A stretch of DNA of 64,000 bases from a virus. The translations under genes and the position numbers were made by a program. The notes below the pieces were generated by a model. That model was not told the origin of the DNA and searched no databases. It worked only from the letters and a program-made list of their open reading frames with translations. Shown piece by piece: positions 1 to 64,000 of the stretch. Location: the IMG/VR virus record IMGVR_UViG_3300047551_000431, positions 27,481-91,480 of that record. One strand, 5' to 3'. Position 1 is the first letter of the stretch. Each line of letters begins with the position of its first letter.

Positions 1-3000
1 TTACCGTCTAGTTTACCGTAGAGCGTAGGTATGTCAGAAATAATTTTAATTCCATTTCTATCTAACGCACGTTTTACAGTTCTTAGATTATCAAATAACT
101 CATTAAGGAAGTTTGCTGTAAAGATTGGTAATTCACTTGCGTCTTTGTCTGTAAATCCAGGTTTAGACGATATTTTATTTCTAGATGCAGTGTATGCATC
201 TTTAAAGTCACCTATATTCTGAATACGATTATTTAAGAAATCTCTGGTAAGATCATCTATAATAGTTCCTCTAAATGATGAAGTCTTTGACTTAGCTTCA
301 AATGGATCTTTTACAATAGTGGTAACACGTTCGAATAATGTACCATCTTCATCTACATAGTTCTTATCATCTTCTGTTAATGATAATTTCTTAGCAGCTA
401 GTTTTTGACGTGCTTCACGAAGTGCATCACTGATAGCTTCCATACCTTCTTCATTTAGTACAGATGCTTTTGGTGACACAACTTTATTATTGATAATATC
501 AAGTAACTCCTGTGTTGGAGTACCGTCAAGAATCATTGCGTTTATTTCCTGAATTGTATATCCTAATGCTGTTGCAAGTTGGGGAATATTATCCATTGTG
601 ATAACAGTACCTGCAGTACCTTCACCCTCTTTCTCTTTTGCTTTCTTCTTTGTTTTGAAGTTTGATATAATACGACGAGCTTCAAGATCATTAAGATACC
701 ATTCATCTAAAGTCATTCCTTTAGCAATCTCCGGATCTGTCTCTGCAACTTTTGTTTTCTTACTTTCAAAAGCTGCTTTTAATTCTTCTTGTAGTTTAGG
801 ATCTAATTTAGAAAATTCTTCAGCAGCAGATGCTGGTTGTTTTTCTTTTTCAGTAGATTTAGGACCCTCTGACAACTTATTAGCAAGAACATTTAATGCT
901 TGTTTATATACAGAGCGTTCTTCGTTAGTGATGTTAAGTAGCTTCTTAATAAAATCAGTAAGAGTCTTAAAGAATGCGCCAAACATAGTCTGTGCTTCCT
1001 TTGTCATATCGACTTGCTCACCAGTGTACTCATACTGTGCAGCTAGATTAGCAAAGAAAGGATTGGTTAACATCTCTGATAAGAAAGATGTATTATTAGT
1101 GAACGCATAAGCATATGATGCTTTTTGCTGATCGCTTAATTCTTTAAGTAAAGACTCTCTAATATCTTTAATCTTATCTGTAAACTCTTTGTCAGAACTA
1201 TTCTCTATAACAATCTTCTGCATCAAAGCGCTTAAGATAGAATACTCTATGGATACTTTATCCATTCCTAATACCTTGTAGTCTTCGGAACTATATCGAG
1301 CATCTACCATTACACCATTTCTCTGATCGTATGTAGAGTTTGTATAGTGGTTTCTTACAAATGTAATTTTCTCATTACCATCAAGAAGACCTTTTAGTAG
1401 TCTAGCAAGTTCTTTTTGTTGTACGGTACCAGGACCATTTATAACAGCAGTTAATACAGATCCGATAGTTACTTCACTCATAGGTGCGGATCTATCAAAT
1501 CCGAATTGTTTTGCCATATCAACAAAATTCCTTTTATCAGAATCTTCTTTAGCAGCTACAGTTTGTGTAGCATATGCTTTTAATTCTTCAGCATAGAAAA
1601 GATCAGTTCCTTCTCTATAGAGTTTCTCACCGGCATCTTCTACTACAGGTTTAAATAATCTCTTACCTGTAAGTTCAAAGTAACTGTCATCTGTAGCATC
1701 AATGAATTCTAGAATCTTTTGGTATCTAGAATCATTCGAAGGAATCAATTGACCGCTGTCTGCATCAATAAATTTCTCTGGAATAATATTGTTTGCTAAA
1801 TATGCTTCCGCCTCATCCTCAGATATATATGCATTGAACTGACTAAGCAATCCGTTTAAGAATGCATCAGTAGCATGACGTCTTCTATATTCGTCAACTT
1901 CTTCTTTTGCTCTTTTAGCACTTACTTGAGACGCTACTTCTAAAGCACCGTTGATACGTCTAGCTACGTTACTAAAGTACTCAGGATTATTTAACGCATT
2001 TACAGCTTCTGCGAACTGAGTCTTATCTCTATTAAGTCTCCAGTAATCTCTAAAGTCATCAAATGCTTTATCAATATCTTTATCTAAGATTGTCGTACCA
2101 TTATTCTTTGCAAGCAATTTGATGTAATCACCAAATGCTGTTCTTAATAACTTTTCAGATTCTTCTGTAGATGTTGCTAATTCCTCTGCGTTTTCTTCAG
2201 TAGCTGTTTGAAGAGTATCCAAGTTAGAAGCATAGTCCTGAATAAGTGTAGACAAACTCTTTAACTTATCATACTTATCTTGTAGTTTAACTGCTTCTGC
2301 TTTTTGCTCATCGGTACCAGCATTCATGTTATCAATCTCTTGCTTGAGAATCGCTAACATGTTGTTAGTACCACCAATACCTCCAGCGGCACCAGCGAGT
2401 AGTTTAGGATTGATACTAAACATTGTAGCAATGTCTGCATAATCAACACCTGCTAATGACGTATTTGTTTTAAGTTTCTCTAAGATACTTGTCATACGTT
2501 CTCCAGTTCTTTGATAACTGAAGTCGTTAAATACTGCAAGCTTTCTTGCAGACTCAAACGCAAAGTATCCAATAGGATCTTGTCTAAAATCAAAAGGATT
2601 AGTAAGACCTTGATATTTGTTGTATGTATCTTTTACTTGATTAATTCTCCCTACAACAGCATCAATTCTTTCTAATGTTGTTTTCTTATCGTATGTGTTG
2701 TTACCGGGGTTCTCATAAAGTGATGCAGCAAGTTCTTTCTCATCTAACTGCTTTAATCCGTTTAAGTGATCAATAAACAAATCTAAATGTCCGGACTCCA
2801 TAAGAGTCATAATGTGTTGAGCAAAAGAATCATCTTTAGCATCAACAGCACCTTTAACATCACCTTCAACCACTGCAGCTTCAAACAAATCAGCAAAGTC
2901 TTTTTGTGCTTTTACGTTAGCATCAACATTTGAAAAGTATGACTTAGTATCTTTTGTTAGAGTATTTAGAGCATTTACAACTTTGTCATTGTATGCTTTT

Positions 3001-4673
3001 TGATCCTTTAAGTACTTCTCATACGGACTTACTTTACCTGCGTTTGCGGGATCTGCTTTAAATGCTTTATCTTTTATTTTTAGTTGTGCAAGTTGTCCGA
3101 GATTATACGCACCATGCACAGATGACTGTACTGCTTGTATTGGTCCCGCCATCAAGAAACCTGATAAGAATACTTCTAAACCTTCACCAGACATCTGTGA
3201 CTTAACACCTGTCTTTAGAGAGGATAGTATTTGTGCTTTACCTACTTTACTAGGGTTAAGATATGTCTGAGTGTAATAGTCAGTAACTCCTTTTGCAGTA
3301 CCTTCTTGATACATCTCTTGAACACCTTCCATCATATTAGCAGACAAGAATCGCAATCCATTCTTAGGTGCATTCTTTAGTATCTGTTGTCTGTAATATT
3401 TATTACCGAGCGCTTTTACACCAGAACCAAATCCTGAGATAACTTCCCAAGGATTCTTTCCTGAAGTTTTCCAATCAGCATTCTGAATAAGTTTACCGTT
3501 TTTAATACCCTTACCGGCAAGATGTTCAACTTCATCCATAAAGGGTAAACCCTTAAGTGCTCTTTCTAAAACAACTTTATTGGATAAGTATATACCACCG
3601 GTATTTAAAAATCCTGCAGTGTATCCTGCAGTACGTGCTTGCTGATAAATACTTTGTGCTTCTTGATCGTTAGGATCACGACCATTCTTTTTCTTAAACT
3701 CATCAATAAGATTGTTTGCTACCTCATTCTGTACAAACCCTCCTTCGAGTTTTGCTTCAGCTGTAACAAGATTAATCTCACGTAAGTCTCTATAGAATGC
3801 ACCAAATGTTTTATATCCAGCAGCTAAGTCAGATAGTTTATCTATGTTAGCAGCTGCTCTTCCAGAATCTCTAAATAGTTCCGCAGTATTTTGGAAAGGT
3901 AACCAGCTCTTAGCAAAGTTACCTAATGTCTTAGATGCATCATATGCTTGTTTAGCGTTCTGAATATTATTTGCAGCGCGAAACGTATCAAACAATCTAT
4001 CAAATGCTAAACCTCCTCTAAGTAAATTCTGTCCTGTTCTTGCAGCAGCTAAACCTTGCATACCGGGTATGCGAGATGCTAACATCAATGCCGCTTCTTC
4101 AGCATATATTTCACTTATAACACCAAGTGTGTATGGTACATTAGATAGAAAGTTTACAGTTTTAGCACCAAGTGTATCTCTAGATGATGATGCAATACTC
4201 ATTGCTTTCTCCATCTCCTCAGCACTTTCAGTATCAGGTTTCATGCTGAACATGTTGCTCCAGTTACCAAATGTAGATGTAATACCTAAACCAAACATTT
4301 TAGGCATCTGTTTAACAGCGCGACCTAAATCATCCCATGTACTACTATGTTGATTATAGAAAGATTCATTATCACGTAATGGAGTAAAACCTAATTGTTT
4401 AAACTTAGGATGAGAATAATACCTATCATAGTTAAAACCTTTCTGACCAGCGTTAAATGTAGTAGGTTTATCAAATCTAAACGCATCTGGTCTAGATGCG
4501 TTCATGAAGTTCTTATCTAGCATCGACTGCGCTTTTTTCTTAGCGTCTGTCGACGTAGTTGGATTTGGTAACGGATCTACACCTTGTATTGCATTCCCTA
4601 CTGAGTATTTATATAAATCTGCTGTTGAAGGTTTCCCATTAGGTGTTGGGGTAATGTTTACTCTATTCTCCAT
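1..4673 (-). CDS. Giant internal virion protein, 3' end beyond window
   Basis: The frame is open from the ATG at 4671-4673 to base 1, so 1557 codons are visible and the protein is longer. The ATG overlaps the last 11 bases of the gene before it, which suggests translational coupling. The N-terminus (for example YYSHPKFKQLGF near residue 80) looks like the giant proteins that follow the muzzle and cargo genes in crAss-like phages, the block that includes the packaged RNA polymerase. Most of the visible part is helical and charged with no enzyme motif. From about residue 1440 the pattern changes to YVDEDGTLFERVTTIV, then FRGTIIDDLTRDFL, then LYGKLDG at the edge, which resembles the start of a PD-(D/E)XK nuclease. 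No polymerase DxDxD motif is visible. Family placement is from memory; the nuclease reading is inference. Confidence 0.8.
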   Translation of the reverse strand, partial: MENRVNITPTPNGKPSTADLYKYSVGNAIQGVDPLPNPTTSTDAKKKAQSMLDKNFMNASRPDAFRFDKPTTFNAGQKGFNYDRYYSHPKFKQLGFTPLRDNESFYNQHSSTWDDLGRAVKQMPKMFGLGITSTFGNWSNMFSMKPDTESAEEMEKAMSIASSSRDTLGAKTVNFLSNVPYTLGVISEIYAEEAALMLASRIPGMQGLAAARTGQNLLRGGLAFDRLFDTFRAANNIQNAKQAYDASKTLGNFAKSWLPFQNTAELFRDSGRAAANIDKLSDLAAGYKTFGAFYRDLREINLVTAEAKLEGGFVQNEVANNLIDEFKKKNGRDPNDQEAQSIYQQARTAGYTAGFLNTGGIYLSNKVVLERALKGLPFMDEVEHLAGKGIKNGKLIQNADWKTSGKNPWEVISGFGSGVKALGNKYYRQQILKNAPKNGLRFLSANMMEGVQEMYQEGTAKGVTDYYTQTYLNPSKVGKAQILSSLKTGVKSQMSGEGLEVFLSGFLMAGPIQAVQSSVHGAYNLGQLAQLKIKDKAFKADPANAGKVSPYEKYLKDQKAYNDKVVNALNTLTKDTKSYFSNVDANVKAQKDFADLFEAAVVEGDVKGAVDAKDDSFAQHIMTLMESGHLDLFIDHLNGLKQLDEKELAASLYENPGNNTYDKKTTLERIDAVVGRINQVKDTYNKYQGLTNPFDFRQDPIGYFAFESARKLAVFNDFSYQRTGERMTSILEKLKTNTSLAGVDYADIATMFSINPKLLAGAAGGIGGTNNMLAILKQEIDNMNAGTDEQKAEAVKLQDKYDKLKSLSTLIQDYASNLDTLQTATEENAEELATSTEESEKLLRTAFGDYIKLLAKNNGTTILDKDIDKAFDDFRDYWRLNRDKTQFAEAVNALNNPEYFSNVARRINGALEVASQVSAKRAKEEVDEYRRRHATDAFLNGLLSQFNAYISEDEAEAYLANNIIPEKFIDADSGQLIPSNDSRYQKILEFIDATDDSYFELTGKRLFKPVVEDAGEKLYREGTDLFYAEELKAYATQTVAAKEDSDKRNFVDMAKQFGFDRSAPMSEVTIGSVLTAVINGPGTVQQKELARLLKGLLDGNEKITFVRNHYTNSTYDQRNGVMVDARYSSEDYKVLGMDKVSIEYSILSALMQKIVIENSSDKEFTDKIKDIRESLLKELSDQQKASYAYAFTNNTSFLSEMLTNPFFANLAAQYEYTGEQVDMTKEAQTMFGAFFKTLTDFIKKLLNITNEERSVYKQALNVLANKLSEGPKSTEKEKQPASAAEEFSKLDPKLQEELKAAFESKKTKVAETDPEIAKGMTLDEWYLNDLEARRIISNFKTKKKAKEKEGEGTAGTVITMDNIPQLATALGYTIQEINAMILDGTPTQELLDIINNKVVSPKASVLNEEGMEAISDALREARQKLAAKKLSLTEDDKNYVDEDGTLFERVTTIVKDPFEAKSKTSSFRGTIIDDLTRDFLNNRIQNIGDFKDAYTASRNKISSKPGFTDKDASELPIFTANFLNELFDNLRTVKRALDRNGIKIISDIPTLYGKLDG

Positions 4674-7600
4674 TTTTCTTTCTTAACTGTCTAACAATAC
4701 TTTCATAATTATTTTGAAGGTCTGTTGATAGTTGAGCATAAAGATAATTAATATCAATGTCTTGCTCAACATACTGCTGATTAACACTCATCAATTGTCC
4801 GGATTCTGGATCCACATATTTAAGAGAGTGATCAATTACATACTGACCGTTTGCTGACTTCTTGATACTAGAAGCTCCTCCATATTGAGAATAGGAACTT
4901 ATATCTAATTGACCTGTTGAATTCAATATAAATTCTAAATCTGATGTCTCAGTAGATTTAAAGAACTGCGAGTTTACTTTATCTCTATCCATAACCACAG
5001 AAATATCAGTACCTTCAAGTCCCCAAGTAATTCCTTTGTTCTTCTCTGTACCTTTATACTTCTTTATAAAGTCTTCTGATAAAGTAAATGTCAAACCTAC
5101 TTTGTTAGGATCACCTTGAACCATACCACTTCTTGTAATATCAAACAAGGGTCTGTCATCATTTGATTCTTTCCATTTTGTCTGGAAAGAACTTCTTAGA
5201 ATCTGAGACAAGATACGAGATGCGTTTGGATTATTACCAACCTCATCATCTGCCTCTAAATTCATTAAGTTACCCTCAAGGAATGTTGCTCCTTTAGCAG
5301 CAGGATTCTTTAATGCGGGTGCGATATCTTTAGCATATAAATCTCTTACTGCATCTTTCAGCGCACTCTTTCCAGCAGGATCAAAACTATAAATTCTATT
5401 CTGAGAAAAGATACCTGTAATACCATCATCTAAAGAACCACGTCCTGACTTTAATCCTTGAACTTCATCACTATTATAAGTCTTTCTGTATTTCTCGTCT
5501 AGGTCTTGATAGATATCATCAACATCATCAATAACACCATTAAAAATCAAACCTGCAAGAAATCCTACACCAGCACCAATAGGTCCTCCGGTAGCACCAG
5601 CTGCGGTAAGACCTGCTGTAGTAAGTAATTCACCATAGCCAGATGATTCACCTTCTAATAAACTAGGATCATACTTAGCTGCATAGTCTTTTGCAAATTG
5701 CTCAAAGTTTTTCTTTGTACCGTTTGGTGTAAACATCATATCGATCATACCAGGTTCAAAGTCATTACCGTATTTAGCAATCATTCTATCACGAACAAGC
5801 TTGTTATTATTAGCAACATTGCCTAAAGCAGCATTCTTTTTCATTTGAGCAAGATCAATACTTTGTTTTAATTTAGCATTGTTTGCTAAAAATACTTGAT
5901 CATCTCTAAATAATCCGTCTCCTTGAGTTGATACAAAACTATCAAGTCTTGATTTTAAAGCATCAAAGTTATTAGGGTTATTATAATCTGTTCCGGTTAC
6001 ATTATTTCTAAAACTAGCAAGTTCGCCAGCAGATGTCATATAACCATCTTTTGTTTTCTTTGGTACTGGTACACTGGATGTCTTATCAGAGTTATCCATG
6101 AAATCCTCAACACCGTTATACATTGCAATACCACCAACAGCAAGTGCAGCCCAACCAATAGGGTTACTTAAACCTGCTGCTAGTAATATACCCGAACCTA
6201 TAATACCCATGTCAGCACCAGCTGCAAATTCTACACCACCTAGTATCTCATTAAATAACGAACCTTCTCCATTTTCTGCAGCTTCTTTAAGTGCTTTCTG
6301 ATACTCGGGATCATTAGGATCTTCATATACAGATGCTGTACCGAATATTTCTTCTCTCTTCTTAGCTGCTAATTCACGTTCTTGTTTTGATCTATTAGGA
6401 TCTGCAATTACCGCGTTTAGTTTATCAAGTACATATTTTGATTGTGCTTCTAAACCACCAGCGTAATCATCGTTAGCACTATTAATTTCACCCTCAACTA
6501 ACTTGATAGGATCTACTTTATTTACTTGACCAGCACCACCATCAACAGGCATTCCTTCTTCATCAAATACCATTTCAGCTTCTGCTTCTGCAGCTGCTTT
6601 CTCTTCTGCTTTCTGTCTTCTTTCTAAAGTATCTTTTAGTAATATTTCTGAAACACGTAAACTGTGCTCATATCCTGCAAGTGCGTATTGATCTGCTTTG
6701 ATATCTACTTTCATAGTATTCATAGCGAAGTCTGTAGCAGCACCTTGCATATCACCATAGAATAGTTGATTTGCCATAGCACTATCTACACGAGCACGCA
6801 TAGAATTGATATCTAGATTCTCAATACCTTCTATATTACTAAGAGTGGATTTAGAAAAGTCAACTGCTGATGTGTTAAGTTCTTCTTGGGTATTTAATGA
6901 GTCAAACGCTTCTAGGAAACTCTTATCTAGATTTTCTTCTATAGGAGTTTTCTCGATTGATTTCTGACCAGCAACTTTCTTATTCTTAGTAGTCTTGAGT
7001 TCTTCCTCTGCTTGTTTTAATAACTCTTGTTGGATCCGATTAATCTCAGTAATCTTAGTATTAAGATAATCTCTTTCAGCTCCTTCTTCTCCACCAAACT
7101 TTTCAGCGTATTGAGTAGCATAATCTTTACGTTCTAGATATGCTGATGTTTGATACATGCTCATAGCAGCACCATCACCTTTAAGGTAGTTTACAAATGC
7201 ATCTGTAAGACTAGGAATCTGTTGTGGTCCACCTGTGGTTGTAATAATATATCTTCCGTCAGGTGTCCAGCTGATGTTCTGTGCTTCATCAAATCCCATT
7301 TCTTTTGCAAAGTCCATTGCTTTTGCATAGACATTTACATAAGGTGTGTAAGTAGGGTTAGCAAAACCTAACGTATCATTAATATTTACTTTTGTAAACT
7401 CATCTAATTTATAATTCAATGCTCTTACACCACCATCCCAATATTTACCACCGCATTTCTTTTCGTCAGTACAGTTCTTAAAACCTTCTGCTCTCTCTAA
7501 CTCCCTTCTATAATTCTTTGTAAACGCTATATCTCTTTGAATAAACTTATCGTCAATAAGAGGTTGGAATATTTTCCCAGCTGCTTTTACATTCTGATCT

Positions 7601-7854
7601 TTAGATAAATCTAAACCAGATATTTTTTTAATATCATTATCAATCTTTGTAAAGAATTCGTCTCGTCTGTTAATGTTATCAGTACGAGACATTTCAGAGT
7701 TTAACAGAGTTCCGTATATGCTACTAATCTTTTCATAACCTGCATCATATTGCGCTTGCTTTGTTTGTAAAGCATTCGAATAGAAGTTAAAGTCAGGTAC
7801 AAAAGGTTGTATCCTTGGTATATAATCTGTTACTCCGGGTAAGTACGTTGCCAT
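4663..7854 (-). CDS. crAss-like cargo protein, 1063 aa
   Basis: The N-terminus (TDYIPRIQPFVPDFNFY, then LQTKQAQYDAGY and SSIYGTLLNS) is highly characteristic of a conserved large internal protein of crAss-like phages that lies just before the RNA polymerase-type giant genes. These proteins are packed in the capsid or tail and are thought to leave with the DNA. Two long hydrophobic, Gly/Ala-rich stretches are seen at about residues 545-585 and 745-780, separated by charged helical sequence, so the protein could enter a membrane during ejection (inference). An Ala/Glu-rich coiled-coil segment lies near residue 410. It starts 24 bases after the previous gene and ends inside the start of the next. 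Confidence 0.85.
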   Translation of the reverse strand: MATYLPGVTDYIPRIQPFVPDFNFYSNALQTKQAQYDAGYEKISSIYGTLLNSEMSRTDNINRRDEFFTKIDNDIKKISGLDLSKDQNVKAAGKIFQPLIDDKFIQRDIAFTKNYRRELERAEGFKNCTDEKKCGGKYWDGGVRALNYKLDEFTKVNINDTLGFANPTYTPYVNVYAKAMDFAKEMGFDEAQNISWTPDGRYIITTTGGPQQIPSLTDAFVNYLKGDGAAMSMYQTSAYLERKDYATQYAEKFGGEEGAERDYLNTKITEINRIQQELLKQAEEELKTTKNKKVAGQKSIEKTPIEENLDKSFLEAFDSLNTQEELNTSAVDFSKSTLSNIEGIENLDINSMRARVDSAMANQLFYGDMQGAATDFAMNTMKVDIKADQYALAGYEHSLRVSEILLKDTLERRQKAEEKAAAEAEAEMVFDEEGMPVDGGAGQVNKVDPIKLVEGEINSANDDYAGGLEAQSKYVLDKLNAVIADPNRSKQERELAAKKREEIFGTASVYEDPNDPEYQKALKEAAENGEGSLFNEILGGVEFAAGADMGIIGSGILLAAGLSNPIGWAALAVGGIAMYNGVEDFMDNSDKTSSVPVPKKTKDGYMTSAGELASFRNNVTGTDYNNPNNFDALKSRLDSFVSTQGDGLFRDDQVFLANNAKLKQSIDLAQMKKNAALGNVANNNKLVRDRMIAKYGNDFEPGMIDMMFTPNGTKKNFEQFAKDYAAKYDPSLLEGESSGYGELLTTAGLTAAGATGGPIGAGVGFLAGLIFNGVIDDVDDIYQDLDEKYRKTYNSDEVQGLKSGRGSLDDGITGIFSQNRIYSFDPAGKSALKDAVRDLYAKDIAPALKNPAAKGATFLEGNLMNLEADDEVGNNPNASRILSQILRSSFQTKWKESNDDRPLFDITRSGMVQGDPNKVGLTFTLSEDFIKKYKGTEKNKGITWGLEGTDISVVMDRDKVNSQFFKSTETSDLEFILNSTGQLDISSYSQYGGASSIKKSANGQYVIDHSLKYVDPESGQLMSVNQQYVEQDIDINYLYAQLSTDLQNNYESIVRQLRKKNGE

Positions 7855-7878
7855 AGTTTGTAAAGGTAATAATTATCT

Positions 7879-10446
7879 TTATCCGTTTTGTGAATATTGT
7901 GGTCCTACGTTATATCCGTATGCATTCATATATGCGTCCGCAGCTGCAGTATTTCTTTTAGATTTACCTGGTGTACTGGTTGCCATTTCCCAAATTGTTT
8001 GACTATCTTCATCAGGCATGATTCCACGCAATTGTCTGAATCTATCGATTTGTGGATCATATCCCACATTGCTAGCTACCATTTCATCACCACCAGTAAA
8101 TGTGGTAAATCCACCACTTATAGGATCAACCATATAATTATCACCATATACAGCATTAAGTGTTTGTGCTTTAGCTCTATTGGTGATAGCATTTATAAAT
8201 GATGAGCGTAGTTGTTCTCTTGCTTGTGCTTTAGCATTATCATACTGTTGATTTGCAATAACATTTGAGTCATACAAATTCTTAGCAATATCTGCATTTG
8301 CCATTGCAGTTTGATTAAATATATTTGCTTTAGTCAACTCAAACTGATTAGCTGCACCAACATTAAGATTGTTATATCTAGATAGAGTATCTGCTGCAGC
8401 TTTTGCTGCTTGACCTTGAATCTGAGAAGAACGTGCGTTAAATGCTTGTGCTGGTGCATACGCTGCAGCACCTTGTGTAGCAATATTTGCTTGCTCACCT
8501 ATTGTTGCAAGTTCTCTAGTAGGATCGTAGAATGTTGGATTAGGAATATAGGGTGACAACTTAGGTGACCAAGGTTGGTACTTTTTAATACGTGCCATAT
8601 CACCAAGTGCTCCTGTTGTAGCAATAATATCCTGTAACCAGAAATCTGCATTTGGATCTTCTTGATCAACTTCTAGTTCTTCTGTTGGTACTTCATCAGC
8701 TACCTCATCTTGACCTAGATCTTCTTCTGCAATGTTCTCACCGGGAACACCAATGATTTCACCAGCTGTAGTATTTGTATAAATACCATCGATAGGCGAT
8801 ATCTGTTTGTTTTTACCTGGTTCATCAGCAGCACCAACTTGACCTGGAATAAATCCATCTGCTTCACCAGCAAGTGCTAGTTCATTCATTGCACGATAAG
8901 TTGCTTGTTGTAATGCAGCATCTGCTGCACCTGGCATTGGTACACCAGCTTCAGCTGCTGCTTTTTCTAATTCTTCATTAGATACACCTTTTGCAGTATC
9001 TGTAGGATTATTAGCAGTCTTTGCAACTTTACCATGATGCACTCCTAAAGCAATGTTACGCTTCTGCATATCTAAGAACTGTTTTACAACTTGTTCTTTT
9101 GTCAATGATTTTTTTAATTCAGCAGGTTTAACTCCCCTAGATGCAAGTGCTTGAGATCTTTGACTTTCTGGGTTATCAAGTTCCTTTAATGTTGCTTGAT
9201 AAAGTTTTTCTTGAAGTGCAGGATTAGACATCAACTGATCTTCAATATATTGATACTTACCAGCAACATCTTTGTTACCCTTAAATGCTTTATCAGCATC
9301 CTTACCTTTATATTCAGGTGCTGTAAATGCTTTACTTACAACTCGGTAACTCTTTCCACTTGCATCAGTTGTATAAACGTTTCCTTTATTCTTTGCATCC
9401 TTGAAAGCTTTATCACGTGCTTTGCGGTATTCTTCATCTGTTTTATAATCAGATCTCTTAATTACCGTAGCACCTTCCGGAATCTTTCTATCAACCTTAA
9501 TCGTTTTAGTTTGTGTTCCCTTACCTGTAGTTGTTTTTGTAACTCTAGCACCAGGTTTGATAAACTCTTGAGGAAGTTGAACATTAGGAGGCAGCGGAGT
9601 ACCACGACCATCTGTATAGATAACTTCTCCGTTTCTACCAGTCTTCATATAAATACCAGTAGTAGGATCGAACTGTTGTTGAGAACGTAATCTATTAAGT
9701 CTTCTTGCTAAACGATTTTGTCTTCTAACGTTCATACCAAACTGTGCTTCCGGCATAGTCTCCTCATCTACAAACTCCTCTTCACTTGGGTTCTCTTCTG
9801 CATACATTTCATCTTCATCCATTTCTTCTTGAGGTGTCTCTTGACCCTTTAGAGGTAAAACATCTTGTGGTTGAATATTATTTGTTGCAAGATATGGTAA
9901 TGCTACAGTAGGTACTCCACCAGGGAAACCTTTTGTAGACTCTTGATATAAAGCAAGTTTAGCTAACTTAAGATTGTAGTTAGCTATCATTTTCTCAGCA
10001 GTTTCTTTACTGCGCTTATCCATATCAGGATCAGCTAGAATTTCACGATATTTATTTATATCATACTTCTTAGCAATCTGTGCAGGAGTCTTTGGTTTAG
10101 TCTCATCAAAGTCAGCAAGTACTTCAGGATCACGGATGATCATACCACGAGTGTCGCTAAAGATAAACGTATCTTCTGGTAAGTTCAAAGGTGTACCACC
10201 TTGTGAATGACGCTTACCACCAATCTTGTAGTGAGCAGGTAATCCGTTTGCATCAGTGATTAAAGCTGTTTCATTTTTCTCAGCTTCTAAATTCGCTAAC
10301 TCTCTAGGTACGGGTTGTAATGTATCTCTAACTTGAATAGGTTTCTGACCCATATTGTTAGGCATGTACATAGGAGCTAGTTGATTATAACTAACTCCTC
10401 CGTCTTTCTTTCGAGGTAAATTTTTTATTTTAACTCTCTTAAGCAT
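7879..10446 (-). CDS. crAss-like cargo protein, 855 aa
   Basis: This is a large internal virion protein of the crAss-like block. The N-terminus reads RVKIKNLPRKKDGG, a short basic tag that recurs in neighbouring proteins. It is followed by the conserved region GKRHSQGGTPLNLP and the stretch TPAQIAKKYDINKY at about residues 75-140. The middle is low-complexity and acidic (EEMDEDEMYAEENPSEEE near 205-225), with a second acidic patch near 590. The C-terminal third is Ala/Gln-rich helix. There are no membrane segments or catalytic motifs. Its place between the 775-residue and 1063-residue genes matches the usual order behind the muzzle gene. Function beyond virion cargo is unknown. Confidence 0.82.
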   Translation of the reverse strand: MLKRVKIKNLPRKKDGGVSYNQLAPMYMPNNMGQKPIQVRDTLQPVPRELANLEAEKNETALITDANGLPAHYKIGGKRHSQGGTPLNLPEDTFIFSDTRGMIIRDPEVLADFDETKPKTPAQIAKKYDINKYREILADPDMDKRSKETAEKMIANYNLKLAKLALYQESTKGFPGGVPTVALPYLATNNIQPQDVLPLKGQETPQEEMDEDEMYAEENPSEEEFVDEETMPEAQFGMNVRRQNRLARRLNRLRSQQQFDPTTGIYMKTGRNGEVIYTDGRGTPLPPNVQLPQEFIKPGARVTKTTTGKGTQTKTIKVDRKIPEGATVIKRSDYKTDEEYRKARDKAFKDAKNKGNVYTTDASGKSYRVVSKAFTAPEYKGKDADKAFKGNKDVAGKYQYIEDQLMSNPALQEKLYQATLKELDNPESQRSQALASRGVKPAELKKSLTKEQVVKQFLDMQKRNIALGVHHGKVAKTANNPTDTAKGVSNEELEKAAAEAGVPMPGAADAALQQATYRAMNELALAGEADGFIPGQVGAADEPGKNKQISPIDGIYTNTTAGEIIGVPGENIAEEDLGQDEVADEVPTEELEVDQEDPNADFWLQDIIATTGALGDMARIKKYQPWSPKLSPYIPNPTFYDPTRELATIGEQANIATQGAAAYAPAQAFNARSSQIQGQAAKAAADTLSRYNNLNVGAANQFELTKANIFNQTAMANADIAKNLYDSNVIANQQYDNAKAQAREQLRSSFINAITNRAKAQTLNAVYGDNYMVDPISGGFTTFTGGDEMVASNVGYDPQIDRFRQLRGIMPDEDSQTIWEMATSTPGKSKRNTAAADAYMNAYGYNVGPQYSQNG

Positions 10447-10452
10447 AATTTA

Positions 10453-12780
10453 TTAATCTAAGAATTCTACTTGTCCGCCCATAGCAATGATCTCGTCGAT
10501 CTCTTCTTGAGTAAGATAGTATTCACCACCTTTCTTGTAAGATCCTCCCATTCTTGCATAGGGTGATTCAAAGTTATATCCGGTAAATTGTGTAGGAACT
10601 TGTTGATCAGGTCTGAAGTAACCTTCATTTGCGGTATAGTCACCTCTAGACATATCCGGCATTTCTGTAAATACTTGATCAGCTCCCATCTTATTTCTAA
10701 ACATTTTTTCATTTCTAGAAGCTTCTCTATTCTGCAAACCTGCAGACAATAGATCTAATCCAGCACCGATAAATTGTTTAGTATATGGATTTTGTTTTTT
10801 ACCATACTTAACTTTTAAATTACCTTTTCCTTTTTCACCCATCATTTGAGTAGTATTAGGAACTAAATCTACAGGAGCAATATTTCCAACATAAGTTGAT
10901 GCTAAATCTTTTTCACCCATAGAACTATAATCGGGTATTCCATTACTAACTGGAGTATTTAGAGATACTGATTCACCTGTTACAGAATCTGTTATTGAAT
11001 CTGGAATATATTCATTCTCAAAAGTAACAGGACCTGCATCTTGATAATGTTTTAAATATCCACCGTATTGAAATTCTGGTTCTGTATACTCGTCTCTATT
11101 AAATCTATTAGCAATTCTATTATATCTTCGTTCATCACGATTTCTTAAACGCTCCATTCTATCTGATATAGGTGCGTCGTAACGCTCATCCAATGACTTT
11201 TCTCTCTGCAAATTTCTATCAATACGTTCACCTAAACGAGTTAAACGATCTGTTGCTCTTTGATTTCTAACATCAGACATATAATTTTTGTCAGAATATC
11301 CTTCTGGATTAAATTGACTTTTTCCTATAAGTGGTTCTTTTTCTTCTAGTTTTGGACCCTTTTCAGGATTCCATCTTTCTTGTTCATCAGGTCTTCCAAA
11401 TACTCTTTTGAAAAAACCATCTTTCTTTTCTGTCTCAGATTGCTTTTTTCTACCGGGTACATCACCTTCCATCTTTCCTGTAGCATTGTCATAGAAAAAT
11501 GGTTTCTGTTGATTAGCAGATGCTGTAATAGGAGTCATACCGGGACCGTATGTAGTAAAGTCAAAACTTGCGCTACGTAAACGTCTTTTTAACGGACCCA
11601 TCTTAACATCAGCATGAGTTATGAATGTCATATACTGTTGAGGTGACATTCCTAATTGTGCAGCTTCTTGTTGAACTTGCTGAGGTGTTTTGTTTTCTGG
11701 TGCACCTGCTCCTGTTTCTGCTGGAGTTGGTTTAGTGTCTGTACCAGTAGTAGTAGTTATTGTAGTTGATGCATCCTCAGCTTTTGGTTTCTCTTCTGTT
11801 TTACCAGCGGCAGGTGCTTCAGGTTTAGTAGTAGCTTTAGGTTTAGTAGATGTTGCTTTAGGTGCAGTAGTAGTAGTTGTCTGAGTTCCTCCAATAGGTT
11901 GAAAAGGTCTCCAAGGAGCTATTATAGGTTGAGGTACATAACGGGCATAACTATTCTCACCTACATAATAATCAGGCATTTCTATAGGAGCATCGCGATC
12001 AATAGTTCTAACAGGTCTTTTCTGACCTCTGTTAGTTACTGTAGCTTGTGCAGCACCAGGAATACTAAATATCTGAAAAGGATTACCAACTGGTCCTGAA
12101 GCTGTTGCAGGTAAATTTCTAAGACGTTCTGCATTCATCATTGCCATATCTCTATTATACTGAGAAGAACCAAAGTCACCTTGAAATTCTTGTAACTCCA
12201 TACCATACTGAGCAGTTGGTTTGTAGCGGTACTTCATCTTCTTAATGTAATAGTCATCACCAACACTTCCGAAATCTTGAGCAGCTTGTGCAAAATTACC
12301 AAAAGCACCCATCACATCACCTTGATCTTCACTAAGATCTGCCCATTGATTTGCTTTATCAAAGTTGGTTTCGTATCCACCAGACCAACCTCCACCCCAT
12401 TGCATCATAGCATTATCCATTTCCATAGAAGCTTGATCGTAAGCATCACCCATCATCATACTCTCATCTTCCATTTCTTTCTGGAGCGCTTCATACCCTT
12501 TCTTTTTAATTCTTTCTAGGAAACTATTAACCTTATTAGGTTTAGGATCTTCGAAAGACATCATGTTACCACCATCTTGAAATACAAAAGGTGTGTATGG
12601 TGTAGGTGCACCATAATTATAGAACTGGTCCATAGTAGGTGCTTGGGGGTATGCTTCACCACCGGTTTTTTTAACCTTGGGAGCAAATCGTGATGGATTA
12701 CTATACATAAGAAAGTCTCTTAAATCTATTGAGAGCGGTGAACTTTTTCTACTGCTGTGATTTCTTTTTTTTCTGTTCAT
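10453..12780 (-). CDS. Internal virion protein, 775 aa, with DGG/KKGG tags
   Basis: A low-complexity Gln/Asn/Met-rich protein with no recognised enzyme domain. Near residue 300 it has a Thr/Pro/Lys linker (TTTTTAPKATSTKPK), and at about 480-560 an Arg/Glu-rich helical region. Short Gly-Gly tags recur: VFQDGG near residue 70, FQYGG near 565, and MGGSYKKGG close to the end. The last 25 residues (YYLTQEEIDEIIAMGG) look like the C-terminal signature of crAss-like cargo proteins. It lies between the murein hydrolase and the 855-residue cargo gene, 6 bases before the latter. Role as structural or cargo protein is inferred from context. Confidence 0.72.
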   Translation of the reverse strand: MNRKKRNHSSRKSSPLSIDLRDFLMYSNPSRFAPKVKKTGGEAYPQAPTMDQFYNYGAPTPYTPFVFQDGGNMMSFEDPKPNKVNSFLERIKKKGYEALQKEMEDESMMMGDAYDQASMEMDNAMMQWGGGWSGGYETNFDKANQWADLSEDQGDVMGAFGNFAQAAQDFGSVGDDYYIKKMKYRYKPTAQYGMELQEFQGDFGSSQYNRDMAMMNAERLRNLPATASGPVGNPFQIFSIPGAAQATVTNRGQKRPVRTIDRDAPIEMPDYYVGENSYARYVPQPIIAPWRPFQPIGGTQTTTTTAPKATSTKPKATTKPEAPAAGKTEEKPKAEDASTTITTTTGTDTKPTPAETGAGAPENKTPQQVQQEAAQLGMSPQQYMTFITHADVKMGPLKRRLRSASFDFTTYGPGMTPITASANQQKPFFYDNATGKMEGDVPGRKKQSETEKKDGFFKRVFGRPDEQERWNPEKGPKLEEKEPLIGKSQFNPEGYSDKNYMSDVRNQRATDRLTRLGERIDRNLQREKSLDERYDAPISDRMERLRNRDERRYNRIANRFNRDEYTEPEFQYGGYLKHYQDAGPVTFENEYIPDSITDSVTGESVSLNTPVSNGIPDYSSMGEKDLASTYVGNIAPVDLVPNTTQMMGEKGKGNLKVKYGKKQNPYTKQFIGAGLDLLSAGLQNREASRNEKMFRNKMGADQVFTEMPDMSRGDYTANEGYFRPDQQVPTQFTGYNFESPYARMGGSYKKGGEYYLTQEEIDEIIAMGGQVEFLD

Positions 12781-12817
12781 CTGGCTAAGATAGTGATATT
12801 ATATAAGATACTAAAAT

Positions 12818-15800
12818 TTACTGGTTTTTCCTAGGGAGACTCTTGATCTTTACTTTTCTTACAGAACCTCCATTCTTTTCTTGCATCAATCCTAACTGAC
12901 CAATCTGATCATAGAATTTACTATAAGATCCGGGATCATTCATTGTTTTAAATCTTTCCCCTGTAAGCATGTATCTATCTAATGCTTGGTCTCCTATATA
13001 CTGACCTGATACTACTGAAGGTACATCGATGTCACCTTCATCACTTCCGTAAGTATATTTATATTCTGTAGCTCCAGTATCCATACCTAGATTAGGTCTT
13101 TGTGGATCTGGAAGAATCTCACCTGTTTCTGGATTTATAGGTTGATTATATTCAGGAAGTAAATATATATTTTGTTCTTTTAATGGTAATCCAAATGGCA
13201 TGTCACCACCTTCTTGCATTCGTACAAGACCACCATCTTTGAATTCATAGGTACCCATATAGATACCACCGTCCTGCATTCTAACTTTTTTCTTTACTTT
13301 ATTCACAGCACCTCTGGTTTTTTTCTCTAATGCTTTCAAACCTCTTTCTATTTTTCTATCCGCAGCGCGCATGCCTCTTCCTGCATATTTTGTTCCTTCG
13401 CGAACAACACTTTCAACATTTTCAACTACTGGAGAAATAGCTTCATCGTAAACAAAAGAAGGATCTGTCCAATCTGTATAATCATAATGTTCACGATCAG
13501 CTCTTTGTTTAGCATCTGTATTCCAATAATTACTCTTTACTTTATTATAATCTACGTCTAAGGATGCACTATAATCTTGTACTAAGTTAGCATATGAACC
13601 AGCATTCTTATGAAGATTAGCATACTGACCTAATCCAGATTTTAAACTACCGTAGTCTCTTCTCTTAGTTCCTTTTAACTTACTTTCAGACCATGATGTA
13701 TCAGTTGTTGCATAATCGTACGCTCTTTCAAGTAAGTTTCTACTTTCTGCTTTACTAATATCAGTAAACTCATTTTTAAGTACGTTATCTATTCCTTTAT
13801 TATGAGCAAGTGCTAAGACATTTCTCATTGTAATAGGATCCATGTTATCAAATCCTACACCAAATGCCTGTTTAAATCTTTCATAATTTCTTGCAGTTTC
13901 TAGGAGTGTGGCAGCAGCAGCGTTCTTTTCATCCCAGATATTTTTATCATCTACACCATACTTTTGAAGAAGTGCTTTTTCTTTATCTGTATTAAAATTA
14001 GTATCTACTTTAATTTGAGTTGGTCCACTACTCATCTCATCACCTTCAAACATCCAGTCAGGTGCTATATCTTTATACAGTTTTGTAAGTTTTCTATTTT
14101 TTCTCTTGCTTGTGTATTTATCACCATGAGAAAATCCAGATTCTTTTCCATACACACCAAATGCTAACTTCATTATCTCTGATGTCTCATTATCAGATAG
14201 TTTGAAATCTTGCTGTACTTGAGGCGCGTAGTATGCTAATCCTTGTACATAGTTGTTTGCTTCTGTAGACTGAGCGGGTATTACCGCACCATTATCACCT
14301 TGCTTAGATGACCACTTTTCACCCTCATGTATCAAGCCTCTTTCTTCATCATCTGCTTTTAAGTACCTGGGTTTATCACTTACTTTAACACCAAGAGCAT
14401 TCTCATCAACTTTGTAATTAGGTCGAACAATACCTGATGCCATGTATTTTCTTTTACCATTAATTACATCTTGAAGTTTATCTGTATGCCATGTACCATG
14501 TATATTGTGTGTTACATATTTGACACCATCTTTTTCTGTAACAACACCAGAGTGGGTTGTTAGAGTATTACCTTTTGAATTGGATAGCGCTTCCTCTTGA
14601 GAACCTGAGTCCTTGTACCACATTTCAACAACGTCTCCTACTTGAGCATCATTAGTTATTTTTTGAGCATCAATTTTTCTTTTCTTTTTTTCAGACTCAA
14701 GTAAGTTTTTAACTCCTTTATTATCATACTCTGTCGGTGTAATGTCAAGATCATTAGTTAATCCGTATACGCGAGATCCTCCTTTATCAATTATATTTTG
14801 ACCAACTTCCCAAGAGTCACCGGTTATACCTAAATCTTTTCTGTTTAACTTATCTCCAAAATTTATATCTAATCCTAATTGATATCCTGCAGCACATCTA
14901 TCCTCTACTTTACCATTGATCATACAAGATGTACCATCATCTCTATAAAGATTTGGTGCATTTTTTTGTAGGACATAATCGAGTTTTTCTACTGTACCTT
15001 CTGTTAAAGCTTGGGTTTCTGCTTCTATAGGATTATAGGGTACATCACTTATCTCTCCCATAATACTTTGAGAAGGTACCGTTTCCATAAATGCTTGTTT
15101 GGTACCATCTGGGAGCTCTATTACACCTCTCTTACTTCCATAATAAAATTGATCAGGATTCAATGTATCCGCTGGAATACTATAGTCAGGATTTTTAATC
15201 TCGTAAGCATACTTGTCTTCAGTCTCTAAAGGTTGAAAACCTTGATCAACTGCTAGTCCACTTTGCGTATACTGGGGTATATCTGTAACTTTAATATTCT
15301 TTTGCTGAACTTGTTCGGGTAAAGAATTATCTAAAGCTTTATTATGAAGAGTCGATGATGTATCAGCAATTTGTTCATTAAATACAGTACTATCTTCTTC
15401 ACTAAAGATTGGAGTTTGTGTAGAGTCTTGAGAAGTTTCAGTTCTTGCTTTCTTATTAGTAAAGTCTCGGTATGCTTTTTCTGTTTTAGGACCCCACACA
15501 CCATCAACACCATCTTTACTCTTACCAGACTTACCCAAATCATAACCAGCATTCTTAAGTTCTTTCTGTAGAGATAGAACTTTACTTTTATCTATATTAG
15601 TTCTTCTAAAGTTTGTTTGTATACCCTCTGATGCTTTAACTAGACCCCCGTCTTTAAATTCATATTTACCTAGGTATATACCACCTTGTTTATACGTATC
15701 TTCTTCAAACGCTTGTTGACTGTCCCAGTTTAAGTCACGCATGTATACATTTCCATCAATACCAATAAGAGGTACATATGTATCATCCCCAAGTGGAGTT

Positions 15801-16822
15801 TTATCTACAGCATAATTAAATGTAGGATGAGTCGGTGCTTTTAAAATTTTACCAGTTTCAGGGTGTCTGCTGAATGCGTGGTAGTAACCATCTTCTTGAG
15901 TAGGTTGAGAATAATCAAATTCTTCCGGTCTACCGGATGCATCCCAATAACCTCTTATATCATACATGCTGTCATCAGCTCTTAAATTATCAGGAAGTGT
16001 TTGAAAAAACTTTTTAAATTGTTTTTCCTCTTCTGCAGATAATTTAGTTTTAAAATTACTACCACCTTCTTGATACTTCTTTTTTGTATTTTTAGGTACA
16101 AATACTGGTTGATTAGTAGATTCAGAAACTGCAAATCTATCTAAAGATTGTCTAGGAGTTTCTAATGGTTGATAATGATTTACTGGAGGTTCCAGTAATA
16201 TCTTGTTTAACTCTCTACCTACAGGAGTAGCTGATACTACACTCATTGCTGTTCCAATCGTTTGAGTGGCGCGATGTGGAATTAATTGTAATGTATTACC
16301 TACATATCCTATTGGGTTTTTATTTATAACATCACTTATTGCTCCTGCAGCAGATAATTGTCTACTTATAGATGGATTTAATGCTCCTATTGCTTCTAAC
16401 ATTAATTGATTTATATCCCATCCTTCATTATTTGCTTTTTCTAATGCTTCATTTATTGGAGTATTAGGATCATAATTTGGAGGAATATACCCTGATACTG
16501 ATAACATTGGAATACATCTTTTTTGTTCTTCGGACCAAATGTATCCAGTAGGACAAGAATTTACTTTACCTCCAGTTTCTTTTTTAATTTTACCCTTTTG
16601 ATACTTACCCATAGGTATCTCAGTAACATAATCACCTGGAAACGAATACTCTCCACCAGGCATCATTGTTTGTTTGTTACCTAGATTGTCTATACCAACT
16701 ATAGGGAACGGAACTTCTTTCATAGTAATCTGGTTACTAGGAATGATGTTCATGTCATTGTGTCTGTCTGGACTATCTGGTAAATATCCGGTCTTGGTAA
16801 TTTTTACTTTACGCTTCTTCAT
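12818..16822 (-). CDS. Three-domain murein hydrolase of the tail, 1334 aa
   Basis: A large virion-associated cell-wall enzyme. Domains by rough residue position: basic N-terminal tag (KRKVKITKTGYLP); a phage tail-lysin region with YDIRGYWDASGRP at about 290; a PG_binding_1 domain at about 415-458 (KDGVDGVWGPKTEKAYRDF); an NlpC/P60- or CHAP-like domain with candidate catalytic Cys in DDGTSCM (about 630) and His in TTHSGVV (about 754); and a lysozyme or lytic transglycosylase-like domain with GKESGF (about 894, likely catalytic Glu) and SSGPTQI (about 932). A 16-residue tag, GGIYxGxYEFKDGGLV, occurs near residues 385 and 1190. The C-terminus is GGSVRKVKIKSLPRK. It overlaps the muzzle gene by one base, which fits a tail-tip enzyme that opens the wall during entry. 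Enzyme activities are inferred from motifs. Confidence 0.82.
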   Translation of the reverse strand: MKKRKVKITKTGYLPDSPDRHNDMNIIPSNQITMKEVPFPIVGIDNLGNKQTMMPGGEYSFPGDYVTEIPMGKYQKGKIKKETGGKVNSCPTGYIWSEEQKRCIPMLSVSGYIPPNYDPNTPINEALEKANNEGWDINQLMLEAIGALNPSISRQLSAAGAISDVINKNPIGYVGNTLQLIPHRATQTIGTAMSVVSATPVGRELNKILLEPPVNHYQPLETPRQSLDRFAVSESTNQPVFVPKNTKKKYQEGGSNFKTKLSAEEEKQFKKFFQTLPDNLRADDSMYDIRGYWDASGRPEEFDYSQPTQEDGYYHAFSRHPETGKILKAPTHPTFNYAVDKTPLGDDTYVPLIGIDGNVYMRDLNWDSQQAFEEDTYKQGGIYLGKYEFKDGGLVKASEGIQTNFRRTNIDKSKVLSLQKELKNAGYDLGKSGKSKDGVDGVWGPKTEKAYRDFTNKKARTETSQDSTQTPIFSEEDSTVFNEQIADTSSTLHNKALDNSLPEQVQQKNIKVTDIPQYTQSGLAVDQGFQPLETEDKYAYEIKNPDYSIPADTLNPDQFYYGSKRGVIELPDGTKQAFMETVPSQSIMGEISDVPYNPIEAETQALTEGTVEKLDYVLQKNAPNLYRDDGTSCMINGKVEDRCAAGYQLGLDINFGDKLNRKDLGITGDSWEVGQNIIDKGGSRVYGLTNDLDITPTEYDNKGVKNLLESEKKKRKIDAQKITNDAQVGDVVEMWYKDSGSQEEALSNSKGNTLTTHSGVVTEKDGVKYVTHNIHGTWHTDKLQDVINGKRKYMASGIVRPNYKVDENALGVKVSDKPRYLKADDEERGLIHEGEKWSSKQGDNGAVIPAQSTEANNYVQGLAYYAPQVQQDFKLSDNETSEIMKLAFGVYGKESGFSHGDKYTSKRKNRKLTKLYKDIAPDWMFEGDEMSSGPTQIKVDTNFNTDKEKALLQKYGVDDKNIWDEKNAAAATLLETARNYERFKQAFGVGFDNMDPITMRNVLALAHNKGIDNVLKNEFTDISKAESRNLLERAYDYATTDTSWSESKLKGTKRRDYGSLKSGLGQYANLHKNAGSYANLVQDYSASLDVDYNKVKSNYWNTDAKQRADREHYDYTDWTDPSFVYDEAISPVVENVESVVREGTKYAGRGMRAADRKIERGLKALEKKTRGAVNKVKKKVRMQDGGIYMGTYEFKDGGLVRMQEGGDMPFGLPLKEQNIYLLPEYNQPINPETGEILPDPQRPNLGMDTGATEYKYTYGSDEGDIDVPSVVSGQYIGDQALDRYMLTGERFKTMNDPGSYSKFYDQIGQLGLMQEKNGGSVRKVKIKSLPRKNQ

Positions 16823-19800
16823 TATCTAGGAGAGTATTGATTCTTCACATTAGTTATCTTGAACAACATTTTGATTGGTCCTGATATATTACGATATAAC
16901 AAGACGTGAGTAGTATAGTGTCTAAACTTCTTTCTTTCAAATGCTGACTTCTGATAATCTAGGTTGTTTATATTTAGTTGCCTCTTGTAACCGTTTAGTT
17001 CGGTGCTCCATATGGATTGCTGAACATTAGGAAAGGTGAATTCTCCGCGATCTCTAGTTATATCCCAGAACTGATTCATTCTATATTTCTGTTCTTCTTT
17101 ACTATACAGAATATCAATACTAGTGGGATTAATTATAGGATACTGTAGCGCAGCTATTGGATTACCTTTCGGATTCAGATTTAGATTTAATACACCTGAT
17201 ACTTGTTCTGTATTGTGTACAACAGCATGATCAAAGTTAAAATCAAGCACATGATACATATCAATACCATCAACATCGTAAGTATAACACTCTAAATCAT
17301 ACTCTAATGACTTTAGTGTGTTTACTATCTGTCCTGTTGCAGCAATGTATTCAATTTCAAATGGGTAGTCAACACCATAGAAGTTAGAAAATAAATCTGT
17401 TCTATCGTTATGTCTCCAGATACCACCTTCACCAGCAGCATTAGTTTTAGTTGTCAAGAAATAATTTTTACTTGATACAGCTAACTCAGGATGCCAATCG
17501 TGGAAAGATATCCACATTTGATTTTTTGGATCATAACTAATAGTCCAACTACAATCTTCAAAGTATGCAGGATCACCAAGTTGAACTTCAATAGAATTAT
17601 TAACTAAGAAAGTATTATATCCTTTTTGAGGAGCATATACCACAGTATCTGTAATATCTCTTCTCTTTCTAAAATCTCGTTTAGAAAAATACAGTATCAT
17701 ATTACTATTATCAAATACTGATTGGCATCCAATACCCACAATAGGATTATCCGTATATATGTAATCAGGAAAATCTAAGGTAAGCTGATATGGTAAATAT
17801 TTATTAAACCACCAGCGCATACTTGCTGCTGATATTTCATCTAAACCTTGTCCGGTTACAGCAAAAACTTTACCCTGAGATTGACTAACATAAAAAGCAC
17901 CAACTGGAGTATTTGTAATAGACAATCTATTCTGACAAGATCCATGTTGGAACTCTGAGTCAGCATTAGTTAAGTACTGTAAAGGTTGTGAAAATAATCC
18001 ACCATCACCTATAGTTATCTTAGTACCAGCATCTGTTTGTAAAGTATCCACCCCTAAAAACTGCGCAGGTCCCTGTGTTTCAAATAGTATCAAAGCTCCA
18101 TTTTTAGAAATGGGTTTAACAGCTATTACTCTAGATGTAAAGTCTTTGTAATTATTTGGTAAGAATACTTGCCAAAAGTCATTGACTGCTTCATCTTGTT
18201 GTGGTAATGAATATATAATTCTATTAGGATAATATGTGTAACAAGTTTCTGCAACCATTGGGTTATAGTATCTTGCTTGCATTGATCCCCAAGATACAAA
18301 GTTGTTAAAGATTCTAGACACACTTAAAGATAAGTCATATTTAAAATAGTTACCAGATTTGATTACATCTGTTCCAAATAGTTCTTTTAAATTAGTAAAT
18401 CTATAAGGATCGTAATGTCTTTCAGCTATGCTATTTCCCCAGTCTCTTAAGTCTACATTAATTTCAGACTCTACAAAAAAGTCACGAACACCAGATTGAA
18501 ATAAGTAAAAGTATACATCTTTTTTAGATAACTTAAATGCACTACCTATAGCACTAAGACCCTGACCAAAAAATCCTTCACTATCTGTAAACGGATCAAG
18601 ATCTAAATTATGCATATCATTAGGTAGCGCATCAAATAATTGACCTATTTGAAATCCTACTATTGAGCTTATGAACTTACTTACAAATAAGTTTGTATCA
18701 AACTTTGTAAAATCTGCCCAGAATCTAGGATTAGATACCATACTTCTAAGTCTATAATCAAACTCAGTTCCATCAGGTTGATCCATCAACCAATCATAGA
18801 AATAGAAAAATGTATTCTTTTCTGTATATCTTCCTATATACACATCTCCTCCAAATACTATAGAAGAATCTGGCATTAAAACAGATGTGTCTGTAGAGGT
18901 ATTTGTGATGGGAACTTTAGTTACGCAACCTGTAGTAAGTTGTCTTATCGTAGGTAATTGTCCATACTGATTACGCAATCTTACTTTTAATCCAGCATAA
19001 TAACTATAGCTACTAGTTTGAAACTCTTCAAATCTTCTTTTTTCGTTTTGTAATCTAGGTTCAATATTTCTAGCAGTACTAAGAACTTGTGTTGAGTTAT
19101 CTATACCAACCGTAGCACTTATAGGATTCGAGGTATTTAATGTTACACAACGTCCTCTGAATATATTATTTATCGTAATATTTTCAAAGTTCTGAAGTTG
19201 ATTTTCTAAATACCCTGAAGCTTTTATATATCTTCTAGAATTACCTATAGTTAAAGCTCCTTTAGTGTGTCTTAATAAAGAACCGTGGGATATGTATTTT
19301 AAAGCATATTGTCTATACTTTGTAAACTTTAAAATTAAATCAATAAATCTATCGGTACCATCAACAACATAATTAATATACATAAACGCACCTGTAACAG
19401 CTCTGATTGCAGTTGGCATAGATCCAAATTCACTATACTCATAAGTAGTTACCTGAGTTGATCCTATACCACCTGTTGTAGGTGTTACTGTTGTAGCAGG
19501 TACTAAAAGAGCACTATCTGTACCTGTAAAACCCGCATCTAGATATATACTTAAAGCACTATCTCCAGCAGGGTTAAAAAGGGTTCCGATTACGTTAGCT
19601 AATGTCCATTCAGCTTGATCATATGCATTTTGTGCAAATGGTAAAGCTGCGTTATTAACAGCATTACCCGCCGAAATTATAGGACCGCTTACAGGACCAG
19701 CTATTAAACCAGATATACCAGCATTAAATATTTGTGCTGGTTTATATTCTTTTATTTCTTTACCTCTAATTGCTTGACTCGCTATAGAAATACCACCTAC

Positions 19801-21930
19801 TGCAGCTAGTACAAATGCTAAGTCTGTTGGTAATTTATGTTTAGGATGCTTATCAATAGGTTCAAAATTACCAGTAACATTATTAGGACTACCTACTTCT
19901 CCATATAATTTTAATTCTTGTGCAGAAAGAAAAGGATTTTTAAATTGTGTATCAGGAGAATGAAAGGTAAACAAACTATCTGAAACATTATTTAAAAAGT
20001 TGTTAGAGTCATTCCAACCTGAATCGTCTATCCATGATATAGATGTTAATGAAGGGTCGGGTTGTCTAGAATTATATGGGTAGTTTTGATAATAAATATT
20101 TTCATTATCTACGTTTCTATATGAACGCATGTTGTTAATGATACCCTTTGCTATGACAGTTTTGTTTCCTTCTCTAGAACTTCTTAAAATTTCATATCCC
20201 ACAATACCCGGTATTGCCATACCATAGTTATCAACAGGACATTTTATATTTTTAAATTGTACACCTAATACGCGAATAGCTACAGGTTTTAATCCATTAA
20301 CGCGAATTCTAGAAAAACCATCTACACCTGAAGGAAGATCTAATGATACATTTAGAACATCCGCAGGCATTTTGTGATGACGAATAGGTTTACCACAAAG
20401 ATCATAACTATCATTTCCAGGATCTGACCAACTGTGTGCTGACGCATTCCATATGTCAGGTCTATCATTAGGATAATTCTCAGTGGATTCCCAATACCCC
20501 ATTTTACCAGTAGCAATAACAGCACCACCAACAAATGGAGCAGATTCTTGTAAAGCCACACTGTTTGTATATGCAGTATTAATACTTTCCCAAATTGCAG
20601 GTGCTACATAAGGACCCCCTTGATCAAGATGTTGTTGATATTCTACGTTATCAAAAGTACCAGTTGCAAGTGATGCTATATCAGTACCATCAGGATTTAA
20701 TTCTCTTCCTATTTCTTTTGCTCTACCTGGAATATGATACGAACTTGATCTTTCTCCTGTGTTATATACCCATCTGATCCAGAATGCATATTGTTCATCG
20801 CGCATGTATCCTGTATCATTTCCTCCTCTCTTATAGTAATCAGGAGACTGTTCAACCATAACCCACTCAGTATTAATCTGATTAGCTAAAGGTTGATAGT
20901 TGAAATCAAATTTAGTACGGGGTCCTGTTCGTAGCATATACGGACCGTTCACATACAAACCATCTGACTTTTCATAAGCAGGTGATCTTAACGGAATTAC
21001 TTCAATAGGTACACTAGGTAAACTCTCATCTATGTAATCTATAGATATAGATACTGGTCCTTTTGTATTATATAATCCTATTCTTTTAGCGCTTGTTTGT
21101 TGATTAATAGTTCTTACAATGACTAATTCAAATTCATCAAATGTTTTTGAATCTAGATTTTTTATTGTAACTTCTAATGATCCTGATAAGTTATCATGAT
21201 CAAATAGTGCTTGAACTTCACTAGGTGTATAATAATCTGAATATCTCTGACCATTAATAGTATACGCTACCACAGCATAATAAGATCCATTTTGTAAAGC
21301 ACCGCCTGCCGCTCCTTTACTAATTGTAACACATGGTATAGTGATTAATTTAGCAAGTCTTATTTCTTCACAATCTAACTGATATGGTGGTTTAGGTTGA
21401 CAATCAACGCAATCTCTATCAGGATTAATGTCTTCACAAAAGTATGGTACACCCGGCCATGGTTGATCGAACGGTCCTAATCTAATATCACCAATGTTCA
21501 TGGTTCTGTCAGGATTTAAACCATCTATCCAATACAACTGATAAGAACAATCAAAGTTCTCTTTTGCTGTACCAATAATAAGATTTGACTTTTTAAAGTT
21601 TAGACAAGGATCGTTTACTACAGTAGTGTAAGTACACGAATCTTCTTTAAATAATCCAATTTCAGAATTTACATCATCAGTAGAGTATACTGCCCAATAG
21701 TCACTTGTAACTCGTACCTGACCGATAATAGTATATGGTGCATTTGTACACAACTTGTTTGCGGGTTCGTTACCAATGATACCTACGTCTCCACCAGCTG
21801 TATTATTTGTAGCATTGCGCGCATGCGACCACGTACCTTCTGGATAAAAGATATCATCAAAGTCTTTAATAAGACCTTTATTAAAGATTTCTGATTCTTG
21901 ACTATTCGCTGAATCTTGCTGCTTCGCCAT
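16822..21930 (-). CDS. Muzzle-type tail protein, 1702 aa
   Basis: The N-terminus (KGLIKDFDDIFYPEGTWSHARNATN) is the signature of the very large tail protein of crAss-like phages, called the muzzle in the phi-crAss001 structure, which closes the tail end below the ring proteins. The first 300 residues are Cys-rich and beta-rich (DCVDCQPKPPYQLDC). A Gly/Ala- and Ile-rich stretch near 730-790 could be buried or membrane-active. The C-terminal part is aromatic beta structure. The long size, its place directly after two ring-like genes and its one-base overlap with the tail hydrolase gene all agree. No enzyme motif is seen. Confidence 0.86.
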   Translation of the reverse strand: MAKQQDSANSQESEIFNKGLIKDFDDIFYPEGTWSHARNATNNTAGGDVGIIGNEPANKLCTNAPYTIIGQVRVTSDYWAVYSTDDVNSEIGLFKEDSCTYTTVVNDPCLNFKKSNLIIGTAKENFDCSYQLYWIDGLNPDRTMNIGDIRLGPFDQPWPGVPYFCEDINPDRDCVDCQPKPPYQLDCEEIRLAKLITIPCVTISKGAAGGALQNGSYYAVVAYTINGQRYSDYYTPSEVQALFDHDNLSGSLEVTIKNLDSKTFDEFELVIVRTINQQTSAKRIGLYNTKGPVSISIDYIDESLPSVPIEVIPLRSPAYEKSDGLYVNGPYMLRTGPRTKFDFNYQPLANQINTEWVMVEQSPDYYKRGGNDTGYMRDEQYAFWIRWVYNTGERSSSYHIPGRAKEIGRELNPDGTDIASLATGTFDNVEYQQHLDQGGPYVAPAIWESINTAYTNSVALQESAPFVGGAVIATGKMGYWESTENYPNDRPDIWNASAHSWSDPGNDSYDLCGKPIRHHKMPADVLNVSLDLPSGVDGFSRIRVNGLKPVAIRVLGVQFKNIKCPVDNYGMAIPGIVGYEILRSSREGNKTVIAKGIINNMRSYRNVDNENIYYQNYPYNSRQPDPSLTSISWIDDSGWNDSNNFLNNVSDSLFTFHSPDTQFKNPFLSAQELKLYGEVGSPNNVTGNFEPIDKHPKHKLPTDLAFVLAAVGGISIASQAIRGKEIKEYKPAQIFNAGISGLIAGPVSGPIISAGNAVNNAALPFAQNAYDQAEWTLANVIGTLFNPAGDSALSIYLDAGFTGTDSALLVPATTVTPTTGGIGSTQVTTYEYSEFGSMPTAIRAVTGAFMYINYVVDGTDRFIDLILKFTKYRQYALKYISHGSLLRHTKGALTIGNSRRYIKASGYLENQLQNFENITINNIFRGRCVTLNTSNPISATVGIDNSTQVLSTARNIEPRLQNEKRRFEEFQTSSYSYYAGLKVRLRNQYGQLPTIRQLTTGCVTKVPITNTSTDTSVLMPDSSIVFGGDVYIGRYTEKNTFFYFYDWLMDQPDGTEFDYRLRSMVSNPRFWADFTKFDTNLFVSKFISSIVGFQIGQLFDALPNDMHNLDLDPFTDSEGFFGQGLSAIGSAFKLSKKDVYFYLFQSGVRDFFVESEINVDLRDWGNSIAERHYDPYRFTNLKELFGTDVIKSGNYFKYDLSLSVSRIFNNFVSWGSMQARYYNPMVAETCYTYYPNRIIYSLPQQDEAVNDFWQVFLPNNYKDFTSRVIAVKPISKNGALILFETQGPAQFLGVDTLQTDAGTKITIGDGGLFSQPLQYLTNADSEFQHGSCQNRLSITNTPVGAFYVSQSQGKVFAVTGQGLDEISAASMRWWFNKYLPYQLTLDFPDYIYTDNPIVGIGCQSVFDNSNMILYFSKRDFRKRRDITDTVVYAPQKGYNTFLVNNSIEVQLGDPAYFEDCSWTISYDPKNQMWISFHDWHPELAVSSKNYFLTTKTNAAGEGGIWRHNDRTDLFSNFYGVDYPFEIEYIAATGQIVNTLKSLEYDLECYTYDVDGIDMYHVLDFNFDHAVVHNTEQVSGVLNLNLNPKGNPIAALQYPIINPTSIDILYSKEEQKYRMNQFWDITRDRGEFTFPNVQQSIWSTELNGYKRQLNINNLDYQKSAFERKKFRHYTTHVLLYRNISGPIKMLFKITNVKNQYSPR

Positions 21931-21931
21931 A

Positions 21932-22837
21932 TTAAACTACATTATTGATATTAAATTGTGTGGGACGACCTATAGATTTAAACATATCATAGTACTTAGA
22001 GTACATTGCTTTTCTATTCATCGCCCATACCTTTTGCATCTCAGAGAAGTTAGGTGTATTAACTATAGATAACGCATTGTTTCTAGCGGCACGTAACTCG
22101 GCGTTTACTAACTGAAACTGATTAGCAATTGTTGGATTACCATCCATCAACATATTTTCTAATATACGCTTCTTAAGCGCATACTCATAATATTCATTAA
22201 TCATTGGATGATCAGGAACTAGTAAGTTACCTTCAGCATCTTCCATATTACCTTGGTAGTTGATATATAGTTTTCCAGTTTCTAGATTTGTAAATATAAA
22301 CCCATCTTTGATATAACCTTCATCTTTACCTTTATAGTTTAAGTCTGCACAATCACAATTGATCATGTAAGCATTTTTAAATCTTAAAGGAGTAAGCATG
22401 TTATATGTACGAGTTTCTGTACCTATTACCTGTATGAGACTATATGTATTACCGCATTGTGTTAAGCATGTAGACTCAGGAGGTAACGTTGTTCCAGCAC
22501 ATGTTGTAGCTTCAACCCAAGGTTTGTAACTAGGTACAACTTCTTGAATATTAGTTCCTTGCGGAAGTGTTGTTGTAATACTGTATTCTCCACAAAGTAA
22601 TGCAAAGTTCATTACATGAAAGTTCTCAGGAAGACGTGTCCTATAGTGTTCTATTTCTAGAACCATTTCATTAGTCTTTTCTATGCGCAGACCTAAATCA
22701 TAGTTTACTTTCATTGCAATCTTAATTAACTGTGCTGGTTCAATAACACCGTCTGTTGCAATACTGCGTAAGTCTGTTCTTACATCTTCGAGTAAAGAAT
22801 CAAAACTTCTGTATTTGAGTGTATAATTATAATTCAT
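21932..22837 (-). CDS. Tail ring / connector protein, 301 aa
   Basis: Conserved crAss-like structural protein placed directly before the muzzle gene. It begins with helices (FDSLLEDVRTDLRSIATDG), followed by LPENFHVMNFALLCGEY at about 75-90, a Cys-containing beta middle and a C-terminal helical part (EYYEYALKKRILENMLMDG). In phi-crAss001 several ring proteins stack between portal and muzzle, and size, position and layout fit one of these. Which ring it is cannot be told from sequence alone. Two bases separate it from each neighbour. Confidence 0.72.
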   Translation of the reverse strand: MNYNYTLKYRSFDSLLEDVRTDLRSIATDGVIEPAQLIKIAMKVNYDLGLRIEKTNEMVLEIEHYRTRLPENFHVMNFALLCGEYSITTTLPQGTNIQEVVPSYKPWVEATTCAGTTLPPESTCLTQCGNTYSLIQVIGTETRTYNMLTPLRFKNAYMINCDCADLNYKGKDEGYIKDGFIFTNLETGKLYINYQGNMEDAEGNLLVPDHPMINEYYEYALKKRILENMLMDGNPTIANQFQLVNAELRAARNNALSIVNTPNFSEMQKVWAMNRKAMYSKYYDMFKSIGRPTQFNINNVV

Positions 22838-22839
22838 GA

Positions 22840-23508
22840 TTATGATCTAAGTAAACTTTGTTTGTCTGCAGGTGCCGGATCCGTATTTATCTGACTACTT
22901 CTTAAGAAGTCGTTGATTACTTGTTGTTCTATTTGTGCAAATAGATCAGCGGGTATATTTAAGTATTGACTTTGTACAGCTTGACATTCATCATCACAAG
23001 TTAATCCAGCTAAGGAACCTTCAAAGATTCCATCAATTTGAGCACTATCCCATTCAACATTAGGAATAAAAAGATAACCGTCTAATAACCAGTAATACTT
23101 TTTGTTATTATATTTGAATCCGGATGTTTTTTGTAATGACGTATATAACTGAGGAGTTGTTCTGAACGCTTCTACGGAACCATCTATAGATGCTACTGTT
23201 CTTAATAGCGGTCCATTAGATCCTTCTAAAATAGCAGGTAGTTTTTCTTTAGTACGTTTAATTTTTATTCCTGATTGCACTTCGCAACAAGCTGCAACTT
23301 TATCAACCTCTATAAGATCGACGCAAGGTATTCTTTTATACAAAGAGTTAAACTTTGCTTGACTGGTTTGACCATCCTGTCTTTTGATAAACATCTTAGC
23401 ATACTTAAGTATGTTACTGTAAATCAATCGATCAGTAATAAAAGAGTCAGCATCAACTGCTTTGATACCATTACGTACTCTTGATATTGCTTCAGCTATT
23501 GTATTCAT
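22840..23508 (-). CDS. Tail ring / connector protein, 222 aa
   Basis: Probable second ring protein. The N-terminal helix (AEAISRVRNGIKAVDADSF) leads into IYSNILKYAKMFIKRQDG. A beta-rich middle (FKYNNKKYYWLLDGYLFIPN at about 130-150) precedes a C-terminal helix. A helix-beta-helix plan of this kind is shared with the 235-residue gene at 32699-33406, and both resemble the small connector proteins of crAss-like tails. It ends two bases before the 301-residue ring gene and overlaps its upstream neighbour by one base. Confidence 0.68.
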   Translation of the reverse strand: MNTIAEAISRVRNGIKAVDADSFITDRLIYSNILKYAKMFIKRQDGQTSQAKFNSLYKRIPCVDLIEVDKVAACCEVQSGIKIKRTKEKLPAILEGSNGPLLRTVASIDGSVEAFRTTPQLYTSLQKTSGFKYNNKKYYWLLDGYLFIPNVEWDSAQIDGIFEGSLAGLTCDDECQAVQSQYLNIPADLFAQIEQQVINDFLRSSQINTDPAPADKQSLLRS

Positions 23509-24074
23509 TATTCAAATTCGTTATATTCATCTGATATATCCACGTTTATTTTTTTCTTAGGTACTTTATGGTAACTTGATATATAATCTTTACCGTTAAC
23601 CTCTACATACATTTTCCAGTTTTCTGGAAACATCTTTGCTACCAATCTTTTAAACTCACGCGCTGGTTTAAAAATCCATAATGTACTATCCTCTATTCTA
23701 TACTTAACATTAGTGTTTGTATAGAATATTTTACCTAGCTGACCATCTGTGGTCCAGTTCTTATGCATGACTTTTACACCATACTTAATTGATTTACCAA
23801 AGTCCACATTCTCTTTTTGAACAACATGACAGCTACCTATAAATAATCTACCAATACCTTGCGATAAGTCTACACCCTCTCTAGTATTAATAACAGTATC
23901 AACTATTTTCTCTTTATTAAATGTTCTGATAATCTTAGCTATCTGAGCAGGTTTATATTTTTTCAAATGAGGATACTTCTCCCGTAAAGCTTTTAAAAAA
24001 TGTTTATCGTGTGCATTTTTTCTAGGTGCTCTGTAACGAGGTTTATTAAGATCCGGTTTTCTAAAGTTCTCCAT
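23508..24074 (-). CDS. Conserved phage protein of unknown function, 188 aa
   Basis: Not assigned to a named family. It is very basic at the N-terminus (KPRYRAPRKNAHDKHFLKAL), with the stretch YKPAQIAKIIRTFNKEKIVD at about 40-60 and GIGRLFIGSCHVV at about 75. The segment IFYTNTNVKYR followed by LWIFKPAREFKRLVAKMFP at about 115-145 is a pattern I recall from Bacteroidetes phages, always without a function. It opens the tail-ring operon and starts about 70 bases downstream of a terminator, so it may be the first gene of that transcript. Confidence 0.6.
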   Translation of the reverse strand: MENFRKPDLNKPRYRAPRKNAHDKHFLKALREKYPHLKKYKPAQIAKIIRTFNKEKIVDTVINTREGVDLSQGIGRLFIGSCHVVQKENVDFGKSIKYGVKVMHKNWTTDGQLGKIFYTNTNVKYRIEDSTLWIFKPAREFKRLVAKMFPENWKMYVEVNGKDYISSYHKVPKKKINVDISDEYNEFE

Positions 24075-24146
24075 AGTCCTTATTATAATTTACAAAATTT
24101 ATTCGAGGTTTGAAAGTTACAAAGGATTTAAGTATCAACCAAATAG

Positions 24147-24172
24147 AAAAACCCCTGATCATTACCAGGGGT
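24147..24172 (-). terminator. Rho-independent terminator
   Basis: On the minus strand, ACCCCTG pairs with CAGGGGT around a short loop and is followed by TTTTTCTATTT. It ends the Cys-rich fibre operon, 40 bases after the stop of the 183-residue gene. Confidence 0.85.
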
Positions 24173-24212
24173 CTCTCAGGTTAGTCACGCTAAACCAACA
24201 AACGTAGACTAT

Positions 24213-24764
24213 TTATGAATTTGTTGTAAATGAGATTGTAGCTGTAATACTACCTTGTCCAATACCACATACGCTTTCTAATTTCGCATAGTAGGTTGTA
24301 CCAGCTGTTAAATTCTGAACAGTTAAACTACCACCTGTTAAAGTATCAATAGTACTAACTGTTCCAAAATTAGGATCTGTAGATATGCTTAATGAATAGG
24401 TATCACCTAAAGGAAGTACATCTGTCCAGTTAAATACTACAGCTGTAGTACCTAAATAACTAAGATGGAAATCCATTGCACAAGGACAAGTTGGTTCCCA
24501 AAAGTTAACTGATAACATCTGATATACTTGTTCTAAAGTAGTATTCGGAGTTATCTGCATACCTGGTAAACCTACTGAGTTTAGCGCGTTATATATATTA
24601 TATAGAGGTCGATGTTTTACACAAGTATCTAAGATAGTTTCACTACAAGGATTAGGATCTGGAAACAATGGGTCCGGAGGACATTGTGGAACAAAAGGAA
24701 CTTGAACAGGTGTATCCTTACACCCGCAAGTATTATTTGATGTATTACATTTAGTGCATGCCAT
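24213..24764 (-). CDS. Cys-rich fibre protein with fibronectin III domain, 183 aa
   Basis: The N-terminal 50 residues are Cys- and Pro-rich (CTKCNTSNNTCGC, then FVPQCPPDPLFPDPNPC). The C-terminal 90 residues look like one fibronectin type III domain (AVVFNWTDV, then YSLSISTDPNFG, then LTAGTTYYAKLES). FN3 domains are common on phage surfaces, where they are thought to bind carbohydrate or cell-surface polymers. The gene is the last of a five-gene fibre operon and is followed by a strong terminator. A head- or tail-fibre role is inferred. Confidence 0.65.
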   Translation of the reverse strand: MACTKCNTSNNTCGCKDTPVQVPFVPQCPPDPLFPDPNPCSETILDTCVKHRPLYNIYNALNSVGLPGMQITPNTTLEQVYQMLSVNFWEPTCPCAMDFHLSYLGTTAVVFNWTDVLPLGDTYSLSISTDPNFGTVSTIDTLTGGSLTVQNLTAGTTYYAKLESVCGIGQGSITATISFTTNS

Positions 24765-24765
24765 A

Positions 24766-26277
24766 TTACGAAGCTGTTACTGAGTCAAATCCTGAATATC
24801 TAATGTATGTACCAACTTGTGTACCGATTCTTATCTTATAGTCAGTACCTGATGTCAAACCTATAAAACCATCTGTGAGAGGTGTTGTGATAGGATTAAC
24901 AAAAGTTTTAGTATCGATTAGTGTTACTTCATCGTCAGCATAAAGTTGAACATAGTAAGTAACACCTACAATAGAAGCGGGGTTAGTAAATTGGAAATAA
25001 ATTTCTGCAGGTATAGAAGTGTTGTAAGTTAAAGAAGGAACCATTCCGGGATTCAAGAAAGATGAACTGATACTACCAGTACAAGCAATATTATTTGTAT
25101 TCTCTATACAGTATGTTAGTATTATATCTAAGTCTGACCATGATTGTACAGCAGTTGCTCCAAGTGCTACAGTTATCGGAGCACCATTAAGATTAGCTAC
25201 GATAGCTGGAACTGGAGAAACAGCATAGGTGTTCCCAAATTTATCAGCAATTGTTAAAGCGATACCTGCAGCACAATCAACAGCACCGGGTGCGGTAGTT
25301 CCTAAAAGAGGAACACTTAAGTTTGTTGACACTATACTAATGGTTCCGAATGAAACACTTGTACTATTACAAGTAAGAGAATCATTACAGCAAGTGTTTA
25401 AGATATTATCTACAGCAGCTCTAAGATCACACACGGTCAACCAAAGATTATTGATAGCATCAGCTGCGGTACTATAGTTAGATTGTAAAACCCAACCTGG
25501 TGTCATACCCATCAACCCAGAACCATATAGTTTTGGAAGATTATCTAAGTTAGTGCATTGTTTAGAAATAGCACTAATGATAGATGTAGTTGTTCCTGTA
25601 GCATTTCTTAGATTACAAAACTCTTGCTCAAGTGATTGACAAAAAGTAGTAACCTGTAATACAGTATTAGGATATAAACAATTAGATAAAGTTGTAGGAA
25701 CAGAAGGTGAATAATTATTCACCCATGTTTCAAGATTAGTAATACGTTGACCTTGATTACTTACAGTAGTTTGCAATCCTGCAAACTGAGTTGACAATGT
25801 ACAAACACGAGCTCCTATCGCAGCAGCATAGTCTGCAATATTCATTGTGGTAATGTTATTACCAAAACCGTCTGTATACTGAAAACAAGGTGCTATTGTT
25901 ATTACACAATCAGGACAATTTCCGGTTGTTTGTGCAGACGATACCGAGAAAGATTTAGCTGTAGAAGAGAGTGCTACAGGTGTAGCTCCTGAACAACAGT
26001 TATTTAATGCACATAGTTTGTCAATAATAAACTGAACTAAATCATGAAAGTTTTCTGGTTTTGGACAAACAGGATCAAAACAACTTAAATCAAAAGAATC
26101 AAGATTTGTTTGATCTAATAAGTCGCAAAGTTCAACAGCTAGTTTATAAGTAACATCACTTACTGTATCACCCTTTTGTAGATTGATACATGCAATATCT
26201 GGTCCTTGCCAAGTAACACAGTTACTCGATATAGGGTTACAGTTCTGTTGATTATTTGAAGGTTTTACTGGGATCAT
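24766..26277 (-). CDS. Structural fibre protein with C-terminal FN3-like domain, 503 aa
   Basis: The opening (NCVTWQGPDIACI, then KGDTVSDVTYKLAVELCDLL and FHDLVQFIIDKLCAL) is a signature of fibre proteins in Bacteroidetes phages. A second related helical segment (AINNLWLTVCDLRAAVDNILN) appears at about 275-295, so the N-terminal part is probably a duplicated trimer-forming module. The last 110 residues are an Ig/FN3-like beta domain (TSGTDYKIRIGTQVG). Cysteines are regularly spaced. One base separates it from the 183-residue gene. Likely part of a surface fibre. Confidence 0.66.
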   Translation of the reverse strand: MIPVKPSNNQQNCNPISSNCVTWQGPDIACINLQKGDTVSDVTYKLAVELCDLLDQTNLDSFDLSCFDPVCPKPENFHDLVQFIIDKLCALNNCCSGATPVALSSTAKSFSVSSAQTTGNCPDCVITIAPCFQYTDGFGNNITTMNIADYAAAIGARVCTLSTQFAGLQTTVSNQGQRITNLETWVNNYSPSVPTTLSNCLYPNTVLQVTTFCQSLEQEFCNLRNATGTTTSIISAISKQCTNLDNLPKLYGSGLMGMTPGWVLQSNYSTAADAINNLWLTVCDLRAAVDNILNTCCNDSLTCNSTSVSFGTISIVSTNLSVPLLGTTAPGAVDCAAGIALTIADKFGNTYAVSPVPAIVANLNGAPITVALGATAVQSWSDLDIILTYCIENTNNIACTGSISSSFLNPGMVPSLTYNTSIPAEIYFQFTNPASIVGVTYYVQLYADDEVTLIDTKTFVNPITTPLTDGFIGLTSGTDYKIRIGTQVGTYIRYSGFDSVTAS

Positions 26278-26318
26278 CTTATATATAATTTACGTATTTT
26301 TTAGTCAGTTTCAAAATA

Positions 26319-27161
26319 TTAGGAGAAACAAGAATTACACTCTCCATTATTTATAATCATTGTTTCAGCAGGGTTTGTAAAATCAATAGTTTTGATTTTA
26401 GGAATAACAGTCGGACTTATTGGAGAAACAACGTTATTAATAAGCATACAACAACCTTGATAGTTTACAAGTACTGGTAAGTCTGCAGGTGTAATCTCCT
26501 CAGTTACAACAAAGTTAAAAGTAAAAATTTCATCTCCTAAATCTTCTAAGAAATAAGTACAGCAAATATCACCAGGACAACAACCTATGGATGGTTCTAT
26601 CGATGGGTTATATGTATGATCACCATAAGTTCCGTATGTATAGGTAACAGTAACAGGAGCTGGTAATGGAACACCTGTAGGTTCCTCACAAACTTCTGGT
26701 TCTGGTGCAGGTGTCGGTACTATACATGCATTTGCATTATATAAGTTAGCAAGATCGCATGCTTTCTTTTTTACAGTAATTCTGTCAATATCAATATTAG
26801 TGCATACTGATTCTATACCATGTTTTAAACCTTTGAATATATCCCAATAAGCATTAGCAAACTTAACATTAGTATCAATCTCATTCTGAGTTTCAGAAGT
26901 TTGTGTAAACTGCTCAAAGTATTCAGGAACTACCTTTGGTATTTCTGGTTCAGTAGCTGGCAAGCATGTTATACAATCGTCACAGACTTGTGTTATCGTA
27001 ACATCAGGAACTCCATCACAAGGTGCTGTGTTATTAATAACACTCCAACAAGCATCAGATCCTGCGATTTTAATAACAGTACCAACATATACTGAGTATA
27101 TTGCTGGTATTATCAGTACTTCATTGTTATTCTCACAGTTCTGTAAAGTTACGCAATTCAT
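26319..27161 (-). CDS. Cys-rich structural protein, 280 aa
   Basis: The N-terminal 70 residues form a Cys module (L..C...., YVGTVIKI, DACWSV, VTITQVCDDCITC) that also occurs twice at the end of the neighbouring 947-residue protein. A middle region has the helical segment FANAYWDIFKGLKHGIESV. The Pro-rich part (PAPEPEVCEEPTGVPLPAP) is followed by a Cys-rich beta tail. No enzyme motif is seen. It lies in the fibre operon, six bases after the vWA gene. Probably a surface or fibre-attachment protein. Confidence 0.62.
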   Translation of the reverse strand: MNCVTLQNCENNNEVLIIPAIYSVYVGTVIKIAGSDACWSVINNTAPCDGVPDVTITQVCDDCITCLPATEPEIPKVVPEYFEQFTQTSETQNEIDTNVKFANAYWDIFKGLKHGIESVCTNIDIDRITVKKKACDLANLYNANACIVPTPAPEPEVCEEPTGVPLPAPVTVTYTYGTYGDHTYNPSIEPSIGCCPGDICCTYFLEDLGDEIFTFNFVVTEEITPADLPVLVNYQGCCMLINNVVSPISPTVIPKIKTIDFTNPAETMIINNGECNSCFS

Positions 27162-27166
27162 TTATA

Positions 27167-30010
27167 TTAGGGTTTACATGAGTATTGTTTACAGCAGTCA
27201 CAGTCATCATAAATTTTCTTTATGGTAACTGGTACTAATTCTGTAGGAAACTCGGGTTCGACATCAATTCTCCAGCAAAATCCTGGATATTCAAATAACT
27301 CAACAGACTTTCCGATATTATTATAGAGTACTTCTGATTCTACCTGAATGTAAATTTCCTCATTATAACAAGAAGTTAGTCTAACAGCTAATGGTGCACA
27401 CTCTTCGCAAGTTGTAAACTGCTCGCTAACATTAACATTGCTTACATCTAATGGATCACAATAGTCAATATCACTTACAGCAATTACAAAACAACCATCT
27501 ATAGGGTTTCCGTCTATTTCAATTTTTACAACAATATCAAATCCTATGTAAGCACTTAAATCATTCTTTGAACAATACAGAGGTGTAGTAAGATCTTGAC
27601 AATCATATACATTATATATACATGGTGTTATATATACTGTTTTGGGACATTCGCACTGAGCATTATTTCCTACAACAACAACTTCACACCCTTCACCACA
27701 ACTTACATTAATTGTATTAGAACAAATACCTTCCGCAATTTGAGGCGCTAGTTGATCCGCTGCATCCGCAAAAGAAGATATGTAAGCATCAAGATCACCA
27801 GTTGATTTATAACTGCACATAGGTGCATAAATATTTGCAGGGTCGCCAGGTGCGTTACAGTTCCATATTCCTGCAGGAGAAAAAGTAGAATTAGTAATTG
27901 ACAAACTAGGATTACCTGTTATACTATCTGTATATGCAGCTGGTAAAGCTTTCCAAAAACCACCAGGTGAAGTAGAAAATAAACTATAGTTTGTACTACT
28001 TTGTGCTGGACCATATACAAGTCTTCCGAAAGGAATACCTGTAGGTACATTGGTAAGTCCAGTAAGTCCTAAATTACCACCAGCTATAGGGTTTGGTGGT
28101 TGATAACCATCTGTAGAATCTACATAATATGGACTTGCTGGATTTTGAGAAGGTGGAAATATATGAGTCATCTGATCAAGATAACCTTCTACAATAGCAC
28201 GATACGTAAGATACGCTTCTACACTAGGCGCTCCTGATGGATTTTGACTTGGTAATAAAACAGTGTTTAAACTAGTTGGTGTAGTAGCCGTTAAAATAGC
28301 AAGTGTTATGTTTACATTTAGGGAGTTTTTAATGAAGTCAGACATCTCCATAGAAGTCTGATAAATATCACACCTGGTACAATCATTATATGCACCGGAA
28401 TCTCTACAGGAAGATCCTGTTGAAGATGTAATTGTCCAACTGTTTGAAACACCTGCATTATTACTTAATGAAAAAGTTTGAGAACTTCCTGTAATACTTG
28501 CTGGAAATCCATCAGTAACTAAAATAAATTTCTTTATAGCATTAGGATCAGAACCCGCTCCGAATATTATTTGAGTACCTGTTACAAAACCGTCTAATGT
28601 TTTTGTACCTGACCCTTGAGCAAGTCCTGATAAACTAGTAATGTAATTATTTATATCTATTATATTGTTAGTTAAGAATAGAGGATTATCTTGACTATTA
28701 CCAGGTAGTGCAGCTACTGAAAATGTACAGAATCCTAATTTAATAGTACTATTTTGTAGACCTGCTAAAATATTTGGCGCACTAACAACAGATTGTAGAA
28801 AAGCAATCATATCTGTTCTTTCTTGCGCAGAAACAGAACCTCCTAAATCTAATATAAAAACAATTTCACTTAAAGGACAATCTTGTGTACCAATACATGT
28901 TCCTGATGGAACATCATAGTTGAATCCTGGAGGACATAAGTTCGGACCTAAAGATTTACCATCACACTGATCAAGATTATTATTCTTTATGTATCCTGGA
29001 GGACATTCTCCACAATTGTAAAAAACAGCTTGTAGATCTAATGCTGTTCCACCTATATTGTCAGCTACTTGCCAAGTAACACCTGCATCAAATGTTCTTA
29101 ATATCTGATGGATACCTAAACTATTATTATATCTAGCTGTATATCCTTCAGTCTCAGAATAAAAACTAAACAAGTGAGAATTATTTCCTGGAGAACTGGA
29201 TTGAAGAGTCCATGTTATACCACCATTTACAGTCATGTAAATAGTATCATTTCCTCCCATAGCAAACATTACAAGATCATTTATTGCATCGAATGCTGTC
29301 CCATATATAGTTGTTGATACTGGAGAAAAAACCTGCGCTACACTCCAAGTTGCTCCAGAGTCTGTAGAAAGATATATTTTTGATTTTCCTACAACAACCA
29401 TTTTTGTACCATCACTTGAAAGATGTACACCACAGATTTGATCTATAGATAATAATGCATCAAATCCTACAACAGTTGTCCAGGTTATACCTCCATCATT
29501 AGTCTGCAATAATTTTACTTGAGGATTAGGAGTCGCTCCCGGATTACTAAAACCTATAATACCATTTAGTTCATCCGACATATGAAGTTTTACAAAACTT
29601 ATAGTACTAGCGTATAAACTTGCAAAGTCATTGTTTACAATATTATAAGTGTTTCCGCCATCTATTGATTTATATAAACCCTCTGTTCCGTATATGTAAC
29701 TTATATTCGAATCCAGTACAATCACTCTAGATCCTAGACCAGGATCCACATTTATATCAAAGCTTATCCAATCACCTATTGGTGTATCTAGGGTATCACC
29801 GTTATCATCAGAAGTTCTTATAATAGTACCTGTACTTGGATTACCTGCAAAAATTACTTTATTACCATTGTTAGGATCTATTCCTACACAACTTCCACCG
29901 CCTCCAAATTCCGAGGGAATTAAAGGTATGTTTTCAAAGTCATTTCCATTATTTGTATACCCTGCTTCTGAGGACGCTCTAGTAGTATAATAAGCTTTTA
30001 TTAATGACAT
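27167..30010 (-). CDS. BNR propeller + von Willebrand A fusion protein, 947 aa
   Basis: The N-terminal 340 residues contain six BNR/Asp-box-like repeats (SIDGGNTYN, TNDGGITWT, STDSGATWS, TVNGGITWT, TFDAGVTWQ), which indicate a beta-propeller of the sialidase or YCF48 kind. A von Willebrand factor A domain follows at about 378-570. Its metal site has the first Asp (ILDLGGSVSA), the Thr (GSGTKTLDG, about 470) and the second Asp (LVTDGFP, about 498), but the usual DxSxS is DxGGS. The C-terminus holds two Cys-rich modules (CFVIAV, CWRIDV, DDCDCC). vWA domains mediate metal-dependent protein adhesion. Placed in the fibre operon it could be a surface adhesin; this is inference. Confidence 0.75.
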   Translation of the reverse strand: MSLIKAYYTTRASSEAGYTNNGNDFENIPLIPSEFGGGGSCVGIDPNNGNKVIFAGNPSTGTIIRTSDDNGDTLDTPIGDWISFDINVDPGLGSRVIVLDSNISYIYGTEGLYKSIDGGNTYNIVNNDFASLYASTISFVKLHMSDELNGIIGFSNPGATPNPQVKLLQTNDGGITWTTVVGFDALLSIDQICGVHLSSDGTKMVVVGKSKIYLSTDSGATWSVAQVFSPVSTTIYGTAFDAINDLVMFAMGGNDTIYMTVNGGITWTLQSSSPGNNSHLFSFYSETEGYTARYNNSLGIHQILRTFDAGVTWQVADNIGGTALDLQAVFYNCGECPPGYIKNNNLDQCDGKSLGPNLCPPGFNYDVPSGTCIGTQDCPLSEIVFILDLGGSVSAQERTDMIAFLQSVVSAPNILAGLQNSTIKLGFCTFSVAALPGNSQDNPLFLTNNIIDINNYITSLSGLAQGSGTKTLDGFVTGTQIIFGAGSDPNAIKKFILVTDGFPASITGSSQTFSLSNNAGVSNSWTITSSTGSSCRDSGAYNDCTRCDIYQTSMEMSDFIKNSLNVNITLAILTATTPTSLNTVLLPSQNPSGAPSVEAYLTYRAIVEGYLDQMTHIFPPSQNPASPYYVDSTDGYQPPNPIAGGNLGLTGLTNVPTGIPFGRLVYGPAQSSTNYSLFSTSPGGFWKALPAAYTDSITGNPSLSITNSTFSPAGIWNCNAPGDPANIYAPMCSYKSTGDLDAYISSFADAADQLAPQIAEGICSNTINVSCGEGCEVVVVGNNAQCECPKTVYITPCIYNVYDCQDLTTPLYCSKNDLSAYIGFDIVVKIEIDGNPIDGCFVIAVSDIDYCDPLDVSNVNVSEQFTTCEECAPLAVRLTSCYNEEIYIQVESEVLYNNIGKSVELFEYPGFCWRIDVEPEFPTELVPVTIKKIYDDCDCCKQYSCKP

Positions 30011-30013
30011 ATC

Positions 30014-30154
30014 TTATGGTTTCTTTTGCACCTGATTTTGTGCAGGTGTCTTTAATTGATTAACACATTTACTGCAACCTACTTTTCCATCAGGGGTTAC
30101 TCTCTTTTGACATCCGCAGCTCATTGCTGCTCCACAGTTTGGACATTTGCTCAT
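30014..30154 (-). CDS. Tiny double-zinc-ribbon-like protein, 46 aa
   Basis: A short frame with ATG at 30152-30154 and TAA at 30014-30016. It encodes CPNCGAAMSCGC and, 15 residues on, CSKC, so four to six cysteines in CxxC pairs could bind one zinc. It lies with 3-bp spacing before the vWA gene and 20 bases after the 185-residue gene. Similar mini-proteins with MSKCPNCG openings occur in Bacteroidetes phages as far as I recall. Function unknown. Confidence 0.62.
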   Translation of the reverse strand: MSKCPNCGAAMSCGCQKRVTPDGKVGCSKCVNQLKTPAQNQVQKKP

Positions 30155-30174
30155 ATTGTTGGTTTTTTAAAAAG

Positions 30175-30732
30175 TTAGCATGATTCACATCCGCAGTTAC
30201 AACTAAGTTTTGTCAATCTGGACATTACATAATTATAGATGTCCATTCCTTGTTTAGGATTATGACAATATTCAACTTTTGCTTTAGCTGCTTCTAACAT
30301 AGTAGTTAGCAAATTTAGTTCTTTTAGTTTATCCTTCAAAGGTTGAACCGGTTCACAATTCGGAACATCTAGACAACAAAGAATAGTTTGAATCTTAGCA
30401 AGCGCTGCTGTAATACGTAAGTGGTTATATTCCACATAGACATACTCATTTGGTGCAACACTATACTTTATAGCATACACACCATCAGGAATATCATTAC
30501 GAACTGTTGTACAGTTAGTCGTCTGCAATCCTAAATCACAAGCTGTAAGACTAAGATTAAATGAACTACTTGTTGGATAGTATGCTACTGCATTGGTATA
30601 TCCAGGTGCAAGAACTTCAAGAGTTAATGATCCCGGTGCCATACTAGGATCATATGTGCTGGTGTCTACCACTCTGAGAATACAAGTATTCAAAGTGTTA
30701 GGCATATCTAAAGATAAAAGATGTTTTGCCAT
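30175..30732 (-). CDS. Cys-rich virion protein, 185 aa
   Basis: The N-terminal 110 residues are an Ig-like beta domain (CILRVVDTSTYDP, LTLEVLAPGYTNAVAYYP, YVYVEYNHLRITAALAKIQ). The C-terminal 70 are helical (LKDKLKELNLLTTMLEAAKAK) and end in CNCGCESC. This plan is common among Bacteroidetes phages in the fibre or head-decoration region. It is the first gene after the bidirectional terminator, so it may have its own promoter; a near match to the Bacteroidetes -7 box (TAATTTCG) lies 19 bases before its ATG. Role in the virion is inferred. Confidence 0.64.
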   Translation of the reverse strand: MAKHLLSLDMPNTLNTCILRVVDTSTYDPSMAPGSLTLEVLAPGYTNAVAYYPTSSSFNLSLTACDLGLQTTNCTTVRNDIPDGVYAIKYSVAPNEYVYVEYNHLRITAALAKIQTILCCLDVPNCEPVQPLKDKLKELNLLTTMLEAAKAKVEYCHNPKQGMDIYNYVMSRLTKLSCNCGCESC

Positions 30733-30771
30733 ATACTATTAAATTACGAAATTAATCATAATAAATGAAAT

Positions 30772-30806
30772 AAAAAAGGGTGAGATTTGATTCTCACCCT
30801 TTTTAT
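30772..30806. terminator. Bidirectional terminator
   Basis: GGGTGAGA at 30778-30785 pairs with TCTCACCC at 30792-30799. A-runs and T-runs on both sides give a U-tract in either direction. It ends the transcript of the 462-residue gene. Confidence 0.88.
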
Positions 30807-30821
30807 TATCAAAACTCTAGA

Positions 30822-32210
30822 TTAGTCATTAACAGGATCAATAAGGGTACAAGTAGCAGGGCACTGTAGTATTTCCAATTGTGTACAAGCACTACCAGCA
30901 CTACTCAACCATGTTCCCATAAAATCTTCAAAATCTTCCCATGATGTAGTACCAGGAGTAGTTGTATTAGAAGGAGCAATAATCTCAAGCAAATATTGAT
31001 CATTATCAAAAGTACTTGATGGATTATTGAAACGAGGTACATTATGCTGAATATAGTAACGTGTATATGATGTATTACGATTGATAGCTGCAGTTACATC
31101 ATCACCGTTAGTGATTTCACGAATACGCAAATCTCTACCAGTGTAGAAAGGTTGTTGCATATAAGCTTCAGTCATGATTAAATCACGAATTACAGTTTCT
31201 CCGTATCCTGTACCTTGATAACCAGGACATGTGTTAGATACACAAACTCCACCAAATGCACAAGGATCACCATTCAAATCTACTTCAGAAGCATAAATCT
31301 TAACTGGCTCCAATTTAGAAATCAAAGAATCACTTGGATAGAAAGTACAATCTCCGAACGTAGTATCTACATAAGCACCATTGATGATCAAACCTGCACG
31401 ACCTAATCCAGGAATAGCAGTGGTTCCTGAATAAGTTGTATAGTTAACAACATCAGGAAGTGGTGTTACACCATTGATATAATCTAACAATAGTTCCAAA
31501 TTTTGAGCAGAGTTAGTACCATCACCAATACTTTCCCATACAGGACTTGCTGTATCATAATCCAAAGTATAAGTAATTTCAACCTGAATAAAAGGAGAGA
31601 CTAAAGGAGAATTCAACAACTGATATGCCCATTGTACATATACAATCAAAGGATTAACCGCTTGACCAATTCCATCAACTCCTTCAGCGCAACAACCTGT
31701 ATAAGCAGCTGCTGTATAGTAACTGTTACGAGTTAAGAAACGTAATGCAGGAGAACCCTTAATGTCAACACGAAGATTGTAAGTACTATTACATACAAAC
31801 TCACGGTTTACAACTGATCCTGAATTAAGATTGCAAGAAATCAAAGGATCACCAGCAGTAGGTTGATTAGCATAGTTAGAACCTACAGTAATTTGTGCAA
31901 ATTGTGAATCACAAGGAAGAACCTTGTAAAATTTACTAACGTACTTAGGGTTAATACTTTTTGATTTTACAGATTCGCTGTAACCACCTGCAAAAGGACC
32001 GATTTTGTCATTTGCTGCAGCATGAATAGAACCTGCAACAAGTACCAAAGGACATCCGTTAGTAGGTGCAGTAGCTTGGTTTGTCCATGTTTTAGGATCA
32101 TAGAAACCAAATTGACCAGTAGCTAAAGCTGATGTAGCTGTAGTACCGTCGTTAACAAAACCGTCTGTTCCCACAAAGGTTTTGTTAAAAGCATGATTAA
32201 AGTAACTCAT
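30822..32210 (-). CDS. Probable abundant virion structural protein, 462 aa
   Basis: The N-terminus (MSYFNHAFNKTFVGT) is typical of a conserved structural protein in crAss-like and related Bacteroidetes phages. The body is beta-rich, rich in Thr, Ser, Asn and aromatic residues, with few charges, as in capsid or fibre proteins. The gene is isolated: 60 bases upstream, with a TATATTTA box about 20 bases before the ATG, and a strong terminator 16 bases downstream. Its codons are more uniform than those of its neighbours. This suggests a separately transcribed, highly made protein. Head or tail location cannot be settled. Confidence 0.7.
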   Translation of the reverse strand: MSYFNHAFNKTFVGTDGFVNDGTTATSALATGQFGFYDPKTWTNQATAPTNGCPLVLVAGSIHAAANDKIGPFAGGYSESVKSKSINPKYVSKFYKVLPCDSQFAQITVGSNYANQPTAGDPLISCNLNSGSVVNREFVCNSTYNLRVDIKGSPALRFLTRNSYYTAAAYTGCCAEGVDGIGQAVNPLIVYVQWAYQLLNSPLVSPFIQVEITYTLDYDTASPVWESIGDGTNSAQNLELLLDYINGVTPLPDVVNYTTYSGTTAIPGLGRAGLIINGAYVDTTFGDCTFYPSDSLISKLEPVKIYASEVDLNGDPCAFGGVCVSNTCPGYQGTGYGETVIRDLIMTEAYMQQPFYTGRDLRIREITNGDDVTAAINRNTSYTRYYIQHNVPRFNNPSSTFDNDQYLLEIIAPSNTTTPGTTSWEDFEDFMGTWLSSAGSACTQLEILQCPATCTLIDPVND

Positions 32211-32270
32211 AGTTTTTTGTTTTTATAAATATATAAGTAATATAAGAAGTCTTGTTTAAACTTCCAAATT

Positions 32271-32696
32271 TTATTTCAAGAAAATTAGCTTGTACTTAGT
32301 ACTGTTAATCAATGACTTAATCTCATCGATTGTGTTTATAATCTCAGAATGCTCACAAGTATCTTGAACTTTGCTACACATATCATAAAGTCCACGAAGA
32401 TACTTTACACATTCTTCAGGTGTACTCATTGCTTTAAGTTCAGTAGATGTAGGATAGTCTAGTAGTTTCTCAGTAACACCTTGCCATTGTTCAGCAAGAC
32501 TATCTGCAAAGTCACCAACACCATCATAGAACTCACCCATTGCAATATGTGCAGAGTAACTAGTTGTTTTAAGATGAGCAATGTGGATTTTTGTAACACC
32601 ATTTAAAAGTTCAAATGTAAGTGCTGTTATAGCACCGGTCATTTGTTTCATTGCATTACCGGTAGCTCCACCACCTTCAATTTTCAATTGTCTCAT
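32271..32696 (-). CDS. Ferritin/Dps-like helical protein, 141 aa
   Basis: An all-helical protein. Residues 25-60 carry FELLNGVTKIHIAHLKTTSY, then HIAMGEFYDGVGDFADSLAE, a His/Asp/Glu pattern like the metal site of Dps and ferritin-like proteins. I recall a phage family of unknown function (DUF5856) with this pattern. It is cotranscribed with the ring protein at 32699-33406, two bases apart. Whether it binds iron, protects DNA or is a structural helper is unknown. The C-terminal half is a coiled helix with three cysteines. Confidence 0.6.
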   Translation of the reverse strand: MRQLKIEGGGATGNAMKQMTGAITALTFELLNGVTKIHIAHLKTTSYSAHIAMGEFYDGVGDFADSLAEQWQGVTEKLLDYPTSTELKAMSTPEECVKYLRGLYDMCSKVQDTCEHSEIINTIDEIKSLINSTKYKLIFLK

Positions 32697-32698
32697 GA

Positions 32699-33406
32699 TT
32701 AACTATTTTCTTGTACTGATTGTTGAGATACTTGATACTGTGTCATGTATTCAATATCTCCTGATAAGATGTTTACAGCTGCATCTACAAGGATCTCCGT
32801 AATATCATCTTTAAATTCACAAAGTACATCTGCTGTAGATTGTACTGTTGTATAAGGATCGACACAGTTAATAAGCTGTACAAATACAGGGAGTCTATAA
32901 TACATAAGTTTTACTTCATGTAAACTAAACTCTCCATTTGTATAGATTCTTATTTTATTACCTACTAGTGTACAGAAAGTTTCACCCCATTCAAAACTGG
33001 GTTTCTTTAGTTCATCTGACAAAAGCAAAGGAACATTCTCTTCTTCTGCTAAGTAAGTAATTGTCATTGCCATAGGATTATCACAACAATCTTTTTGACC
33101 GTGACCATTAATACGTTTAAAGTATAAATAGTTTGTAGGTAATTCCTGTGTCTCCATATACAAACCTTTGTTTGTAAGAGTCATAGGAACTTCTATCAAC
33201 AATCTTTGTAGATCGTCAATACGCATTTTGGTTTGCTCATCACCTGTCTTGGTAAGATTAACACCCTGCACTTGACGACGCACCCACTCTACTTGAGCTT
33301 TATTAAAAGCTTCAACGATTTGCCAGCACTGCAAGTTATCATAGTCTAAACTATCTAACTTGTTTAGACGCTGCTTAATCTTTAATTGTAGAGTAAGATT
33401 ATTCAT
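32699..33406 (-). CDS. Tail ring / head-tail adaptor protein, 235 aa
   Basis: The N-terminal helical region (IVEAFNKAQVEWVRRQVQG, then RIDDLQRLLIEVP) and the following beta region (LPTNYLYFKRINGHG, then NKIRIYTNG) are typical of the connector protein that sits below the portal in crAss-like phages. The C-terminal helix (DDITEILVDAAVNILSGDIEYMTQYQ) is a conserved end feature. It lies two bases before the ferritin-like gene and overlaps the 96-residue gene by one base. The assignment is by pattern and context. Confidence 0.72.
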   Translation of the reverse strand: MNNLTLQLKIKQRLNKLDSLDYDNLQCWQIVEAFNKAQVEWVRRQVQGVNLTKTGDEQTKMRIDDLQRLLIEVPMTLTNKGLYMETQELPTNYLYFKRINGHGQKDCCDNPMAMTITYLAEEENVPLLLSDELKKPSFEWGETFCTLVGNKIRIYTNGEFSLHEVKLMYYRLPVFVQLINCVDPYTTVQSTADVLCEFKDDITEILVDAAVNILSGDIEYMTQYQVSQQSVQENS

Positions 33407-33696
33407 TATCCTTTAACGCGTTTTAATCTTGGATTTGCTTTTTTAGCAGCGGGTGATGCTTTACGAGAAGAAGATGCAAGAATAGCTGATGCTGCTTCTT
33501 TTGATACACCTTGCTTCTTAGCAATACTAGCAGCTACTGCTTTAAAACCAGGATGCGCTTGACCACCCTTTTTAAATACACCACGTCCTTTTAGAACGTC
33601 TGCTTTTGTAACTTTACCGTCTCCAGTTAAGTCCGGAAAAGATCCACCAGATTTCATCTTCATGGATCCTCCACATTTCATACATTTTTTTGCCAT
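33406..33696 (-). CDS. Small basic protein with zinc knuckle and EF-hand-like loop, 96 aa
   Basis: It begins CMKCGG and continues with DLTGDGKVTKADVLKGRG at about residues 20-37, which matches a dockerin/EF-hand calcium loop (D.TGDGKVT..D). KKGG follows, and the C-terminal half is a Lys/Ala/Ser-rich helix (VSKEAASAILASSSRKASPAAKK) like histone H1 tails. It is the last of six tiny basic genes. The mix of a metal loop with a DNA-like basic tail suggests a capsid-internal or DNA-binding role; this is inference. Confidence 0.68.
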   Translation of the reverse strand: MAKKCMKCGGSMKMKSGGSFPDLTGDGKVTKADVLKGRGVFKKGGQAHPGFKAVAASIAKKQGVSKEAASAILASSSRKASPAAKKANPRLKRVKG

Positions 33697-33707
33697 AGTT
33701 ATTTAGT

Positions 33708-33959
33708 TTAACACTTCCACTTACGAAGTGATTTGTTTATTCTACTATTAGGATCGTTAGCTGTTTTAGAAGATGTATTCTTCTTCTTCATACCTTCCAT
33801 TCGAGCACAAAATGATCTCTTTCTAGGACCACCTCCAGGTTGTGGTGCTTTTAAATCTGATCCAGGATTTTGTCTTTCGTAAGACTTTCTACCTTTTTCA
33901 TTAAGACCACCTGAAGGTGACTTACCAGCTTTACGTGTCCACGCAGCAGATTTCGCCAT
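33708..33959 (-). CDS. Small basic 'AWTRKxGKSPSGGLN' protein, 83 aa
   Basis: The motif SAAWTRKAGKSPSGGLN at residues 4-20, with FCARMEGMKKK and NDPNSRINKSLRKW later, marks a family common in tailed phages (DUF6321 as I recall). Function is unknown. Strongly basic. Start overlaps the stop of the preceding gene by one base. Confidence 0.75.
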   Translation of the reverse strand: MAKSAAWTRKAGKSPSGGLNEKGRKSYERQNPGSDLKAPQPGGGPRKRSFCARMEGMKKKNTSSKTANDPNSRINKSLRKWKC

Positions 33960-34300
33960 TACTTTTTCTTTTTTACAGAACCACCTTGTTTTTTAACCGA
34001 ACCTCCTTTTTTATATGAATCCGGCTTGGTTAGATAATCCATACGTTTCTCTTGAAGGTCCTGAGATTTTCTATTTAGTCGAGATGCTTTGTAGCTTAGT
34101 CTATCCCCTTTATTGTCAAATCTACTTTCACTAGGTTTACCAAAGTTTTCACCAGCTTTTGCATAAGCATCATCAGCGCGTTGTGCAACTTTCTTAACTT
34201 TAGAATCTAATCTATTAATTTTGTTTGTAGTTCTTCTTATGACTCGTTCATCTCTTTCAGGAGAACCACCATTTTGTTTTTTAACTAGTTTTTTTGCCAT
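33959..34300 (-). CDS. Small Lys/Arg-rich protein, 113 aa
   Basis: A highly charged helical protein (RRTTNKINRLDSKVKKVAQR at about 21-40) that ends with two KKGGS repeats and a Lys tail (KKGGSVKKQGGSVKKKK). The KKGG tag is shared with the neighbours and with the 92-residue gene next to the capsid gene. It overlaps both neighbours by one base. No known domain. Perhaps DNA-binding or capsid-lining. Confidence 0.65.
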   Translation of the reverse strand: MAKKLVKKQNGGSPERDERVIRRTTNKINRLDSKVKKVAQRADDAYAKAGENFGKPSESRFDNKGDRLSYKASRLNRKSQDLQEKRMDYLTKPDSYKKGGSVKKQGGSVKKKK

Positions 34301-34503
34301 TATTTTTTAGTTTTACGATTTGTTGTAGATTTTACCATACCACCTAACATCATTAGTTGTTCTTGAGTAGCTTTACGAACCTTACCTAAAAGTGCTTTAT
34401 CTTTCTGTAGGTCGTTATATCTGCGTATAGTATCCATAGCAGATTCTACTTTCCAGCGTTCTTCACGCATCTTGTCTTCTTTAGACATTTTGATTTGTGC
34501 CAT
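34300..34503 (-). CDS. Small charged protein, 67 aa
   Basis: I place the start at the ATG at 34501-34503 (MAQIKMSKEDKM), one base after the upstream stop. A longer frame upstream would overlap the 89-residue gene by 107 bases. It is helical and charged (REERWKVESAMDTIRRYNDL), followed by the GG-tag region LMMLGGMVKSTTNRKTKK. Unknown function; member of the tiny-basic gene block. Confidence 0.6.
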   Translation of the reverse strand: MAQIKMSKEDKMREERWKVESAMDTIRRYNDLQKDKALLGKVRKATQEQLMMLGGMVKSTTNRKTKK

Positions 34504-34504
34504 A

Positions 34505-34774
34505 TTATCTGAAGTTTTTAGATTTTTGTTTTGCTGATTTTGGTTGAGGTACAAACTGTTTACCAGATTTGTTACCTTTTGCTTTAGCAGCATTAGTAGC
34601 AGCTTTCTCACCAGGAGTTAAAGCATCCCACGCAGCTTTAGGTAAGTATCTTTTTTTACCTTTAGATTGAACCTCTTTAGAAGATCCTTTCTTAGTGTTT
34701 GCATGAGTACCTGAAGTCATCCATTTTTGATCACTCCAATTCTTTAAACTCTGTTGTGATTTAGCTAGCGCCAT
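34505..34774 (-). CDS. Small basic phage protein with 'LTPGEKAATN' motif, 89 aa
   Basis: Contains LKNWSDQKWMTSGT, then RYLPKAAWDALTPGEKAATN and GKQFVPQP. This series is familiar from many tailed phages without a known function. Basic, with no membrane segment. It overlaps the 61-residue gene by one base. Confidence 0.72.
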   Translation of the reverse strand: MALAKSQQSLKNWSDQKWMTSGTHANTKKGSSKEVQSKGKKRYLPKAAWDALTPGEKAATNAAKAKGNKSGKQFVPQPKSAKQKSKNFR

Positions 34775-34959
34775 TACTTATATCCTCCACCTTTAGACTT
34801 ATACTCTTTAGCAAGTAATTGTGCTTTTCTAGCTGACCATTCCCCTGGATCACCACCTTTAGTACCAGCTTTGATCTTCTTAAACAAAGATTCTCTCATA
34901 CCAGGTTTGGTGTAATTACCAGCGGCGTTCACCTTAGATTTTGTTTTCTTAGCTGCCAT
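34774..34959 (-). CDS. Small basic phage protein, 61 aa, 'GDPGEWSARKAQLLA' family
   Basis: The sequence PGMRESLFKKIKAGTKGG, then PGEWSARKAQLLAKEYKSKG is a widely shared phage mini-protein (DUF5872-like as I recall). It is Lys-rich and ends in GGGYK. It is the first of the tiny-gene block and starts 12 bases after the 337-residue gene. Function unknown. Confidence 0.74.
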   Translation of the reverse strand: MAAKKTKSKVNAAGNYTKPGMRESLFKKIKAGTKGGDPGEWSARKAQLLAKEYKSKGGGYK

Positions 34960-34971
34960 ACTAATAATATA

Positions 34972-35985
34972 CTAATTATTCCAATACTTTTCTACAGTTT
35001 TTGTTGCGTCTGCTAAAATACTTTCGTTCAGAGGATTTCTTAAATACTCAACAACCTCCGCAACATTTCTACCTAGTAGAGAACCTGTGTTCTTATGATA
35101 GATCATACCGTCTGCTTTTGCTGTAAATACTTTGTAGTAAATACTATCTTTAACAATCGCCTTGAGTTTCAAAGTCTCCATGTCAAGATTTGCAGTATTA
35201 AGGAATTCTTCAGCAGCACGTTTAGCATTACGTTCTGTACCTTCTCCCATAATGTGTTTATCCATCATATCATAGATTACATCAATAGGGGTAGATTTAC
35301 GATATGTTGCACCAGCTACATCCACTAACTTACCTATATAGAATAACTTATTAGTATTCTTATCAATAAGTTTCTGAAGTTCAGCAAGTGCTTTGTTACG
35401 AAGTTTCTTAAGTTCAGTTCTTGTAGAAGCTGTATCTTCATATCTGTCTAAATAGAATTTAGGTGTTTTAGTTCTAATTTTTGCATCTTCATAAGATTTA
35501 GCAATAATGCTAAAACCACCTGATTCAATTGCATATATTTTAATAAGATCATAAGGATCTTTTGTAGGATCTAAATTAACAGGTGTGTTACCACAACGCA
35601 TTGTAATCTTTGCCCAAAACTCATCATTGTCAGGACGAAGTAATTTTACTTTATTCCAGAACTCAGGATCATCAGGATTAAGAACATTTGCAGCAAGTTG
35701 TTTTTCTAACTCACATACTACATTTCTAATCTCTCTGATTTTAGCTTCTCTTACTTCAGGATCTTTAATCAATTTGATCTCAGGAGCAAATTCATTAAGA
35801 CCTGTAACATAACGTTTGATTCCGTTATGTTCGATACAAGCTAATTGTTCTTCGTGATATACACCTTCAAAAAGTGCTAGTCCGTAATTTTGAAGACCCA
35901 TGTTGTCAACGGACTGATTGACGTAAGGTTTAACTGCAATAGGACCCTTTTTAGAAATAGGTTCCTGTACCATTGTAAAGCTCAT
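34972..35985 (-). CDS. Conserved capsid-region protein, 337 aa
   Basis: It sits directly after the major capsid gene, as a protein of this size does in other crAss-like genomes. It has the opening MVQEPISKKGPIAVKPYVNQ, a helical region (REAKIREIRNVVCELEKQL at about 75-93), then YEDAKIRTKTPKFYLDRYED and a C-terminal domain. No enzyme motif is visible. The capsid terminator and a TATATTTG box lie between it and the capsid gene, so it probably heads its own transcript. Possible capsid accessory protein; function unknown. Confidence 0.66.
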   Translation of the reverse strand: MSFTMVQEPISKKGPIAVKPYVNQSVDNMGLQNYGLALFEGVYHEEQLACIEHNGIKRYVTGLNEFAPEIKLIKDPEVREAKIREIRNVVCELEKQLAANVLNPDDPEFWNKVKLLRPDNDEFWAKITMRCGNTPVNLDPTKDPYDLIKIYAIESGGFSIIAKSYEDAKIRTKTPKFYLDRYEDTASTRTELKKLRNKALAELQKLIDKNTNKLFYIGKLVDVAGATYRKSTPIDVIYDMMDKHIMGEGTERNAKRAAEEFLNTANLDMETLKLKAIVKDSIYYKVFTAKADGMIYHKNTGSLLGRNVAEVVEYLRNPLNESILADATKTVEKYWNN

Positions 35986-36010
35986 AATTTTGTTGGTTTT
36001 TTATGTTTGA

Positions 36011-36018
36011 CAAATATA
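36011..36018 (-). promoter_or_regulatory. Bacteroidetes-type -7 box (TATATTTG)
   Basis: TATATTTG on the minus strand fits TAnnTTTG. It lies just after the capsid terminator and 25 bases before the ATG of the 337-residue gene. No clear -33 TTTG is present, so the call rests on the -7 box and the position. Confidence 0.5.
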
Positions 36019-36020
36019 GT

Positions 36021-36050
36021 AAAAAGGGGAGAGTTTTCACCCTCCCCCGT
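36021..36050 (-). terminator. Terminator after the major capsid gene
   Basis: On the minus strand GGGGAGGGT pairs with ACTCTCCCC (nine pairs, one G-U) around a GAAA loop and runs into TTTTTT. It ends the capsid transcript. Confidence 0.9.
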
Positions 36051-36066
36051 TTTACATTTATAAAGA

Positions 36067-37704
36067 TTAGAAAGAACCTCCGGTAATTGGGTTGCGCATA
36101 ACAATCTTCAATACCTTGGTTGGGTCTTTTACCCAGATAGCAGGCATCATTTGTGTCATGTATACGCGGTATCCGTTGAATTGACCAGAAGACTGGAATC
36201 CTTGAGTACGTCCCATGTAATCCATGGTTCCGTTTTGGTACCACCACTTCAATTGATTATCCCATCCCAACTTCAACATGTAGATGTTATCGTTAGTGTT
36301 ATCGGTGATATCAAAAATAATGAAGTTGTAAGAAGACAATGGGAAACCATCGATAAGAGGATTCTCAATATCGTTAGTATGCAAGTTGTCGAACGCAGGA
36401 TTCAATACAAACTTAACATTTGCCAAGAATGGGATAACGTAAGAAGTGTAAGCAAAACCGAAGTTCAAATCCATACCCTTACCAGTGATAGCACCGATAT
36501 CAGCAGCTTGGATCAACAAACCAGAATTGATTGCCTCTTTCTTAATAGCTTCGTTAACCATACGCATACCACCCATACCGGTTTGTACGATCAATTGACG
36601 CTTAGGATCTGGTCCTTGGAAGTCAACTTTACCAGCATAGAAGTTATAGATCTCAGAACGGAACAAATCCAAAGTGAAACCAGACTTGTTGTATACGCGC
36701 TTGAAAGAGTTATCCAACTGCTTCCAAAGACCCACAGACAAACGCAAATCATCTGGACCGTCTTGACGAACACGACCACCTTGTCCCCACATCAAGTAAG
36801 TCTCAATGTCAGATGCAACTTTGGTCAAGTGAGCTGCTTCCATAGCAGTCAAGAAAGTACGAGACAATGAACCGTTACCCATTGCACGCTTAACATAATC
36901 CTTACCCATCTTAGAAACCATAGTTTCCATAGAAGTGATAGAAGGATCAGAAGTCTTATCAAAGTTTCTCCAGATCTCAACTACAGGAACTGTACCGTCA
37001 GCGTTCATACCACCTTTGATCATCAAGTCAGCACGAGATGAAACAGAGTAATGTACGTGAGCTTCAGCACCACCTACGAAGTTGTAGTATTCACGGAAAC
37101 CTGATTGAATTTGGATATCAGAGAAACGCTCTCCGTACTCACCACGAGCAGAACCTTTACGGAACAACTTGTCACCAGGTTGCAAGTACTTGCTACAGTC
37201 AATACCTTGACCATTGTCATTGTTTACCAATTGTACAGTGTAGATGAAACCATCACCAGTAGGGATGATATCGTCTGCAGTGATGTACATCTCAGATCCA
37301 TTGTACTTGTCATAAGTGATGATGTCACCATGTCCAAACTCACGACGTGAAATCTTGATTTGGAATGTAGTTCCATCAGTACCTAGGTTAGTTGGTTGTG
37401 TACCCTCACCTAAATCGGTAAGAACATTGTCAACAACGTAAGGAAGATCTTGAACGACAGGTGTCTGCCATTTGTACTCTCCGCGAGCGTTATCAACTGT
37501 GATTACGTTCTTTCCACCAAAGCTAGACATCTGATAAAGAGGCATTTCTACTTTCTGAACCATTGCCCACAAGTCAACTGGTCCTAGATCCATAGGTTCT
37601 GCATTTCTCAACATGTTAACCAAGTGGTAAGAATCTACGTGTGAACTAGCTTGGTAGTTGGTATCTCGTAGAAATATACCATTGTTTAAAACTGGAGTTG
37701 CCAT
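36067..37704 (-). CDS. Major capsid protein (HK97-fold), 545 aa
   Basis: Sequence of the crAss-like capsid protein: the opening HLVNMLRNAEPMDLGPVDLW at about 27-46, then the E-loop-like part, and the P-domain helix with KTSDPSITSMETMVSKMG near 250. The C-terminal third contains FLANVKFVLNPAFDN and the final VLKIVMRNPITGGSF. It lies between the probable scaffold and the 337-residue gene, after portal and TerL, and is followed by a strong terminator, as expected for the most abundant protein. Codon use is markedly cleaner and more GC-rich than that of its neighbours, which also points to high expression. Confidence 0.92.
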   Translation of the reverse strand: MATPVLNNGIFLRDTNYQASSHVDSYHLVNMLRNAEPMDLGPVDLWAMVQKVEMPLYQMSSFGGKNVITVDNARGEYKWQTPVVQDLPYVVDNVLTDLGEGTQPTNLGTDGTTFQIKISRREFGHGDIITYDKYNGSEMYITADDIIPTGDGFIYTVQLVNNDNGQGIDCSKYLQPGDKLFRKGSARGEYGERFSDIQIQSGFREYYNFVGGAEAHVHYSVSSRADLMIKGGMNADGTVPVVEIWRNFDKTSDPSITSMETMVSKMGKDYVKRAMGNGSLSRTFLTAMEAAHLTKVASDIETYLMWGQGGRVRQDGPDDLRLSVGLWKQLDNSFKRVYNKSGFTLDLFRSEIYNFYAGKVDFQGPDPKRQLIVQTGMGGMRMVNEAIKKEAINSGLLIQAADIGAITGKGMDLNFGFAYTSYVIPFLANVKFVLNPAFDNLHTNDIENPLIDGFPLSSYNFIIFDITDNTNDNIYMLKLGWDNQLKWWYQNGTMDYMGRTQGFQSSGQFNGYRVYMTQMMPAIWVKDPTKVLKIVMRNPITGGSF

Positions 37705-37727
37705 TTTTTATTTATTAATTAAAAGGG

Positions 37728-38006
37728 TTATTTTTTCTTCATCGATCCACCTTTCTTAAAAGGTGAAATTGCTTTCATTACTTTTTTTACGTCTTTCTTC
37801 ATACCTCTGTATGTAGAACTTTTATCTAGCTTATCGTCAATTGCTTTAGCACCTGCATAAGCGCTTTTACCAGCACTCTTTGCTCCCTTAATTATCATAT
37901 CCTCTCCTTTCTTTACAATCGTGCTCGGTCTTGCTACACCGGGTACATATCCGGATCCACTAGATTTTTTTGCTGGTGTCTTACCACCTTTTTGCATTTT
38001 TTTCAT
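37728..38006 (-). CDS. Small Lys-rich protein with GG tags, 92 aa
   Basis: Begins MKKMQKGGKTPAKKSSGSG and ends PFKKGGSMKKK. The core is helical and basic (KGAKSAGKSAYAGAKAIDDK). It is placed between scaffold and capsid genes, four bases after the scaffold stop. The GG tags match those of the tiny-gene block. Perhaps a capsid-internal or DNA-binding protein; no known family. Confidence 0.62.
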   Translation of the reverse strand: MKKMQKGGKTPAKKSSGSGYVPGVARPSTIVKKGEDMIIKGAKSAGKSAYAGAKAIDDKLDKSSTYRGMKKDVKKVMKAISPFKKGGSMKKK

Positions 38007-38009
38007 TTT

Positions 38010-39254
38010 CTATCGTTTAAAAAAGTTATCGTTTCTTGGTATCCTACGCTGGCGTGTTTCTTCACGTTCAACTACAGGAGTACTAGATTGCATTTTAGCT
38101 TGTTCGGTTTTTAACTGACGCACAGTCTTTTCAACTGTTTGTTGTTGACCCTGACCTCTAAGTTTAGTTTTATATCCGTCAGGATCTGCTAGCAACCACA
38201 ATGCTTCAGCAATCAAATCATGGCGAGGTTCAACATACTGATACTTCTCTAGTAAGTGTCCCAACAAGTTTGTTGGTCTACCTGACATGGATGGGTATTG
38301 TGGTTGAACTAATCCACTGTATAACATTGATTGTGTTTTCTTATCAAGTTTTACACCGTTTAACTCACCTGGTTGTAATGTAGAGTAAACATTCTGCATG
38401 TAGTGTTGAGCTGCTGCTTCTTGTTGTTTTCTAATTCTTTCTTGTTCAGCAACTTTGCGAGCTACAACTTGTTCTTGCATCTTGTCCAACTTTGGTTTGA
38501 ACTTCATAGCTTTCGCTTCTAGTTCACCTCTGTCTTTCCATCCTATGATCTCTTCGTCAATATCGTCATCAGTTCCAAAGTTTGTTGCTCTTAAGTATTC
38601 GCGTAGAATTACTTCTTGGTCACGCTCATTCTTAGGATTCAACTCTCTGTGTTCTTCGACTTCTGACAAGATCTTAAACAAACCTTTTAGATCAGCACCA
38701 CCATCTGCTACATACTTTGCAGCATATTGTAGTTCTTCTGGAAGAGAATCAAAAAACTCTAGGGGAGTTTCTTGACGAAGTCTGTTTTCCATTTCGTTAA
38801 AGTTTGCATCAAGCAACTCTTCAAAATCTTTTACAGAATATTCTTCCAAAGGTTTGTCATCATCAAAAGGAACAATCTTACCTGATTCAATCATTTTATT
38901 GAATACTTCTGCAAGTCCGCTTTTTTCAACTTTTGGTCTACCTACTGGTTTCTCATTAGTTTCATTATCTTTTGGACCAGAGAAGTCATCTTCAGGATCT
39001 GCTTCTTTGATAATAGAATCTACATCTACCTTTTTTTCCTTTGAATCATCTGAGTCATCCTCATCTAATTCGTTGTCAATAAATGACATATCTGGTGAAG
39101 TTGAACTGAAGATACTTGGTTTCGCTTCAGTCTTCTTACCATCTGTGTCAGGAAGCATAACGTTTTCTGCTCCCGGGGTTCCTAGAATTTCATCTAGGTT
39201 GATTTCTACTTCTTCTACAGAAGTAGAATCATTGTTTTGGTTAGTCGTACTCAT
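38010..39254 (-). CDS. Probable capsid scaffolding protein, 414 aa
   Basis: A very acidic N-terminal half (DDSDDSKEKKVDVDSIIKEA at about 65-85) is followed by a helical charged region with a Gln-rich coiled coil (ARKVAEQERIRKQQEAAAQH at about 270-290) and a basic C-terminus (RQRRIPRNDNFFKR). The order portal, this gene, capsid protein is where phage scaffolds lie, and an acidic body with a basic C-terminal capsid-binding end is typical of them. No protease motif is seen. Named by context. Confidence 0.62.
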   Translation of the reverse strand: MSTTNQNNDSTSVEEVEINLDEILGTPGAENVMLPDTDGKKTEAKPSIFSSTSPDMSFIDNELDEDDSDDSKEKKVDVDSIIKEADPEDDFSGPKDNETNEKPVGRPKVEKSGLAEVFNKMIESGKIVPFDDDKPLEEYSVKDFEELLDANFNEMENRLRQETPLEFFDSLPEELQYAAKYVADGGADLKGLFKILSEVEEHRELNPKNERDQEVILREYLRATNFGTDDDIDEEIIGWKDRGELEAKAMKFKPKLDKMQEQVVARKVAEQERIRKQQEAAAQHYMQNVYSTLQPGELNGVKLDKKTQSMLYSGLVQPQYPSMSGRPTNLLGHLLEKYQYVEPRHDLIAEALWLLADPDGYKTKLRGQGQQQTVEKTVRQLKTEQAKMQSSTPVVEREETRQRRIPRNDNFFKR

Positions 39255-39287
39255 AAAGTTGGTTTAGCTTTACATTAATAATATACA

Positions 39288-39295
39288 CAAAATTA
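39288..39295 (-). promoter_or_regulatory. Possible -7 promoter box (TAATTTTG)
   Basis: TAATTTTG on the minus strand, 33 bases before the scaffold ATG, in the 102-base gap between portal and scaffold genes. It fits TAnnTTTG, but the gap is so AT-rich that chance is possible. Confidence 0.4.
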
Positions 39296-39356
39296 TAACT
39301 TTAAACTTTATAGATTAATATTCTAAAAAAAGAAAATAAGATTCTATAGCAAAAAG

Positions 39357-42107
39357 TTATTTTTTCTTATTTTTATCGTTGTCTTTTTTGTCGTATTTGT
39401 TCTTGTTTTCTCTTGCAATTTGCAATTGTGTTTGTGCAATCTGCTGTTGAGTAGCAAGTTTTTGACGCTCGATTTCCATTTTATCTCTATGTTCTGATTG
39501 CTTGTTTACCTCTTTTTCTTTTTCAAAACCCATTGTCTGAATGTATTCTTCAGAACTTTGAATTTGTTTAAGAGCATCCATGTAATCAGACTGTTGATTC
39601 TGGTTTTGATCTTGCATAGCACCGTAACCAGCAGATCTAATCTGTGCTTCAACAATACGAGCTTCTCTATCTTTCTGATTCTCACTAGCTTCAAATTCCA
39701 ACTTCTGACGTTGTTCTTCAGCTTTTGCTTGAAGTGCTTGTTCTTGCATCTGCTGTTGCTGTTGCATTTCTGCTTGCTTTTGTTCTTGTTGCTTAACTTC
39801 AGCTTTCTTAAGAACATTAGATACCTCAGCAATAGATTCAGATTTAAGTACATTACCTAGATCATAGATAGACGCACCTGTTGTGTTATTCTGAATTGCC
39901 ATTTGTTTAAGCTGTTCAAGAATAGCACGTTGATTTGCTTTAGTAGCTACAAATATATTTAGATCTCTAAGTAATAGATCTGTTCCGTTTATTTCAAAGT
40001 TCGTACGCTCATCCTCCGTAATCATATACTGTAAACGATTTGACGGTTTAGTAGAATGATAATACTGTGCTAGGTCTGTACGCATTTGATGCACTCTAGG
40101 CATCAAGTAGTCACAGTGTTGTATAAAGTAAGTCTCTGTCTGCGCGTACGAAGCATTAATAGATTGCTCAATACCGGTAGCGGTCTGCTGACCGATCTGC
40201 TGACCTAAACGTTGTGGAGTAATACCAATAACTTCAAATGCTTGCATCTTAAAGTAATTAGCAAGCTGTATACGTGACATCAAGCGATTAGTTTGATCTA
40301 GATCCAATTTCTGATAATGCTGGAATGATAAAGCGTTCTCAGTATTAGTAATAGATGTATCTAAGGGTAACATCTGGAAGTTCTTCATAGCAACATAAGC
40401 TTTCGCTAAGTTGTTCTTACCCCAGTCTTCACCCAAAGAATGTTTAGGTAGAGCGTTCTGATCTAACATGATTACTGTACCCAACTCATCTACAAGAATA
40501 TCCGCAATCTGATTATTTACAATATTGTATCCAATCTGGAAAGGTTTCATCAAATCTACAAGTGACGTAGACCTGGTGTTCCTATCTGTAAATACAGAAC
40601 CTTCAACTGGTAGTTTGCATCCATACAAACTAGATTCACCTTTAAACTGGAACTTCAACGGTTTGATGTTGTTCTGATTAATACCTAAGTATATAGGATT
40701 AATACCACCAGGGTTATTCGATCCCCAGAATGTAGGTCTATTAGGACCAATCTTTACACCACCCCATACTTCGTTAATCCAGATCCAATCAATATGCTCA
40801 CCAAAGATTAAGTTATCCTTCGTTTTATTTTTAATAAGAGACGTGTTGTACTGAGGTTTGTCGGTAATTTTATAAGATTCATCTACAATATCTTGGAACA
40901 CATCTCCATTATCATTAATCTTAGTTAAGTGTCCTACTTTACGTTGTGACTTCCAATATGCTGTAGTTACACGAAGCATGTTAGACATACCCATATCAAA
41001 ATAGTCTTCGTCTTGAGACATGATCCAGTTTACGATATCACCACCGTGCTGGGTATTATCCCACATAGAAGTAAATTGGCGATAACCTAAAGATGGTAAA
41101 TTAGTGTTCCATTCGTGAGATTTAGTCGCATCGTAGTAACTACCATCATTTTGATAACCTTGAATAGGATAACCAGCAGAACGAACAGGATAAATTAATT
41201 CTAAAGAAGCAAGTTGTTCTTCAGTCATTAACCATCCGTATTTATCAATAACGTCAGCAACAGTCATCATATCAAACTTACCAACCCATTGACCTTGAGA
41301 TATATATCGATTATCTGGTGACTTATGATAGAATGTAAGAACAGGATTCCATAACTCTACATCATAATCATCTTCCATCATTTTAAAATGCCAGAACTCT
41401 CTATCAGTAATAAGCATATCGCGGAAAGCACGTTCTTCAAGTTCTTCCATTTTAAACCTGTCAACGTCTACTTTATGCTGATGTTCTGCCCACTGCTCAA
41501 CCATACTCTTATAACTCTTAGAAAAGAAGTCTTGTATTTCTGGTAGAGTTTTCATTTTATCTGGCGCCATTGCTTGTTGAAACTCTTCAGAATCTTCTGG
41601 GTATCCCATTTCTGAAAGTTTCATCATCATATCTTGTTGAGCGTTAAATAAAAGAACTTCTTCTACTTGAGCACGCTTTTGTTCTAACATCTCATTATAA
41701 GAGATATCATCAACCCCACTATAAGATACGCGTGTATTTCTTTTAGCAAACTCAGAAACTAGTGTATTAATAACATTAGGAACGATTGGATAAAACTTAA
41801 GTTCTAGTGCAGATACATCTTCTTGTGTTAATGTCTCAATAAGATCAGCATATTCATTATCCTGCTCAACGATATAATCACCACGATCAATGATACCTTT
41901 AGCAAGTTTATAGTTTTTCATCAAACGACGTGCGTTACGACGAATTTGTTTCAATCCTTCCCACTCCAACCAGTCTAGATTCCATGCTGTCCAATCGTTA
42001 TCTTTCTTAGAACGAGGTATAAACTGAATGGGTTGATTAAGTGTTCCCATTCTATTGTAATCCGCTTTCGCACCATTCTTTAATTGTAGGGCGTTATATA
42101 CTTGCAT
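39357..42107 (-). CDS. Portal protein, 916 aa
   Basis: crAss-like portal: helical N-terminal region with WLEWEGLKQIRRNARRLMKN at about 48-67, then KFYPIVPNVINTLVSEFAKR at about 105-125, which is the family signature. The wing and stem follow, with NALSFQHYQKLDLDQTNRLM near 605. The last 150 residues are a long Gln/Lys/Glu-rich coiled coil ending in a Lys/Asp tail (NKYDKKDNDKNKKK), longer than in many portals. It starts one base after the TerL stop. The portal is the DNA gate and packaging-motor docking ring. Confidence 0.9.
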   Translation of the reverse strand: MQVYNALQLKNGAKADYNRMGTLNQPIQFIPRSKKDNDWTAWNLDWLEWEGLKQIRRNARRLMKNYKLAKGIIDRGDYIVEQDNEYADLIETLTQEDVSALELKFYPIVPNVINTLVSEFAKRNTRVSYSGVDDISYNEMLEQKRAQVEEVLLFNAQQDMMMKLSEMGYPEDSEEFQQAMAPDKMKTLPEIQDFFSKSYKSMVEQWAEHQHKVDVDRFKMEELEERAFRDMLITDREFWHFKMMEDDYDVELWNPVLTFYHKSPDNRYISQGQWVGKFDMMTVADVIDKYGWLMTEEQLASLELIYPVRSAGYPIQGYQNDGSYYDATKSHEWNTNLPSLGYRQFTSMWDNTQHGGDIVNWIMSQDEDYFDMGMSNMLRVTTAYWKSQRKVGHLTKINDNGDVFQDIVDESYKITDKPQYNTSLIKNKTKDNLIFGEHIDWIWINEVWGGVKIGPNRPTFWGSNNPGGINPIYLGINQNNIKPLKFQFKGESSLYGCKLPVEGSVFTDRNTRSTSLVDLMKPFQIGYNIVNNQIADILVDELGTVIMLDQNALPKHSLGEDWGKNNLAKAYVAMKNFQMLPLDTSITNTENALSFQHYQKLDLDQTNRLMSRIQLANYFKMQAFEVIGITPQRLGQQIGQQTATGIEQSINASYAQTETYFIQHCDYLMPRVHQMRTDLAQYYHSTKPSNRLQYMITEDERTNFEINGTDLLLRDLNIFVATKANQRAILEQLKQMAIQNNTTGASIYDLGNVLKSESIAEVSNVLKKAEVKQQEQKQAEMQQQQQMQEQALQAKAEEQRQKLEFEASENQKDREARIVEAQIRSAGYGAMQDQNQNQQSDYMDALKQIQSSEEYIQTMGFEKEKEVNKQSEHRDKMEIERQKLATQQQIAQTQLQIARENKNKYDKKDNDKNKKK

Positions 42108-42108
42108 A

Positions 42109-44319
42109 TTATCTTAAGTTTCTAAAAGGTTGTTTGGGTATCTTCATTCCATTAAATGCTGAACCGGATCCACCAATATGACGGAACGGGCTCATATTCA
42201 ATTTACTGAAATTATCGCGTTTATCCAACTTTTTCGCCTTATCTGTCTCCTCATATCTCTTTTTATAACCACGATTTGCTTGTTGGACTTTAGCAAATGC
42301 AATTAATGCAGCAAACGATACTAGTCTATCGACGTTTAATCCTTCCTGATATGCTGCCATTTCAGTAAGTAGCATAGGGTCCGGTATACGTTCTACACCA
42401 TAAACGGTTTTTACAACTTCACCATCAGACTTAGTTTCTACATCTAACTCTTCTTTAAGAAAGTCAATTGCATAACTAAGCATGTGACTTTTAAATAGGG
42501 TACCTGTATTCTTCCAACCGTACTCCTGGAATACATTAGCATTTGCACCAAGATCTTTAAGAAATAATATTTGTGATCTCTGAACTAAATACTTTTGTTT
42601 TTTCCTATACAGCATGTGGTTAATGAACTGAGAAATATTATTTTCTACTATTGTCCACGCGTTATACCACTCTATAATTAATTCAAGACGCTCGTGTGTT
42701 TTATTAATATCATCAAAACGACCGCACCAAGCAGCTACTATCTTATCTCTTTCTATGAAAGTCTCTACTTTTTCACCGTCATTTCTGGTTACTTCTACCG
42801 CTGTTTTGTATACGTATATAGAACACAATGACTCCGATGTTGTAGTTTTACCTTCACCTACCGGGTCAACAGAAGCATAGTACATTCCGAACTCCGGATT
42901 CTTTACAGGTCTTTCATAACATACAAATACCCCTGTTTTATCTTCACGTTTTTTATCTACAGGGAATTCCATGATCGGTAACTTAGATGTTGGTTTAACA
43001 TCCACATCCCCTTTCTCATCCCTATAAATATCTAAGAACTCAGTAGGATAAGTTTTCTCTTCAATCCTTCGCATCTGAGCACCTATAAGATTTAACGGGA
43101 ATATAGATACCTTTCTGTAAGCAAACGCTTCTTCAATATTTCTGGGATGCTGAGAAATACGCAACTGATATTGTTCAGGACTAAGATCTTTCTTCCACTT
43201 CTCAAACTGTTCATCTAGTGCTTTAAGTGCTTCTTCTACTTTAGAGTTACCAAACTCATCAATAAATGGTGGCATTGACCATTGTTCCGGAATAAACAAA
43301 CCCGATCTACCATGCGTACCCTTAGAGTCTATAAGATCTGTTTCTACTGCGTATATGTCATTGGGGTCTGGTCTGAGTGTCATCTCTTTTAGAGGTTCAC
43401 ACTGATCAAGGTCACCCACAGATCCTGCTGCGATAAACATACCTGTAGTAACAAATCCGGATCTCATAGCAGGACGGATATACTCAAAGGTAGTATCCAT
43501 TTTAGGAGCAATACCAGCTTCCTCGTGGAAGAAATACTTACAAGGTCCCCCTACCCCATTTGTAGGATCTTTCTCAAAAGACATTCCTTGAAGTACACCT
43601 TTGAGACCTACTTCTGTTTTACGCTTTTGTGAACCTTGTACTATTTCGATCTTTTGTTGCCATAACAAAACTTTCCCGGGGTTCATTGGACGATACCATG
43701 CTGTATGTTTATTCAAGAATGCTTCGTATTCATTTAAAAACTTCCATGAACCTTTATCATTAATATAGTCTTTTAGACTAGCACCTACTTTTAGAGTAAT
43801 ACCCTCTTCAAACCAGATCTGATTAATCATCTTACCCATGTGGTAGTATGATGAAGCTATCTGACGTTTCTTAAGTATAGAACTATGCTTGTAATGTAAC
43901 TCAGCTAATAGTTCGTATAGCGCCATATGGTACTGCGCATCACGCACGTCCGCGAAACCAAACTTCTGAATCTCCTTATTAAAGATAGGTAAGAAGTTCA
44001 ACCACATGTAATAGTCTCTAGGGAGATACCAAGTATTGGTACCATTCTGGAAGATCACACCGTACCGACACTTATTTTTCTCATTATCCCAATATATTCT
44101 ATAGTCTTTACTTCCTTGGGGAGAGATGCAGTATACACCATTTTGATTGAATAATCTAGCTTGCTCGTTAAATAAGAAACTAGTCTCATCAAAATTATAT
44201 TTACCGGGTTCTTTAAATACAGATAGTACAAAGTCCTTGTATTCATCTCTTGTTTCAAAAGATGTTGTGAACCATATACCGTTTTTCCAAGTAGGTATTT
44301 CTATAAAACTAGTATTCAT
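42109..44319 (-). CDS. terL: Terminase large subunit, 736 aa
   Basis: ATP-driven DNA packaging motor with nuclease. The ATPase part has the divergent crAss-type Walker A region (KRQIASSYYHMGKM at about 150-165) and Walker B-like KYFFHEEAG (about 263), followed by the coupling segment FIAAGSVGDLDQCE. The nuclease part has YYASVDPVGEGK (about 480, first catalytic Asp) and FLKDLGANANVFQEYG near 590. It overlaps PhoH by 11 bases and precedes portal. No small terminase gene was recognised in the window. Confidence 0.92.
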   Translation of the reverse strand: MNTSFIEIPTWKNGIWFTTSFETRDEYKDFVLSVFKEPGKYNFDETSFLFNEQARLFNQNGVYCISPQGSKDYRIYWDNEKNKCRYGVIFQNGTNTWYLPRDYYMWLNFLPIFNKEIQKFGFADVRDAQYHMALYELLAELHYKHSSILKKRQIASSYYHMGKMINQIWFEEGITLKVGASLKDYINDKGSWKFLNEYEAFLNKHTAWYRPMNPGKVLLWQQKIEIVQGSQKRKTEVGLKGVLQGMSFEKDPTNGVGGPCKYFFHEEAGIAPKMDTTFEYIRPAMRSGFVTTGMFIAAGSVGDLDQCEPLKEMTLRPDPNDIYAVETDLIDSKGTHGRSGLFIPEQWSMPPFIDEFGNSKVEEALKALDEQFEKWKKDLSPEQYQLRISQHPRNIEEAFAYRKVSIFPLNLIGAQMRRIEEKTYPTEFLDIYRDEKGDVDVKPTSKLPIMEFPVDKKREDKTGVFVCYERPVKNPEFGMYYASVDPVGEGKTTTSESLCSIYVYKTAVEVTRNDGEKVETFIERDKIVAAWCGRFDDINKTHERLELIIEWYNAWTIVENNISQFINHMLYRKKQKYLVQRSQILFLKDLGANANVFQEYGWKNTGTLFKSHMLSYAIDFLKEELDVETKSDGEVVKTVYGVERIPDPMLLTEMAAYQEGLNVDRLVSFAALIAFAKVQQANRGYKKRYEETDKAKKLDKRDNFSKLNMSPFRHIGGSGSAFNGMKIPKQPFRNLR

Positions 44320-44971
44320 TAAGGAGTCTTAGGATTTCATTTAATGACTCATGCCTATGATTATCATGTAGGATGATTTTATTTACCCAATCAGATTTAT
44401 CAAGCTTTGCTATATCGTGAATCGCTGAATCATTTTTAAACTTTAAATCTATTTGCTGAGAGTCCCCTGTGAAAATCATTGTAGCATTTTTACCCAGACG
44501 TCCTATACACATTTGTAATTGAGCTTTAGTTAAGTTCTGAAACTCATCTATGATGCATACACAATCTTCAAAAGTCCTTCCTCTAAAGTGCGTAAGGGAT
44601 ACTAACTCTAAAGATTCATTTTCTTCAAGCTTTGTAAGTATCTCAGGTTTATTATACACTTTACGAATGTTAGATTTAATAGGGACTAACCAAGGTTCCA
44701 TTTTTTCTTTTTCAGAACCGGGTAAGAAACCATTGTCTTCAGTAGACACAGTGGGTCTTGTGATAACAATCTTATTTACCTTCCGTTTAAATAGCATATC
44801 TAATGCTATCTGTACAGCTAATAAGGTTTTACCAGAACCAGCTTGACCAATTAGAAAGTTAAATGGTCTTTGTAAGATAAGTTCCTTAGCACGTTTTTGC
44901 TCTTCTGAAAGAGTTAATGAAAACTTGATGTCACCTTTAGGTGGATCTTTCTCAATGTTTTGCTTTGCCAT
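44309..44971 (-). CDS. phoH: PhoH-like ATPase, 220 aa
   Basis: Walker A at residues 42-49 (GQAGSGKT), VITRPTVSTEDNGFLPGS at about 70-88, Walker B with VCIIDEFQN near 140 and TGDSQQID near 170 are the PhoH signature. PhoH proteins are RNA-binding ATPases, possibly helicases, common in phages but of unclear role. The length is that of the compact phage form without a PIN domain. It overlaps the small gene upstream by 20 bases and TerL by 11. Confidence 0.92.
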   Translation of the reverse strand: MAKQNIEKDPPKGDIKFSLTLSEEQKRAKELILQRPFNFLIGQAGSGKTLLAVQIALDMLFKRKVNKIVITRPTVSTEDNGFLPGSEKEKMEPWLVPIKSNIRKVYNKPEILTKLEENESLELVSLTHFRGRTFEDCVCIIDEFQNLTKAQLQMCIGRLGKNATMIFTGDSQQIDLKFKNDSAIHDIAKLDKSDWVNKIILHDNHRHESLNEILRLLNEY

Positions 44972-45128
44972 CTTCTATCCTTTTTATCAAAGATACAACA
45001 TCTTTATGACTTGTAGGTAAAGAAGCGTCATTCATAAATTCAGCAACCTTGTCTCTAGGTATTGCTAACCATTCTTTTCTATACTCAGCATAGTATAAAA
45101 AGAACTCTGATAAATTACATTTGGTCAT
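44952..45128 (-). CDS. Small protein, 58 aa
   Basis: I choose the ATG at 45126-45128 (MTKCNLSEFFLYYAEYRKEW) because it overlaps the previous gene by only 14 bases, while longer starts would overlap by up to 150. It contains aromatic and charged helices (KDVVSLIKRIEDGKAKH). No known family. It overlaps PhoH by 20 bases, so it belongs to the same transcript. Confidence 0.55.
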   Translation of the reverse strand: MTKCNLSEFFLYYAEYRKEWLAIPRDKVAEFMNDASLPTSHKDVVSLIKRIEDGKAKH

Positions 45129-45633
45129 ATGCGAGTCCTTGTCCACCTCTAACGTGGCTTGTTTGTTCATCTTGTAAATCTTTGTATGCTCCTTTATAAC
45201 TCTCTCTGATTTGTTGGAACTTGGACGCAGCCGAGACCAACGCTGTAATATTTCCATCTCTTCCATGTGTTATAGGTGTTTTATCCATATAGTCAGCTAG
45301 TTTATCTAGCATTTTCTTAATACCATTGTACGCGCGCGATGTTGGTGTTTCATATAACTTCCTACAGAAATGTAAAGCTGCAGGAATACCATCATCTTCT
45401 GGACTAAAATCAGCAGCTATTTCTGATAACACAACCTCTTCTTTATCTTCTTCCATCATATAAAAGAATGGATTAAGATCTGGATTAGGACATGTCATAT
45501 AAAATAAGTACTGATAAATCTTCAAGTAACTATCAGGATATTTATCCATTAAGTTCTTTAATGTCTCTAGGGTGTAGCAGTGTTCCGTTGGAACAACTAC
45601 ACCATTCTGTATGTCAAATAATTTAATTGTCAT
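45115..45633 (-). CDS. Conserved phage protein, 172 aa
   Basis: Opens with LFDIQNGVVVPTEHCYTLET and LKNLMDKYPDSYLKIYQYLF at about 5-45, then CPNPDLNPFFYM and an acidic stretch (EEDKEEVVLSEIAADFSPED). The C-terminal half is helical with TPTSRAYNGIKKMLDKLADY. Genes of this kind accompany PhoH and TerL in related phages, but I know no function. Overlaps the SET gene by four bases. Confidence 0.62.
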   Translation of the reverse strand: MTIKLFDIQNGVVVPTEHCYTLETLKNLMDKYPDSYLKIYQYLFYMTCPNPDLNPFFYMMEEDKEEVVLSEIAADFSPEDDGIPAALHFCRKLYETPTSRAYNGIKKMLDKLADYMDKTPITHGRDGNITALVSAASKFQQIRESYKGAYKDLQDEQTSHVRGGQGLAYDQM

Positions 45634-46007
45634 ATTAATTCTTCTTTGTATAATTCAAAGTCATCATCAAAACTCTCATAATCTACCAGTATTTCTTCAC
45701 CGGGATTAATATCTCTTGCAGCTATCATTTTATCATCTTCATAACCTATTGAATTAGGATTACTACTGTGATTTTGAAAGTTAGAATGATCACAAGAGGA
45801 GTATAAATAATCTCCTTCTGCCCAAAAATACTTATCTATAAATTTTTTTTGTAAGTCTGATAACAAATGATATTGATCTTTATGTACTCTTATATCAAAG
45901 CCTTCAACAAATTTCCAAATTATGGTATCTTTAGGAATAAAGTTTTTAGCATACAAACCTATTCCTTTACCTGGTGATTCTGCTAAATATGTTTCTATTA
46001 ATAGCAT
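45630..46007 (-). CDS. SET-domain protein (putative lysine methyltransferase), 125 aa
   Basis: All landmarks of a minimal SET fold are present: the N-terminal GKGIGLYAKNFIPKDTII at 13-30 (SAM-site GxG region), the pseudoknot NHSSNPNS at 79-86 (cf. NHSC.PN), and GEEILVDY at 103-110 with the C-terminal Tyr. SET proteins transfer methyl groups from SAM to lysines of proteins. At 125 residues it lacks pre- and post-SET zinc domains, as small bacterial and viral forms do. It is embedded in an overlapping operon (one base with the 207-residue gene, four with the 172-residue gene), so it is made with packaging genes. Target unknown. Confidence 0.82.
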   Translation of the reverse strand: MLLIETYLAESPGKGIGLYAKNFIPKDTIIWKFVEGFDIRVHKDQYHLLSDLQKKFIDKYFWAEGDYLYSSCDHSNFQNHSSNPNSIGYEDDKMIAARDINPGEEILVDYESFDDDFELYKEELI

Positions 46008-46630
46008 TAGTCTATTTTGTTTATTGTGTAATAATAATTACTAGAATCTTCAGACACCCATCTATCAGACTGAGCTTCAACAGATTCTATATGCACATCT
46101 ACTTTAAATGAGGATGGTTCTACAGGAAATTCTTTTGTTACCCAATTAGAGTCTTTCCAGTAAATTCTATTATTGGGTTGACATAGTAAATACCCATCAT
46201 CTGCTACTAGTATATGACCACATTTGTAATCACTTGGCTCATCTGAATAAGGATTTTGATACCAGTCCACAGTCATGCGGTACGTTGCCCATATTTTACT
46301 ACCATCTTTTAAGACTACCTGACATCTTTTTTCATAGAGATAATCATAGGTGATAACACTTACATTCTCAGAAAAACAATCCCAAAGTTGTTTAAAATGA
46401 AACGGTATATCATCAACAGGTTCTTTCATAAATATCTCAGAGATAGGAACTCTTGATCTAAGCATACCATAGTCAGTCATTACATGAAAAGTTAATATCT
46501 TTCCTGCTACAGATTGTACTGCAAAAGCATACGCTTTATGGTACACATCGTTATCTTCTTCTTTCTTTGTAAAGTGTGATGCTCTTACATAACACTTAAA
46601 AAGATCTATATTTTCATTAAGAATTGCCAT
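46007..46630 (-). CDS. Conserved phage protein of unknown function, 207 aa
   Basis: Characteristic stretches are AYAFAVQSVAGKILTFHVMT at about 32-51, then GMLRSRVPISEIF, HFKQLWDCFSENVSV, YRMTVDWYQNPYSDEP and DDGYLLCQPNNRIYWKDSNW. This set is shared by many tailed phages, with no described function. A compact beta-rich fold is likely. It overlaps the nuclease gene by 14 bases and the SET gene by one base. Confidence 0.66.
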   Translation of the reverse strand: MAILNENIDLFKCYVRASHFTKKEEDNDVYHKAYAFAVQSVAGKILTFHVMTDYGMLRSRVPISEIFMKEPVDDIPFHFKQLWDCFSENVSVITYDYLYEKRCQVVLKDGSKIWATYRMTVDWYQNPYSDEPSDYKCGHILVADDGYLLCQPNNRIYWKDSNWVTKEFPVEPSSFKVDVHIESVEAQSDRWVSEDSSNYYYTINKID

Positions 46631-47438
46631 TGTCTCTAAGGTAATTAATTATACTAATAACTTCTGATTTTAAATAAGGTAGCTCATAAGTTACTACTTT
46701 ATCTACGACAGGTTCTCCAAACTCATCATAATATACAACTCTATTGTCATAAGCGTCTTTACCCGCTTCTTTAAACTGTATGTGTTCTATTATAAGTTTA
46801 CCGGGTTTGAGTTTAGGATTATGCTTTAGAATCATATACATATACAAACTAAGCTGAATATTGTAATGATTCAAATTACAATCATCTAAATGACTAAGTG
46901 GATCTAGCATTTTATCTGAGATACCTTCCCAGTTAATGTAAGACTCTACTTTGATTTCTTTATTGGTTTTGTAATCATATACGTTTACAAATCCATTAAT
47001 TACCTCCACTCTATCTGCTTGACCACATATACCAGCAGACTTAAGATATACCAGATGCTCAGGGTAAATACCATCAGCAAGCTTTTGTTCCGGAGCTTTT
47101 TTAAATCCATCTTCTTCTATAGGTTTTATTATAGGTACAATGATGTCTTCGCGACTTATTGAATCACATGAAAGTAAATCTTTTTCACGTTGGTTATGGT
47201 ACCATGTACCAAGATTCATTGCTTTCTGTGATTCGTTTTTCCAAGCTTCTTTGATTTCTTCTGGGGTCATACCATACCATTTGCTCTTCTTGTTTTTAGA
47301 AGATTTTATAGCAATAGCTTCCGCATCAAAAGGTTTCTTAAACTTGGATATGACACTGGTTACGCTTGTCCATATGATGTTCTCACTAGGATCAATACTT
47401 ACGTAACTATGTGTTTCTGGTTTAAATATTAGTGCCAT
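46617..47438 (-). CDS. PD-(D/E)XK exonuclease, RecB/Cas4-like, 273 aa
   Basis: The opening FKPETHSYVSID, then IWTSVTSVISKFKKPFDAEA at about 18-37, the helix LGTWYHNQREKD with a conserved His near 85, GQADRVEV at about 142 (first Asp) and VYDYKTNKEI at about 152-161 (D-x-K) give the full PD-(D/E)XK signature. This family includes RecB-type and Cas4-like nucleases and is common in crAss-like phages, probably in recombination or packaging. The opening resembles the nuclease-like segment at the end of the visible giant protein at 1-4673. Overlaps neighbours by 17 and 14 bases. Confidence 0.82.
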   Translation of the reverse strand: MALIFKPETHSYVSIDPSENIIWTSVTSVISKFKKPFDAEAIAIKSSKNKKSKWYGMTPEEIKEAWKNESQKAMNLGTWYHNQREKDLLSCDSISREDIIVPIIKPIEEDGFKKAPEQKLADGIYPEHLVYLKSAGICGQADRVEVINGFVNVYDYKTNKEIKVESYINWEGISDKMLDPLSHLDDCNLNHYNIQLSLYMYMILKHNPKLKPGKLIIEHIQFKEAGKDAYDNRVVYYDEFGEPVVDKVVTYELPYLKSEVISIINYLRDNGNS

Positions 47439-47742
47439 CTATGTATGCGTTTAATTTATCTTCGTCTTCTTCAGACATTATAGCATCCCAGTATCCTTCT
47501 GGACAGAATGATGACATACTGTGTACTTTATAATCTAAAGAGCATCCGCAGCTACCACAACAAGGTTGAGTACCGGGTACTAAACAGCTTTTACCAACTA
47601 TATCAAATAGAGGACAATTTCTACAGATAGTCATTCTATAGCCTGCTATCTTCTTGTGTTTCTTCTTAGTAAAGTAATATCCTATTACCCCTTCTAGAAT
47701 CAACCACTTATTCTTCCAGATTGTTTTGATCTTTTGTATCAT
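47422..47742 (-). CDS. Zinc-binding mini-protein, 106 aa
   Basis: Residues 37-80 hold ICRNCPLFDIVGKSCLVPG, then PCCGSCGCSLDYKV, then SFCPEGYW: seven or more cysteines, enough for two zinc sites. The N-terminal 35 residues are basic and amphipathic. A family with this TQPCCGSCGCSL motif occurs in Bacteroidetes phages. No function known. It overlaps the upstream gene by 35 bases, the longest overlap in this operon. Confidence 0.64.
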   Translation of the reverse strand: MIQKIKTIWKNKWLILEGVIGYYFTKKKHKKIAGYRMTICRNCPLFDIVGKSCLVPGTQPCCGSCGCSLDYKVHSMSSFCPEGYWDAIMSEEDEDKLNAYIDGTNI

Positions 47743-48097
47743 TTAGTAATGCTTGTTTAAATCTGTTTCTTCTATGAACCAGTTCATGACTTTTGCTTTG
47801 TAATTCTTTATACGCAGCGAGTCTTTTTTCTAAGTCTGTATATTTTGCAATACCTGTATAATCTTTCTTATTTAAACTAGCTATTGCTTGATAAGTTTTA
47901 GCAATCTTTCCCGCTAACTTCTTTCTATTTATAGCAAACTCACCTAGACCTACTAAAAAAAGAAGAGGGTGTTCCTTATTAACCATTAACTTTCTGGTAT
48001 AAGACCAATAGAATGAAAGAATCTCCTCAACGTCTTCAGCATTGTCTACTTCAGAACAATAGTCTTTTATTAACTGATTAACTGTTTTCGCTTTCAA
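47708..48097 (-). CDS. Helical protein, 129 aa
   Basis: Charged helical protein with LIKDYCSEVDNAEDVEEILS at about 9-28, then YTRKLMVNKEHPLLFLVGLG and a Lys/Arg-rich C-terminal coiled coil (ELQSKSHELVHRRNRFKQAL). No recognised domain. It overlaps both neighbours (20 and 35 bases). Function unknown. Confidence 0.55.
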   Translation of the reverse strand: MKAKTVNQLIKDYCSEVDNAEDVEEILSFYWSYTRKLMVNKEHPLLFLVGLGEFAINRKKLAGKIAKTYQAIASLNKKDYTGIAKYTDLEKRLAAYKELQSKSHELVHRRNRFKQALLNDTKDQNNLEE

Positions 48098-48452
48098 CTC
48101 TTACAAATTTATAGTCTAACAAAATATTACCGGTTGTTTGAATCTTTAAGTCCGGATTAAGTTTGATTAACTTATTGTAATCACCATTTTTAACGACTAG
48201 GTTTTTCTTTTCCGCTTTTGTAATCGCACTTCTAACAGATTGACTGCTACCAAAAATCTTGTTCTTGGTAGCAGTATCACAAAATTCTGTTAAAGGTTGT
48301 TCACCACCTAATGCTAAAAAGGTTAAGCAATTCAAATCTAAATCCGATACATTCATCTGTTTCAATGTACAATGCGTTGCAATCTGAAAACGTACAATAT
48401 TCCAGAGATCCATTCTTACAGTTTTACGTACCTGATTTACCTTTGCCATCAC
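48078..48452 (-). CDS. Winged-helix-like putative DNA-binding protein, 124 aa
   Basis: A helix-turn-helix-like region runs from DLDLNCLTFLALGGEQPLTE through FCDTATKNKIFGSSQSVRSA to ITKAEKKNLVVKNGDYNKLI at about 37-98, ending with a beta wing (TGNILLDYKFVRVES). It resembles a phage MarR/wHTH-type family. Such a protein could regulate late genes; that is inference. It overlaps the 75-residue gene by four bases. Confidence 0.55.
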   Translation of the reverse strand: MMAKVNQVRKTVRMDLWNIVRFQIATHCTLKQMNVSDLDLNCLTFLALGGEQPLTEFCDTATKNKIFGSSQSVRSAITKAEKKNLVVKNGDYNKLIKLNPDLKIQTTGNILLDYKFVRVESENS

Positions 48453-48676
48453 TTCTCTTTTTTAGGTTCTTCATCAGTTTGTTCAGGAGCTGGTGCATAG
48501 ATATTTGCAAGCTTCTGTTGTATCAATGCTCTACGTAAACGCTGTTCATCAATATCAGAGATTAAAGTCTCATATTCTTTTTGAACTTTTAGGAACTCCA
48601 TTTCTTTTTGAAAGTGTTCCATCATCTCAGCTTTTCTAGCTTCGTACTCTTCTGGAGTAACTTCATGTTGACTCAT
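48449..48676 (-). CDS. Short coiled-coil protein, 75 aa
   Basis: Almost entirely helical and charged (YEARKAEMMEHFQKEMEFLK, then YETLISDIDEQRLRRALIQQ). It ends in a Lys/Glu tail. It is the first gene after a terminator and after a good Bacteroidetes promoter candidate, so it heads the packaging operon. Function unknown. Confidence 0.6.
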   Translation of the reverse strand: MSQHEVTPEEYEARKAEMMEHFQKEMEFLKVQKEYETLISDIDEQRLRRALIQQKLANIYAPAPEQTDEEPKKEK

Positions 48677-48679
48677 ATA

Positions 48680-48738
48680 CTGTTGGTTTTTAAAAGTTTA
48701 AAGCAAAGATATAATAAAAGTTTAAATTTCCAAACATT
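48680..48738 (-). promoter_or_regulatory. Bacteroidetes-type promoter (TTTG-N19-TATCTTTG)
   Basis: On the minus strand TTTG is followed after 19 bases by TATCTTTG at 48704-48711, which fits the host primary sigma consensus (TTTG near -33, TAnnTTTG near -7). It sits between a terminator and the ATG of the 75-residue gene, 27 bases away. Confidence 0.6.
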
Positions 48739-48762
48739 AAAAAACCCAGACTAGCCGGGTTA
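48739..48762 (-). terminator. Terminator after the fibre/holin operon
   Basis: On the minus strand AACCCGG pairs with CTGGGTT around CTAGT and is followed by TTTTTT. It ends the transcript of the 104-residue membrane protein. Confidence 0.82.
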
Positions 48763-48782
48763 CTTTAATATATGTTTGAAGA

Positions 48783-49097
48783 TTAATCCTCTTTCTTAGC
48801 TTTAATGTATCCTGTAAGCTCAGCAAGACTGGTACTTATCGTATTCATATGCTGATTAAGAGTGTCTATTTTAACAGAAAGTTTTTCGTGATCAGACTTC
48901 TGTTCATCTTTAATTTCTGACATACGCTTATATATTATAGTTTCTTTGTGTAGCATCTGAGTATCTATTTCTTTGATTTTAGTAACTGCTTTTTCTACGT
49001 CTTTCTTTAAAGCAAAATAAGCACCTAACACTGAAACAGCTAGTAAGATTATACCTATAACATCCTTTGCTGTAAATACTAAGTTTTCAGCTTCCAT
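48783..49097 (-). CDS. Holin-like membrane protein with coiled coil, 104 aa
   Basis: One transmembrane helix at about residues 12-30 (VIGIILLAVSVLGAYFALKK) is followed by 70 residues of charged coiled coil (KIKEIDTQMLHKETIIYKRM, then SEIKDEQKSDHEKLSVKI). This layout matches small phage holins or holin-associated proteins. No endolysin gene lies next to it; the three-domain tail hydrolase is far away. It overlaps the fibre gene by one base and is followed by a terminator. A tail-chaperone role is the alternative. Confidence 0.55.
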   Translation of the reverse strand: MEAENLVFTAKDVIGIILLAVSVLGAYFALKKDVEKAVTKIKEIDTQMLHKETIIYKRMSEIKDEQKSDHEKLSVKIDTLNQHMNTISTSLAELTGYIKAKKED

Positions 49098-49546
49098 TAT
49101 ACTATTTTATATAATCTTATTTCAAAAGGAAATCCTATATCTTTACTTTGTCCTATACCTCTAGAATCTGGAGTAAAAGCACTTGAAGCATTTTCAGAAA
49201 AATATTGCAGTATAAGATTTTGAGTACTTAATGGATCTGGTATACATGCTACCACACAACTTGGATGCATGGAAGTTCCGTTAAATACCTGAAATGTTTT
49301 TTTACTATAGGGTGATGTTTCAGCAAAAGCATGTATTACAACAAGTTCTACAAATCCATCATTTACGGTACCTGGTACTACTGATAAACCTGTCTCATTA
49401 ATAGTTTCTGATATATCTAGGGACCATGCTCCATCAAATTGAGGTGTGAAAAAACCACTTATGGTGTCATAAGGTTTACTACCTATATTTTCATAAATAC
49501 CCTTTAAGAGTTCAATTGTATATCTTTCAAACTGAGGATCTGTCAT
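49097..49546 (-). CDS. Tail-fibre accessory protein, 149 aa
   Basis: The first 25 residues form an amphipathic helix (FERYTIELLKGIYENIG) nearly repeated in the 22-residue gene just upstream. The rest is a beta-rich jelly-roll-like domain (GAWSLDISETINETGL, then TFQVFNGTSMHPSC). No catalytic motif. It lies at the end of the tail-fibre cluster. Likely a fibre tip or chaperone. Confidence 0.55.
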   Translation of the reverse strand: MTDPQFERYTIELLKGIYENIGSKPYDTISGFFTPQFDGAWSLDISETINETGLSVVPGTVNDGFVELVVIHAFAETSPYSKKTFQVFNGTSMHPSCVVACIPDPLSTQNLILQYFSENASSAFTPDSRGIGQSKDIGFPFEIRLYKIV

Positions 49547-49548
49547 AA

Positions 49549-49617
49549 CTATTGTTTTACCTTATTATAGATTCCTTTTAGTAGCTCTATCATGTATTTC
49601 TTGAATGCTTCGCTCAT
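49549..49617 (-). CDS. 22-residue helical mini-ORF
   Basis: ATG at 49615-49617 and TAG at 49549-49551 encode FKKYMIELLKGIYNKV with short ends. It is two bases before the ATG of the 149-residue gene and matches that gene's first helix (F..Y.IELLKGIY). The similarity and spacing suggest real translation or a duplication remnant. Its size equals that of the mini-ORF at 51353-51421. Confidence 0.5.
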   Translation of the reverse strand: MSEAFKKYMIELLKGIYNKVKQ

Positions 49618-49635
49618 ACTATAATATACAAAAAA

Positions 49636-49836
49636 TTAAGGCTCTATAAAAATTAAATATGCTGTATCAGGATTTGCAACAAGTAGATCTATAAAAAGAT
49701 TTATACCCTTACTGTTTAAAGCGTTCACAAATTCTTCATTCGAATTTTCCCACGCGAAACAAATAGTACCCCACTTTGTATCGCTATTAATTGCAAGATG
49801 CGTTACATTATCTTCTTGAATTATTGAATATGTCAT
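49636..49836 (-). CDS. Small acidic protein, 66 aa
   Basis: An acidic alpha/beta mini-protein (THLAINSDTKWGTICFAWEN, then EEFVNALNSKGINLFIDLLV). It overlaps the 507-residue fibre gene by four bases (ATGA). Nothing similar recognised; possible fibre-assembly chaperone because of its place. Confidence 0.55.
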   Translation of the reverse strand: MTYSIIQEDNVTHLAINSDTKWGTICFAWENSNEEFVNALNSKGINLFIDLLVANPDTAYLIFIEP

Positions 49837-51356
49837 GCAGTTATAGTAAATGATAATCCATTAAATGCGCCACCGCTACCTGTTGCATTATTCACCCTTC
49901 TTATCGATAATTTATCACCTGCAACAAAAGTAACTGGATTGGTAGTATTTGAATAGGGTGTAGCAGTTGGAGCAGCTCCTGCTGCTATTGTAATAACAAG
50001 TGCAGTATCAACAGCATTTTTTCTAACAGTTATGACTTGTGAACCACTCGCTGGTTGAGTTAGTGTATAATGCATCAAATACATATTTGTTAATGTCATT
50101 GCATGAGGTATAATAACCGTTGATGTTTGTTCATTACTACCTGCTGTCATACCCACCCCTATCCATGTAGTAGTACTTGCCGCTATAACAGCAGCCGTTT
50201 GAAAATTCCAAATTTGATTTGTTAATCCACTACCTCCCGAATACTGAGGGATATTTAACGTATTACCCACCAAAGTAGCAGCTCCGCTTGATCCGGTAGT
50301 AGTTAAGGTTAATTGCTCTTGAGGAGTATATCCTAGTATGGTAGCAATAGATGCTGTTTTCCACTGAGCAGGACTTACTGTATTATCGTAATAAAGAGTA
50401 TCTTTTAAACTAGGACTTTGAGCTTGCACATTATGTAACTCATCTAATTCATAACCATTCTGCACCCTTACATAAAGTCTACCTGCGTTACCGTTACTAG
50501 CTGTAGTTACATAACCTAAATATACAAGATGATTAGGAGCATAAGGTTTTGTTTTAGTAATTGATCCTGCTGTTGCTCCTAAATATACAGGATCGCTATC
50601 TGCCCATGTTGAAGTGGGTAGTATATTTAATCCTGTTAAAAGACCTTGCATAATAATAATACCTTGTTGACCAGCTGCTATAGATGAAGAAAATACTAAA
50701 CCTATAGTCTGAGCAGATGTAGAATCTCCTGTATTATATGCTAGTTTTACTTTTAATCTATCACCCACACCACCAGATGCATATACAGGTTGTCCCTTAG
50801 TAATAGTTACAGTATCATCATTAGTTACGTAACTAAGTAATGTATTAGGAGATGTACCTATACATTGAAAACTTGGTGTTGTAGAGTTATATACACAAAG
50901 CATTTCTGCTCCATCTAGTATATCTCCGGGAACTATAGGTCCGTCATTGTTACGATATAATGTAATAGCACCTAAACCATTAATATTAAGAGTTGCTCCT
51001 GTAGTATTACCATTCGTAAATCTAATAAGATAAGCATCACCATCATTATACGCAGTAACTCCTGATACCGTAGCTGTGTATGTGTCAGTTCCTGAAGCTG
51101 TAGTTTTGGGTATACCTTCGATTATAGTTAAATCACCAGATCCTAATACACTATTACTATTAATAGTCTTGATATTAGTACCAGAAACAAGAGTATCTTG
51201 TTTTGCATTTAACGCACTTTGTAAGTCTCCTTGACTAGATAATGTTCCAGTAATAGTTCCCCAGACTGTTGCGCCCGGGGGTGAACTAACGATCAAATCA
51301 TAAATAGTTTGAAGCTTTCTTAGTACTAATATTTGAAAACCTAAAAAAGGAATCAT
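49833..51356 (-). CDS. Tail fibre protein, 507 aa
   Basis: The N-terminal helix (FQILVLRKLQTIYDLIVSS) is followed by the typical phage fibre repeat WGTITGTLSSQGDLQSALNA, then KQDTLVSGTNIKTINSNSVL at about 35-75. A Thr/Gly/Asn-rich beta body follows. The C-terminal 130 residues look like a trimeric fibre tip (TSTVIIPHAMTLTNMYLMHY). It is flanked by two tiny ORFs coupled by ATGA and TAATG overlaps. Confidence 0.72.
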   Translation of the reverse strand: MIPFLGFQILVLRKLQTIYDLIVSSPPGATVWGTITGTLSSQGDLQSALNAKQDTLVSGTNIKTINSNSVLGSGDLTIIEGIPKTTASGTDTYTATVSGVTAYNDGDAYLIRFTNGNTTGATLNINGLGAITLYRNNDGPIVPGDILDGAEMLCVYNSTTPSFQCIGTSPNTLLSYVTNDDTVTITKGQPVYASGGVGDRLKVKLAYNTGDSTSAQTIGLVFSSSIAAGQQGIIIMQGLLTGLNILPTSTWADSDPVYLGATAGSITKTKPYAPNHLVYLGYVTTASNGNAGRLYVRVQNGYELDELHNVQAQSPSLKDTLYYDNTVSPAQWKTASIATILGYTPQEQLTLTTTGSSGAATLVGNTLNIPQYSGGSGLTNQIWNFQTAAVIAASTTTWIGVGMTAGSNEQTSTVIIPHAMTLTNMYLMHYTLTQPASGSQVITVRKNAVDTALVITIAAGAAPTATPYSNTTNPVTFVAGDKLSIRRVNNATGSGGAFNGLSFTITA

Positions 51357-51421
51357 GGTGTTAATGCTGCTATAATCTTATCTAGCAAATTTAATACTTT
51401 ATTTTGAAAGTTTTGAATCAT
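51353..51421 (-). CDS. 22-residue mini-ORF coupled on both sides
   Basis: The start shares one base with the stop of the 829-residue gene (TAATG), and its TGA overlaps the start of the 507-residue gene (ATGA). It encodes a short amphipathic helix (FQNKVLNLLDKIIAAL) that resembles the N-terminal helix of the downstream fibre. Coupling at both ends is good evidence that it is translated. Function unknown. Confidence 0.55.
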   Translation of the reverse strand: MIQNFQNKVLNLLDKIIAALTP

Positions 51422-53910
51422 TAGTAGCATCTATTTACATAACAGTTATAAGAACTTGTTGCCAAATCATTATACAAATCTGCAGGGGGTTCGTAGACTA
51501 ATCTATCACTAGGTGCATAATTAAAATACCTAGTAAACGCGGAGTATCCTTTTATACTAACCATTTCTCCTGCTATACTAGTAGTTGGAGCTGCCAATTG
51601 ATTACCACAAGAAGGATATATAATTTTACCTATAGATTGACTAATTCCAAAAGTCGAACCTCCTGTTAATAGATTGGATGAATAAGAATTTGCAAAAAAT
51701 GAACTTGTACCTATCCAACCTGGTATTATTGAATTGTTTTTATTAAAATTACCTGCATAACCACCACTTGTAGCTTTTGGATTATTTGGATCGGCAGGAT
51801 TTGTTATAGGATAGTCACTACCTGTAAACGTAAATGGTGATGATGATGATGTAGCGAGAGTCATTCCAAATATTAAACCATTAGGTACTATAGTTGGTGC
51901 AGGGTTAACATTCGGCCATGATCCTTGAACTCCTACTGTTAAAGATGGTCCGTATGGATAAATTGTATCTGTTGTTGTATCAATAATATAAGGTCTAAAT
52001 AAACTATTTGGTATATTAGAACCAGTACCAGAAAAACCAGGATACATTATGATTTTTACATTATCCAACATCTGTTGAGTAGGACTTACTTTTATCAAGT
52101 CATTCACCTGAAAATTCTGCTGAAGAACATTACCTGCTGTAGTATCTTTTGCTACAAAAGTATTATTAATTTTATCCACACTCTCTACAATCACACTTGA
52201 AGGATTTGTAAATGATCCTTGTCCTGAATAAACAGTAACGGTCATTCCGGTATAAATGTAATTAGAATCTGAAACTTTTATTGTGACTGTAGCACCCGAC
52301 GTGTATGAAGTTGCTTCTGTTACTTTTGCAATATATTCACTAATAGGTTTTTCAATCATTGCTGTTCTAAAACCAGTAACAGCTGTATAGTCTGCAATAT
52401 TCGATCTTAGCGCCAAACTATTTTTTGAATATATAACATTAGCATCTCCTAAACTCCATTTAGAAGGGTCTAGTATAAATACCCATCTAGACATACCAAA
52501 TAGATATATTTTACCATTTGGATGTAAAATACCAGAATGAATATATGATAAAAATTGTCCTCGTAAACGTGTCCACCAAAATGTAGCATTTGTTGTAGGA
52601 TAGGGTGCTACTTTACTTAAAGGTGAACCTGTATCATCAGTAGGAGTAAAAAATCTAGACGTGGATGTAGCCGCCACACCGTTTATAAAAGTAGCTGTTA
52701 TACCGTTATAAAAACCATGCATCTCCCATCTATCAGTGGATGAGGGATTTATTGATGTATTTCTAGGTGCGATTCTTACTAATATACCTCCAGCAACACC
52801 TGAAGTAGCTGCACCAGGCATGCAATATAGATACCCATCTTTTGCTAATACAGGAGCTCTTAAATTACGAGCTACTACAAGAGGTTGTTGTGTAGTAGGA
52901 TTTATCGCTGGTGAAAATTTAGTAGCAGCAATACTTGCAAATGTTTCTGTTTCCCAAGTACATGTTGGAAACTCCCCTCCTGATATTGTAGTTGCTACTG
53001 TAACATTATTAGGTACAGCTGAGTCTAATCTATAAGTTCCTACACCACCTGTACCTGTTGTTGCTAACGATGATGTTGTTATAGCTGTAGAAGCTACTGT
53101 TTGTGGAGTACTAACAATATATGTACCCGTTCCCCCAATACCAGTACCTAAAGCTGTAATTGTTGTTCCTGGAGTAATACCGGATCCTGATATTGTTGCG
53201 CCAACAAAAATTGTACCTGAAGCAACTGCTGAAACATTTAATGTAGTTCCTGAAATAGAACCTGTAAATGATGCTGTACCAGGATCTACAAATACTATAG
53301 TTCTAGTAACAGTATTACTTGTTACAGGATCTGTAAACGATATAGTTTGTCCTATACCATATGTTCCTGATGCAACAGATGTCATAGTTAAAACTCTATT
53401 AGATATTGTACCTTGTCCTGATGCTGTTGTTAAACCAGTAGAATATCCTGCATTAGGATTAAATACCACTAATGAACTACCTGCAGGATTAGCTTCTGGA
53501 AATAAATACATTAAACCATTAGGTGCTAAAACAGGTCTTGCGTCAAATGCCTTATAAGATCTTTGACAACCTGCTTGAGCACTATTTGTACCAGGAGCAG
53601 GATCAATCCATCCCGGTAGAGTAGGTCTATTTAAACTAGCATTTGTATATACAGTAAACCATTTAGTTTTTTCATTAGGTTTTCCTAATTTACCAACCAC
53701 AACATAATCTTTAGCTTGATTATTGCAACCAAATAAATATACTAAACCATTAGGTGCAGTGACTGGTACAGACCATTGCTCAGTTCCCAGACCTGTTAAT
53801 GCTGGAAAAGTTGTTGCGCCAACAGCTGATCCAGATGGTAATAAGAAAGGACTATATGATGCTAAATATTGTGCCCAAATACCCGCTTGGGTTGCTGCAG
53901 TTGCTATCAT
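51421..53910 (-). CDS. Propeller-like tail fibre/spike protein, 829 aa
   Basis: Motifs of the kind [40 protein letters not shown] and PNGLIFG recur across the protein, which suggests a beta-propeller of the PQQ/Kelch type. Between about residues 160 and 320 there is an insert of Ser/Thr/Gly-rich modules ([20 protein letters not shown], then [19 protein letters not shown]), repeated about three times. The same module is in the neighbouring 467-residue protein. No glycosidase residues recognised. Likely a receptor-binding tail protein. Confidence 0.66.
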
Positions 53911-53914
53911 AATC

Positions 53915-55318
53915 TTATAGGAATGAACTAATTAAATCACCAAACATGTACCAATTAGAATTACCAGAAAGTGACCAAGCATTTTGTTTTACAAGTGTGA
54001 CACCACTTCCTGTACTTCTTAGTCTATTCATACTATCAGCACTGGTTAAAACAACATTTGTAGTTGCTGTAAGAGCTGTACCTGGAGTTACTGATGATGG
54101 GATATTAACCACATATGTACCAGCACCCCCTGTAGTACCTGATGATTGAGATACAATAACAGTTCCTGAATTAACACCAGTACCGCTAACTGTAGCTCCT
54201 GGATATAGCGTACCTGAAGCTACAGCAGTAACTGTCAAAGTAGTTCCTGATATACCACCAGTTACAGATGCCGCTCCTGGAACAACTACATCGACGTTTA
54301 CACCGGAACCGGAAAGTTTTACAATCATTGTTTGAGCACCTACTGGATAAGTTGAATCTGATAAGTTTGGTACAATAATCTGAATATTTGAACTACTGTT
54401 AACAAGAATTACTTTACCAACATCAGTTGCGCTTAATATATGAGTAGACACAGCTCCGGTAATAGTAACAAATCCTGCTACAGTTGCTGCTGCAGTTACT
54501 GCAGAATATCCAATAGATTGTGGAGTAGTTACAGTTGACCAGTCTGCTGTAGTTGTTGTAGCATCAGTATCATCATTGGATACAAATAAAGACAATCTAT
54601 AAAGAGTTTGTCCTGATCCTGGTGTTCCGATAGTTTGACTCCAACCGTTTAATGTTGCAGGGTTTGAAAATGTACCATTTGCCCACGTGTAGACGGATGT
54701 TCCTGAAGGAAGTAATGTTGGTATACCATTATTCCACAAATACAAATCCATATATGCAGATCTTCTACCAGCAGGTCCTTCTAAACCTAACTGCGCCCAG
54801 TAAATATTTGATGAAACTCCATCCATTATAGGTAGATTGAAACCTGCAGGAGGAGTAGCTGTATCATTATACATCCAGTATGTGTAGTAGATATTTGTTC
54901 CTGGATCTACGTATGATACAACATCATTATATACATAGTTTGCCGTAGCAATATTCCAAGTACCTCTCCAATTCAAACCATTAGGAATACTAACAGTATT
55001 AAATTTAATAATACTATTTTCACCAGGTGTAAATGGGTCAGTTTTTTGAACATACTGAGAAGAACTTTCTGTTTTTTCATAAATTTCAGTGAATCCTGCA
55101 GGGTCTGCGTATAGTTGAAAATTTACACCACCACCTCCACCACCACCAATAGCAGCAGCAAGGTCACTAAGTGTCATTGCATAGGGTTGCCAGGTATCTT
55201 GTTTTTTCAAACTACCTGCAGTGTTAGTACCAATAATGACTAAGTCATTATTTAAATCTCTTGGTGTCTTAGCTAGTCTTTTAGACTTTAGTAGATCTGA
55301 CCAGTTATTAATTTGCAT
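53915..55318 (-). CDS. Tail fibre protein with Gly7 linker, 467 aa
   Basis: The N-terminus ([20 protein letters not shown]) and [14 protein letters not shown] at about 72-85 are typical of a fibre attachment region with a flexible linker. A middle domain contains [18 protein letters not shown]. The C-terminal 130 residues hold the module [20 protein letters not shown] shared with the previous gene, and the end [11 protein letters not shown] is typical of phage fibres. Four bases separate it from the 829-residue gene. Confidence 0.66.
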
Positions 55319-55338
55319 ATATCTTTGTTTTTAAATTT

Positions 55339-58128
55339 TTAAACTGCGTAAGGTGCACATATTCCCTTAATAGTAGTATTACTAGTTAAAATATAAATGA
55401 AATTATTAGGTTCACCGTTTAAAATTATAGGGAGGCTCTTAGTAATATATAATGAATACTGACTAGGATTTCCACCTACTGATTGCGGTATGCTTCCTAT
55501 TATATAATCATCTGTTACGTTATAAGCTTCAAAACTAGTATTAACAGAACTTTCATCAAAACTTAGTGTTCTTTTGTAAAAAACAAAAATTCTTTTACTA
55601 TTAATGACTTTTTCAGTTACATGTCCTATAACTCCTAAAGACCACGTATCAAGAATATTATGGTTGAAGTCTACTTCATATAGGGTTTGACGACCAGCAT
55701 CAGCTATTAACATAGTATCAGTACTTTCTGAATAAGTTATTGTTTGCGACTGTTGCGTAGTAAAAGGTACTGGTGTTGCATCATATACATGCATCGTTAC
55801 CATACCTGTTTCTAAATTCAAACTTCCATAGACACTTTCGCTTGAACCTTGTGGAAACCAAAAATAACTTTGCAAAACTTCATCAGGATTAGCATCATTA
55901 TATTTTATATTAAAATTTAAGTCAGACACGGGCATATCTAATTTGTCTTGAGCAGCTCCTGTATAACTAGTTCCAATAGCTAATGAGTTTAAATTAAATG
56001 TTGTAACAACAATGTAACCACTTTGAGGGGAAACACTAGTTGCTCTTCTAACTACATATAATTGACCATTAAATACATAAACTTGACAACCACCTCCAAA
56101 TACATTATAAGCATCTTCTGATTGCGCTATTGATAAATCTAATAAGGAATAAACTTGATCTATTTGATTAGTCGATAAATTAAATTTTATAACAAATTGA
56201 CTACTGCCAGCTGCTTGACTATCTGAAACGTTATATTGAGTATTATTTGGTGTTGTATTAGATGCTGTAAAATAAAAAGAATTAGTTTCTGTTGAATACG
56301 CAAAATTAGTACTGAGTACAAAACTCGTACCGGCATAATTAACTATTGGTTGTAAATCATCTTCCGAAAGTAATGAAATTATTGTTTGATTAGTATAATC
56401 AAACATTGAAATTACAGAAGAAATTGATGTATTATTAAGAGTTGTAGAACTTGCTGGACCATACGCGTATAATTTATCACCTAGTCTTATAAAAGACTTT
56501 GCACCACCTCCACCAGTAATAACACCATCATTAATATACGAAATTAGCTGTATACCACCATTAGGAAATACACATTCAGGAGCTGGAGTAGGAGCAGTAG
56601 TACAACATGTATCAAACCAAGCAGAACCACTATACATATACAACTTATTCAATGTTGTATTAAAATAGATGGTACCAGCTTGAGGATTAGCAGGATGAAC
56701 TTCAAAGGTAGGTAGTGTAAATCTGCTTAATGCTTGTAAGTTTTCTATTCTATAATTTTCACTAGAATCCCCTATAAGCGCCCTTCTTCCAGTAAAACTT
56801 GTAGAATCTTCTAAATCTCCAAATATGTTACCTGTACCTTGATCTAATACATCTGCTACAGGCATGTTCATAGAAGTGACATCGCTAGTCTCTGAAGGAT
56901 TCAATGGATCAAAACTATAAATAGTATCGTCAATCTGTATCTTATGAGCATCTTCTAAACGATATTTATACTTTACAGGAGCAAGACCTTGTCTCTTAAA
57001 GTTATCCATATTAACTTTAGTAGTTCCTGATGTTACAAAAATATGAGCGCTGTACTTACTCAAGTAAGTCGTCTCATCTTCTCTATTAGTAGGATCTTTA
57101 GAATAACAAGATGTACCTGTAATATTAGATCCGCCTGTAAATAAGAAACTAGTTCCTTTAATGAAGTTTACATTGTCAGAACCGATATCATTAACAAGCA
57201 TTGTTCCTGCTGAATTAGGTATTGTAATACCTAAGTTGTTAGGAATATTAGATCTTACTTCGCAAACTTCTGCACCACAACTGTTTAGAGTAACAGAGTT
57301 TGCATTTCTCATCCAGTAACCAACACCATTTGAATCAGATGCACAGCTTGTAAGTGTAGAATATGTAGTATCATTAATACAGAAACCTGCTAAGTAGTTA
57401 CCTGATGCATAACAAGCATCTAAAGTAGTACTGGTAGTGCTACCAGCAATATAGAATCCATGACCCGCTGCGTTTCTTACACGAACGTTTTGAAGTTTAG
57501 ACGCCATACCACCATAGATCATAACACCATGTTGTTTAGCACCACTTACCAAAACCTCACTGATCATTACATTGTTCAAGTTAGAGTTTGGTTGATCTAC
57601 GTTTCCTTCAGCAAGCATAATACCACCAGCACCTACCGTACTGTAACTAACAGTACCTCCTACAGAAGTATATATAGACTTCACACCTACAAAATCACAG
57701 TTCATTATTGTAAGTGAGTCCCAAGATGACCATGCTGGTCCGGTAGGTCTTGTATAAACATGATATCCTGTATTAGGAGATTCCAATATAAAACGGGTAG
57801 AACCGTTTGTAGAAAGACTATCTTTTGCAGAACGACTAACACCAATAATTGTTACATTGGGCGCTTGAATATTAAACATGTTTACATCACCAGCAGCCTT
57901 CATAATGAAATCACCTTCGCTAAACAATAGGGTGATTCCAGGACGGGTGATTGTAATAGTTCCTGTAATTGTTTGAGAAGGTGTGGTATTTGATGTAAAA
58001 CCACTACAGTCAAATACTGTACCTTCAGGATAAGCTGTGCTTGTACACGCATTTTGTAATTTCGCTGTAAACGTAGATCCGGTAACACTACTAAGAGATA
58101 TTGCAGATCGCATTGTTGAATAAGCCAT
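55339..58128 (-). CDS. Beta-helix tail spike protein, 929 aa
   Basis: The first 330 residues contain repeats of about 20 residues rich in Val, Ile, Asn and Gly (for example LNNVMISEVLVSGAKQHGV, then KLQNVRVRNAAGHGFYIAG), which form a parallel beta-helix as in pectate-lyase-like tail spikes. A fibre motif, GTIYFNTTLNKLYMYSGSAW, lies at about 485-505. The C-terminal 420 residues are a different, propeller-like domain (LVIADAG-type turns, TMLIADAGRQTLYEVDF). Tail spikes often bind or cut capsule polysaccharide. No catalytic triad recognised. Confidence 0.68.
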   Translation of the reverse strand: MAYSTMRSAISLSSVTGSTFTAKLQNACTSTAYPEGTVFDCSGFTSNTTPSQTITGTITITRPGITLLFSEGDFIMKAAGDVNMFNIQAPNVTIIGVSRSAKDSLSTNGSTRFILESPNTGYHVYTRPTGPAWSSWDSLTIMNCDFVGVKSIYTSVGGTVSYSTVGAGGIMLAEGNVDQPNSNLNNVMISEVLVSGAKQHGVMIYGGMASKLQNVRVRNAAGHGFYIAGSTTSTTLDACYASGNYLAGFCINDTTYSTLTSCASDSNGVGYWMRNANSVTLNSCGAEVCEVRSNIPNNLGITIPNSAGTMLVNDIGSDNVNFIKGTSFLFTGGSNITGTSCYSKDPTNREDETTYLSKYSAHIFVTSGTTKVNMDNFKRQGLAPVKYKYRLEDAHKIQIDDTIYSFDPLNPSETSDVTSMNMPVADVLDQGTGNIFGDLEDSTSFTGRRALIGDSSENYRIENLQALSRFTLPTFEVHPANPQAGTIYFNTTLNKLYMYSGSAWFDTCCTTAPTPAPECVFPNGGIQLISYINDGVITGGGGAKSFIRLGDKLYAYGPASSTTLNNTSISSVISMFDYTNQTIISLLSEDDLQPIVNYAGTSFVLSTNFAYSTETNSFYFTASNTTPNNTQYNVSDSQAAGSSQFVIKFNLSTNQIDQVYSLLDLSIAQSEDAYNVFGGGCQVYVFNGQLYVVRRATSVSPQSGYIVVTTFNLNSLAIGTSYTGAAQDKLDMPVSDLNFNIKYNDANPDEVLQSYFWFPQGSSESVYGSLNLETGMVTMHVYDATPVPFTTQQSQTITYSESTDTMLIADAGRQTLYEVDFNHNILDTWSLGVIGHVTEKVINSKRIFVFYKRTLSFDESSVNTSFEAYNVTDDYIIGSIPQSVGGNPSQYSLYITKSLPIILNGEPNNFIYILTSNTTIKGICAPYAV

Positions 58129-58153
58129 TTTCTATTTTATTTTTTAAAGGTTT

Positions 58154-58606
58154 TTACAGTTTTATAAAGTTATATAGCGAGTACCATTGCGGTGTCAACT
58201 GACCATCTGCAATATATGTAGCACTTGTAACAACACCCGTAGCTACACCATTTGCTGGTTTAATTGTTTCTGAATATATAACACTACCGTCTACTTGAGA
58301 ACCTGCTCCCGGTTCGACTAGTACATCATCAACACTCATTGACATTATAGTAATCTTTGTACCAGACTGAGCTGATGAAACTGCTGGTAGGTATACGGTT
58401 ACAGCACCGGGACCTATTGTTGTAACATTAGAAATAATGAACACGTTCTCTAAAGCAGTTAACTGTTCCCATGAAATAAAATAATCAGTAACACCTTCTG
58501 CAAACGGATCTAGTATTACCACTTTCGGAACACTAGGGTTAGGTGGCGTAGGCGCGGGAGGAGGTTGTACTTTACCAGATGCTATTAAAAACGGATTGTT
58601 CGCCAT
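58154..58606 (-). CDS. Small tail-fibre-type protein, 150 aa
   Basis: The Pro-rich N-terminus (GKVQPPPAPTPPNPSVPK) is followed by a single beta-rich domain (PGAVTVYLPAVSSAQSGTKI, then PQWYSLYNF), like the ends of phage fibres. It is the first gene of the leftward late region, 25 bases before the spike gene. Probably a fibre cap or connector. Confidence 0.58.
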   Translation of the reverse strand: MANNPFLIASGKVQPPPAPTPPNPSVPKVVILDPFAEGVTDYFISWEQLTALENVFIISNVTTIGPGAVTVYLPAVSSAQSGTKITIMSMSVDDVLVEPGAGSQVDGSVIYSETIKPANGVATGVVTSATYIADGQLTPQWYSLYNFIKL

Positions 58607-58639
58607 ATACTATAATATACAAAAGTACAACTGATTATT

Positions 58640-58647
58640 CAAATATA
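58640..58647 (-). promoter_or_regulatory. Late-operon -7 box (TATATTTG)
   Basis: TATATTTG on the minus strand, 33 bases before the first late ATG, identical to the box after the capsid terminator. A second fit, TACTTTTG, lies at 58620-58627. Either could start the fibre operon. Confidence 0.5.
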
Positions 58648-58672
58648 AAAGGTTTTTTCGGGTACACTAGAT

Positions 58673-58759
58673 AACGTCTGATATATCATTCAAAGAATAC
58701 TCCCTATAGGGTATAATGTCCGTTATATCATACAAAACTATACCCTTATGGGTACTATA
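58673..58759. repeat. Two tandem 22-base boxes, each with a CCC-N4-GGG hairpin
   Basis: Unit one (58673-58714) and unit two (58715-58759) begin with matching 22-base boxes, AAyGTCyGwTATATCATwCA then AA (18 of 22 identical), with a period of 42 bases. Each is followed by a hairpin: CCC-TATA-GGG at 58702-58711 and ACCC-TTAT-GGGT at 58742-58753. Candidate operator, polymerase site or origin iterons. Confidence 0.7.
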
Positions 58760-58774
58760 AGAAACATTATCCCC

Positions 58775-58933
58775 CGGGTACTTCTGGTAGTTAGCGTACC
58801 CCCGTATGTAACGGCGGACGAATTACTGTACGGGAGGGGGTGTGATACGGCTGTGAAAAGTATATGTGGAAGGGGGTGTGAAGGGGGGTTACTGCAACCG
58901 ACCCCGGCGCGTGTCGAGTTAGGGGGTACCCCC
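58775..58933. repeat. GC-rich island with G-runs and palindrome
   Basis: A roughly 160-base stretch that is far more GC-rich than the rest of the window. It contains GGGAGGGGGTGTGA and GGAAGGGGGTGTGA (35 bases apart), then GGGGGG, and the perfect palindrome GGGGGTACCCCC at 58922-58933. Runs of G on one strand could form quadruplexes. No gene is supported here. Confidence 0.65.
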
Positions 58934-58937
58934 CGTG

Positions 58938-58949
58938 AAAAACCCTAAT
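58938..58949 (+). promoter_or_regulatory. Early box 1 (AAAAACCCTAAT)
   Basis: Exact consensus, 15 bases before the ATG of the 75-residue gene. Copy 1 of 11; no other sequence is shared by all early genes except an AC-rich stretch just before the ATG. Confidence 0.8.
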
Positions 58950-58964
58950 GATCTTAATAACACT

Positions 58965-59192
58965 ATGCAACAAGAACCAAAATGCCAGTGCTGCAAAAGC
59001 ACAATGTCTGTAGGTTTCGTGGAAACCTACATTCCCTGCTACGACGACGGCGGATCAATCGATTCATTCGACGTTGACGTCGAACGCGTCGAAATCTGTA
59101 CTAATCCTGACTGCGATTACAGTATTAATACCGCGGAACGCAGCGGCATCCGCGCAACGCACTGCGATTGCGACGATGATCTCCCTTTCTAG
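58965..59192 (+). CDS. Cys-rich mini-protein ending in SSB-like DDDLPF, 75 aa
   Basis: First early gene. The cysteines lie in CQCC at 7-10, in CTNPDC near 46-51 and in THCDCDDD near the end, so one zinc site is likely. The last residues are DDDLPF, the sequence of the SSB C-terminal tip that docks many DNA-repair and replication proteins. The ATG at 58965 is chosen because a GTG start at 58935 would put the box inside the gene. Its end overlaps a hairpin. It is a paralogue in layout of the next gene. Binding to host SSB partners is inference. Confidence 0.7.
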   Translation: MQQEPKCQCCKSTMSVGFVETYIPCYDDGGSIDSFDVDVERVEICTNPDCDYSINTAERSGIRATHCDCDDDLPF

Positions 59193-59217
59193 GGAGGTCA
59201 TCACCCCTTCGGGGTGA
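59181..59217 (+). terminator. Double hairpin at end of early gene 1
   Basis: CTCCCT at 59181-59186 pairs with AGGGAG at 59191-59196, with the stop TAG starting in the loop; CACCCC then pairs with GGGGTG around a TTC(G) loop at 59202-59216. No strong U-tract, so attenuator or RNA-end structure is also possible. Confidence 0.55.
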
Positions 59218-59222
59218 ACAGG

Positions 59223-59234
59223 AAAAACCCTAAT
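59223..59234 (+). promoter_or_regulatory. Early box 2 (AAAAACCCTAAT)
   Basis: Exact consensus, 17 bases before the ATG of the 62-residue gene and directly after the second hairpin of cassette 1. Confidence 0.8.
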
Positions 59235-59251
59235 TGATAAAATACACACAT

Positions 59252-59440
59252 ATGGAAAAAATGTTGAAATGCACCTGCGGGTGCACAGAATGGACCACAA
59301 CTGTGGTGCCGTTCCTAACGGGATACTGTCCCGAAACTGTTGATGTCGACTATGCAGACATAGACGTCTGCGCTTCTTGTGGTAAAGAAGCGTATCTGGT
59401 CAGCTGTGTAGATGATGAAGATGATGATCTCCCCTTTTAG
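59252..59440 (+). CDS. Cys-rich mini-protein ending in DDEDDDLPF, 62 aa
   Basis: Second member of the pair. Cysteines lie in CTCGC at 7-11 and CASCG near 40, a zinc-ribbon-like pattern, followed by VSCVDDEDDDLPF. The tail again equals the SSB docking tip. Apart from cysteines and tail it is little like its neighbour, so the two have diverged or converged on the tail. Start chosen at the ATG 17 bases after the box. Codons for LPF and the stop form the hairpin's left arm. Confidence 0.7.
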   Translation: MEKMLKCTCGCTEWTTTVVPFLTGYCPETVDVDYADIDVCASCGKEAYLVSCVDDEDDDLPF

Positions 59441-59444
59441 GGGG
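59431..59444 (+). terminator. Hairpin around stop of early gene 2
   Basis: CCCC at 59431-59434 pairs with GGGG at 59441-59444; the loop TTTTAG contains the stop TAG. Flanking ATGATGAT and ATTATCAT can extend the stem. Confidence 0.5.
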
Positions 59445-59463
59445 GTTCATTATCATCAATGTG

Positions 59464-59475
59464 AAAAACCCTATT
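59464..59475 (+). promoter_or_regulatory. Early box 3 (AAAAACCCTATT)
   Basis: One mismatch to the consensus, 20 bases before the ATG of the 72-residue membrane protein. Confidence 0.7.
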
Positions 59476-59495
59476 AAATATAATACATAACACAT

Positions 59496-59714
59496 ATGAA
59501 AAAATTAGCAATTGAAATCGCATCGTTTATAGGATGCATTGTCACTCTTCACTGGTTGGGAGTAATCGTTTTTAGTCTTGTGACTCCGTTTAGAATTACT
59601 CAAATGACTGGGTCATTTGTCTACTCGTTTGTTAGTATATTCTTTTGCGTGCTTATCACGCTTGGAATATTTGCTGACTTGAGTGACAAGAAATACTTTG
59701 ATCGCTTCGAGTGA
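59496..59714 (+). CDS. Two-helix membrane protein, 72 aa
   Basis: Two hydrophobic spans, about 5-29 (IEIASFIGCIVTLHWLGVIV) and 40-62 (SFVYSFVSIFFCVLITLGIF), with a short basic N-terminus and a charged tail (DLSDKKYFDRFE). A small inner-membrane protein of an early cassette; superinfection or host-takeover roles are guesses. The stop lies in the palindrome AGTGATCACT. Confidence 0.68.
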   Translation: MKKLAIEIASFIGCIVTLHWLGVIVFSLVTPFRITQMTGSFVYSFVSIFFCVLITLGIFADLSDKKYFDRFE

Positions 59715-59738
59715 TCACTTGTGTGTAGTGTGGTGAGA

Positions 59739-59763
59739 GGGGACTTCGGTCCCCTTTTATTTT
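59739..59763 (+). terminator. Terminator of early gene 3
   Basis: GGGGAC-TTCG-GTCCCC, with a stable UUCG tetraloop, followed by TTTTATTTT. Confidence 0.9.
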
Positions 59764-59771
59764 ACTACTAT

Positions 59772-59783
59772 AAAAACCCTAAT
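59772..59783 (+). promoter_or_regulatory. Early box 4 (AAAAACCCTAAT)
   Basis: Exact consensus, 18 bases before the ATG of the 52-residue gene. Confidence 0.8.
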
Positions 59784-59801
59784 AAAACCAATCTCTACAC
59801 T

Positions 59802-59960
59802 ATGGAACACAAATTTGAATTTGAAACATTTGATCTTGGTGAGATCCCTAAGATGCAAGCGAAACTGAATCAGTGGATAACTATCGGGAAACTAATTGAT
59901 CATAAGATCATTGTGTTATCCGAAAGAAAACTGCTGGTTCAATACAGAGTGCACAAATAG
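59802..59960 (+). CDS. Small protein, 52 aa
   Basis: Begins MEHKFEFETFDLGEIPKMQA and ends QYRVHK. A short alpha/beta protein with no known family. A frame from 59721 would include the terminator and box, so the ATG after the box is used. Its stop is in a terminator loop. Confidence 0.62.
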   Translation: MEHKFEFETFDLGEIPKMQAKLNQWITIGKLIDHKIIVLSERKLLVQYRVHK

Positions 59961-59977
59961 TGCACTTTGTTTTCTTT
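59948..59977 (+). terminator. Terminator with stop codon in loop (gene 4)
   Basis: AGTGCAC pairs with GTGCACT around AAATA, so the stop TAG spans loop and right arm. A U-rich run (TTTGTTTTCTTTT) follows. Confidence 0.82.
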
Positions 59978-59980
59978 TCT

Positions 59981-59992
59981 AAAAACCCTAAT
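59981..59992 (+). promoter_or_regulatory. Early box 5 (AAAAACCCTAAT)
   Basis: Exact consensus, 18 bases before the ATG of the 51-residue gene. Confidence 0.8.
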
Positions 59993-60010
59993 AACGGCAA
60001 TCTATATACT

Positions 60011-60166
60011 ATGAAAGATAAAATCACAATCACAGAAGATTACGCTATTAGCGTAAACCGCGATGTCCAAGACATCATAAAAGAGAAGATCAATGAGGGA
60101 TACTTCATTGTAAACAGTTACTCACATCCTGCGGTGGGAATGTGTTACGTAATGATCCCTGCATAG
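60011..60166 (+). CDS. Small protein, 51 aa
   Basis: Sequence MKDKITITEDYAISVNRDVQ, then IIKEKINEGYFIVNSYSHPA. It resembles gene 4 in plan (a strand, a helix with INEGY or LNQWI, then strands), so both may be small DUF1737-like proteins, a family with EKVNEGW-type helices. Low certainty. The stop is in a hairpin loop. Confidence 0.62.
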   Translation: MKDKITITEDYAISVNRDVQDIIKEKINEGYFIVNSYSHPAVGMCYVMIPA

Positions 60167-60180
60167 CGGGGATACATTAC
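60149..60180 (+). terminator. Hairpin with stop codon in loop (gene 5)
   Basis: GTAATG-ATCCC pairs with GGGAT-CATTAC, one base bulged, around a loop containing the stop TAG. It abuts box 6 with no U-tract other than the A/T-rich flank, so terminator function is less sure. Confidence 0.6.
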
Positions 60181-60181
60181 A

Positions 60182-60193
60182 AAAAACCCTAAT
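60182..60193 (+). promoter_or_regulatory. Early box 6 (AAAAACCCTAAT)
   Basis: Exact consensus, 17 bases before the ATG at 60211. Confidence 0.8.
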
Positions 60194-60210
60194 GATTTTA
60201 ACACATACAT

Positions 60211-60360
60211 ATGAACGAAGTTCAAGATGCTCGTAAAGAGTTAATGGACACCATCATCAAAATGATGAAGAGTGCCGAAGAGAAACAAATTCCACTCGCA
60301 GAGATGCGTGAAATGTTCGAAGAAATTCGAAAAGTGTGGGACCAAAAGATACCCCTATAA
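60211..60360 (+). CDS. Helical mini-protein, 49 aa
   Basis: ATG at 60211 and TAA at 60358-60360 give a wholly helical, charged protein (RKELMDTIIKMMKSAEEKQI, then PLAEMREMFEEIRKVWDQ). The gene is short, but it sits in a complete cassette with box and terminator, which supports it strongly. Met- and Glu-rich, like the next gene; function unknown. Confidence 0.7.
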   Translation: MNEVQDARKELMDTIIKMMKSAEEKQIPLAEMREMFEEIRKVWDQKIPL

Positions 60361-60377
60361 GGGGTGTCTTTTCTTTT
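60344..60377 (+). terminator. Terminator with stop codon in loop (gene 6)
   Basis: A 12-pair stem (AAAAGATACCCC with GGGGTGTCTTTT) encloses TATAA, which contains the stop TAA. The U-run TTTTCTTTT overlaps its right arm. Confidence 0.9.
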
Positions 60378-60380
60378 GTC

Positions 60381-60390
60381 AAACCCTAAT
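60381..60390 (+). promoter_or_regulatory. Early box 7 (AAACCCTAAT)
   Basis: Core consensus with two fewer leading A, 15 bases before the ATG of the 64-residue gene. Confidence 0.75.
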
Positions 60391-60405
60391 AATACCAATA
60401 CATAT

Positions 60406-60600
60406 ATGCAAGAAAATCATTTATCACCCGCAGAGCGTGCGGATGTACTTCGCAACATCAATATGAAGATGATGTTGCTATTCGGTAAACAAATCACCGA
60501 AGAGATGTACAACGAGTTTCACGAAATGTCCGACAGCGGACTATTCGGCGTGTCACTCTCGTACTCGATGATGTTGATGCAAAAGAGAAGAGAGTGTTAA
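60406..60600 (+). CDS. Small Met-rich helical protein, 64 aa
   Basis: Sequence LSPAERADVLRNINMKMMLL, then ITEEMYNEFHEMSDSGLFGV. Helical, with nine methionines. Similar in style to gene 6. Start taken after the box rather than at 60364. The final residues KRREC and stop form part of the terminator stem. Confidence 0.65.
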   Translation: MQENHLSPAERADVLRNINMKMMLLFGKQITEEMYNEFHEMSDSGLFGVSLSYSMMLMQKRREC

Positions 60601-60616
60601 CGCACTCTTTTCTTTC
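60584..60616 (+). terminator. Terminator with stop codon in loop (gene 7)
   Basis: AGAGTG pairs with CACTCT around TTAACG, which contains the stop TAA. Outer AAGAGA/TTTTCTTT pairs may extend it and supply the U-run. Confidence 0.85.
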
Positions 60617-60623
60617 CACTTGT

Positions 60624-60635
60624 AAAAACCCTAAT
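60624..60635 (+). promoter_or_regulatory. Early box 8 (AAAAACCCTAAT)
   Basis: Exact consensus, 16 bases before the ATG at 60652. Confidence 0.8.
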
Positions 60636-60651
60636 GAAACAAACACACATT

Positions 60652-60864
60652 ATGGAATATTTAAAAGCAAGACACGACACATTACAGCGGTCGTTAGTTC
60701 GTATCGTCAAGACAATTGAGAGAAAAATTGAGTATCTCGAAAAAGGGAAACCTGTTTCAGAGTTTGCCGACAGAAACGAAATGTTAACGAAACTCAAACA
60801 AGACATTGTTCATTACCGTGGTGTATTACACGGTGTAGAATGCTGTCAAAAATTGTTTTATTAA
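60652..60864 (+). CDS. Basic coiled-coil protein, 70 aa
   Basis: Helical and basic (LKARHDTLQRSLVRIVKTIE, then RKIEYLEKGKPVSEFADRNE). No known family. An in-frame ATG overlaps the box at 60634; the ATG at 60652 fits the cassette spacing. Ends directly before a UUCG terminator. Confidence 0.68.
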   Translation: MEYLKARHDTLQRSLVRIVKTIERKIEYLEKGKPVSEFADRNEMLTKLKQDIVHYRGVLHGVECCQKLFY

Positions 60865-60886
60865 AACCCCTTCGGGGGTTTTATTC
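60863..60886 (+). terminator. Terminator of early gene 8
   Basis: AAAACCCC-TTCG-GGGGTTTT, with UUCG loop and ATT after. The stop TAA overlaps the left arm. Confidence 0.88.
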
Positions 60887-60895
60887 ACACTAATT

Positions 60896-60907
60896 AAAAA
60901 CCCTAAT
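60896..60907 (+). promoter_or_regulatory. Early box 9 (AAAAACCCTAAT)
   Basis: Exact consensus, 17 bases before the ATG at 60925. Confidence 0.8.
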
Positions 60908-60924
60908 GATTCTAATTATACACT

Positions 60925-61230
60925 ATGGAAAACAACCAACCCATTCTTTCCTGCGCGGGAAGGGACGCAGTGTCAATTGACTCTGCTTTATTGCAACAGT
61001 TGTTGCAATCATTTAGACCAAACCTCATCGGTGTTCAACATCGGGCAATGCAAATTAATAGCATAATGTTCGATATTACTAATGGTGAGTTTGGTGATAA
61101 ATCCTTGAAAATATTCAAGGATACTATAACAGAAGAGTTTCTGTTTATCCAATTAATGGAAGCGTCTCGTCTTGCGAGAACGGTTTCTGCGGAATCGTTG
61201 TGTGACGCTGATGAACCGGATAACCATTAA
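60925..61230 (+). CDS. Small acidic helical protein, 101 aa
   Basis: Begins MENNQPILSCAGRDAVSIDS and contains LLQQLLQSFRPNLIGVQHRA, then a helical middle and an acidic tail (ESLCDADEPDNH). No recognised domain. It is followed by the strongest terminator of the early array. Confidence 0.65.
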   Translation: MENNQPILSCAGRDAVSIDSALLQQLLQSFRPNLIGVQHRAMQINSIMFDITNGEFGDKSLKIFKDTITEEFLFIQLMEASRLARTVSAESLCDADEPDNH

Positions 61231-61247
61231 CTCCGACAAATTGAAAA

Positions 61248-61286
61248 CGGCACCTTGTGGAAACACAGGGTGCTTTTTTTCTTTTA
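61248..61286 (+). terminator. Strong terminator after early gene 9
   Basis: GCACCTTGTG pairs with CACAGGGTGC around a GAAA tetraloop, followed by TTTTTTTCTTTT. Confidence 0.93.
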
Positions 61287-61378
61287 AAGTGCGATTTGTC
61301 CATCGGTGAAACACCCGTAAAATAAGGAAAAACCGTTTTTCAGTGCGGTGATAACACCGTCCTCGTGCTACTACTCGG
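61287..61378 (+). other. Structured gap between early genes 9 and 10
   Basis: No ORF of note. It contains CGGTG-AAA-CACCCG and CGGTG-ATAA-CACCG hairpins and a degenerate box (GGAAAAACCG at 61325). Possibly a decayed cassette or a small RNA. Confidence 0.4.
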
Positions 61379-61390
61379 AAAAACCCTAAT
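61379..61390 (+). promoter_or_regulatory. Early box 10 (AAAAACCCTAAT)
   Basis: Exact consensus, 19 bases before the ATG at 61410. Confidence 0.8.
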
Positions 61391-61409
61391 GAACTTAATT
61401 CTATACACT

Positions 61410-61682
61410 ATGAATAATATCATAAACGAGATGATTGCTACGGGAGTAGCGACGCTCACAGAGAAAATCGCGTTCTACGAGAAAACAATTAAGGAATCTG
61501 AAACAGGATTAATTAAGAAAGTACTCGGCGAACCTACGGACAACTATACGATTGAATCACACCTAAAAGGTTTGGTGACAATGCGTGGTATGGTTGTAGA
61601 ATTGCACCGTGCTCTTGCGGAACTGCAACCGAAATCCGTAAAGAGTCTAAAGCGCGCAAAGCGTGGAAGACCTCGCAAATAG
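61410..61682 (+). CDS. Coiled-coil protein with C-terminal AT-hook, 90 aa
   Basis: The body is a helical coiled coil (ATLTEKIAFYEKTIKESETG, then SHLKGLVTMRGMVVELHRAL). The C-terminus is KSLKRAKRGRPRK, in which RGRP is the AT-hook core that binds the minor groove of AT-rich DNA. This suggests an early DNA-binding protein, perhaps acting on the AT-rich host or phage genome. The ATG after the box is used, not 61365. Confidence 0.72.
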   Translation: MNNIINEMIATGVATLTEKIAFYEKTIKESETGLIKKVLGEPTDNYTIESHLKGLVTMRGMVVELHRALAELQPKSVKSLKRAKRGRPRK

Positions 61683-61687
61683 TGTGT

Positions 61688-61708
61688 AGCACCCTGTAAC
61701 GGGGTGCT
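61688..61708 (+). terminator. Hairpin after early gene 10
   Basis: AGCACCC pairs with GGGTGCT around TGTAACG. No U-run follows, so termination is weaker or it is a processing or stability element. Confidence 0.55.
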
Positions 61709-61723
61709 CACTCTACCTCAATT

Positions 61724-61735
61724 AAAAACCCTAAT
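61724..61735 (+). promoter_or_regulatory. Early box 11 (AAAAACCCTAAT)
   Basis: Exact consensus, but only 8 bases before the ATG at 61744, shorter than in the other cassettes. Confidence 0.75.
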
Positions 61736-61743
61736 TACTTGCT

Positions 61744-62217
61744 ATGTTTAAATTAAAGTTCAAAAACGAGCGTGTTGTGCGGGATGCACAGGGCGTTCAA
61801 AGTAAGCGTTACTACTACAAGGTAACGGGTATGTCACCTGAACAAGTCGAACAGTATCGTCTTGATTTGGGTACCGACGACGAAGGAAAAGATTGGGCTG
61901 TCATTGAAGACGGTGTTCCAATTTATCGCAGTGAAAAGCGTTTGGGTGAGATTGCTGTTATCAAACGCAGTATGAATCCAAACAAGACCACCAATCGTCA
62001 CTCGTGGTACGCAAAGTGCAATCGCGAAATCTTAACAGATTTGTTAAGCGAGAACAGTGCTATTGGTTCCACGGGATTTGCGCAATTTGCGTATCAGGAC
62101 TTTTTGGAACAATCCAAAGTCTTAATGCGTGAGATGATTGCAAAGGGTACTGTTGGTGAGTCGGAGACGGAGTCCGAGAAGGAAACCGAGAGTGAGAAGA
62201 GTGTGGACGATTTGTAA
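61744..62217 (+). CDS. Possible ssDNA-binding-like protein with acidic tail, 157 aa
   Basis: An N-terminal beta-rich domain (FKLKFKNERVVRDAQGVQSK, then RYYYKVTGMSPEQVEQYRLD) is followed by a basic stretch and a highly acidic Ser/Glu tail (SETESEKETESEKSVDDL). This domain-plus-acidic-tail plan is typical of phage single-strand DNA-binding proteins. It shares the VDDL end and a YYYKVTG/YYVVDAT region with the 162-residue gene. Function is inference; no OB-fold signature is certain. Confidence 0.6.
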   Translation: MFKLKFKNERVVRDAQGVQSKRYYYKVTGMSPEQVEQYRLDLGTDDEGKDWAVIEDGVPIYRSEKRLGEIAVIKRSMNPNKTTNRHSWYAKCNREILTDLLSENSAIGSTGFAQFAYQDFLEQSKVLMREMIAKGTVGESETESEKETESEKSVDDL

Positions 62218-62251
62218 AAGTGAGAGCGCCCCTTCGGGGGTGCTCACTTTT
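62216..62251 (+). terminator. Terminator of early gene 11
   Basis: AAAGTGAG plus CGCCCC pairs with GGGGTG plus CTCACTTT, one bulged base, UUCG loop, then TTTT. The stop TAA overlaps the left arm. Confidence 0.9.
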
Positions 62252-62294
62252 AAAATCTAAAACTGATTCTATGTGTTATGTTTTTAAATAGTCC

Positions 62295-62303
62295 GACCCT
62301 AAT
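62295..62303 (+). promoter_or_regulatory. Degenerate early box (GACCCTAAT)
   Basis: Keeps CCCTAAT but not the A-run, and is followed by no ORF but by an RNA-like fold. It may drive a non-coding RNA. Confidence 0.5.
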
Positions 62304-62317
62304 GGTTTGTGTGGTGT

Positions 62318-62436
62318 GACGAGCATACCGACTATAAGAGAGTTGTAAGGTTGCAGTGTTGGAATAGTACTACTCTGATAGTTAGTTAGTTAGCAAGCTA
62401 GCGTTGCGGGTTGGTTGGTTGTGGTGCTCGTTTTTT
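62318..62436 (+). ncRNA. Candidate structured RNA, three-way junction
   Basis: ACGAGCA at 62319-62325 pairs with TGCTCGT at 62425-62431, followed by TTTTTT. Inside, ACTAT/ATAGT plus AGAGT/ACTCT close one arm (62331-62382) and GCAA/TTGC another (62393-62407). A degenerate early box lies 15 bases upstream. No ORF. Existence as an RNA is inference. Confidence 0.55.
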
Positions 62437-62466
62437 GTGTGGTGTGTTTTGTTTGGAAATAGTTTT

Positions 62467-62473
62467 CCCTAAT
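62467..62473 (+). promoter_or_regulatory. Early core (CCCTAAT) upstream of 162-residue gene
   Basis: The preceding bases are TTTT rather than AAAA. It lies 75 bases before the ATG, with hairpin CTTGT-GC-GTGTC-TAGAC-GATAC-TGT-ACAAG in between. Promoter role is uncertain. Confidence 0.4.
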
Positions 62474-62548
62474 AGACTGCTTGTGCGTGTCTAGACGATA
62501 CTGTACAAGTAAAGTAAACTAATAATTAACAATTTAAAAACTACTGAA

Positions 62549-63037
62549 ATGAAAGCAGTACAGATTAAAGGTCAAGAAATGTACCGTAAGAAAGGTACAG
62601 GTAACGTAGTATGGAAGTACTATGTAGTAGATGCAACCGCAGAAGAGTTGGATGCACTAAAAGCGATTAAGGGTGACTACTATCGCGAAACTTCCGAACC
62701 CGTTATGTATAACGGAAAGTTAATTACGTGTCCTCTATTGTTCGAAAACAATTGGGAAGGTGACGTCATTGACTACAATGTCACCGCTAACAACCGTCTT
62801 GTAATAGATAAGTTGGCAATGTTGAAAGCAGAAAGCATTATGAAGAGTGTCGGTGACGATACTTTGAAGGTTGCGATCGCTAACAAGATTGCAAACGAGT
62901 CTATCGGCGACTTGTTTCAGCGTAGAAGTAGTACCAGTGTAGGTGGTGCAATAGGTAAAACCGAGACTAAAACAGAAGGTTCTGCGACAGAAAACGTAGA
63001 AACTCCTGAACCAGCCGACAATGTTGACGACTTGTAA
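62549..63037 (+). CDS. Possible ssDNA-binding-like protein, 162 aa
   Basis: Begins MKAVQIKGQEMYRKKGTGNV and VWKYYVVDATAEELDALKAI, a region similar in plan to the 157-residue gene. The C-terminus is a Thr/Glu-rich flexible tail ending NVDDL. It is set apart from the compact cassettes by its long leader and by a 24-bp hairpin after its stop. It may be an SSB-type or recombination protein. No family is certain. Confidence 0.6.
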   Translation: MKAVQIKGQEMYRKKGTGNVVWKYYVVDATAEELDALKAIKGDYYRETSEPVMYNGKLITCPLLFENNWEGDVIDYNVTANNRLVIDKLAMLKAESIMKSVGDDTLKVAIANKIANESIGDLFQRRSSTSVGGAIGKTETKTEGSATENVETPEPADNVDDL

Positions 63038-63054
63038 CTGATTGACAGTGAGAG

Positions 63055-63107
63055 TGTTGCAGTGTGTGAGAGTGCCCAACACCTTGGGTATTCTCCACAT
63101 TGTGACA
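63055..63107 (+). other. 24-bp hairpin after the 162-residue gene
   Basis: TGTTGCAGTGTG plus GAGAGTGCCCAA pairs with TTGGGTATTCTC plus CACATTGTGACA (some G-U pairs, one bulged T) around CACC. No U-run follows, so it is more likely an RNase III site, stability element or pre-RNA than a terminator. Confidence 0.75.
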
Positions 63108-63178
63108 ACCCACTAGAAACACACACAAGTACAACGGTTTAGAGTATAGCATTAATTAACTAATTATACTACTCTCTT

Positions 63179-63328
63179 ATGGTTACCTACTACCTCATAC
63201 ACACAGTTACTCGTAAAGTGTTATTTGAGACTCATTGTTCTACTCTTCTCTCTGCTTATATAGAACAGAAGGTAGAGATGCATATGATTCCCCGCGTTTC
63301 TGTAATCATCGACGACTCAACTGATTGA
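63179..63328 (+). CDS. Small protein, 49 aa
   Basis: ATG at 63179-63181 and TGA at 63326-63328 encode VTYYLIHTVTRKVLFETHCS, then AYIEQKVEMHMIPRVSVIID. Beta-helix-beta plan. No early box is present; the upstream bases are AT-rich. No known family. Flanked by long hairpins, so translation is plausible but not certain. Confidence 0.5.
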   Translation: MVTYYLIHTVTRKVLFETHCSTLLSAYIEQKVEMHMIPRVSVIIDDSTD

Positions 63329-63340
63329 TTACCAACATAT

Positions 63341-63408
63341 TAGTCCCAGCAGAGTGTTTTTAATTAAACATAGTGTATAGTTTCGGTTTCTATACTCTGT
63401 TGGGACTA
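63341..63408 (+). ncRNA. Candidate structured RNA A, three-way junction
   Basis: TAGTCCCAGCAGAGT at 63341-63355 pairs with the segment at 63394-63408 over 15 bases (one G-U). Inside are TGTTT/AAACA and GTATAG/CTATAC arms, the latter with a TTTCGGTTT loop. It could instead serve as terminator of the 49-residue gene, but the internal arms are unusual for one. Confidence 0.55.
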
Positions 63409-63415
63409 TCTTTCT

Positions 63416-63502
63416 TGAATTCCCGTAAACCCTCACAACGGTGAGATAATTAACCTAAATAATAACATAGGTATGGTTTGTATCAAATTCTACGGGAATT
63501 CA
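63416..63502 (+). ncRNA. Candidate structured RNA B, cloverleaf-like
   Basis: A 12-bp closing stem (GAATTCCCGTA region with TACGGGAATTC) encloses three arms: CTCAC/GTGAG, ACCTA/TAGGT and GTTTG/CAAAT. This has tRNA-like topology but no T-loop TTCRA, no proper anticodon loop and a 12-bp, not 7-bp, acceptor. A tRNA mimic or other RNA is possible. Confidence 0.55.
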
Positions 63503-63526
63503 TTCATATTGCTATATACTTGTAGC

Positions 63527-63683
63527 AAGAAAGTAAGTAATTGTAGTGTACACGCAGCCTGATAAATAGACACAATGCTGTTGAATAATCGGTAAAACTG
63601 GTGTAAGATGAAATAGGTTATGTACATAAGTGCACATTGTGTACTGTAAAACACGCAGTTCCTATCACTACAATTGCTTTCTT
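63527..63683 (+). ncRNA. Candidate structured RNA C
   Basis: AATTGTAGTG at 63539-63548 pairs with CACTACAATT at 63666-63675, extended by AAGAAAG with CTTTCTT. Inside are GTACA/TGTAC with GTGCAC, and CGGTAAAACT, which recurs in element D. Confidence 0.5.
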
Positions 63684-63694
63684 TACTCTCATCC

Positions 63695-63824
63695 TAGATT
63701 AACTAACCCGGTAAAACTTGCACTGATATGCAGGTAATCCTATACTAGGTAGGTTCTTGATTCCACGGTAGTGACTTCCGTGTAATAAATTAAGACTGTC
63801 ATATGAAATCTATCTTTTTTTTAA
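63695..63824 (+). ncRNA. Candidate structured RNA D, ends in T-run
   Basis: TAGATT at 63695-63700 pairs with AATCTA at 63807-63812, followed by TCTTTTTTTT. Inside are CTTGCA/TGCAGG, CCTA/TAGG and CACGG/CCGTG arms and CGGTAAAACT. The closing stem is only 6 bp, so this is the weaker case. Confidence 0.4.
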
Positions 63825-63828
63825 TTTC

Positions 63829-63948
63829 ACTCTATAACTTTGGTCGGTTATAGGGTAAAAAAATCAGAAATTGCTGCAATTTGTAACCGAAAGGTTACTG
63901 GGCTAAACAGAACTTGACCAACAGTAGGATAATATACTGTTAGTTTTG
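63829..63948 (+). ncRNA. Candidate structured RNA E, three hairpins in a row
   Basis: ACTCTATAAC/GTTATAGGGT, AAATTG-CTG-CAATTT, GTAACC-GAAA-GGTTAC (GNRA loop at 63883-63898), then a 15-pair stem with ACAGAACT/AGTTTTGT and AACAGTA/TACTGTT at 63907-63948. No closing stem seen within the window. Confidence 0.45.
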
Positions 63949-64000
63949 TGATGCCTATTGCAGCCAGTTGAATAGAACTGTAAAATCTATTGGTGTTTAA

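Follow-up and report, generated by a model that had tools for sequence, protein, structure and literature searches.

The virion RNA polymerase of N4 reads early promoters and needs a promoter hairpin at a fixed distance. In phi14:2 (Crassvirales), the virion RNA polymerase (vRNAP) is linked in a review to rifampicin-resistant early transcription and is said to transcribe replication genes too (PMC10136315). The nearest known case to the locus described here is the Thermus phage P23-45, in which a motif before the pre-early genes goes with the vRNAP and is absent in relatives without that vRNAP (PMC10770324). No promoter used by the virion polymerase of a crAss-like phage is named in the literature that we searched, with the primary phi14:2 paper lying outside it.

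We analysed a window of 64,000 nucleotides, corresponding to bases 27481-91480 of the 91,480-bp record of an uncultured, crAss-like phage (G000). Its TerL and portal proteins match those of crAss-like phages (22-27% identical, with alignments that mostly cover 80-94% of the query) and, as the original prediction had supposed, a crAss-like virion polymerase is encoded: a 3,514-aa ORF on the minus strand, at 12506-23050 of the record and outside the window, matches the phi14:2 RNAP (PDB 6VR4; E 4e-23), and its GGDFDIDK aligns with the catalytic GSDFDIDK of 6VR4 (DFDxD; here DFDID). The phage thus resembles phi14:2 in having a homologous giant polymerase with DFDxD and early genes that diverge from the late block, although no box comparable in strength to the one described below was found before the genes of phi14:2. 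With P23-45 it shares a motif repeated before early genes; the P23-45 motif, however, is AT-rich and different, as is the polymerase architecture, and it is backed by start sites and ChIP-seq, the present case by sequence analysis (PMC10770324).

An oriented box before each early gene

Eleven copies of AAAAACCCTAAT precede the eleven genes between 58965 and 62217, all of them on the plus strand and always oriented into the gene. Nine copies are exact, one reads CCCTATT and one has a short A-run. They lie at 58938..58949 (gene 58965, 75 aa), 59223..59234 (gene 59252, 62 aa), 59464..59475 (the CCCTATT copy; gene 59496, 72 aa), 59772..59783 (gene 59802, 52 aa), 59981..59992 (gene 60011, 51 aa), 60182..60193 (gene 60211, 49 aa), 60379..60390 (the short A-run copy, TCAAACCCTAAT; gene 60406, 64 aa), 60624..60635 (gene 60652, 70 aa), 60896..60907 (gene 60925, 101 aa), 61379..61390 (gene 61410, 90 aa) and 61724..61735 (gene 61744, 157 aa).

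Ten plus-strand copies with at most one mismatch fall within 58938-61735, TCAAACCCTAAT being a further copy; at this threshold 11 copies were observed, including an off-target one at 5971 on the opposite strand, against 0.67 expected by chance (100 shuffles; sd 0.99, maximum 4). Likewise, the most frequent 10-mer in the 45 nt upstream of the early ORF starts was shared by 10 of the 11 genes, while in 1000 shuffled upstream sets no 10-mer was shared by more than 3. These copy counts and shuffles bear out the claim of the original prediction that there are eleven boxes, one per early gene. In the search of the remaining genome that it had proposed, AAAACCCTAAT occurs nine times forward and never in reverse in the full 91,480-bp record, with no occurrence outside the early region and none of a reversed control. 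When a 21-column matrix was built from the boxes, 11 sites in the genome scored at least 18 bits, 10 of them true boxes and one an off-target inside a late gene (record position 33442, minus strand); the box at 61724 scored 17.1 bits. The late genes have no counterpart of this oriented element, in agreement with the earlier claim that they lack it at the early spacing; a chance 10-mer ahead of late gene 27161 falls within the 3' end of the preceding coding sequence.

Aligning the upstream regions on the box extended the shared sequence to about 21 bp, with the consensus AAAAACCCTAAT-N-A-N4-AA(T/C): the A is present in 10 of the 11 copies, the following AA, which starts 6 nt past the box, again in 10 of 11, and the next base is mostly T or C. 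Ten genes have 15-20 nt between box and ATG, as originally described, and the last one (61744) has 8 nt. Conservation is tightest in the box-aligned sequences and blurs when the same regions are aligned on the ATG; given gaps between 8 and 20 nt, the parts of the element keep their register among themselves and not with the start codon. The AC-rich stretch said to close the gap is also real, the tail before the ATG being AC-rich and G-poor.

These spacings bear on the alternative of a leader or translation signal, already raised in the original prediction. On this view, the mRNA would carry the box as an aid to translating early messages on Bacteroidota ribosomes that work without Shine-Dalgarno pairing. 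The box is A-rich and close to the ATG, A-rich leaders matter in Flavobacterium (PMC6847099), and one relative (G011) carries AAAAACCCTAAA 4-8 nt before a few of its ATGs. Against this, the box and its downstream AA keep their mutual register while the distance to the ATG changes, the zone from -3 to -15 excludes most of the box, and late genes of the same phage do without it.

Two related boxes in conserved non-coding DNA also count against a pure translation signal. On the plus strand, AAATAG-TCCGA-CCCTAAT at 62296..62303 lies about 245 nt, and AAATAG-TTTT-CCCTAAT-NG at 62467..62473 about 75 nt, before the next start, that of gene 62549. Both lack the A-run and share the context AAATAG-N4/5-CCCTAAT-N-G; in the sister phage introduced below, the core of the first is kept, reading GTAAACCCTAAT, and the second is conserved. 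A role in translation, weakened by the variable gap and by these two non-coding boxes, consequently seems quite improbable. About 130 nt downstream of the box at 62296, GGTGCTCG is followed by a T6 run that could be the end of a short RNA, though the stretch 62296-62445, which is non-coding, folds no better than its shuffled versions.

Hairpins at gene ends and host-type elements at late genes

Every early gene ends in a hairpin. In nine of the eleven a strong hairpin (z < -2) lies at the stop codon or directly behind it, and in the remaining two a terminator-like hairpin follows at a greater distance; among late-strand ORFs such a hairpin is found in only 2 of 56 (Mann-Whitney p 3.5e-6). All on the plus strand, they comprise hairpins at 59175..59215 for gene 58965, the first of which overlaps the stop codon (z -3.7), a hairpin overlapping the stop codon at 59426..59447 (gene 59252), and terminator-like hairpins at 59732..59761 (gene 59496, with a T-rich tract behind it) and 59944..59970 (gene 59802). 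The hairpin of gene 60011, at 60149..60180, adjoins the next box (z -6.0), and further terminator-like hairpins follow at 60344..60372 (gene 60211), 60584..60615 (gene 60406) and 60862..60883 (gene 60652). Gene 60925 has a terminator at 61249..61274, a stem and then a run of T, and the last two hairpins are at 61688..61708 (gene 61410; z -5.7) and 62224..62245 (gene 61744). Some of these hairpins carry T-tracts as in intrinsic terminators and others do not. The early region contains no tRNA and no Rfam family above the gathering score.

In most units the hairpin is separated from the next box by only 6-16 nt. With a hairpin standing just ahead of the following box, the units read as box, gene and terminator. 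N4 also has early promoters for a virion polymerase, and a hairpin promoter of the N4 type was considered; unlike those of N4, the present hairpins lie at varying distances from the box and overlap stop codons, so that they look like 3' ends and the N4-type reading was discarded.

The regular alternation of hairpin and box might also be expected if a single long early transcript were cut at the box, as an RNA processing or mRNA-end site, and the pieces were shielded by their 3' hairpins; the hairpins without T-tracts would suit such a scheme. However, the first gene has a box too, directly after non-coding DNA, several hairpins bear T-tracts of the terminator type, and the AA(T/C) conserved past the box is what one would expect of an initiation site. 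We therefore consider processing very improbable.

The arrangement is also informative about the host polymerase. The Bacteroidota sigma-ABfr promoter (TTTG/TAnnTTTG) resembles sequences at several late genes here and, unlike these, the early region has none: the plus strand of 58821-62230 is free of TAnnTTTG, and none of the eleven early genes is preceded by this motif, which in such promoters stands at -7. Within 100 nt upstream it is found at 0 of 11 early genes, as originally claimed, and at 8 of 56 minus-strand ORFs, a difference that is not significant taken alone. Sigma-70-like sites in the early region are as numerous as in shuffles. Two host-type late elements, both on the minus strand and conserved in the sister phage, are TACTTTTG-TATATTA at 58613..58624, which contains TAnnTTTG and precedes the first late gene (58606), and TAATTTTG-TGTATAT at 39281..39292, before gene 39254. 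The sister phage keeps late elements of the TTTTGTRTAT type, and the TACTTTTG- and TAATTTTG-type elements resemble the host consensus given in PMC6847099.

The box could still be a promoter or activator site for host RNA polymerase working with a phage- or virion-borne factor, and not for the virion polymerase itself. All of the promoter evidence is neutral as to which polymerase is involved, and the first box has conserved palindromic and GGGTAC elements immediately upstream. Yet no TAnnTTTG occurs between hairpin and ATG, and the 6-16 nt gaps leave little room in most units for a host promoter with -33 and -7 elements. Moreover, the box lacks the symmetry typical of a dimeric operator, none of the ten early proteins scanned has a regulator-type domain, and the box cluster occurs in no bacterial genome among 84,980 prokaryote genomes. 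On balance, we consider reading by the host enzyme unlikely.

Conservation in a sister phage and possible turnover among relatives

When IMG/VR was scanned completely for the extended box, 74 contigs matched; 73 of them did so once and one, IMGVR_UViG_3300046820_000486 (G001), five times. An equally complete scan of the 84,980 prokaryote genomes gave no clustered contig, the closest being one Borreliella contig with two copies, so that across both collections only G001 has more than two copies per contig. This sister phage is 97% identical to the window's phage in the major capsid protein (MCP), 95% in TerL and 48-74% in tail proteins; its polymerase gene lies outside its contig. It carries seven exact boxes ahead of seven orthologues of the early genes: the box of gene 58965 is identical at 12 of 12 positions, and the two deviating copies of the window correspond to CCCTAAT (gene 59496) and to a full A-run (gene 60406). 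The four genes that it lacks (59802, 60011, 60211 and 60652) are missing together with their boxes.

Between the two phages the boxes are identical at 81 of 84 positions (96%), compared with 190 of 315 (60%) in the upstream 40 nt, 1169 of 1779 (66%) in the early coding sequences and 227 of 370 (61%) at third positions of identical codons; the leaders are 74% identical. The box, at 96% against 60-66% in its surroundings, is thus under selection of its own. This comparison also contradicts an origin by chance or by recent tandem gene duplication that carried the box along, as might be imagined for small, adjacent genes: the box is far better conserved between the phages than the neighbouring DNA, the spacers differ, and the early proteins do not resemble copies of each other, the one pair for which an alignment was made (157 and 162 aa) being 23-25% identical. 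We regard either origin as scarcely conceivable.

Beyond the sister phage, AAAACCCTAAT was found in none of 26 contigs of relatives identified via the MCP. Word searches in 12 other relatives and 7 cultured phages, some of them sampled in part, found no comparably strong box and only weaker A-rich or paralogue-linked words. The words enriched in Lbo-JY46 are tRNA words and no substitute box, and AAAAACCCTAAA in G011, given its position 4-8 nt before a few ATGs, was read as an A-rich leader. A more distant relative (G028), in which the adjacent 150-aa late protein is 41% identical and the upstream intergenic DNA is conserved, lacks the box before the only gene start that can be seen, and a search with its own candidate sequence returned only itself and single-copy matches. 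Thus, the proposed check in related genomes succeeded clearly in the sister phage and found no comparable box elsewhere; the box claim rests on two genomes. In six relatives that lack AAAACCCTAAT, the MCP is 83-86% identical and the vRNAP only 26-29%, which implies that polymerase specificity may turn over. Promoters that turn over together with a rapidly evolving polymerase would agree with the missing box.

A candidate early promoter for the virion polymerase

Taken together, the orientation of the box, its single copy per gene, the hairpins that close the preceding unit, its selective conservation and its absence from late genes give good support to a promoter, and we conclude that the box is very probably a compact early promoter. 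To this extent the original prediction, which had assigned the box to the virion RNA polymerase, stands; that the phage's giant polymerase recognises it is something that we infer, and judge to be probable. A phage-polymerase box at early genes combined with host-type elements at late ones is consistent with rifampicin-resistant early transcription of the phi14:2 type. We note that no box precedes the middle genes, at the record's left end, although the phi14:2 vRNAP reportedly transcribes replication genes.

In the mechanism that we propose, each gene would have its own early phage promoter, some 21 bp long with the box as its core, and the reader would be the phage's own giant virion RNAP, the phi14:2 homologue, which would be injected with the DNA. 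Transcription would most likely start a few bases past the box, near the conserved AA(T/C), whose fixed position 6 nt past the box is only suggestive as a start-site mark, and a very short, G-poor leader would result. It would then end at the 3' hairpin of each gene, yielding a row of single-gene units, while the late genes would use host-type TAnnTTTG elements instead. Promoter activity, the start site and the early expression of the eleven genes are all predicted here from sequence features. Whether the box represents a promoter class of a crAss-type vRNAP, a compact double-stranded element that the polymerase reads unaided, that is paired with a terminator at every early gene and that gives way to another sequence from lineage to lineage with the divergence of the polymerase, seems to us evenly balanced.

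Beside the P23-45 case, what is new here is the box sequence, the one-per-gene layout with end hairpins and the proposed connection with a polymerase of the crAss type. The 18 natural copies of the 21-bp candidate provide a set of templates for testing site-specific starts by crAss-type polymerases, and the phage is unusual in that it apparently switches on its early genes one by one.

Non-coding elements around the early genes

The intergenic region that separates the late and early genes (window positions 58660-58937) contains repeated GGGTAC-type elements, together with the palindrome GGGGGTACCCCC immediately upstream of the first box, the candidate early-gene promoter. Both the GGGTAC-type elements and the palindrome are kept in the sister phage, G001, and in a more distant relative, G028. 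Further downstream, conserved non-coding DNA at 62290-62480 carries two variant CCCTAAT boxes, the first of which is followed by a terminator-like T6 end (62431-62436), and it is possible that this box and the T6 end define a short early RNA.

A second non-coding stretch, at 63320-63530, displays 95.6% identity with G001 over 206 nt, as compared with ~66% for the early genes. Positions 63341-63411 form a long hairpin with a z of -6.9, and positions 63416-63502 a fold that is four-way and resembles a cloverleaf, with a z of -4.3. Searches of the stretch identified no tRNA, no Rfam family above the gathering score and no phage matches. This stretch is a candidate structured RNA or replication element.

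C-termini of the early proteins

Early proteins 1 and 2 both end in DDLPF (59175-59192 and 59426-59440), reminiscent of the tip of bacterial SSB, and their counterparts in G001 likewise have this ending in the same or near form. Because the DDLPF codons lie inside the 3' hairpin of each gene, selection could be acting either on the tip or on the hairpin. In addition, the 157- and 162-aa early proteins (61744-62217 and 62549-63037), neither of which matched Pfam or PHROG, share 23-25% identity and a common VDDL end, and may be distant paralogues.

Divergence of the virion RNA polymerase

The virion RNA polymerase (record positions 12506-23050, beyond the limits of the window) and those of six relatives (G003, G005, G007, G011, G016 and G021) share only 26-29% identity, whereas MCP identity among the same phages is 83-86%. 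Judged by these sequence comparisons, the polymerase is diverging strikingly fast relative to MCP.
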